This document shows positions 1-34,662 of a stretch of 34,662 nt of DNA, piece by piece. Origin of the DNA: a virus; IMG/VR virus record IMGVR_UViG_3300020193_000069, positions 1-34,662 of that record. One strand, 5' to 3'. Each line of letters starts with the position of its first letter. Position 1 is the stretch's first letter. The notes under the pieces were generated by a model, which worked only from the letters and a program-made list of their open reading frames with translations, made no database searches and was not told the origin of the DNA. Both the position numbers and the translations under genes were made by a program.

Positions 1-3000
1 TATTAAACTCAATGCCTAAAGATGGGTTGGTATCGAGAACACACGTTGGTAATAGTATTGACCAAACAAGTAGAATCTTTAGAGAAGGTGAGACTATGTT
101 GTCGAGAGGTTCTGCAATTCAATACGTTGATAAATTTACAAACGAAACAACAGGAGTAGAATATTGTAGAGTATGGACTAAGGATAGGGCGTATATGAAC
201 TATTCGGACACTATGAAAAGAACAGGTAATATTCGTAGGTTCGATGATAGTGTTATGTCTACTCCTTGGAACCTCAACATTGCACCAATGTCAGATGGAG
301 ACAGAGAATTTAAAGGTGTTTCAACGAATATTTTTAAAAAGGGCGATGGATTTTATGCTAAGAAATACATGTTCTCAATTGAAAACTTGGCTTGGAAAAC
401 ATCAAACATGCCAGGATTTACATATAACGATTTACCATATTGTGAAAGAGGCCCAAATGGAGGACGTGTAATGTGGTTTCCACCATATGATTTAAAAATT
501 AGTGAGAACAACTCAGCTAGGTGGCAAGACAATACGTTTTTAGGTAGACCTGAACCAATTTATACATACCAAGATACGTCAAGAACAGGACAATTATCTT
601 TTAAAGTTGTGGTTGACCACCCGAGTATCTTAAACTTATTGGTTAGAGAACACTTTAAATTCATGAGTGATGAAGAAGCAGAAAACTACATTAACGCTTT
701 TTTTGCTGGATGTAAAGAATTAGATTTTTATTCTTTAATTAGAACATATTCATACCTTGATGTAGATGATATTAACTTAATTAGAGCATATCTTGAAAAG
801 GCAAAAGACCCTGAGGTAATAAAAACATTTAGTACAAATACAACACCTGTCGAGGTTACTCAACAAACAAATAACAATGAAGGCGGTGGAGGTAAACCCG
901 AAAAACTCGGTTCATTTGATTTAAAATATGATAATGATTTTCCGGGTCCAGGATTGAATTCTATAAAAGTTGACACTCCGTATGGTTCATTGTTTACTGA
1001 TTTTTATAATAAAAAAACAACACACTCTAATGGTTTAGAAACTGATTTAAGAAGTATCACGGGAATTACTCAAACAACCCAAGTAAAAAAAGAAATTGAT
1101 TATGTTTTTGGTGATAGCGGTGCAACTATTGATAACACATCAGTTTTGAAAAAAAAGGATGAACTAATTACCGCATTTGATAAAGCTAAGGAACAATTTG
1201 AATCATATACAGGTAAAACAGAACAATTAAAAACAAAACTAAAAGAGAGTAATAAAGTTCAAAAAATATTACTTAAAGTCGAGTCTTCATGTTCTTCAGT
1301 TGCGAGTGAATTATATAACGAAAAACTGGCATTAAGAAGAAGCTCAAGTATTATAAAAGATTTCTTTGATAGAATCAGTAATGGTGCAAAACCAGAATTA
1401 CAATGGATTAGTGATATAAAAGAGTCACTTACAAAAGACGGAGGTGAGTTCGATAAAGTGGTTATTCAAAAAGGTCAAACAATTAAAATTGTTAAAGAAT
1501 ACAAATTAGCCGATTTTGGTTATAAAGACAACCCCGGTAAACTTGTTGTTATAAGTATAAATTGGGGTGAAAAATTCACAGGTCCGAAACCCGATGACAA
1601 ATGTAATGGAAAAGAGTTTGAAACTGTTAAGGGTTTAAAAATTAATGCACCAATAGCTTTTGGTTGTAGGCAATCAAGAGTGGATATTGATTACACAGAA
1701 AATTCGGAACCACCAAAACCACAAACAACACCTACGCCCGTTACAAGTATTGAACCGGGTCAAGATGTAATTATATCATCACCTACTAAAAAACCGGCTA
1801 TTGACCCATTAAAGAGAATCATAATGAAAACACTTTCTGAGTGTTATTACTTTAAGAAACTTGAGGAAGATTCTCCTATTGCATTTAAATCATTAAAAGA
1901 AAAATTAAAATATTTTCATCCAGGTTTTCACTCAACAACGCCCGAAGGATTAAATGCACGTTTAACTTTTATGTTACAATGTTTAAGACCTGGTGATACA
2001 ATGCCAATTAAAGGAATTTCAGATGATAGTGACCTAAATGCAAGAAACACTACATTTGGTTCACCACCTGTTTGTGTTTTGAGAATTGGGGATTTTTATC
2101 ATTCTAAAATTATTATCCGTGATGTGAATATATCCTATGAGGATAGTGGATGGGATTTGAATCCTGAAGGCATTGGCGTACAACCAATGATTGCCTCAGT
2201 ACAATGTCAAATCACATTTATTGGTGGACAAGGATTATCTAAACCCGTCGAAAGATTACAAAATGCCTTATCGTCTAACTTCTTTGCTAATACAGAAATG
2301 TATGATGAAAGGTCAATTTCAACTAATGAAACGATAGGTGGTGTTAAAGCTGAAAAATTCACAAAAGATTTCTTAGAGTCGTTATTGAAAGCATCATCCA
2401 CACCACCAAGTACACAATCTCAGAACACAAATAAAATTAAAGAAGGTGTTTATGTTGGGGCATTAAATATAAATAGTGGAAAATTAGACTATTCAAAATT
2501 GGTTGATGAGGTATTCACAAATACTAAGGCATATTTTGATTCATATGAAAAAACATACAACTCTTTAATACCGAAATATGGTAATGAGATTGGTAAACTA
2601 TTATTCGAACCAACATATAGGTCAGTACATCAATACGATGTGTTTACAACTACGAGTACGTCACCCGGTAAAACAATTTCTATATTAGGTCAATATAAAA
2701 CAACACAAGAATTGGCGTTTTTAAAAAGAGGGTTACTAAGTGGATTAATTACACAAATGGGATTGACAGATTTATCAACCATGTTAAATTTAGATAGTGA
2801 ATTAACTCCACCTAAGATTACAAGGTCAAACGAATTTATTACTCCCGTTATAAGAAAACATATTGAAGACACTATAAATGCGCTTGTCGAAAAAAATCCA
2901 ATGGAAGATTTGGAAAAAACAAGAAATTCATTAGTAAATTCATTAGACAATGTGAATTTTATAGTTAAATTAGGTAAGGATGTAAAAGTTTCGGGTGAAA

Positions 3001-3467
3001 CCGCAACAACCGCAACATTATCTGGTTTTACGTATAATATGTTATATGAACAATACGAAAGTTGTATAAACTATATTGAAAAAAACAATTCTAAATTATA
3101 TAGTGATTTAACCACATCAATTAATTTCTTTAGTCCAACATTCTCAAGTACCGATTTTGAAAAGATAATGAAAGTTATTTTGGTTGACGCGGTGGATTCA
3201 ATAGTTAAATCATATGAAAAGGATGAAATTATTTTTCCTGACAATCTTAGAAAAAAGATAAGAAATAAAATAGAAAAATTTGTCGATAAACCAAAAGATA
3301 AAAAGTTTAAGTTTAGTAAATCACCTGAAAGAAAAAATAAAAAACCACTATCCTTTGCAATTACTGAAGCTCCCGAAACTAACTCAACTATAATTGAGGA
3401 AGCATTTAAAGTTCATTCAGATAATTTACCGATTGGAAGTAAATTAAACTACTATAAAGTTACATAA
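1..3467 (+). CDS. Large tail/baseplate structural protein, possibly left-truncated
   Basis: The frame is open from base 3. The first ATG is at base 12 (1151 residues), but no stop precedes it, so the true start may lie left of the window. Two regions look like conserved tail/baseplate protein segments. Residues about 150-215 carry RVMWFPPYDL, GRPEPIYTY and a beta-rich SFKVVVDHPS stretch. Residues about 640-760 carry RPGDTMPIK, VCVLRIGDFYHSKIII and DLNPEGIGVQPMI. The part between is Lys/Glu-rich and probably helical, followed by a Pro/Thr linker near residue 570. I recall such segments from contractile-tail proteins next to LysM/gp53-type proteins, and the gene is followed one base later by a gp53-like gene. 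I infer a tube-proximal baseplate or hub component. There is no catalytic motif, signal peptide or membrane segment. The structural role is fairly likely; the exact T4 equivalent (gp48/gp54/gp5-like) is uncertain. Confidence 0.6.
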   Translation, partial: LNSMPKDGLVSRTHVGNSIDQTSRIFREGETMLSRGSAIQYVDKFTNETTGVEYCRVWTKDRAYMNYSDTMKRTGNIRRFDDSVMSTPWNLNIAPMSDGDREFKGVSTNIFKKGDGFYAKKYMFSIENLAWKTSNMPGFTYNDLPYCERGPNGGRVMWFPPYDLKISENNSARWQDNTFLGRPEPIYTYQDTSRTGQLSFKVVVDHPSILNLLVREHFKFMSDEEAENYINAFFAGCKELDFYSLIRTYSYLDVDDINLIRAYLEKAKDPEVIKTFSTNTTPVEVTQQTNNNEGGGGKPEKLGSFDLKYDNDFPGPGLNSIKVDTPYGSLFTDFYNKKTTHSNGLETDLRSITGITQTTQVKKEIDYVFGDSGATIDNTSVLKKKDELITAFDKAKEQFESYTGKTEQLKTKLKESNKVQKILLKVESSCSSVASELYNEKLALRRSSSIIKDFFDRISNGAKPELQWISDIKESLTKDGGEFDKVVIQKGQTIKIVKEYKLADFGYKDNPGKLVVISINWGEKFTGPKPDDKCNGKEFETVKGLKINAPIAFGCRQSRVDIDYTENSEPPKPQTTPTPVTSIEPGQDVIISSPTKKPAIDPLKRIIMKTLSECYYFKKLEEDSPIAFKSLKEKLKYFHPGFHSTTPEGLNARLTFMLQCLRPGDTMPIKGISDDSDLNARNTTFGSPPVCVLRIGDFYHSKIIIRDVNISYEDSGWDLNPEGIGVQPMIASVQCQITFIGGQGLSKPVERLQNALSSNFFANTEMYDERSISTNETIGGVKAEKFTKDFLESLLKASSTPPSTQSQNTNKIKEGVYVGALNINSGKLDYSKLVDEVFTNTKAYFDSYEKTYNSLIPKYGNEIGKLLFEPTYRSVHQYDVFTTTSTSPGKTISILGQYKTTQELAFLKRGLLSGLITQMGLTDLSTMLNLDSELTPPKITRSNEFITPVIRKHIEDTINALVEKNPMEDLEKTRNSLVNSLDNVNFIVKLGKDVKVSGETATTATLSGFTYNMLYEQYESCINYIEKNNSKLYSDLTTSINFFSPTFSSTDFEKIMKVILVDAVDSIVKSYEKDEIIFPDNLRKKIRNKIEKFVDKPKDKKFKFSKSPERKNKKPLSFAITEAPETNSTIIEEAFKVHSDNLPIGSKLNYYKVT

Positions 3468-3468
3468 A

Positions 3469-3795
3469 ATGGCAAGAGAATATTTTGATAGATATCAGTT
3501 TTTTATTGAGAGTGGTGAATTTAGGATAGTTCCGGGTATAGAAATACCAATTAAGACTACTGACAAATACATTTATTTCAAAAGAGGAAAAGACAGAATG
3601 GATAAACTATCTCAGGATTATTATGGTACACCCGTTTTCGGTTGGATAATACTAATGGCTAACCCTATACTTGGTAGTGTTGAATTTGAAATACCAAATA
3701 ATGCCTTATTAAGAATACCATTTCCGTTGACAACCTCTTTACAAGATTATAAAAGAGGCGTAGAATTGTATAACTTATATTATGGGGAACAGTGA
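3469..3795 (+). CDS. 53: gp53-like baseplate wedge protein (LysM-like fold)
   Basis: A 108-residue protein. Its centre, DKLSQDYYGTPVFGWIILMANP followed by FEIPNNALLRIPFP read in two parts, resembles the T4 gp53/LysM-like pattern: a Leu-Ser-x-x-Tyr-Tyr-Gly-x-Pro helix, a Trp-Ile-Ile-Leu-Met-Ala-Asn segment, then a Pro-rich strand. T4 gp53 has the comparable YGNPQLYWVLLMCN. In T4-like phages gp53 joins the wedge to the central hub, and small LysM-like proteins do this job in other contractile tails. The start follows the previous stop by one base, and the 3' end overlaps the next gene by 14 bases, so translation is probably coupled. It sits between two very large structural genes, which fits a connector. 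A generic LysM-type tail protein is the main alternative. Confidence 0.6.
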   Translation: MAREYFDRYQFFIESGEFRIVPGIEIPIKTTDKYIYFKRGKDRMDKLSQDYYGTPVFGWIILMANPILGSVEFEIPNNALLRIPFPLTTSLQDYKRGVELYNLYYGEQ

Positions 3796-6700
3796 ATTAT
3801 CAAATAGTGAAAACATACTTGTAAAAGTTGACCAAAACAATCTTATATATGTTGACCCTAATAGTGTTGTGGACGCTGACGGAAACATACAACCAAGGGG
3901 ATTAAAACAAGAGAATTTGGTAATGTATGTTAATTTGGAAGCAGATTTGATTCCAAGAACAAGACTTGTTGCCGAAGACCAAGGAAGTACTTTAGTTAGT
4001 ATTGCAAAAGGAAATTTAAACTTTTTAAAAAATCAAAGTGGAGATGGGAACTTTGATGCAACTTGGACAGAAGCATTTGTGGGAAATCCCGAATTAAATA
4101 AAGCTAACGACTTTAAAATAAAAGATGATGCGTCATCTAAATTATTTAAAGACGACTATTTCATTAACGATAAATCAGGACAAAGTTTTGGTATTGATTC
4201 AATTAATATAACAGTTAAGGGAGCAAACTTTGCGCCGGCTCAGGTTACAATTAATTTCATTGATGTTAGAGGTAAGGTGTTGTTTGAATCCCATGAGAAC
4301 TCACCATATAACGCATTTTTTCACATCCCGTGGCCAATATTTTATCTAACGGTAAAAGGATACTACGGAAAGGCGATAAGATATAGATTACATTTAATTA
4401 AGTTTAGTACAAGATTTAGTGATACAACAGGAAACTTTGAAGTTTCAACAACATTTGTTGGGTCGAATTATGTATATCTTAATGATATATCATTATCCGC
4501 GATTATTAACTCACCATATATGTTCTTAACCGAAAAGGTTGAAAACAAAAAATTTAATGAGGAAAGTGGTAGGTACCAAAAAACAATATCAAGAGGGTCA
4601 AGAGGGTTTGCAATTTTAAATTCAATCTTTTCTCAATACAAACAGAAAGGTTTGGTACCTAAGGACATGCCAACAAGAACAATTAAAGAATTAGGTTATT
4701 TGGCAGAATCACTTGATAAAATTTTAGAGAAACAAATTTTTAATAATGTAGTTTCGATGGAGGTTTTATCGGGAGTAAGTGAAATTGAAAAAAGTATTGA
4801 TGATTTTGAAAACAATCTAAAAGCGTGGGCCAATATAAATCTATCCAAAGAATACATAATCAAAACAAAAAAAGTTGCGTTAAATAACACAGAGACAACA
4901 AGTGAGAATTGGTATTATACACCTGAGTCAGATAAAACTAAATTAGATAAGATTACGGATAAAGATAAAAATGGTACACTTGAAAAATTAATTGTTAACG
5001 GAACAGAACTTATAAATAAAAATTTAAGTTTTGTTAATAGTAACATGAACAAAACAACCGCAGATTTCAAGAAGGTCACATTAAATAATGTAAAAACCAT
5101 AAAAGAATACTATGAAACTGATGGTAATAAAAAGGTTTTAATTGGTTTCGATAATTTAATAAATGACATACACGAAATAAGAAAAAGTTTTGAGGAACAA
5201 AGAAAAAAACTTGAAGATGAGGTTGAAAGAAAAATGAATGAAATCATTAAAGACCCATCTAAAGGTTTTGGATTTGAACCAACAATTAGAAACATATTTG
5301 CGGTACTTCTTGCAAATGCCGAAGTTTATGTTAGATTGATGAAAGACGTTCATGATAGAGCGTTTGAAAATTCTAAAGCGAGAGCAAAACTACTTTCAGG
5401 ATTAACCGATGAACAAAAGAGTAAAGGACCCGCAATATACCCTTGGCCTGAAGTTAAGAAACCAACATCTGCTGGAAAACAAAATGTTATAGCATACCCT
5501 GGCGACATAGATTTAGTAAACAAACTAAAATCAAATAATAAAAATTTATGGCCTGAGGTTGATTTTGTTGAAGAGTATTTTAAAATAGCCACAAACAGAA
5601 TTGATACCAACACAAAAAATGAACCTACCGTTAGTGAAATAGATTACATTTTCGAAACAGACTTTGACGAAAACAAAATTGATGATATAAGTGGTATTGA
5701 TGTAATGAATGGTTCATCACCGTTTAGAGATAAAGTGTTTTCGTCTTTCATATATGAACTATATGAGAGAGTAAAATACATGACATTATTTGATTCATAT
5801 ACAAATGATTTCTTGAGAATACTTGTCGAGGAAGAATTTGAAAATATATCAGAATCTATCAATGAAGACATTGACCTTGTTCAGTTAGTTAAGAAATTAA
5901 AAACAATTGATGATTTAATTAGAGTTAGAACCGCGGTACCAATGGTCGATGAAAACAATAGACCAATACTGAATTCCGATGGTACACCAAAAACGTCAAG
6001 AGAATATAGTGGTTACTTACCCGGTGTTTCTCCATACAATAGATTCCCTAATTTAAAAGACCACTTACCTACGGTTCCTTATCTAAAAGAAATTATTGAG
6101 TATCCTTTTGTTTTTGAAAAATACAAGGATGTATCAAAACAAACTAAATCATTTAAGAAGGATGAGTTAAATGCTGAATTGGTTAAGTATGTACCTGAAC
6201 CATATAGAAAGAACATATACCCTTTTAACTCAAACCTTTATCTTGATTACCTTAACAAAACATCTTTTACTGATGATAATTTTAAATTTGAAGGAATATT
6301 AAGTATTAATCCAAATCAAGGATTTGTTTGTTCACCAATCGATTCAAGTGCTTGGGTAAAGAGTAATTACAAGACTAATATGTTCCTTAATAAATTTAAG
6401 GTTGCAGATAATTCAGTCAACATTGTTAATACACCATATTTCCATAAACAATTATTTTCAGATTTTAATAATAATGGAATTTATGGAAGATATGTCGGTT
6501 CGGCATATTTGTTATTAACCTCGTTACCATTTTTAGATTTAGAAGATAATATCACATTTAGTGGTAAAACAATATTGATGTCATCTCTTTTTAGAGAAAT
6601 TTCTTCCACACATTTTATTCCCTATCATCTTATGTTAAAATGGGGAGCCATTTATCATAGATACAAAAAGAAAATAATAAATGGTACAGATATTTTAAGT

Positions 6701-9592
6701 GGATTCTTAAACACAAGCAATGTAACCCAACCCATCACCGGTTCTACATTCTTTGATGGGGGATTAACAGGTGCGGTATACACAGCATTTACAATTAGTT
6801 CGACAACAATAACAAATGCAACAGACGTTGGTATTGCACCTTATTATCAAGGTGTTTATCATCAAATTGTTAACGGATATAATCACTATACCATTGTTTC
6901 AGGTAACACATCATATAGTGCTGAAACCACATCAAATAAAATTATACATAAAAAAGAAGTAAATAATAATAAATACTGGTCTGTTTATGTTGATAATTCA
7001 AAGTATATTCCAAAGGATAAGTACTTCACTATTTTACCATCAAATGGTTTCAATAGTAGTGATTTAGTAACAAAAAATACTGAAGACATTTTATTTGCAA
7101 GACAATACAATTTTAGAAGTATTTGGGTTGATGAAAAAATAACCTCAGAGTTTTCAGGAAGAACTTACGCGTCAACATCAGAATACCCAAGAAGTTACAC
7201 CTCGGGTTCTACAACTGATAATGTTTATTCAATTGATACAAATTATAGAAAAGTAATTGATTTAATAGGAACATTTAGTCCCGCAATACTTGAGGCATTT
7301 GAAGAAATGTTTTTAGACTTTGCAACTGAAAAAGGTAACGCTGAGTTACCATATCAGAAATTCTTGAATGTGTACTATCCAAAGTTTCAAGATTTACTAA
7401 AAGATATATCAACAGTACTAAAGGGAGATTCGGATGTTATTGGTTCCGACGACCTACTAAAGTCAATAAAAGAAAGACAAGAACAAAAGCTACAAATCGT
7501 CACATCAAATATTTTGAATAGTGAAAACCTAATAAAGTTCACTTTAGCAAATCCAAAAGAAATTGACCCATATAGTTTTTATGGAATGGGGGCACCGGCT
7601 CAATCGACATATATGGAACTATCTTTTAATGTTGCGGATTTAACAGCAACAAATTTAGGTTTTATTAATTTATACATGGGTGAAGATATTGATGGATATT
7701 ATGTAAACTTCTTTTCAATTAATGATATAAAGTTAAATGAAGAGAATATCATAAGATATAGACCAATGGCACAAATCTATGGGGGATATAGAAAAGCTGA
7801 TGGAGTTAACACTACCGCGGCATTTAAAGAATATTTAAAAAACTCAATATTTGAGGGCTCCACAAACAAAATATATGCCGGTGGTGCTAACAAAAGATTA
7901 GAATACTTTTTAGGAGAATTATTAAAAAAGATTAGTTCGGACAACGGAATTAATCTAAATAGAAATGACAACTATATAAATCTTTATAGAGGATACAACA
8001 CAGACCAAACCAAAATCGAAGTTTATAATACTTTTAAGTCGTTTAATGATAAATGGACCGCAGGTAATTCAATTGGCCAGAGATTATTGTTGGAAGAGTT
8101 TTTATTCTTAGACAAAGCAAATAGAGATATTGGAGATAAGTTTTATCTAAACATAGATAAAATTCTACCATTATTAGATGCGAAAAATGCAAAGGTTCCT
8201 TTGTATGGTGCAATTTCCATGTTAATACAAGGAACGGGACTTGATATGAGAGCGCTTCCCGCATATGTTAATTTCTACGGTACTAACTTTAAAAACAAAA
8301 CTAAAATTCAACCATCTAAATCAGTTGCAAAAAACTTGTTTGGTACTTTCTTAGAAGTTGATTATCAAGAATCTTCACCAAAGATTATAATACAACTTAT
8401 GGGTAACACATCAAAAAGACCTGACATGTCAAACAGCAAACAATATAAATTTTCCGATGATAGTTTTTACATTGGTGGGTCAACACCGAATCCATTATTG
8501 ATAACATCCTTAGAAAGTTTTTCACAAAACGATTTATCTAAATCTAATAGAGTAGTTGCGTTTGAGGTAAGCTTCGGTGACCAAAATCAAGGAATATTTA
8601 AGGGTTTAGACCTTGACCAAGCGACTTTAAAAAATACATCAGAATCTTTTGTTGTGTTGGAAAATTTGGCAAGGTCAGAAGGAGGAGCTGGAGCATATAA
8701 TGTTGATGTTGGTTTATTTGATTACTATAAACAAGCCGCTTATAGATGTGGTGTTACCTGTATGGGTAACGTAATGATTCAACCAACTATGTACTTTTAT
8801 TTGAAAAATGTTCCAATGTTTAGAGGAACATATTTGATAATAGATGTTGAACACACAATTAAGAGTAATGTTATTAGTACAAAATTTAGTGGTGGTAGAA
8901 TACCTTATACCTCATTACCCGACCCTAAGGATTCATTCATTTCGAGTTATAGAGTGTTATTTGATAAAATGACAAGTAGGGCTAAATCGGTATTAAAACA
9001 AAAAAAGGCAATCGAGGGTACAACCAAGACAGTTGTATTTGACGGTGTCACATATTTTACAAATATGGGGACAAAATCAATAGAAGGAGAAGACTTTACA
9101 AAATCAACACCAAAAGTGGGTATAACAGAGTTTGGTGTACCATATAACGGATATGATAACGAACCCGATATTCAAAAGGTTGATTACACATCAGGTAGTG
9201 GAACAGAAACTTGGCTTAGGGCTATTGTAATTAAAATGGGAGGGGAAAAATATCCTATTGAATCAGGAACAACCATGAACGTTGCGGAAGGAATCAAATG
9301 GTCTGATGTTAGTGGTTCAGATATGAAGTTTTACAATACCAAGTTCCAACTCGGTACTGCGAATGCTCAAAAAATAAGAACCGCAAAAACAGAATTCAAA
9401 AACCCTCAGAATGGTAAAACATATACATTACAACCAAGTTATCAATTAGTACCGGGTTCAGGACCCTTATCAGTACAAGGGCCAATATCGGTAGGTCCAA
9501 AAGTAGAGGGATATGGTATGGGTATGTCGCCAAAACTAATGGATGAACTTAAAATAGATACAGGTGAAGTAATATACTTCAAAATGTCTTAA
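3782..9592 (+). CDS. Giant baseplate/hub structural protein
   Basis: A 1936-residue protein. Near residues 180-240 a conserved-looking beta segment (HIPWPIFYLTVKGYYGKAIR, then GNFEVSTTFVGSNYVYLNDI) resembles proteins of large T4-like phage tails. Residues about 290-520 are charged and helical. Residues about 1661-1710 carry VMIQPTMYFYLKNVPMFRGT, YLIIDVEHTI and TKFSGGRIPY; this 'cavity plus F-R-G-T-Y-x-I-x-x-V-x-H' arrangement is typical of tail hub proteins of the gp27/gpD kind. The last 100 residues are Gly/Lys-rich and end in a small beta region (ELKIDTGEVIYFKMS). I infer a hub protein fused to extra peripheral domains. T4 gp27 is only about 390 residues, so this is several times larger. 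No lysozyme or peptidase motif is obvious. The start overlaps the gp53-like gene by 14 bases. The structural role is likely; the hub assignment is moderate. Confidence 0.6.
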   Translation: MGNSELSNSENILVKVDQNNLIYVDPNSVVDADGNIQPRGLKQENLVMYVNLEADLIPRTRLVAEDQGSTLVSIAKGNLNFLKNQSGDGNFDATWTEAFVGNPELNKANDFKIKDDASSKLFKDDYFINDKSGQSFGIDSINITVKGANFAPAQVTINFIDVRGKVLFESHENSPYNAFFHIPWPIFYLTVKGYYGKAIRYRLHLIKFSTRFSDTTGNFEVSTTFVGSNYVYLNDISLSAIINSPYMFLTEKVENKKFNEESGRYQKTISRGSRGFAILNSIFSQYKQKGLVPKDMPTRTIKELGYLAESLDKILEKQIFNNVVSMEVLSGVSEIEKSIDDFENNLKAWANINLSKEYIIKTKKVALNNTETTSENWYYTPESDKTKLDKITDKDKNGTLEKLIVNGTELINKNLSFVNSNMNKTTADFKKVTLNNVKTIKEYYETDGNKKVLIGFDNLINDIHEIRKSFEEQRKKLEDEVERKMNEIIKDPSKGFGFEPTIRNIFAVLLANAEVYVRLMKDVHDRAFENSKARAKLLSGLTDEQKSKGPAIYPWPEVKKPTSAGKQNVIAYPGDIDLVNKLKSNNKNLWPEVDFVEEYFKIATNRIDTNTKNEPTVSEIDYIFETDFDENKIDDISGIDVMNGSSPFRDKVFSSFIYELYERVKYMTLFDSYTNDFLRILVEEEFENISESINEDIDLVQLVKKLKTIDDLIRVRTAVPMVDENNRPILNSDGTPKTSREYSGYLPGVSPYNRFPNLKDHLPTVPYLKEIIEYPFVFEKYKDVSKQTKSFKKDELNAELVKYVPEPYRKNIYPFNSNLYLDYLNKTSFTDDNFKFEGILSINPNQGFVCSPIDSSAWVKSNYKTNMFLNKFKVADNSVNIVNTPYFHKQLFSDFNNNGIYGRYVGSAYLLLTSLPFLDLEDNITFSGKTILMSSLFREISSTHFIPYHLMLKWGAIYHRYKKKIINGTDILSGFLNTSNVTQPITGSTFFDGGLTGAVYTAFTISSTTITNATDVGIAPYYQGVYHQIVNGYNHYTIVSGNTSYSAETTSNKIIHKKEVNNNKYWSVYVDNSKYIPKDKYFTILPSNGFNSSDLVTKNTEDILFARQYNFRSIWVDEKITSEFSGRTYASTSEYPRSYTSGSTTDNVYSIDTNYRKVIDLIGTFSPAILEAFEEMFLDFATEKGNAELPYQKFLNVYYPKFQDLLKDISTVLKGDSDVIGSDDLLKSIKERQEQKLQIVTSNILNSENLIKFTLANPKEIDPYSFYGMGAPAQSTYMELSFNVADLTATNLGFINLYMGEDIDGYYVNFFSINDIKLNEENIIRYRPMAQIYGGYRKADGVNTTAAFKEYLKNSIFEGSTNKIYAGGANKRLEYFLGELLKKISSDNGINLNRNDNYINLYRGYNTDQTKIEVYNTFKSFNDKWTAGNSIGQRLLLEEFLFLDKANRDIGDKFYLNIDKILPLLDAKNAKVPLYGAISMLIQGTGLDMRALPAYVNFYGTNFKNKTKIQPSKSVAKNLFGTFLEVDYQESSPKIIIQLMGNTSKRPDMSNSKQYKFSDDSFYIGGSTPNPLLITSLESFSQNDLSKSNRVVAFEVSFGDQNQGIFKGLDLDQATLKNTSESFVVLENLARSEGGAGAYNVDVGLFDYYKQAAYRCGVTCMGNVMIQPTMYFYLKNVPMFRGTYLIIDVEHTIKSNVISTKFSGGRIPYTSLPDPKDSFISSYRVLFDKMTSRAKSVLKQKKAIEGTTKTVVFDGVTYFTNMGTKSIEGEDFTKSTPKVGITEFGVPYNGYDNEPDIQKVDYTSGSGTETWLRAIVIKMGGEKYPIESGTTMNVAEGIKWSDVSGSDMKFYNTKFQLGTANAQKIRTAKTEFKNPQNGKTYTLQPSYQLVPGSGPLSVQGPISVGPKVEGYGMGMSPKLMDELKIDTGEVIYFKMS

Positions 9593-9618
9593 CAATCGGT
9601 ATATTTTATCATTTCTTT

Positions 9619-9628
9619 GATATTTATA
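9619..9628 (+). promoter_or_regulatory. Candidate late-gene promoter element (GATATTTATA)
   Basis: ATATTTAT lies 13 bases before the ATG at 9641, in the 48-base gap after the giant hub gene. The same ATATTTAT core, or TATTTAT, precedes the structural genes at 19329, 21670 and 29289. A second AT element, TATATTTT at 9600-9607, lies just upstream. It may be a phage late promoter or a degenerate Bacteroidota -7 box (TAnnTTTG). No mapped transcript supports it. Confidence 0.35.
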
Positions 9629-9640
9629 AAAGAAAATACT

Positions 9641-9844
9641 ATGAGTAACGAAAAATTAAATAACGCACTCGACAATTTTATTTCCCCAACCAAAACCAAA
9701 AGTGTTTCTCAGGATGGTATGGAAAGAGAAGAGTGTGATTTACAGACAGGCGAATGTTATGTCATCAGGATTAAAGATGGAATCGTAGAAAGAATCAATA
9801 AAAAATTTATTACCGAAGACGGTAGACAACTATTACAAGATTAA
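9641..9844 (+). CDS. Small conserved-looking protein with CX6C motif, function unknown
   Basis: A 67-residue protein starting MSNEKLNNAL. An in-frame TTG at 9617 would add eight residues, but that codon lies inside the ATATTTAT promoter-like element, so the ATG at 9641 is preferred. The N-terminal half is polar and probably disordered (SPTKTKSVSQDG). The C-terminal half has ECDLQTGECYVIRIKDG, with two cysteines six residues apart, then a short beta/charged region ending EDGRQLLQD. The cysteines could bind metal or form a disulfide, but a lone pair is weak evidence. It is first in a short group with the repeat protein (four bases downstream) and the Dps-like protein, and is probably co-transcribed with them. 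I do not recognise the family. A minor virion or regulatory protein are both possible. Confidence 0.6.
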   Translation: MSNEKLNNALDNFISPTKTKSVSQDGMEREECDLQTGECYVIRIKDGIVERINKKFITEDGRQLLQD

Positions 9845-9848
9845 AGCC

Positions 9849-10526
9849 ATGAGTAAATTAGAAAAAAAACTATTAGAAGAAGTTGCTAGATTTAAAGAAA
9901 TCAACAAATACGCAACTAAATTAATGAACGAACAGGAAATTCCACCCCCTCCAGCGGACCCTGCGGCAGTGGCTCCACCTATGGATGCCGGTGCTGGAGC
10001 ACCCACCCCTCCACCTATGGATGCCGGTGCTGGAGCACCCACCCCTCCACCTATGGATGCCGGTGCTGGAGCACCGCCACCAGTTGGGGGAGGAGAAGAT
10101 ACAACCGAAGAAATCGATATCACCGATTTAGTTAATATGACCAAATCAATTAAAAAGGATTTGGACAATAGCAGGGGTGAGAACCAAGGAGTTGTTTCTA
10201 AGATGGACGATGTGTTCACTAAATTGAACGACTTAGAACAAAAATTGGCAGATATGGATGCTGTTATGGCTAAGATTGACGAATTGGGCTCTAAGATTGA
10301 ACAAGTAAAAGAACCAACCCCTCAAGAAAGACTTGAGATGCGTTCATTAGATTCATATCCCTTTAATCAAAACCCACAAGAGTTCTTTTCACAAAAACAA
10401 GGTGAAATGAGGGCAAGTGGTAAAAATGAGTATGTCTTAACCAAAGACGATATTCAGAATTATTCACAAGAAACAATAAGAGATACGTTTAATAAACAAG
10501 ACGACCAAGATGAATTTAGGTTCTAA
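9849..10526 (+). CDS. Pro/Ala/Gly-repeat and coiled-coil protein, function unknown
   Basis: A 225-residue protein with three visible parts. Residues 1-30 form a charged helix (LEKKLLEEVARFKEINKYAT). Residues about 31-85 are a low-complexity linker with three tandem copies of PPMDAGAGAPTP (residues 43-54, 55-66 and 67-78, the last altered at its end). Residues about 115-156 are a heptad-like coiled coil (KLNDLEQKLADMDAVM). The C-terminal part contains LEMRSLDSYPFNQNPQEFF and a Tyr/Asp/Asn-rich tail. The repeats are almost identical in DNA and are GC-rich in an AT-rich phage. There is no enzymatic motif. The position directly after tail genes suggests a minor structural or assembly protein, possibly oligomeric through the coiled coil. 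Its last 17 bases overlap the Dps-like gene. Confidence 0.7.
   Translation: MSKLEKKLLEEVARFKEINKYATKLMNEQEIPPPPADPAAVAPPMDAGAGAPTPPPMDAGAGAPTPPPMDAGAGAPPPVGGGEDTTEEIDITDLVNMTKSIKKDLDNSRGENQGVVSKMDDVFTKLNDLEQKLADMDAVMAKIDELGSKIEQVKEPTPQERLEMRSLDSYPFNQNPQEFFSQKQGEMRASGKNEYVLTKDDIQNYSQETIRDTFNKQDDQDEFRF
9975..10082 (+). repeat. Three tandem 36-bp in-frame repeats
   Basis: The unit encodes PPMDAGAGAPTP. Copies start at 9975, 10011 and 10047. The first two are identical in DNA, and the third diverges only after its 'gcacc'. The unit is much richer in G+C than its surroundings. Near-identity at synonymous positions points to recent duplication, so copy number may vary between relatives. Confidence 0.9.
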
Positions 10527-10884
10527 AGTAAATTTTTTATTAGGACTACATCTACAATTAAAAATTAACCACTGGCAAACAAAGGGTATCGCAAGACACG
10601 AAGCGTTTGGTAATACTTATAATGATTTCACAGAATTAATTGATGAATTCGTTGAGATTGCTATGGGTAAGTATGGTAGATTTGTTTTAGATGATGAGAC
10701 TAATAATATAAAACTTATAAACCTGTCGGAGATGAATCCAAAAGACATGATTACAGTATGTGTCGAAGGTATCATCCAATTTACAGAAGACTTAGACCCA
10801 TCCAAAGACACAGACCTTTTAAACCTAAGGGATGAGATGCTTGGTTTGTTAAACAAACTTTTGTATCTTTTAACTTTAGAGTAA
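10510..10884 (+). CDS. Dps/ferritin-like small protein
   Basis: A 124-residue, largely helical protein. Residues 13-57 look like the first helices of Dps: HLQLKINHWQTKG, then RHEAFGNTYNDF and ELIDEFVEIAMGKYGR. H30, D45 and E49 keep the exact H-x14-D-x3-E spacing of the Dps ferroxidase centre (H43/D58/E62 in Listeria Dps). H21, in the HW pair, matches the other histidine with a loop three residues shorter. Dps proteins bind and oxidise iron at dimer interfaces and form 12-mers; whether this protein does so is inference. It is shorter than typical Dps (about 150-170 residues), and the C-terminal half (LEGLLNKLLYLL-like) is divergent. The start overlaps the repeat gene by 17 bases, and a strong terminator follows. 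It could instead be a structural phage protein that reuses the fold. Confidence 0.6.
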   Translation: MNLGSKVNFLLGLHLQLKINHWQTKGIARHEAFGNTYNDFTELIDEFVEIAMGKYGRFVLDDETNNIKLINLSEMNPKDMITVCVEGIIQFTEDLDPSKDTDLLNLRDEMLGLLNKLLYLLTLE

Positions 10885-10905
10885 AATATTTTTCAAACTT
10901 TTTTC

Positions 10906-10935
10906 AAACCGGATTTTGTAATCCGGTTTTTTTTT
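10906..10935 (+). terminator. Strong rho-independent terminator
   Basis: A perfect 10-bp stem, AAACCGGATT / AATCCGGTTT (10906-10915 and 10920-10929), with loop TTGT, runs into an unbroken T tract to 10935. It lies 21 bases after the stop of the Dps-like gene. It ends the first structural block and insulates the ssDNA-binding protein gene downstream. Confidence 0.92.
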
Positions 10936-10945
10936 ACTATATTTT
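10915..10945 (+). promoter_or_regulatory. Candidate Bacteroidota-type promoter for the ssDNA-binding protein gene
   Basis: TTTG at 10915-10918 is followed after 19 bases by TATATTTT at 10938-10945. This matches the Bacteroidota primary-sigma pattern TTTG / TAnnTTTG except for the last base. Expected transcription starts would be near 10950, leaving a leader of about 20 bases before the ATG at 10973. The -33 element lies in the loop and 3' arm of the preceding terminator, an economical terminator-promoter overlap. This is inferred from sequence alone. Confidence 0.4.
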
Positions 10946-10972
10946 ACATATAACCAATTTAAATTTTATTTT

Positions 10973-11821
10973 ATGTCTACATTTGATGCAGTTTTAGCTC
11001 AGTATGAGAAAAACAAACAAGCCGCTGGCGGCAGTTCAAACAAAGTTTCACAAGAAGAACGATTAAAGAAGTATTTTACTACCCTGTTACCAAAAGGTGC
11101 CCGTAGTGGTGAAAAACGTATTAGAATCCTACCTACCACAGATGGTGGTTCACCATTTAAAGAGGTGTATTTCCATGAGGTTCAGGTGGACGGTAATTGG
11201 GTTAAACTATATGACCCAAAACAGGATGGTAAACGTTCACCCCTAAACGAGGTGTACGATGCACTCAATATGACAGGACTTGAATCCGACAAGGTTCTTG
11301 CTCGTCAATACAGAGCTCGTAAGTTCTATATTGTAAAAGTTATCGATAGAGAGAACGAACCGGATGGTGTTAAGTTCTGGCGTTTCAAACACAATAGTAG
11401 AGGTGATGGTGTATTAGATAAAATCTTTCCTTTATTTAAAAACAAAGGCGATATCACCGATGTAAACATTGGTCGTGACCTTATCATTACTTTGGGATTA
11501 ACCAAAGCCGGTAATGGTCGAGAGTATACTACAATCACATCTATCATCCCCGAAGACCAAAATCCACTACACACAGATAAGGGGACTTCTGACTCATGGG
11601 TAAACGATGATTTGACATGGGCGGATGTATATTCTAAAAAACCCGAAGAATATTTAGAAATGGTTGCCAAAGGTGAAGTTCCAAAGTGGGATAGTGAAAC
11701 CAAAAAATGGGTTTCTAATTTAGAAGAAAGTGGAACAATCATGCCCCCCTCTTCGCCTACAACTACAAAACCAGTAGACCCACAAGAAAGTGATGGCGCG
11801 GATGATGACCTCCCATTCTAA
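10973..11821 (+). CDS. 32: gp32-like single-stranded DNA-binding protein with bacterial SSB-type tail tip
   Basis: A 282-residue protein. The core, with RIRILPTTDGGSPFKEVYFH near residue 48 and KFWRFKHNS near residue 128, resembles the OB-fold of T4-like gp32 proteins, which coat single-stranded DNA during replication and recombination. The protein has no cysteine at all, so the zinc ribbon of T4 gp32 is absent. After a Pro/Ser/Thr-rich linker (about 250-270) it ends in an acidic tail, DGADDDLPF. DDDLPF is practically the tip of bacterial SSB (DDDIPF), which recruits host repair and replication proteins. It is a single-gene unit: a promoter candidate and terminator lie before it, and a hairpin terminator lies after it. 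This suits a protein needed in bulk. The start ATG has an A/T-rich leader without Shine-Dalgarno. The ssDNA-binding call is confident. Confidence 0.85.
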   Translation: MSTFDAVLAQYEKNKQAAGGSSNKVSQEERLKKYFTTLLPKGARSGEKRIRILPTTDGGSPFKEVYFHEVQVDGNWVKLYDPKQDGKRSPLNEVYDALNMTGLESDKVLARQYRARKFYIVKVIDRENEPDGVKFWRFKHNSRGDGVLDKIFPLFKNKGDITDVNIGRDLIITLGLTKAGNGREYTTITSIIPEDQNPLHTDKGTSDSWVNDDLTWADVYSKKPEEYLEMVAKGEVPKWDSETKKWVSNLEESGTIMPPSSPTTTKPVDPQESDGADDDLPF

Positions 11822-11832
11822 GAACAATATAC

Positions 11833-11876
11833 AGGACTCTCTCTTGGACATCTTGTCCTTGAGAGTAGTCCTTTTT
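11833..11876 (+). terminator. Long-hairpin rho-independent terminator
   Basis: AGGACT-CTCTC-TT-GGACA pairs with TGTCC-TT-GAGAG-T-AGTCCT across a three-base loop, with one bulged base and one 2x2 mismatch, then TTTTT. It begins 12 bases after the ssDNA-binding protein gene and separates it from uvsX. Confidence 0.8.
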
Positions 11877-11889
11877 AAAAAATATTAAT

Positions 11890-12921
11890 ATGGTTATTAA
11901 GAAAAAAGATTTTTCAATTTCTAGTATAACATCCAAATACTCAAGTAAAATGACCTACAAACCTGATAGGTTTTTAGATTTGGGTAACGCATTTTTGGAC
12001 GCAACGGGTTTACCTGGTCCTGCTCTTGGACACATTAACATGTTCCTTGGTCACACGGATACAGGTAAAACAACCGCATTATTGGCGGCAGCTGCGGACG
12101 CAATTAAAAAGGGTATATTACCCATCTTCATTATTACAGAACAAAAGTTCAACTTTGAACACGCAGAGATTATGGGCGTTCCGGTTAAAGAAGATGTTAA
12201 TACCGATACAGGTGAAATTACTTTCACAGGTGATTTCATTTTTAGAAATGATTTCGAGTATATTGAACAAATTACTGACTTTATTAATGAAATGATTGAT
12301 GCACAAGAAAATGGTGAAATACCATATGACCTATTGTTCCTTTGGGATTCTGTTGGTTCTGTACCATGTAAGATGACCTGGGAAGGTAAAGGTGGTAAAC
12401 AACACAACGCATCAGTTCTTTCTGATAAAATTGGTATGGGTATTAACCAACGTATTTCAGGTTCAAGAAGAGCGGATAAGACAAACACGAATACTCTTGT
12501 GATTGTAAATCAACCTTGGGTAGAACTTCCAAGTAACCCATGGGAACAACCAAAAATCAAAGCTAAAGGGGGCGAATCAATTTGGTTAAACTCAACACTG
12601 GTTTTCCGTTTTGGAAATGAGAAAAATGCTGGTATTACCAAAATCTCTATCACAAAAAATAAGAGAACCATTACTATCGCAACCAGAAGTAAAATTTCAG
12701 TAATGAAGAATCATGTTAATGGTATTGCGTTCGCAGATGGAAAAATTATGGTAACGCCACACGGATTCATGAGAGCAAAAGAAACAGCAGAAGAAAAGAT
12801 TTCAAGGGAAAATTATATTAAGGAACATCTTGATTACATAAGTAAACTATTCGGAGAATCAGTTACAAATGTTACAGATATTAAGTTTGAACCTATAGCT
12901 GACGAAGATACTGAAGATTGA
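11890..12921 (+). CDS. uvsX: UvsX/RecA-family recombinase
   Basis: A 343-residue ATPase that would load on ssDNA displaced or coated by the gp32-like protein and catalyse strand exchange for recombination-dependent replication and repair. Walker A is GHTDTGKT (residues 54-61). A catalytic glutamate is likely at E84 (TEQKFN). Walker B is LLFLWDSVG (about 148-156, D153). The NQPW segment near residue 213 and KAKGGES near residue 229 match the L2 and base regions of RecA/UvsX. The C-terminus is acidic (IADEDTED), as is common in RecA proteins. It is a little shorter than T4 UvsX (about 390). It opens the run uvsX, nuclease, unknown, helicase, nrdB, nrdA, with short gaps and no internal terminator, so one operon is likely. 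Recognition as UvsX rather than host RecA rests on length and neighbours. Confidence 0.92.
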   Translation: MVIKKKDFSISSITSKYSSKMTYKPDRFLDLGNAFLDATGLPGPALGHINMFLGHTDTGKTTALLAAAADAIKKGILPIFIITEQKFNFEHAEIMGVPVKEDVNTDTGEITFTGDFIFRNDFEYIEQITDFINEMIDAQENGEIPYDLLFLWDSVGSVPCKMTWEGKGGKQHNASVLSDKIGMGINQRISGSRRADKTNTNTLVIVNQPWVELPSNPWEQPKIKAKGGESIWLNSTLVFRFGNEKNAGITKISITKNKRTITIATRSKISVMKNHVNGIAFADGKIMVTPHGFMRAKETAEEKISRENYIKEHLDYISKLFGESVTNVTDIKFEPIADEDTED

Positions 12922-12952
12922 TATTGTTTAACGGAAAATTACATAAGACGAA

Positions 12953-13972
12953 ATGTCTAATATTTTATTGGTTGATGGAGATAATTTATTAACCATTGGT
13001 TTTTTTGGATTAAAGAATCACTTTTACAAGGGTAATCATATTGGTGGATTATACCACTTCATCAATACTCTTAGAAGAGCTATTGAGACACATAGATTAG
13101 ATAAGGTAGTGGTATTTTGGGATGGTAAAGAAGGTTCATCATCTCGCAGAAGATACTACCACCACTATAAAGAAAACAGAAGGGAACGAATTAGAAGTGA
13201 GGAACAAGTCCACTCTTACGGACAACAACGAAATAGAGTAAAACAATACCTCGAAGAGTTGTTTGTGAGACAAGGAGAATACGACTATTGTGAAACAGAT
13301 GATTCCATAGCATATTATGTCCAACACTCAAATGAAGGTATAATTATATTCTCATCTGACGGAGACCTTACCCAACTTGTATCGGAGAACACAAGACTAT
13401 TCAATCCCACACATAGTCGAATGTATCAACCTAACGATATGTTTGTCTATGACCACGAGGAGATTCGAATAGAGAACATCAAAATTGTAAAGATGTTATG
13501 TGGTGACCCATCTGATAATATTGCAGGTATAAAGAATCTTGGTGTCAGAAGACTTCTCACCATGGTTCCCGAACTAAAGACCGAGGGAATTACATTAGAC
13601 TTCATTAGAGACCGATTTAACATCTTATTTGAGGAAGACAAGGATAATCGTCTTATCACTAATCTTCTAACTGGAGTGACCAAATACGGAGTATTTGGAG
13701 AGGAATTTTTTGATGTCAATAATAGAATTGTGAGTCTTGACGAACCATTCCTAACGGATGAAGCAAAGGAGTCGATTATTTCCTTAATAAACGACCGATT
13801 AGACCCCGAAGGACGTTCATATAAGAATATGATGAAAATGATGACAGAAGACGGAATCTTCCTTCTCCTTCCCAAGTTAGATGATGCATGGATAAACTTC
13901 TTAAACCCCTTTTTAAGATTAACAAGAAAAGAAAAAAATAAAAAAATAATTAAAATAAAAACCAATGACTAA
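12953..13972 (+). CDS. rnh: FEN-family 5'-3' exonuclease / RNase H (T4 rnh-like)
   Basis: A 339-residue nuclease of the PIN/FEN superfamily. Metal-binding acidic residues sit in the expected order: LLVDGDN (D8, D10), VFWDGKEG (D57), CETDDSIAYY (E114, D116, D117), SSDGD (D136, D138) and GDPSDNIAGI (D185, D188). The last is followed by a helix-three-turn-helix, KNLGVRRL. The Arg/Tyr-rich segment at residues 65-81 fits the helical arch. T4 RNase H (305 residues) removes RNA primers and adjacent DNA from lagging-strand fragments; the same role is inferred here. The C-terminus is Lys-rich (RKEKNKKIIKIKTND). The stop overlaps the next gene by eight bases (ATGACTAA), which suggests coupled translation. 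A flap endonuclease with other repair roles is the alternative within the same family. Confidence 0.9.
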   Translation: MSNILLVDGDNLLTIGFFGLKNHFYKGNHIGGLYHFINTLRRAIETHRLDKVVVFWDGKEGSSSRRRYYHHYKENRRERIRSEEQVHSYGQQRNRVKQYLEELFVRQGEYDYCETDDSIAYYVQHSNEGIIIFSSDGDLTQLVSENTRLFNPTHSRMYQPNDMFVYDHEEIRIENIKIVKMLCGDPSDNIAGIKNLGVRRLLTMVPELKTEGITLDFIRDRFNILFEEDKDNRLITNLLTGVTKYGVFGEEFFDVNNRIVSLDEPFLTDEAKESIISLINDRLDPEGRSYKNMMKMMTEDGIFLLLPKLDDAWINFLNPFLRLTRKEKNKKIIKIKTND

Positions 13973-14408
13973 TCAAGATGTAACTAAATTCGAATTTCTT
14001 TTAACTCTTGAAGGAAACATTATTTGCCAACGTTATTTTAATGTCAGGGGTCATAACCCAAAATCTCGTCGTTCACTCAACATGCATTATTATGTGAAAA
14101 ATATTTGTGACGAAATTTTTGAAGATTTAAAAATAAAAACTTCGGATTATCTCTACGAAAATCGTGAATATTTTTATGGTTTGGGGTCTGCAGAAGCCAC
14201 GGAAGATACCTCGAAAGAAACTTTTTTGTTGGAAATTAAGATGGGTGACGAAGTATTTATTCAAAGGGTGTTCCCCGCGTATTTCTTTCATCCAAAAACG
14301 AGATATACGGTGGACATTCGTCCCCACCTGAAGAGATATTTGGCGGAGTTAACCGCTATTTTATCATCTGAAGAACTGGAAACAAGATACTTGAACCATA
14401 AATTATAA
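13965..14408 (+). CDS. Unknown 147-residue protein with internal duplication, in the replication cassette
   Basis: I do not recognise a family. The protein appears to be two copies of one roughly 45-residue alpha/beta unit. Copy 1 (about 11-55) contains FLL...QRYF...NPKSR...K...E. Copy 2 (about 87-133) contains FLL...QRVF...HPKTR...K...E. From Q22 to I51 and Q100 to L129 the copies align without a gap; Q, R, F, P, K, R, K and E coincide. A Tyr-rich stretch, then an acidic linker (about 57-86), joins them. The PK-x-R and QR residues could bind nucleic acid or a partner; that is inference. The gene starts inside the nuclease stop (eight-base overlap) and lies 20 bases before the helicase, the neighbourhood where a helicase loader or a replisome accessory might be encoded. 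No resemblance to T4 gp59 was evident by eye. Confidence 0.75.
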   Translation: MTNQDVTKFEFLLTLEGNIICQRYFNVRGHNPKSRRSLNMHYYVKNICDEIFEDLKIKTSDYLYENREYFYGLGSAEATEDTSKETFLLEIKMGDEVFIQRVFPAYFFHPKTRYTVDIRPHLKRYLAELTAILSSEELETRYLNHKL

Positions 14409-14428
14409 AAAAATAATATATATATACA

Positions 14429-15802
14429 ATGAATGAAAAGAATTTTGGTACGTTAGGAACGTCATTTCAACAAGCATTATTAAGGTCAATTATAGAGGAT
14501 AAAAAATATGGAGAACAAATTATCGATGTAATCGAAAGTAAATATTTCGACAACGTATCGTTCAAATTCATTTCAGAGTGCATTAAAGAATATTATAAGA
14601 CGCACAGCAAATTACCAGACTATCAGAGTTTGGCAATTAAAATTATTGCAGAGATGGGGTCTCGAGAGAATGCAAAAATTCACTTAGATACACTTGAATC
14701 CATCAAAACAAATACACAAGATAATTCTATTGTTAAGGACGAAGCGTTGAATTTCTGTAAACAACAGAACCTAAAGAAGGAATTAAAGAAAATCAATACC
14801 ATCATCGAAAACGGAGCATTCCAAGACTACCCAAAGATTGAAACTATTATTCAGAAGGCGATGCAGGTAGGACTTCCTCCTGAAGAATCAATGGACGTAT
14901 TTCATGATATTGATGCCACTTTAGAAAAAGATAATAGACAAGCAATTCCAACAGGAATTACAGGAGTTGATAATGTTCTTAAAGGTGGTTTAGGTAGAGG
15001 TGAACTTGGGGTTGTATTAGCACCTACCGGAACAGGTAAGACAACATTATTAACATTATTCTCAAACACAGCATACAATCATAATTTTAACGTACTTCAA
15101 ATATTCTTCGAGGACAATCCATCAAATATCAAAAGAAAACACTTTACCATTTGGACAGGAATTGAGTCAGATGCACAATCCGAAAGAAAAGATGAGGTTA
15201 AGAAAATTATTGAGGAAATTAAAGAAGTAAATACGGGTTCACTTAGTACAATGAAGTTACCAAGTGACTCTGTCACCATTTCTGAAATTAAATCAAGAAT
15301 AAGAAAACACTTGTCTGATGGTAAAAAGTTAGACCTTTTGGTAATCGATTACGTGGATTGTATTTCACCTGAAAGATGTATTTTCGGTGAAGAATGGAAA
15401 AGTGAGGGTTCTGTTATGAGAAGTATTGAGGCTATGACCCATGAATTTGATATTGCAATATGGACAGCAACTCAAGGAAATAGAGAATCAATCTCATCTG
15501 AAGTAGTTACTGCCGACCAAATGGGTGGGTCAATCAAAAAGGCACAGATTGGTCACGTTGTATTATCCGTTGGTAAAACACTTGAACAAAAAGAACACAA
15601 CCTGGCAACAATGACACTTCTTAAATCACGTATTGGTCAAGATGGTATTATTTGGAACAACTGCAAGTTTGATAACAAATATCTAAAAATTGATACTGAA
15701 AGTCAAACAACACTTCTCGGTCACCAAGAAGAAAAAGTAAAAACAAATACCAAAAGGGCGGCTGACGCATTTAAGAGACGACAAGAGTTACTTAATCGGT
15801 AG
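14429..15802 (+). CDS. 41: Replicative DNA helicase, DnaB/gp41 family
   Basis: A 457-residue hexameric-type helicase. The N-terminal helical domain (about 1-150) is followed by the RecA-like motor. Walker A is APTGTGKTT (residues 198-206, K204). FFEDNPS just downstream carries the usual catalytic acid position. Walker B is LLVIDYVD (D307). A TATQGNRES segment near residue 347 corresponds to the sensor/motif 3 glutamine region, followed by DQMGGS and KSRIGQDG near residue 405, where the arginine finger of DnaB-family helicases lies. It would unwind the fork 5'-3' on the lagging strand, as T4 gp41 does. No primase gene lies in the window, and no primase domain is fused. The C-terminus is Lys/Arg-rich (KRAADAFKRRQELLNR). 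The start ATG follows an AT-alternating run (14415-14426) with no Shine-Dalgarno. Confidence 0.93.
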   Translation: MNEKNFGTLGTSFQQALLRSIIEDKKYGEQIIDVIESKYFDNVSFKFISECIKEYYKTHSKLPDYQSLAIKIIAEMGSRENAKIHLDTLESIKTNTQDNSIVKDEALNFCKQQNLKKELKKINTIIENGAFQDYPKIETIIQKAMQVGLPPEESMDVFHDIDATLEKDNRQAIPTGITGVDNVLKGGLGRGELGVVLAPTGTGKTTLLTLFSNTAYNHNFNVLQIFFEDNPSNIKRKHFTIWTGIESDAQSERKDEVKKIIEEIKEVNTGSLSTMKLPSDSVTISEIKSRIRKHLSDGKKLDLLVIDYVDCISPERCIFGEEWKSEGSVMRSIEAMTHEFDIAIWTATQGNRESISSEVVTADQMGGSIKKAQIGHVVLSVGKTLEQKEHNLATMTLLKSRIGQDGIIWNNCKFDNKYLKIDTESQTTLLGHQEEKVKTNTKRAADAFKRRQELLNR

Positions 15803-15819
15803 TCCTATAAATTTAATAA

Positions 15820-16794
15820 ATGAAAGAAAAGATTTTACAAGAAAATCCTGGCCGTTTTGTCCTCTTTCCAATCGAACACCACGATATATGGAAGCTTTAT
15901 AAACAACAAGAAGCGTGTTTTTGGACGGCCGAGGAAATTGATTTAGCACAAGACATCAATGACTGGGGAAACAAATTAAATGATGATGAACATCATTTCA
16001 TTAAACACGTTTTGGCGTTTTTTGCGGCATCGGATGGTATCGTAAATGAAAACCTGGCGATGAATTTTATTAACGAAGTTCAATTCACAGAAGCTAAAAT
16101 GTTTTATGGTTTCCAAATCATGATGGAAAACATTCATAGTGAAACCTATTCACTTTTGATTGATACATATATTAAAGATAAAGAAGAACAGAATCGTTTA
16201 TTTAATGCGATTGAAACTGTACCCGCTATCAAGAAAAAAGCAGAATGGGCAATCAAGTGGATTAACGCTGACTCATTCGTTGAACGACTTGTCGCGTTTG
16301 CTGCAGTTGAGGGTATTTTCTTTTCTGGCTCATTTTGTTCTATTTTTTGGCTCAAAAAACGTGGTTTAATGCCAGGATTAACGTTCTCAAATGAGCTGAT
16401 TTCTCGTGACGAGGGAATGCATTGTGACTTTGCTTGTCATTTGTATAACAATCATATTCAAAAGAAACTTACACAGACTAAAATAAAAGAAATCATTTGT
16501 AGCGCATTAGAGATTGAAAAAGAGTTTATTCTTGAGGCACTACCGGTTCGTTTAATTGGTATGAATTCAGATTTGATGTCTCAGTATTTGGAGTTCGTTA
16601 CCGACAGATTGTTAATGTCTTTGGGTGTACCTAAAGTATGTAATTCAAATAACCCATTTGATTTTATGGAGAATATTGCAATTCAAGGTAAAACAAATTT
16701 CTTTGAAAAAAGAGTTGCCGAATATCAAAAAGCGGGTGTGGCAACAACATCGTCTATTGAAGACATAACAAACATTGATGACATTTATTTTTAA
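15820..16794 (+). CDS. nrdB: Class I ribonucleotide reductase, beta (radical) subunit
   Basis: A 324-residue ferritin-like R2 protein that makes the radical needed by NrdA to reduce ribonucleotides. All the di-iron ligands are present with the spacing of E. coli NrdB: D72 (ASDGIV), E103 and H106 (ENIHSETY), E164 (VEGIFF), and E198 and H201 (RDEGMH). The radical tyrosine is Y110, four residues after H106, as in the E. coli enzyme. So it looks like an active tyrosyl-radical enzyme rather than a Tyr-less variant. The C-terminal tail (TNIDDIYF) ends in an acidic/aromatic tip suited to docking on NrdA. It precedes nrdA by 12 bases in the same direction and follows the helicase by 17. CTATAAATTT at 15805-15814 just before the start is AT-rich and may be a promoter or chance. 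Confidence 0.97.
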
Positions 16795-16806
16795 TTATTT
16801 TTAAAA

Positions 16807-19242
16807 ATGAAAGTTAAAAAAAGAGACGGCTCCTTTGAGGAGATGAGATATGATAAAATCACAAAAAGAATGCAATATTTCTGTGATGATTTGAATATAG
16901 AATATGTTGACCCAACACTTGTTACATTAAAAGTAACTCAAGGAATTTACGACGGTATATCGACAGTAGAATTAGATATTCTTGCTGCCGAGACCGCAGC
17001 GTCTCTTGTTACCACACATCCCGATTATGCTAAATTATCTGGTAGACTTGCGGTATCTAATCTACACAAGACAACCCCTAAGAAGTTTTCACAATGTATA
17101 AAAGAGTTACACTCATTCATTGAATCTAAAACAGGTAAAGAGTCCTCATTGATTTCTGACGAGGTATATCAATTTGTAATTCAAAATAGAGAAGCATTAG
17201 ACGGAGCAATTAGACAAGAACGTGATTTGGATTTTGATTATTTTGGATTTAAAACTTTGGAACATTCATATCTTTTGAAGATTGGTAAAAGAATTGTTGA
17301 AAGACCTCAATATATGTATATGAGGGTTGCCGTTGGTATTTGTAATGGAGATTTAGAAATGGCTTTGAGAGTTTATGATGATTTATCACAACATTTCTAC
17401 ACTCACGCAACTCCGACATTGTTTAATGCCGGTACTTGTAGACCACAAATGTCTTCTTGTTTCTTAATTGGTAATAAAGGCGATGACATTGATGGTTTGT
17501 TTGACACAATTAAAGACGTTGCTAAAATTTCAAAGTGGGCTGGCGGTATCGGACTACATGTTCATGACGTTAGAGCTAAGGGTTCATATATTAAAGGAAC
17601 AGGTGGTGAATCAGACGGACTACTTCCAATGATGAAAACGTACAATGAAGTTGCTCGTTGGATTAATCAAGGTGGTAAAAGAAAAGGTTCTTTCGCGATT
17701 TATCTTGAACCATGGCACTCAGATGTTTTTGAATTTATCGATTTAAGAAAAAACCATGGTAAAGAAGAACTACGTGCAAGAGATTTATTCTTAGCAATGT
17801 GGACCCCAAGTTTGTTAATGAAAAGAGTCGAAGAAGATGGTGATTGGTCGTTATTCTCACCTGATGAAGCACCGGGTTTATCTGACAAATACGATGACCC
17901 ATTTTCATTCACTCAAGAATTTACCGAATTGTATGAAAGATATGAGAAAGAAGGAAGAGCGAGAAAGGTTGTAAAAGCAAGAAAACTAATAGATGCAATC
18001 TTGACTGCACAAATTGAAACAGGAACACCTTATATGTTATATAAGGACCACGCAAATTACAAATCAAATCAAAAGAATTTAGGCACAATCAAATCTTCAA
18101 ATTTATGTACTGAGATTATTGAGTACTCAAGTCCAACAGAACAGGCTGTTTGTAATTTAGCGTCAATTGCATTACCAAAATATATTGTTGATGGCGAATT
18201 CAGTCATCAACTTTTATATGGATACGTGTACCAATTGGTAAAGAATTTAAACAATGTAATTGATTTAAACTTCTACCCAACTGAAGAAACAAAACTTTCA
18301 AATATGAGACACCGACCCGTTGGTTTAGGTGTACAGGGATTAGCAGATGTATTTTGTATGTTATCAATTCCATTTGAAAGTGAGGGCGCCGACAAACTAC
18401 AAACTGAAATTTTTGAAACTATCTACTTCGCAGCACTTGTTTCATCAAAAGACATTGCAAAAGAAAATGGGGCATATGAAAGTTTTCTGGGCTCACCATT
18501 ATCTGAAGGTATTTTTCAATATCAATTGTGGTGTAAAACCGATAAAGACACAAGTGGTCGTTGGGATTGGAAATCTCTGAGAAAAGAGGTTGTTAAATTC
18601 GGTGTTAGAAATTCCTTATTGGTTGCACCGATGCCAACAGCGTCTACCGCACAAATCTTAGGTAATAACGAATCGTTTGAACCATTTACTTCAAACATAT
18701 TCTCAAGAAGAACACTTGGTGGTGAGTTTATCGTGGTCAACAAGCACTTGGTTAAAGCATTACTTGAAAGAAACATATGGTCGGACGACATTAAAAATAA
18801 ACTAATCATGGAAAATGGTTCAGTTCAAAATATCCCTGAAATCCCAACGGATATCAAAGAGGTATTTAAGACTGTTTGGGAAATGTCTCAGAAGAAGATT
18901 TTATCTATGGCTGCCAATCGTTCAATCTATATTGACCAATCACAATCATTAAATTTATTTATCGATAATGCTAGTAAACAAAAAGTATTAGCCGCACACC
19001 TTTATGGTTGGAAACTTGGTTTAAAAACTGGTATGTACTACCTAAGAACAAGAGCGGCTGTTGACCCACTAAAAGGACTTGGAATCGATACATCAACAGT
19101 AAAACCGGTGGTTGAGTCTGTCGAAGTACCAACTACTAATAATTTTATTCAGGATACATCTGAAGAGGTTAAGATGACTGAAATGCTAAACACACCAAAA
19201 CCAACAGACTCACCATTTGAATGTGAAGGTTGTGGTTCCTAA
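16807..19242 (+). CDS. nrdA: Class I ribonucleotide reductase, alpha (catalytic) subunit
   Basis: An 811-residue R1 protein that reduces ribonucleoside diphosphates to deoxy forms with NrdB. An ATP-cone regulatory domain starts the protein (KKRDGSFEEMRYDKITKRM). Catalytic residues are intact: C218 (SSCFLI), N432/C434/E436 (NLCTEI), C449 (VCNLAS) and the radical-relay pair Y744-Y745 (GMYYLRTR). The C-terminal redox pair is C806 and C809 in SPFECEGCGS. The C434-C449 spacing of 15 and the CxxCGS ending match eukaryotic R1 (human ends CLMCGS) more than E. coli NrdA, where the spacing is 23. PTASTAQILGNNESFEPFTS matches the conserved barrel loop. It follows nrdB, and a terminator lies 25 bases after its stop. 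Phage-encoded reductase boosts dNTP supply. Confidence 0.97.
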   Translation: MKVKKRDGSFEEMRYDKITKRMQYFCDDLNIEYVDPTLVTLKVTQGIYDGISTVELDILAAETAASLVTTHPDYAKLSGRLAVSNLHKTTPKKFSQCIKELHSFIESKTGKESSLISDEVYQFVIQNREALDGAIRQERDLDFDYFGFKTLEHSYLLKIGKRIVERPQYMYMRVAVGICNGDLEMALRVYDDLSQHFYTHATPTLFNAGTCRPQMSSCFLIGNKGDDIDGLFDTIKDVAKISKWAGGIGLHVHDVRAKGSYIKGTGGESDGLLPMMKTYNEVARWINQGGKRKGSFAIYLEPWHSDVFEFIDLRKNHGKEELRARDLFLAMWTPSLLMKRVEEDGDWSLFSPDEAPGLSDKYDDPFSFTQEFTELYERYEKEGRARKVVKARKLIDAILTAQIETGTPYMLYKDHANYKSNQKNLGTIKSSNLCTEIIEYSSPTEQAVCNLASIALPKYIVDGEFSHQLLYGYVYQLVKNLNNVIDLNFYPTEETKLSNMRHRPVGLGVQGLADVFCMLSIPFESEGADKLQTEIFETIYFAALVSSKDIAKENGAYESFLGSPLSEGIFQYQLWCKTDKDTSGRWDWKSLRKEVVKFGVRNSLLVAPMPTASTAQILGNNESFEPFTSNIFSRRTLGGEFIVVNKHLVKALLERNIWSDDIKNKLIMENGSVQNIPEIPTDIKEVFKTVWEMSQKKILSMAANRSIYIDQSQSLNLFIDNASKQKVLAAHLYGWKLGLKTGMYYLRTRAAVDPLKGLGIDTSTVKPVVESVEVPTTNNFIQDTSEEVKMTEMLNTPKPTDSPFECEGCGS

Positions 19243-19266
19243 AATATATTACCGAAATATGGTGTT

Positions 19267-19290
19267 AATCCCGACCGAAGTCGGGATTTT
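19267..19290 (+). terminator. Rho-independent terminator after nrdA
   Basis: A perfect 9-bp stem, AATCCCGAC / GTCGGGATT (19267-19275 and 19280-19288), with a CGAA tetraloop, is followed by TT-C-ATTTATT. The T tract is interrupted by one C, but the GC-rich stem and stable loop make it convincing. It closes the replication/nucleotide operon. Confidence 0.85.
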
Positions 19291-19315
19291 CATTTATTAG
19301 TATTTCATCTTTGTT

Positions 19316-19324
19316 TATATTTAT
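19316..19324 (+). promoter_or_regulatory. Candidate late promoter element (TATATTTAT)
   Basis: TATATTTAT lies only four bases before the ATG at 19329, the first gene after the nrdA terminator, so a promoter is needed in this gap. If it acts as a -7 box, the transcript would start at or very near the ATG (a leaderless or almost leaderless message). An upstream TTTG at 19310-19313 is too close to serve as a -33 element. Confidence 0.4.
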
Positions 19325-19328
19325 TTGT

Positions 19329-19781
19329 ATGGCAGCAACGTATGGTATAGATTTTCCATTTAGAGAGAGTAGGAAAGGATTGTTTCTTAATATGACAGAA
19401 GCTCCTGATAGAGAAATCAGAGCAAATTTGTTACATCTTATTTTAACAAGAAGAGGTACTCGATATTATTTACCTGACTTTGGAACAAGACTATACGAGT
19501 TCATATTTGAACCAAATGACGCGGTGACATTCCAAACGATTGAGGATGAAATAAGAACAACAGTTAAAAAGTTTATTCCAAATCTCGATATAAATTCAAT
19601 AAGAATAACTCCCGCAGACCAAGACACCGAAGAACCATCAAGTGTAAGTGAGGATTCAGATTCAAGATTGTTCAGGGTATCAAATAATGCCACAAAACCA
19701 TATACCGCAAAAGTTAGAATTGATTACGAGATTAATAATGAACCATTTAGTTCTTCTGACTTTATAATTATTAATATATAA
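19329..19781 (+). CDS. 25: Baseplate wedge protein gp25 (GPW/gp25 family)
   Basis: A 150-residue protein. An in-frame TTG at 19311 would add six residues (MFIFIC), but it lies within the promoter-like element, so the ATG at 19329 is taken as the start. The family signature is clear: YGIDFPFRES at the N-terminus, then LLHLILTRRGTRYYLPDFG and TRLYEFIFEP (residues about 35-64), a helix of the IEDEIRTTVKKF type, and NSIRITP where many members have an E-P-R/V-x-V strand. In contractile tails gp25 sits in the baseplate wedge next to gp6 and gp53 and helps start sheath polymerisation. Despite a historical lysozyme-like annotation, it is structural. It is followed one base later by gp6, the usual neighbour in many T4-like phages. 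The region at 98-112 is an acidic/Ser-rich insertion. Confidence 0.9.
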   Translation: MAATYGIDFPFRESRKGLFLNMTEAPDREIRANLLHLILTRRGTRYYLPDFGTRLYEFIFEPNDAVTFQTIEDEIRTTVKKFIPNLDINSIRITPADQDTEEPSSVSEDSDSRLFRVSNNATKPYTAKVRIDYEINNEPFSSSDFIIINI

Positions 19782-19782
19782 C

Positions 19783-21615
19783 ATGGGAAAAAAGATTTCA
19801 TACGCAACAAGAGACTTTGCAGGTTTGAGACAAGAATTAGTAAACCTAACAAAGGAATACTATCCTGACTTAGTTAAGAATACTAATGACGCATCAATTT
19901 ATTCTGTACTATTAGATTTAAATGCCGCAGTTACCGATAATCTACATTATCATATTGATAGAGTGTGGCAAGAGACTATGTTGGATTTTGCCCAACAAAG
20001 ACAATCTCTATTTCATATCGCAAAAACATATGGTATTAGACTACCAGGTACAAGACCATCAGTTGCGTTATGTGATTTTAGTGTAAATGTACCTGTTAGA
20101 GGCGATAAGGAAGATGAACGTTATTTAGGTACGATTAAGGCGGGTGCACAAATTAGCGGTGGAGGACAAGCATTTGAAGCAATCGAGAACATCGATTTTT
20201 CAAATCCTTTTAATAGTAAGGGAGAACCGAATAGATTGAAGATTCCTAATTTTGATGGTAACAATCGTTTATTATCTTATACTATTGTAAAAAGAGAAGC
20301 CGTTGTTAGTGGTGCATCAAGAATTTTCAGAAAAGTAATTACCGAATTAGACCAAAAACCATTCTTAAAACTTTATCTACCCGAACAAAATGTTTTGGGT
20401 GTAACATCAATTATACACAAGGATGGTACTTCTTTTGCTGGTAACCCATCAAACTCAGAATTTTTAGACCGAACAAATAAGTGGTATGAAGTTAAATCTT
20501 TAATGCAAGATAAAGTATTCGTACCCGATTCGACAAATGCATCTGACAGAGACAATTTTACCGCAGGAAAATACGTAAGTGTTGCTAATAAATTTATTAC
20601 AGAATATACACCAGAGGGTTATTTTTCTGTAACATTTGGAAGTGGTAATGTTGACCCAATGGATAACTTAGATGACTACATGAACGGGTCATTAAAAGTT
20701 AATCTTGGAACATATCTAAATAATATGTCTTTAGGTGCTTTACCAAAAGTTGGTACAACATTATTCATAAAATATAGAATAGGTGGTGGTAAAGACACAA
20801 ACATCGGTGTAGATGTTATTACAAGTGTTGATGATATTGATTTCGTAATTAATGGACCAAATTCGTCTATTAATACTCAGGTAACTCAATCACTAATTGT
20901 AACAAACGTTACACCGGCAATTGGAGGAGCAGACCAACCAACAATTGAAGAAATCAGAAACATGATTGCTTACAATTTTGCGGCACAAAATCGAGCTGTA
21001 ACCTTAAACGATTATAAATCATTGATTGAGACAATGCCATCTACTTATGGTGCACCAGCAAAAGTAAATGTGATTGAAGAAGATAACAAAGTGAAAATCA
21101 AGTTGTTATCTTATGATGAAAATGGTAATCTTTCAGATACAGTATCTACAACACTAAAGAGTAATATTTTAAATTATTTGTCCGAATATAGAATGATTAA
21201 TGACTACGTTGACATTGAAAGCGGTCAGGTAATTGATTTAGGATTAGAGATAGATTTGGTTATTGATAAAAACGGAAATCAAACTGAGATTATAAGAAAT
21301 AGTATTGAAGACATTATTGACTATTTCGCCATTGAAAAAAGAAAAATGGGAGACCCATTACTTGTGGGTGATTTAAATAGATTAATAGGTCAAGTTACTG
21401 GCGTGGTAAATGTGGTTGACGTTAGAGTATTTAACCTAACAGGTGGTGAATATTCAAGCGCAGAAGTTGCACAAGATTATTCAGATACAACCACCAAACA
21501 AATCTTACAATCCGATATGACAATCTATATGAAATCCAATCAGATATTTCAGATTAGATTTCCAAATAAAGATGTCAAAATAAGAGTAAGAACTCTCGGT
21601 TCGACTACATTTTAA
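19783..21615 (+). CDS. 6: Baseplate wedge protein gp6 (baseplate J-like)
   Basis: A 610-residue protein. The N-terminus (ISYATRDFAGLRQELVNLTK, then DASIYSVLLDLNAAVTDNLH and FAQQRQSLFHIAKTYGIRLP) is characteristic of T4-like gp6/baseplate J proteins, which dimerise to form the inner ring of the wedge and hold the baseplate together. The middle is a beta-rich region. Residues about 385-440 (PTIEEIRNMIAYNFAAQNRA, VTLNDYKSLIETMPSTYG) are the conserved J-like 'AQNRAVT..DY' segment. The C-terminal part (about 470-560) has another alpha/beta domain. It directly follows gp25 with one base between them, and an imperfect terminator-like hairpin follows the stop. Length matches T4 gp6 (about 660) fairly well. 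Confidence 0.87.
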   Translation: MGKKISYATRDFAGLRQELVNLTKEYYPDLVKNTNDASIYSVLLDLNAAVTDNLHYHIDRVWQETMLDFAQQRQSLFHIAKTYGIRLPGTRPSVALCDFSVNVPVRGDKEDERYLGTIKAGAQISGGGQAFEAIENIDFSNPFNSKGEPNRLKIPNFDGNNRLLSYTIVKREAVVSGASRIFRKVITELDQKPFLKLYLPEQNVLGVTSIIHKDGTSFAGNPSNSEFLDRTNKWYEVKSLMQDKVFVPDSTNASDRDNFTAGKYVSVANKFITEYTPEGYFSVTFGSGNVDPMDNLDDYMNGSLKVNLGTYLNNMSLGALPKVGTTLFIKYRIGGGKDTNIGVDVITSVDDIDFVINGPNSSINTQVTQSLIVTNVTPAIGGADQPTIEEIRNMIAYNFAAQNRAVTLNDYKSLIETMPSTYGAPAKVNVIEEDNKVKIKLLSYDENGNLSDTVSTTLKSNILNYLSEYRMINDYVDIESGQVIDLGLEIDLVIDKNGNQTEIIRNSIEDIIDYFAIEKRKMGDPLLVGDLNRLIGQVTGVVNVVDVRVFNLTGGEYSSAEVAQDYSDTTTKQILQSDMTIYMKSNQIFQIRFPNKDVKIRVRTLGSTTF

Positions 21616-21620
21616 TTTTT

Positions 21621-21644
21621 ATTTTCCGTATTTTTTTGGAAAAT
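21621..21644 (+). terminator. Weak terminator-like hairpin after gp6
   Basis: ATTTTCC / GGAAAAT forms a 7-bp stem with a 10-base T-rich loop (21628-21637). It has few G-C pairs and no clean T tract after it. It may reduce read-through into the next gene, or mark the gap only. Confidence 0.35.
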
Positions 21645-21664
21645 CTATAAATTTCTATTTATAG
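21645..21664 (+). promoter_or_regulatory. Perfect inverted repeat with late-promoter-like half sites
   Basis: CTATAAAT, four bases, ATTTATAG is a perfect palindrome just before the GTG start at 21670. Its right half holds the TATTTAT motif found before three other structural genes. Its left half resembles the T4-type late box TATAAATA. It could be a promoter, an operator, or both. Confidence 0.4.
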
Positions 21665-21669
21665 TAAAA

Positions 21670-24600
21670 GTGATTCAGAAGCATAGAATTTCCACAAATA
21701 TTGGTAGAGACCAAAGAGTCACAGTCGACTTAAAACAAGACTATGACCTCTTGGAGATTTTGTCTCTAAAATTCACCCAAAGTGATGTCTATGCTTCGAT
21801 GTGCTCAGATTATGGGGTTGTTGTTGGTAGGATATCAGTTAATAACGGATTTGGTGTTCCTAATGCTAGAGTGTCTATTTTTATTCCCATAACGGATGAG
21901 GATAGTGAAGACCCCGTAATATCCGCATTATATCCATTTACTTCAGTAAACGATAAAGATGAAAAGGGTTATAGATACAACCTTTTACCATCAAGGAAAC
22001 AACACGGAGGACACGAACCAACAGGAACACTCCCTGACCAAAAAGATATCTTAACAAGAGAAGAGGTTCTCGAAGTTTACGAGAAATATTACAAATACAC
22101 AGCAAAGACTAACGATGCGGGCGATTTCATGATTTGGGGAATACCTACAGGTAATCAAACCATTCACGTTGATGTTGATTTATCCGACATAGGTTGTTTC
22201 TCACTTAGACCCGATGATTTTATTCGTCAAGGTATGGGTGTTGACCAATTTAAAAATGAATACACATTTAAAGCTTCAGAAGATATTGATTCATTACCTC
22301 ACATTGTTTCTTTTAATCAAACGATAGACGTTTTCCCGTTTTGGGGAAATGAAGATATATGTGAAATTGGAATAACAAGAACCGATTTTGATTTATCGAA
22401 CAAGGGTGTAAAGATTGAACCTAAAGCGTATCTAATCGGAGGTACATATACCGATACAGGAAAATCTGCATTAAATAAAAATTGTGCTCCAAGAAGAAAA
22501 ATGGGGCGTAAATGTGACCTTACAACAAAGACAGGTAGGATAGAGGCGATAAGATTTACAAGTCAAAAGGATGTTAAGTTAAGACCAATATTAGAGGAAT
22601 TACCAATTAATGAGGATATAGACGAAGATGGTTCATTCATTGTTGCACTCCCAATGAACATGGATTATTTGTACACAAATGAATTCGGTGAAAATGAATA
22701 CACAAATGACCCAAATAAAGGAATTCCAACATCATCATGTTATAGATTTAGAATAAGTTTATCGGATGATGGAATGGAAAGAATTAGAACTAACGCAGAC
22801 TACTTAGTACCAAACATTAGAGAATATCAAAATGAATTAGGAATAGGAAGTCCAAATGATAAAGAAAAATCGTACGCCTTTTCTATTAATTTTGATGACT
22901 ACCCACAACACGCGGTAGAAAATTTTATACTTAATTCTACCGATGGTTTTTATTATCCGAGAGATTATTTTTATCGAGTAACATATAACAAGGTTTATAC
23001 CGTATCATCATTTCAAGGTTCATACTTCGTAGGAAATACATTTACAAAAGATAGATATCTCGGTTTAAAAGAGTTGGTACCTTCAGAGGAGGAAGATTGT
23101 GCTTCAAGTGCAGTAACCCCACCGGTAAACTATGGATTTAAAAATTATACATTTCAATTACTAATTGCGGATGTTTTACTTTTATTTGAACATTTAATAA
23201 ATTTATTTACATTTCTTTTAACAAATGCACTTGCAAACTTTTTACATGATTTAGCTAATGCGTTTAATGGCTGGCCGACTACAAGATTATCAAGTAGAGT
23301 CAAAAAAGCGGCATATATAATTCAGGACGCCACACAAAGAAAATTATATTTAATAAACTATCCTGAATGTGAAGAATGTAATGGTGAAAACGAATTTGGT
23401 ACAGCTCAAGGTGGGTTAGCTGAAATTGAATATTGCGAAGTTGGTTCAATAACAGTACACGGCTCAAGTGTTGAAACACCGAGAACAGGATTTACTGTAT
23501 CAAATGATGATTTTTTCCAAACCAATCCATATACGGGGTATACGGGGTCATCCCAACCATGTACGGGGGCCATGTTAATAGTAGGTCCTACCCTATGTGA
23601 AAGAGCAGAGGATTTTGTTAATAATCAATCAAATTATGTTTTAACATATACATCTAATGGTACAACAACAATAATTCCATTGGGAGGTACGGGTGGTACA
23701 TTTAATATTAGTGTTACTATAAACCCCGACCCACCGGAAGATTGTCTGAGTTATGTTTTAACATTTGATGACCCAGATGGATTCTTTATCGAAACAATTC
23801 AGTATAATTGTGAAATTAGAGATAAAAATTCACCTGTAAATCCTGCGTCAGTAATAACGGCACAACTTGAATCTGAATGTGAGTTATATGATGTTCCATA
23901 TAATGAAAACATAGTTTCTAAATACTTTGTTGGTACAGGTAGAACACAATACAATCCAGGTTCTTTACCGGCAGGTGCAGATATAACCGCAACAAGAATA
24001 TCAGATAGAAATGAGTTCGGATTACCAATTTCATATCTAGGAGCGTCGTTCTCACCAAATACACCGGCAGATGGTCCTAACTCTGGTGGGTCCTACGCGT
24101 TTTCAGAATTTAGTAATGGAGTGTTTTATTTTATACCCGGAACACAAAGTGCCACTAGAATATTTGCAATTCTTAAAGAATACAGAAGAAGAAAAAGAGT
24201 TGGTACAATGTTCTGTGGAGGAATTGTTAATTATGGATTCTTAGATAACTGGCTAAGCGGTTCATTATATTTCTTTCAATTTAAAGCTAGAGTTAGATGG
24301 AATGATGAAAAAACATTAGATTTAAATGTTGGTCGTACAAATTACTGCAAAGATTTAGTTATATATAAAGCAAAAGAAGAGACTACTGGTTTTCCTGTAA
24401 AAAGATTTTATTATCGTTCTACGTTATCAAACTCATCAGGAACATTCATTGGTAAAACATATACATATGTTAATATTAATGGAAACCCTGATACATTTAA
24501 AAGAATTGGTCATCCGACTACATTAGTTGATTTAGGACCAAGAGATGAATTTATTAGAGAAATATGTACTGACCCAACACTTGACCCAAATTGCTCTGTT

Positions 24601-25581
24601 GTAAGGTCTATTGGACCATCGTCATTTCAAAGTTTTGGCGAACTACTAGGTTTAATTATAAACTATAGAATGGATACCGAAGCAAATGACGGATTTAGTC
24701 TTGATGATTTTTTTGATAATGGAGGATTTGAAGAATGTGGTTATGGAAAAAAAGTATTGGACGGAGATATTCTACAATTAATTTCAATTAATAATGAAGC
24801 GGGTATTGAAGAATTCAACCTACAAAGTCCAAAATATTTAGGTTATTCGTATCAAATTCTTGACCCTGAAACATATCCTGCGGTTTTTAAAAATGGAACC
24901 GATGTGTGGGGACCAACACCGATAACATTTGATTTTGATGCGGATGGTCAAAGAGTTCGAGCTTGTTTAAATGAACCAGGCAGATTAACAGAATCATCTC
25001 AAAACGTCCCATTCTTTTTATGGGATAAACAAGGAACAGGTTTCGGACCATATGACGACGACACTAAAGATGACCAATCGTGGGATTATAAAAATATTCA
25101 GTCACAACCATTACAGGGTATGACATATGGATATACATTGACTGGTGGAACTAATGACCCATCAGATAAATACTTGTTATTACCAATGACTTATACATAT
25201 AGCGGATTATCAATAACAGGTTTGAACGTGACAAATAGTGTTGAATTTGATGTTGTTGAAGCGTCAGTAACAGATAACCACACATCATATGATACACAAT
25301 ATCCCGGATTTACTTATTTATTTGTTACAGGTGGTACCATCACAACGCCAACCGCGGGTATATTATATACGAGGTATGGTACTGCGGGTACTTGGCACAC
25401 GTTAAGTTGGAATAGTGGTATGGATTTTATCATTAGAAAAACACAAGATTATTATTCGGAATATAAACAAATTTTATCCACACCATTCCAATTTTATTTT
25501 GGATTAAGACCCGGCAATACTGGTGTTGATAAATTTATAAAAAGATTTGGTCCTTTAGGGGCGTTTCCCGCATCTGAATAA
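21670..25581 (+). CDS. Large baseplate structural protein with Ig/carboxypeptidase-regulatory-like domain
   Basis: A 1303-residue protein with a GTG start. The next ATG is about 40 residues in and would remove the strongly ordered N-terminus, so GTG is preferred. Residues about 50-175 look like a beta-sandwich of the carboxypeptidase-regulatory kind: GRISVNNGFGVPNARVSIFI, then TNDAGDFMIWGIPTGNQTIH. Residues 497-528 are unusually hydrophobic (LLIADVLLLFEHLINLFTFL). A CxxC pair follows at C567/C570 (PECEECNG), and more Cys, Thr and Gly-rich beta segments continue to the end. Position after gp25-gp6 is where T4-like phages carry gp7, the largest wedge protein (about 1030 residues); homology to gp7 is not evident by eye. 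I infer a wedge or outer baseplate protein. The stop overlaps the next start by one base (TAATG). Confidence 0.65.
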   Translation: MIQKHRISTNIGRDQRVTVDLKQDYDLLEILSLKFTQSDVYASMCSDYGVVVGRISVNNGFGVPNARVSIFIPITDEDSEDPVISALYPFTSVNDKDEKGYRYNLLPSRKQHGGHEPTGTLPDQKDILTREEVLEVYEKYYKYTAKTNDAGDFMIWGIPTGNQTIHVDVDLSDIGCFSLRPDDFIRQGMGVDQFKNEYTFKASEDIDSLPHIVSFNQTIDVFPFWGNEDICEIGITRTDFDLSNKGVKIEPKAYLIGGTYTDTGKSALNKNCAPRRKMGRKCDLTTKTGRIEAIRFTSQKDVKLRPILEELPINEDIDEDGSFIVALPMNMDYLYTNEFGENEYTNDPNKGIPTSSCYRFRISLSDDGMERIRTNADYLVPNIREYQNELGIGSPNDKEKSYAFSINFDDYPQHAVENFILNSTDGFYYPRDYFYRVTYNKVYTVSSFQGSYFVGNTFTKDRYLGLKELVPSEEEDCASSAVTPPVNYGFKNYTFQLLIADVLLLFEHLINLFTFLLTNALANFLHDLANAFNGWPTTRLSSRVKKAAYIIQDATQRKLYLINYPECEECNGENEFGTAQGGLAEIEYCEVGSITVHGSSVETPRTGFTVSNDDFFQTNPYTGYTGSSQPCTGAMLIVGPTLCERAEDFVNNQSNYVLTYTSNGTTTIIPLGGTGGTFNISVTINPDPPEDCLSYVLTFDDPDGFFIETIQYNCEIRDKNSPVNPASVITAQLESECELYDVPYNENIVSKYFVGTGRTQYNPGSLPAGADITATRISDRNEFGLPISYLGASFSPNTPADGPNSGGSYAFSEFSNGVFYFIPGTQSATRIFAILKEYRRRKRVGTMFCGGIVNYGFLDNWLSGSLYFFQFKARVRWNDEKTLDLNVGRTNYCKDLVIYKAKEETTGFPVKRFYYRSTLSNSSGTFIGKTYTYVNINGNPDTFKRIGHPTTLVDLGPRDEFIREICTDPTLDPNCSVVRSIGPSSFQSFGELLGLIINYRMDTEANDGFSLDDFFDNGGFEECGYGKKVLDGDILQLISINNEAGIEEFNLQSPKYLGYSYQILDPETYPAVFKNGTDVWGPTPITFDFDADGQRVRACLNEPGRLTESSQNVPFFLWDKQGTGFGPYDDDTKDDQSWDYKNIQSQPLQGMTYGYTLTGGTNDPSDKYLLLPMTYTYSGLSITGLNVTNSVEFDVVEASVTDNHTSYDTQYPGFTYLFVTGGTITTPTAGILYTRYGTAGTWHTLSWNSGMDFIIRKTQDYYSEYKQILSTPFQFYFGLRPGNTGVDKFIKRFGPLGAFPASE

Positions 25582-27323
25582 TGGAAAAGAAAAAAGTCAT
25601 ATTACCAACTAAAAAATTCTTTGGAGCGATTAATGAAGATTTGAGTCTAAAAATAAATTTAGATGAAAGTAAAAATTTGCTTAGAGAAGGTGATAGAACA
25701 ATCATTCTTGACACATCAATACTTTTTGCAAAAGAGAGAAACGAAAGTCCACATTATAAAATACATGGAAAACTTAAAATGGTTTTCAGAAATCTGTATA
25801 GTGGAACTACAGGATATCAACCATTAAAGAAGAATTTATATTTAGTTTTTGATGATGGTAATCAATTTGATGGTTTTTTACCATACAATGAATTTGCATT
25901 TTTAAGAGATGATGTTAAAAGAGAAACCAACGACCCTATTTCCACAAGTGTACTTTCTGCGTTTACTCAAAATATAATAGTGACCGGACAAACAGACCAT
26001 GTTGAAGTCACACCAATCACAGCACCATTTCACAATTGGAATATTTGTTTATCATATATCTATTCTGGTGACCCATCTCACCAAATGAAATATACATTGA
26101 GTGGTAATACCGTCTATAGTTTTACTGCTCAAGATGGAATACCATTTAGAGTTACAGAAGACAGGTCATCATATTATCTAACAAGTCCAGTTGAACATGG
26201 TATTAGTAAGGGAGAATATATTGTGATATCGGGAGGCACATTAAATAACACAGTACCACAATCAGGTAGAACATTTTCGGTTACTTCGGTTGGTAATGAA
26301 AAGTTTAATTCTGAAAATTATGTTTTAGAAATAAGCAAATCAGAAGTTCCATCTGGTACTACGTTATCCACAGTTGTCCTTGGTAAGAGATGCATTAACA
26401 GAAACAGATTAACCGAAACAATTTCAACATATTATGTCCATAAACATAAAGTGTTGACCATGGGAGACGCATTTATTTTAGATAAGATTGGTTTTGAATC
26501 TTCAGTTTGGGAAAATGAAAAGAAATTAGTTTTTGAAAATAGTGTTGGTGATAACGACGTATTAGTTGTAAGAAACAGAATGGAATCATTAGTTTATGAT
26601 TTTAAACAACCATTTACATTAACAGGTCTAACAAATAATCTCGGATACCTACCAACTGATGTGTATGTGTCTATTGTTTTTAAAAACAAAAACGGATATT
26701 TTGATTACCCCTATAAGGTTGGTTATAAGTTTAATTTCCATGATACGTGGATTGACCAACATTTTAGTGGAACAACATCGTTAGAAACGTCAGTACCTTA
26801 TGGTACGTTTACAAAATCAGGAAATACTTTTATTTCTGGTGGTACGATTACGACAGGCACAACATTAACTGGCGCATTTATAGAATATAATAGGTCAGAA
26901 TTAAAAGAAAGAGTTGTTAGTGAGGCGTATCATAAGATTACATCACCAACAACAATATTCGACCATAACCAAGATGACCCAACATCATATTCGGGAGCGT
27001 CGGTAAATAATAAATTTGGTATCTACTATCAACCACATCATAGAGTGAAACTTAGAGAGTTATCTCCTTATGTTGAGACATCTACAACAAATCAAATATA
27101 TGGGTTACCTCAAAACGCTAAGTATTTTTCCGAGGAGTTGTTATGGAAATGGAGAGATGTTTATGACCATGGGTTCATAGACCCAGATGGATTTGGCACA
27201 AACCATCCTTACATTAATAATATTCATTATGTAAAAAATGATATTAATTTCTATTTACGTAATGAACAACAATATACCAATAAAAAAGATGGAAAGTATA
27301 AAATAAAAAGATTTAAGTGTTAA
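25581..27323 (+). CDS. Baseplate/tail structural protein, unknown type
   Basis: A 580-residue, mainly beta-rich protein with many Thr/Gly/Ser turns. The N-terminus (KKVILPTKKFFGAINEDLSL) leads to a domain with EFAFLRDDVKRETNDPIS, and a Thr/Gly-rich section (SGGTITTGTTLTGAF) lies near residue 425. The C-terminal segment, YFSEELLWKWRDVYDHGFID and then PDGFGTNHPYINN and DINFYLRNE, looks well conserved, with aromatic and acidic residues, and may be the docking part. There is no catalytic motif, signal peptide or membrane segment. It begins within the stop codon of the 1303-residue gene and is followed one base later by a GTG-started gene, so it belongs to the same late structural operon. The role in baseplate or fibre assembly comes from context. 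Confidence 0.65.
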   Translation: MEKKKVILPTKKFFGAINEDLSLKINLDESKNLLREGDRTIILDTSILFAKERNESPHYKIHGKLKMVFRNLYSGTTGYQPLKKNLYLVFDDGNQFDGFLPYNEFAFLRDDVKRETNDPISTSVLSAFTQNIIVTGQTDHVEVTPITAPFHNWNICLSYIYSGDPSHQMKYTLSGNTVYSFTAQDGIPFRVTEDRSSYYLTSPVEHGISKGEYIVISGGTLNNTVPQSGRTFSVTSVGNEKFNSENYVLEISKSEVPSGTTLSTVVLGKRCINRNRLTETISTYYVHKHKVLTMGDAFILDKIGFESSVWENEKKLVFENSVGDNDVLVVRNRMESLVYDFKQPFTLTGLTNNLGYLPTDVYVSIVFKNKNGYFDYPYKVGYKFNFHDTWIDQHFSGTTSLETSVPYGTFTKSGNTFISGGTITTGTTLTGAFIEYNRSELKERVVSEAYHKITSPTTIFDHNQDDPTSYSGASVNNKFGIYYQPHHRVKLRELSPYVETSTTNQIYGLPQNAKYFSEELLWKWRDVYDHGFIDPDGFGTNHPYINNIHYVKNDINFYLRNEQQYTNKKDGKYKIKRFKC

Positions 27324-27324
27324 A

Positions 27325-28176
27325 GTGGAATTAGTTAGAAGAAATATTGACCAAAATTTAATTGTAGACCCAATTCAAAATTTTAAAACTGATTTGGGGT
27401 GGACCGAGTCCGCCGAAATCATGGAAAAAGAAATTCTTTATCAGATTATAAACCCAATAGAGAATTATGAGACGGTGAGATACATACATAAACCATATAC
27501 AAATGTTAGTGGATTTAGTCAAACAGACATTTGGTTCTACTTTTACTTTGGTGATTATCAGTATAATACTTCAAACCCCGCAAATCCAATTATTACGGGT
27601 GTGACGTTTAAACAAGATTATCAGTTAATGGATATAACATTACAAGAAAACGCTTTAATGTTAAAACAATCAACTGAAAGTTTTTTTAGATTAGAATTTT
27701 ATAAAACACCAAATGATGTTGCTCCTAACAATACAAATAAAAGAATGGTTTTTGCTAAAAACATAGCACTTCCATTGGGTGAAAAAATATTTTATACAGG
27801 AACAACATCCGGTTCAACAATACCGATGAATGATTACATATATTTCCCTGTCTTTATGGGTTCAAATTATAGAAATAAAGAGAATATGTATTTCTTTTGG
27901 TTTACGGACGATACGCCATTTGATGAAACAAATTTGACTGGAAATACATTTTACATGACCGCCAAATTTTATAATGCAAAGACAAGTGAAATTTTTGATT
28001 TTACAAATAAAACAAAGACACCTAACGATACAATTGTCGAAGAAAATGACTTATACTATAAAGTTGTAATTGATAGGAGTGATTTCTCATATCAAATATT
28101 TCAATTTAATGGTTCTGTTGGTTCAAGAATAGGTGAAACAAATGACCCAATAGTTTTTTATGAAAAATTCTTATAA
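27325..28176 (+). CDS. Structural protein of the baseplate operon, unknown type
   Basis: A 283-residue protein with a GTG start placed one base after the preceding stop. The first internal ATG is about 32 residues in and would delete a plausible helix (NLIVDPIQNFKTDLGWTESA). The composition is aromatic-rich beta, for example FSQTDIWFYFYFGDYQYNTS, NYRNKENMYFFWFTDDTPFD and LYYKVVIDRSDFSYQIFQFN. No known domain is recognised. It overlaps the next gene by 17 bases. It sits in the run after gp25/gp6, so a wedge-associated or fibre-attachment role is reasonable but unproven. Confidence 0.6.
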   Translation: MELVRRNIDQNLIVDPIQNFKTDLGWTESAEIMEKEILYQIINPIENYETVRYIHKPYTNVSGFSQTDIWFYFYFGDYQYNTSNPANPIITGVTFKQDYQLMDITLQENALMLKQSTESFFRLEFYKTPNDVAPNNTNKRMVFAKNIALPLGEKIFYTGTTSGSTIPMNDYIYFPVFMGSNYRNKENMYFFWFTDDTPFDETNLTGNTFYMTAKFYNAKTSEIFDFTNKTKTPNDTIVEENDLYYKVVIDRSDFSYQIFQFNGSVGSRIGETNDPIVFYEKFL

Positions 28177-29263
28177 AATATTAAGGAAGAACATTCCAAA
28201 TGTTAGACTACATTCTCTAAGTGGTCAATTTTGGTATGACTATTTTGGTAATTGGGTCCCATGGTCAGGTTCTACAACATTACCACCCGTCACAGGAGAT
28301 GTTGTCTATAATGTCACAGGTAGTCTTGCAACAGGATACTATAAGTGGACAGGTAGTGCGTGGTCTTCGATAACCGAAGCAACTGCTGTCGGTAGTCACG
28401 ATGTCCCACTATTTTTAGAATCGTCAGTTGATGAAATGGGGGTAATGGTTGGGTTTGATGGATATATGGAACAAGTTGAACAAATATGTAATTTTTCATA
28501 CACTCAGACAGGAAACACCGTTCAGGTTTACAATACGGTGGATTCAACTAAAGTATCTGAAATACTTACAGTTAACTTCACAGTTGATTGGGGGGATGCC
28601 ACAACATCAACGTTAACAACTCACACCGGAACTACCCTTAACTCCACAACCAAGACGTATGGAACTGCGGGTGTAAAAAACATATCAATTTCATTAAACA
28701 CGCCTTGGTTAAACTTTAAATTGCAGAAAAAGGTAACCGTACCCGCAAACGTAAGTGTTCCTAACCCACTAGGTTCATTGACCGGGTTTACCATTCCGTA
28801 TACAAACATAACAGGTCAAACGTTGAATTATCTTAATAATCTTGACTATACAACCACAACGGGAAATACTACTTTCACATACGCAGCAATCGGAAATAGT
28901 AGAATTGACGAAAAAAAATTATATGGCTCAAACACATATAGTGGAGTAACTACCGGAACCCTATCCGGTGTAACTTTCAGTGCATATACTATAGACAATC
29001 TACATTATATGGATTTCTCGGATGGGGTAACAACGATTACGGGTACAACAACTGGTTTTACAAAGGAAGAGGTTATAAATTATGTGTTAACAAGGAACGA
29101 ACACTTTTTAGGTTTTATAGACGAACCAACCATATTTTCTGATTTATTTGTTGAAAGGGGTAAACAGGGTGTAATGGAAAAAATACTTAGGTTGACCGAA
29201 ATAGACAATACGGGGGAATTAGATATCTATGGAAATGGGTATTTTAACATAAGAAAACAATAA
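28160..29263 (+). CDS. Structural protein with PKD-like domain
   Basis: A 367-residue protein. The N-terminal part has aromatic repeats (GQFWYDYFGNWVPWSG, GYYKWTGSAWSS) reminiscent of small carbohydrate-binding folds, though the match is weak. Residues about 134-178 look like a PKD/Ig-type domain: LTVNFTVDWGDATTSTL, then TTKTYGTAGVKNISISL, with the WGD turn and the 'TYGTAG-K-N-I-S' strand. The C-terminal segment, EEVINYVLTRNEHFLGFIDE and then ELDIYGNGYFNIR, looks like a conserved docking unit. PKD domains in phage virions often mediate protein-protein or cell-surface contact, so an exposed baseplate or fibre-base protein is a reasonable inference. It overlaps the previous gene by 17 bases. 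The next gene follows after 25 bases with its own candidate promoter. Confidence 0.6.
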   Translation: MKNSYKILRKNIPNVRLHSLSGQFWYDYFGNWVPWSGSTTLPPVTGDVVYNVTGSLATGYYKWTGSAWSSITEATAVGSHDVPLFLESSVDEMGVMVGFDGYMEQVEQICNFSYTQTGNTVQVYNTVDSTKVSEILTVNFTVDWGDATTSTLTTHTGTTLNSTTKTYGTAGVKNISISLNTPWLNFKLQKKVTVPANVSVPNPLGSLTGFTIPYTNITGQTLNYLNNLDYTTTTGNTTFTYAAIGNSRIDEKKLYGSNTYSGVTTGTLSGVTFSAYTIDNLHYMDFSDGVTTITGTTTGFTKEEVINYVLTRNEHFLGFIDEPTIFSDLFVERGKQGVMEKILRLTEIDNTGELDIYGNGYFNIRKQ

Positions 29264-29267
29264 AAAT

Positions 29268-29276
29268 TATATTTAT
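29268..29276 (+). promoter_or_regulatory. Candidate late promoter element (TATATTTAT)
   Basis: TATATTTAT lies in the 25-base gap, 12 bases before the ATG at 29289. It is identical to the element at 19316-19324. It would give a very short leader for the last two genes of the window. Confidence 0.38.
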
Positions 29277-29288
29277 TAATAAAAAATC

Positions 29289-30206
29289 ATGGCAGTAGGT
29301 AGTTATGGAATAATTAGACCGGCAGATGTATCACCCGAGGACGTAGAAATATATTATCACTACGTTTCAGGTAGAACAAATAGTGCAACTGCAACCCTTA
29401 AAAGGTTAAGTTCAGCCGATGTTTTAACCCCCGTTTTTCACAATTCAAATACAACTGATGATGCCGCGGCACCAAACGTTGAGATTTTGGGTGGTATGTA
29501 TAACTTAAAGTTAGCTTCTTCAGATTTCTCTGAATTGGGAATATATACCCTACATATTAGACCTAAACAGATACGTACAACAATCACGGATTGTGGTATT
29601 TTGGCATCATTACCTTCTGTTAGAGGTTTGGTTATTGATTTAAGTAATGTACCAGCCGCAGACAGGAATAAGTTTACTCCACAAGGTTTGGTTGGTTATA
29701 GAATAGAATATATTAACACGTCGGATAATAAGAAAATCACCAACTTCTACAGAGTTGTAACATCTTCATTTTATTGTACTCCAATTGTGTCTAACTTAAC
29801 AAGCACTTCACAAAAAGCCATCAGATATCAATATAGTGAACAAGCAACAAATTTGATGTTTTTGACTGTTACACCATCCTCAGCACCATCAAATAAACCA
29901 AATACGGTTCCCTTTATTGGTACACCATCACAAAAAATTATTTTAACAAATACATTTTTTAACCCAACAACAATTGAGGTTGAAATGGTTGAACACGATG
30001 CTGGTACATTGGCTAACGCATTGTATGGTAATCAAACTAAAGCTGTTTCACAAGGTATCTACACCATTTATGACAATAATAATAACATATACAAACAGTA
30101 CAATCTTTACGAAGTCAAAGACGAATTTAATGAGACATTATATGAAGTTCGTGAAGAAAGGACTGACATAGATGAGACACTAAACTTTGATACGATTACC
30201 GAATAA
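29289..30206 (+). CDS. Structural protein, function unknown (VGSYGIIRPADVSPEDVEI family)
   Basis: A 305-residue protein. The N-terminus (AVGSYGIIRPADVSPEDVEI) leads into a beta-rich domain with EILGGMYNLKLASSDFSELG and IYTLHIRPKQIR, then LVGYRIEYINTS and FYRVVTSSFY. The C-terminus (about 225-305) is helical and polar, with TIYDNNNNIYKQYNLYEVKD. I recall similar sequences from large T4-like phages but know no function. It is preceded by a short gap with the TATATTTAT element and overlaps the next gene by one base (TAATG). Its place between baseplate proteins and the giant fibre-like protein suggests an adaptor, which is inference. Confidence 0.65.
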   Translation: MAVGSYGIIRPADVSPEDVEIYYHYVSGRTNSATATLKRLSSADVLTPVFHNSNTTDDAAAPNVEILGGMYNLKLASSDFSELGIYTLHIRPKQIRTTITDCGILASLPSVRGLVIDLSNVPAADRNKFTPQGLVGYRIEYINTSDNKKITNFYRVVTSSFYCTPIVSNLTSTSQKAIRYQYSEQATNLMFLTVTPSSAPSNKPNTVPFIGTPSQKIILTNTFFNPTTIEVEMVEHDAGTLANALYGNQTKAVSQGIYTIYDNNNNIYKQYNLYEVKDEFNETLYEVREERTDIDETLNFDTITE

Positions 30207-33200
30207 TGGCGAAAAGAAAGGTACCAAGCCAAGCGCCAAGTGGCGCGGCAACATTTAATGATAATCTTGTTGGTAGACAAATTACCAACGGAAGTTCGGC
30301 GCTTGTTAATACCTCATTTGACATTGATAAAACTATACCTGATAAAGATTCTAAAAGTTTTAGAAAAAATCCATTTTCTGAGTTTCTTACTTTAGATAAT
30401 ATAAAAAAAGAAGACACTAAAACAGACGTAACAACTCAGCAACCTACAAGTTCTGCGGCCAAAAGAAGTAAATCGATAAGATTTCGTAACGATAAACAAA
30501 ATGCAGATAAGTCTTTATATGGTTCTTTAAGAGAAAGAATTTTGGTATCGATTACCAAAATTATAAAAAAATTCCCCGCAGCATTACAAGTAATTGCCGA
30601 TAGTCCTATAGGTGTGAACTTATTCTCAGCGTTTAATATTTCATATAGTAATAGTTTAGACAGAACAACATTCACAATTCAGTTAAGTAAAGTTTCAAAT
30701 CCATTTGGAATTATTTTATCTGAACCAAATAGTGCGATTAAACCTACAAGTGAAAATGAATTAAGAAATCTATATTCATCAAACAATAAGTATGTTTTAT
30801 ATATAAATGGCGAATCGTACCCTGTATTTCAATATACAGAGCCAAATTCTTCAAATGAAATAGTTTTTGTTGTAATTGGTCAACCATTTACAGGTTCTAC
30901 AAGTACAACAAACTTTATAATCAGACCAAATGATGGTATTGTTGAAGAATTTTACAATGGATTAGATGATGTTGAATCTTCATTACTCAATAGAGATACA
31001 AGCCCAACATACACATCAAATTTTAGAATTCCGAGAGATAGTCCCGATGGTTCAAAGGTTACAATTCAAAACGTTGAGTTTAGCTGGCCAACATTAGGGG
31101 ATGGATGGAACATACAAATTTATGGTCTTGACTATGAATTATATGTACAAAGTTTAAAAGATGTTTGTGATGAGATTGATACATTTAAATCAAACACAAT
31201 TGTTAGATTTTTAACATCACCACAATTATTAGAATTTGACACCGCAGACCAAAGAGCTCAAAGTGTATTTCAACTTTACGGACAAAGTTTTGACCAAGTA
31301 AAAAAATACATAGACAACATTGCTTACATGAGAAATGTGAGTTATGATGGTATTAATAACTTACCCGATATTTTATTAAAGAATTTATCTGAGAATCTCG
31401 GGTTATCAACTACAAATCTATTTGATGAAAAATCATTAGACGATGTATTATATACTCGTTTAGATTCGTCTTATGGTGGAGTATCCACTGGTTTTAATTT
31501 AGTTGATGCCGAACATGAATTCTACAGAAGATTATTAGTCAATCTTGCATATATCTTTAAATCAAAAGGAACAAGAGCATCTATTGAGTTCTTCTTAAAA
31601 TTCTTAGGAGCTCCCGAACCATTAATAAAAATTAATGAGTATGTCTATCAAGTAACATCAATGCCCGTGAGTTTTGATTTAGAACAAGACATATACAATG
31701 TTATTGTTGGAGAAAAAACTTTTATAACGGGTCAATTTAATACAACAGGGTACACATATACTAAGATTACCACCACTGGCTCAACAGGATTTGATAGAGA
31801 AGGTTATCCTGTTGACCCTGACACAGGGTTACCAAGAAAAGCGTTTAGTCTTACTGAAGACATTTTCTTCCAAAAAGGTGCGGGATGGTATGATATTACA
31901 TTAGACCACCGCTCACCAACGATTATAGATACCGAAAACTCAATTCTCACTGGTAGAACAAAAACAATTAAAACAAAAAATAAACCTTTTACTTATGGTG
32001 AGGATTATTTTAACGTGTTCAGAAAACTACCCGGATTAGATACGGGTTATGGTTTACAAACAGATATTGACAATACAAAAGCTCACGATGTATTGGATGG
32101 TTCGTCTTTAATTTTGAATAGAAAAAATATTAATATTCATATTTCAGCGTCTAACGCGATTAATTTTGATTTATTTAGAAAAAGTAGAGATTTAGAAATT
32201 TCATTCGGTTCAACAAATTTATTATCACCACAAACAGGGGTAACGTTTGCACAATTTACAAACAATTTTATTCACAAAGTAATAAAGAACTCTCATACAA
32301 TTAGATATAAAAAGAATTATATTGTTCTTGAAGATATCTATAGAGATTATTTTTCTCAAACTTCATTCAAACCATATACGTTTATTGATGCTGCTGAATT
32401 TGTAAATAAAATCAGCCCTTATTGGGTTCAATTAGTAGAACAATTGGTTCCCGCAACTACACTGTGGACAGGAGGTAATCTAATAGAAAACAATTTATTT
32501 GGTAGACCGAAATATCCATACATATTTGATTGCCAACCAATGGAATTTATCGAGGACTTATATCCCGATTTTGAAACCGCAATTGAAGAAGACGTTGAAA
32601 CTTTACTCGGTGAAGAAAATAATTTTAGAGGATTAATAAACTTGACTGGTGTAACATACTATCCAATAATCGAAATTGATGGGGTTATTTATGGTGGTCC
32701 ATCATATACAGGTTTAACAACAGGAATGACTGTTGTGGTTAGCGGTACATCAAATACAACAAATAGTGCTAAGTTATATGACCCATTCCCAATGACGGGA
32801 TGTACCGACTTAGTGAGTAATGACCCTGTAAATCTTGCACTTATTTGTGATTATAAAGATTATTTAGAACCTGATATTGTTAAAATTAAACAACTATGGG
32901 TTGAAGCGTTGACTAATCTTATTGGTTCAATAACAATATCAAGATATGGTTCAGGTTACTATGCTTACGCACCATTCACAGGAACAACCGGACAAACATA
33001 TGTAACCGAAACTTTACCAATGGTAAGTTATGAAATCTTTACAGATGAAAATGGTGAAGAAATGATTAAGTTTTCATCCATAAAATATGGTATTGGGAAT
33101 TGTTCGGTAAAAGATTATTTTGATTATAGATTTGAGGCGGATTATCAGACAATAAAATCAAATGATAGATTAAGTGTACAAGTTAGTGGTAATGGTGAAT

Positions 33201-34662
33201 TTTATTGTGAAGAGCCAGCATCGTGTATTATGGTTAGTGACATCTATATTGATGTTATTGGTGCTCAATTCGGGGTTCAAAAAAATCACACATGGCCGTT
33301 TTACATTTATGCAAATTGTACAAGTGGTCATAGTCAAAATGCTGACGTTTACATTGAAAAAGTTGCGGGGTATGATTGTAAATTTAAACTAACTGGAGTT
33401 ACTGAATTTGATGTAATAGATTTTAATATTATTGATGCCGCAAACAACGAAGTTAAATTCAAGATAGAAGGATTACAAGCTAAAATAGAACACGACCCAT
33501 GTCCAATGCCAAGCGGAAAGAGTCACACAGAACTATTTGTACTTCAAGGATATCAAGGTTCAAATACTATATCTGAAATATCAGGAGCAACGTTTTGTGA
33601 CAATTATACTGGATATACCATCCAACCAAAAGTTGAGTATAAATCAAACTTTAATTATGGTTTAAAAGATAGTTCAATAGTTTTAGTGGTTCCTTCAGGT
33701 TTAACAATTAATAGTTCAACAACAAGTTCACAAATTAATTCATATTTAACAGGTGGTACGATTGTAGAAAAATCTGTATATGGTTTACAAGTAGGTGAAT
33801 ACATTTTAAGTGCAAATTATCTTCCTTGTTCAGGATTTACGAATCAACAATTCCAAAATGCATCTCAAAGTGGATATTCATTTACGTATTCGTATGAAAA
33901 ACTTTTAGTTACTGATAAAGAATGTCTTGGTTCTGTTAAGAAAAATAGAATTACAGGTGAAACAACAACAAATAGTATTGAAATATTTGAAGTTTTACCT
34001 ACAACTCAATTAAGGGTTTATACAAATAAATTTATTGAGAATTTCGGTTCTGTAACGAATGGAACATATCACTTTGATGATAGATTCCCTGAAGAATTAC
34101 AAATAAGACCGATTGATTTCATCGAACCTTGCTGCGACCACTCCAAAGAATTATATGATAAAGGAGATTTTCTAATTAACCAATATGGTTATCCAATAGA
34201 AGTTTTAGCGGTTGACCTAAATTATTGTGACACTGGTTTATATTTTAACTTAAATGTTCAAAAAAATGGTTCACCATTGACTGATACATTTATTGTTGTA
34301 TTTGATGGTAATTCAAATGAACAAATTTTGATGAAACATCTATACAATAAACATCCAAATATTGATTTTGATTTAGGTCAATATTATAGTGACCCCGTAC
34401 ATTGTGCAACACCACCAACCAATAATGATTTATCTGAATCACCATTTGATTGCGACCAATCTCCCACAAACACACCCACACCAACTAGCACACAAACACT
34501 AACACCAACTCCTACTATCACATCAACAAGTACTCCAACATTAACAAACACGAATACATCAACCTATACTAGTACTCCAACAATAACTCTTACATCCACA
34601 AGTACGCCAACATCAACTAATACACTAACAGCCACAAGTACACCTACTTTAACTAGTACAAG
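30206..34662 (+). CDS. Giant tail/fibre-like structural protein, truncated at the right edge
   Basis: The frame is open from ATG 30206 to the window end, with at least 1485 codons and no stop. Residues 1-100 are polar and basic. Residues about 437-480, EFYRRLLVNLAYIFKSKGTR and then SIEFFLKFLGAPEPLIKINE, form a clear helical unit. Residues about 830-1400 are beta-rich and Cys-containing, with several Cys pairs such as EPCCDHSKEL. From about residue 1419 the protein becomes a strict Thr-x dipeptide repeat (TPTSTQTLTPTPTITSTS and on) that continues off the window. The order of domains suggests a virion-attached head followed by an extended stalk, and perhaps a receptor-binding tip beyond the window. 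There is no catalytic motif in the visible part. It starts inside the stop of the preceding gene. The structural role is likely; 'fibre' is inference. Confidence 0.65.
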   Translation, partial: MAKRKVPSQAPSGAATFNDNLVGRQITNGSSALVNTSFDIDKTIPDKDSKSFRKNPFSEFLTLDNIKKEDTKTDVTTQQPTSSAAKRSKSIRFRNDKQNADKSLYGSLRERILVSITKIIKKFPAALQVIADSPIGVNLFSAFNISYSNSLDRTTFTIQLSKVSNPFGIILSEPNSAIKPTSENELRNLYSSNNKYVLYINGESYPVFQYTEPNSSNEIVFVVIGQPFTGSTSTTNFIIRPNDGIVEEFYNGLDDVESSLLNRDTSPTYTSNFRIPRDSPDGSKVTIQNVEFSWPTLGDGWNIQIYGLDYELYVQSLKDVCDEIDTFKSNTIVRFLTSPQLLEFDTADQRAQSVFQLYGQSFDQVKKYIDNIAYMRNVSYDGINNLPDILLKNLSENLGLSTTNLFDEKSLDDVLYTRLDSSYGGVSTGFNLVDAEHEFYRRLLVNLAYIFKSKGTRASIEFFLKFLGAPEPLIKINEYVYQVTSMPVSFDLEQDIYNVIVGEKTFITGQFNTTGYTYTKITTTGSTGFDREGYPVDPDTGLPRKAFSLTEDIFFQKGAGWYDITLDHRSPTIIDTENSILTGRTKTIKTKNKPFTYGEDYFNVFRKLPGLDTGYGLQTDIDNTKAHDVLDGSSLILNRKNINIHISASNAINFDLFRKSRDLEISFGSTNLLSPQTGVTFAQFTNNFIHKVIKNSHTIRYKKNYIVLEDIYRDYFSQTSFKPYTFIDAAEFVNKISPYWVQLVEQLVPATTLWTGGNLIENNLFGRPKYPYIFDCQPMEFIEDLYPDFETAIEEDVETLLGEENNFRGLINLTGVTYYPIIEIDGVIYGGPSYTGLTTGMTVVVSGTSNTTNSAKLYDPFPMTGCTDLVSNDPVNLALICDYKDYLEPDIVKIKQLWVEALTNLIGSITISRYGSGYYAYAPFTGTTGQTYVTETLPMVSYEIFTDENGEEMIKFSSIKYGIGNCSVKDYFDYRFEADYQTIKSNDRLSVQVSGNGEFYCEEPASCIMVSDIYIDVIGAQFGVQKNHTWPFYIYANCTSGHSQNADVYIEKVAGYDCKFKLTGVTEFDVIDFNIIDAANNEVKFKIEGLQAKIEHDPCPMPSGKSHTELFVLQGYQGSNTISEISGATFCDNYTGYTIQPKVEYKSNFNYGLKDSSIVLVVPSGLTINSSTTSSQINSYLTGGTIVEKSVYGLQVGEYILSANYLPCSGFTNQQFQNASQSGYSFTYSYEKLLVTDKECLGSVKKNRITGETTTNSIEIFEVLPTTQLRVYTNKFIENFGSVTNGTYHFDDRFPEELQIRPIDFIEPCCDHSKELYDKGDFLINQYGYPIEVLAVDLNYCDTGLYFNLNVQKNGSPLTDTFIVVFDGNSNEQILMKHLYNKHPNIDFDLGQYYSDPVHCATPPTNNDLSESPFDCDQSPTNTPTPTSTQTLTPTPTITSTSTPTLTNTNTSTYTSTPTITLTSTSTPTSTNTLTATSTPTLTST
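34460..34662 (+). repeat. Thr-x dipeptide low-complexity repeat region
   Basis: From codon 1419 of the last gene, Thr occupies every second residue for at least 60 residues, with Pro, Ser, Leu, Asn, Ile, Tyr or Ala between, and STPT recurring irregularly (every 10-14 residues). In DNA this gives a 6-base rhythm of ACA/ACT/ACC codons. It runs off the right edge. Confidence 0.85.

Follow-up and report, generated by a model that had tools for sequence, protein, structure and literature searches.

A pseudo-dimeric protein encoded between exonuclease and helicase in the replication operon of uncultured T4-type phages

The window analyzed here comes from an uncultured virus, of which it covers a fragment of 34.7 kb, and it encodes the protein called X below. 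The X reading frame is wedged between an RNase H-like nuclease gene, which it overlaps by eight bases, and the gene for the replicative helicase, a placement that the original prediction had given correctly. Its start codon falls inside the last codons of the exonuclease gene, which ends at 13972, and 20 bases separate it from the helicase start at 14429. A gp32-like SSB and a UvsX-like recombinase are encoded upstream of the exonuclease, and nrdB, nrdA and gp25 follow the helicase. The features considered below are:

10973-11821, plus strand: gp32-like ssDNA-binding protein, same operon as X (PF08804, 1.3e-10)
11890-12921, plus strand: UvsX/RecA-like recombinase, same operon as X (phrog_97, 1.3e-10)
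12953-13972, plus strand: 5'-3' exonuclease/RNase H (T4 rnh-like), upstream neighbor of X (PF02739, 7.9e-26; phrog_107, 3.7e-31)
13965-13972, plus strand: eight-base overlap of exonuclease stop and X start, ATGACTAA; of the 253 loci in which it was measured, 206 share this offset
13965-14408, plus strand: protein X, a 147-aa pseudo-dimeric replication-operon protein (open reading frame; at least 597 IMG/VR relatives; dN 0.03-0.21 against dS 0.25-1.7)
13980-14159, plus strand: unit 1, residues 6-65, with strands 6-15 and 18-28, a short helix 32-36 and a long helix 38-65 (AlphaFold2 model, pLDDT about 90)
14181-14219, plus strand: variable linker between the units, residues about 73-85, modeled with low confidence (pLDDT 57 in block 71-80) and least conserved
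14220-14363, plus strand: unit 2, residues 86-133, with strands 86-93 and 96-104, a short helix 110-113 and a helix 119-133 (AlphaFold2 model; in register with unit 1 at +78)
14364-14405, plus strand: conserved C-terminal tail, residues 134-147, consensus SSEELETTYLNYxL (E139, Y142, L143 and L147 do not vary among 74 homologues)
14429-15802, plus strand: replicative helicase (gp41/DnaB-like), downstream neighbor of X (phrog_19, 7.9e-59; PF03796, 1.8e-15)

Several other genes lie around this operon. Ahead of it, in the window and in most relatives, is a gene for a 225-aa protein (9849-10526) in which three tandem Pro/Ala-rich PPPMDAGAGAPT units precede a coiled-coil-like stretch, and a 124-aa protein (10510-10884) matches both DUF5856 (5.6e-15) and a PHROG annotated as starvation-inducible transcriptional regulators; most related loci likewise have its gene immediately ahead of SSB. 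The nrdB and nrdA genes occupy 15820-19242; in at least 16 related loci the next recognized gene after the helicase is gp25, and the nrdB-nrdA pair looks like an optional island. A large open frame (30206-34660, 1485 aa) runs off the window end with a Thr/Pro/Ser-rich repeat at its end (TPTPTSTQTLTPTPT...), and its product is probably a structural or tail protein. Some X-bearing phages (L217-L220) also encode a 270-aa sigma-70-family sigma factor of a type that looks unlike T4 gp55.

The sequence of X is internally duplicated. Local alignment of the N-terminal against the C-terminal half scored 54, compared with 23.5 ± 4.4 for shuffled sequences, and none of 5000 shuffles reached that score. 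On the family profile, built from 74 homologues, residues 9-61 along the offset-78 diagonal scored 43.1 against 16.2 ± 2.9 for 2000 column permutations, whose maximum was 33.9, and hhalign of the N-half against the C-half profile gave P of about 4e-4. AlphaFold2 modeled X as two β-β-α-α units (pLDDT 86.9, pTM 0.80). We compared the units by the positions of their secondary-structure elements, in place of coordinate superposition, and found that the match peaks exactly at offset 78 with an identical order of elements; a second model, of a homologue 56% identical to X, has the same layout with the units again in register at +78. Both models thus show two units in place of a single non-repeated fold, and both halves are conserved among homologues, with mean majority frequencies of 0.83 in the N unit and 0.85 in the C unit against 0.54 in the linker. 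Together, the half-versus-half alignment, profile diagonal, hhalign comparison and models demonstrate that the duplication is real and bear out the predicted pseudo-dimeric architecture; neither of the two outcomes that the original prediction had named as fatal to it, one unrepeated fold or conservation of one half alone, was obtained.

At the level of individual residues the proposed repeat holds in part. The alignment is gap-free from Q22/Q100 onward, as proposed, and FLL is present in both copies, but the two FLL motifs pair only across a two-residue gap. Across the 74 homologues the pairs conserved in both copies are F9/F87, R23/R101, F25/F103, R35/R113, D39/D117, K45/K123 and L55/L133, so that the R, F, R and K of the proposed QR-F, PK-x-R, K and E coincidences stand. 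The remainder do not: the Q is invariant in copy 1 but kept at 68% in copy 2; PK never varies in copy 2, while copy 1 has P at 59% and most often Q at residue 33; and the E that coincides in the window protein is not conserved among homologues.

The original prediction had also described the protein as unrecognized and as carrying conserved basic residues. The first description was confirmed by every library searched. Neither Pfam, NCBIfam nor PDB sequences returned a match, PHROG returned weak, marginal ones only, and a literature search found nothing on the protein. Among 38 unit-1 sequences, 17 weakly matched phrog_10862 (65 aa; best E 8e-4) and 15 matched phrog_7845 (78 aa; best E 7e-4). 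We found no reliable copy of a single-unit gene of either type in the T4-type and X-bearing phages searched, and a search of eight X-bearing genomes turned up no paralogue of unit 1; the best genomic match to phrog_10862 lies inside a sigma factor and was judged spurious. A Foldseek search of the PDB with the X model likewise gave no significant similarity to solved structures: matches to LepA and TEAD, none with E below 0.15 or TM above about 0.3, were treated as noise. Two uncharacterized phage proteins in BFVD do resemble X; matches to herpesvirus LORF proteins in the search that returned them (query TM about 0.4, identity 7-11%) were again discounted as noise. A0A6J5L9R9, from an uncultured Caudovirales phage, matches over its full length (TM 0.93/0.91, 38% identity over 147 columns), a match reproduced starting from the second X-family model, and belongs to the same family. 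A0A8S5LA10, a 279-aa protein of Myoviridae sp. ctPuP5, is more distant (E 1.8e-5 and 3.4e-6, query TM 0.67-0.76, about 20% identity); it is almost twice as long as X and aligns with a large overall rmsd. X represents a phage protein family that has no name. Foldseek does not recover its two-unit fold from solved structures, and the models suggest that this fold is new.

As to the basic residues, R23/R101, R35/R113 and K45/K123 are conserved at equivalent positions of both units, but PK is not kept in copy 1 and the family as a whole is acidic, with a median pI of 5.1. Because of this acidity, X is more readily seen as a protein adaptor than as a DNA binder. A nucleic-acid binder that grips ssDNA, a fork or a primer-template through the three paired basic positions is the least probable of the roles we weighed, its appeal lying in the duplicated basic positions, and the acidic pI and the lack of significant similarity to any solved PDB fold speaking against it.

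Relatives of X occur in at least 597 IMG/VR stretches and reach down to about 55% identity with the window protein; 148 distinct sequences were obtained from 386 open reading frames, a figure that does not count phages since the loci overlap. Searches of INPHARED with full-length X and with a unit-1 consensus gave chance-level matches only, and scanning 84,980 bacterial and archaeal species genomes with the chosen patterns turned up no relative. Wherever a locus extends far enough to display it, the order SSB-uvsX-exonuclease-X-helicase is preserved, and 269 of 273 loci passed a strict test of exonuclease-X-helicase spacing. The four failures arise because the helicase carries an intein, which shifts the best helicase match downstream. 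In L199, where this was read (6448-8907; also present in L299-L301), the intein interrupts Walker A (GTGK / intein / TTLL) in an 820-aa open frame. When loci were instead selected by a divergent helicase, X was present in 53 of 55, and the remaining two are cut at contig ends. The fixed order, the spacing and the helicase-selected sample support the proposed placing of X in the replication cassette, as a constant member.

The same type of operon also occurs without X. We did not detect the gene in the operons of Flavobacterium phage immuto, Microcystis phage Mel-JY01, the uncultured phage LR756508, and loci L416 and L418, in all of which the helicase directly follows the exonuclease. The immuto operon (MW353176) runs SSB-recombinase-exonuclease-helicase-nrdB-nrdA, a gene order as in the window, and its helicase begins 20 bases after the exonuclease. 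Given this adjacency in five sister operons, X is either an addition in the X-bearing clade or was lost in the lineages that lack it.

Within the clade that carries it, X is under strong purifying selection, with dN/dS of about 0.1-0.2 in six comparisons (dN and dS ranges as listed above). Its mean pairwise distance of 0.295 compares with 0.284-0.293 for helicase, exonuclease, SSB and UvsX. Given the low dN/dS and a divergence rate equal to that of its operon neighbors, X behaves as a core gene and not as an optional moron. Among distance matrices, the partial correlation of X is highest with the helicase (0.39), followed by UvsX (0.25), the exonuclease (0.15) and SSB (0.15). This mirror-tree analysis of 60 loci cannot separate interaction from shared history, and the helicase correlation is both modest and confounded by gene adjacency.

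These values bear on the possibility that X partners or regulates the RNase H/flap exonuclease and is produced stoichiometrically with it through translational coupling. The eight-base overlap kept in 206 of 253 loci would fit such a partnership, but coupling of this kind is common in phage operons, the partial correlation with the exonuclease lies below that with the helicase, and operons without X carry an exonuclease of similar length; we regard this role as distinctly unlikely.

The analyses do not separate the three roles put forward in the original prediction, helicase loader, clamp-like adaptor and nuclease partner. We infer that X acts in replication with the helicase as its partner, in loading or tethering it. 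X is probably a missing part of the replication machinery in uncultured T4-type phages, and the reading we favor, if tentatively and at somewhat less than even confidence, is a replisome adaptor or loader acting on the gp41/DnaB-type helicase. Pointing this way are the fixed operon order, the presence of X in nearly all helicase-selected loci, the divergence rate shared with its neighbors, the highest partial correlation and the acidic pI, together with the position of gp59 after T4 rnh and the lack of gp59 and UvsY matches in 12 X-bearing phages, both taken up below. Against it stand the same-type operons without X, the modest correlation with a gene that is also adjacent, and the lack of a sequence relation to gp59.

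Under the helicase-directed reading, a β-β-α-α unit duplicated in tandem long ago would have given rise to X as a clade-specific core replisome accessory protein, a single chain of which would present two similar faces in the manner of a homodimer. The overlap of its start with the exonuclease stop would couple their translation, such that X would be made just ahead of the helicase. X would then contact the helicase protein-to-protein, as loader or adaptor, and may tie it to the gp32-like protein on ssDNA or to processing of the lagging strand. If X does act on the helicase, sister operons with and without the gene offer a clear test. Even without a mechanism, X counts among the core genes of viruses that are abundant. 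It is a constant extra mid-operon protein in a widespread T4-type group; no library names it, no solved structure resembles it and no isolate in the phage collection searched (INPHARED) bears it.

T4, whose replisome is the textbook one, provides the comparison for each remaining reading. There rnh is followed by dsbA, 33 and 59, so that the helicase loader gp59 is encoded just downstream of rnh, and by analogy the position of X after the exonuclease would point to either helicase loading or late transcription. The second option corresponds to an expression regulator within the replication operon, either a RegA-like translational repressor or a gp33/DsbA-like late-transcription factor. X does occupy the place of dsbA and 33 directly after rnh; it is, however, unrelated in sequence to gp33 and DsbA (probability 0.5% each). 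Its acidity would be untypical of a protein that binds RNA or DNA, and its evolution keeps pace with that of the helicase, which leaves a regulator unlikely. As for the first option, gp59 acts on the gp41 helicase, an action that we propose by analogy for X as well, but gp59 (1c1k) is 217 aa long against 147 aa for X. X has no match to the Pfam T4_Gp59 family and an hhalign probability of 0.2% with gp59, and 1c1k is absent among the PDB fold matches listed for X, whose model consists of two β-β-α-α units.

Ranking next after the helicase adaptor or loader, though doubtful, is a recombination mediator that stands in for T4 UvsY and, through an unrelated fold, assists the UvsX-like recombinase in displacing gp32-like protein from ssDNA. 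UvsY, which serves gp32 and UvsX functions, is similar to X in size at 137 aa; X shares its operon with gp32-like and UvsX-like genes, and UvsX gives its second-highest partial correlation. Yet X does not adjoin uvsX, sitting between exonuclease and helicase, and it has no match to the UvsY profile (PF11056), with 4zwq, 4zwr, 4zws and 4zwt absent among its listed PDB fold matches. The 12 X-bearing phage records (114-311 kb) contain no match to gp59 (PF08994) or UvsY, and the same searches found both in T4, P-SSM2 and HTVC008M. The missing UvsY match would suit a mediator, as the missing gp59 match would suit a loader; however, two tested sister phages without X also lack both matches, which tempers the case for a mediator and makes the absence of gp59 weak evidence for X as loader. 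Those sisters either need no loader or have one that is unrecognizable.

Profile comparisons led us to reject a direct relation of X to gp59, UvsY, gp33 or DsbA. X may work like gp59 or UvsY while being a member of neither family, given that the profiles and folds tested do not match. The broader proposal is that replicative-helicase loaders or adaptors include a new class, with X as its founder: a pseudo-dimer in one chain, built by duplication of a small unit, with a fold unseen in the PDB, that replaced gp59-type loading in a widespread uncultured T4-type clade. We consider this rather doubtful. Should X act on the helicase, the step served by gp59 in T4, helicase loading or coupling, would have been re-invented in these phages through a duplicated small fold.
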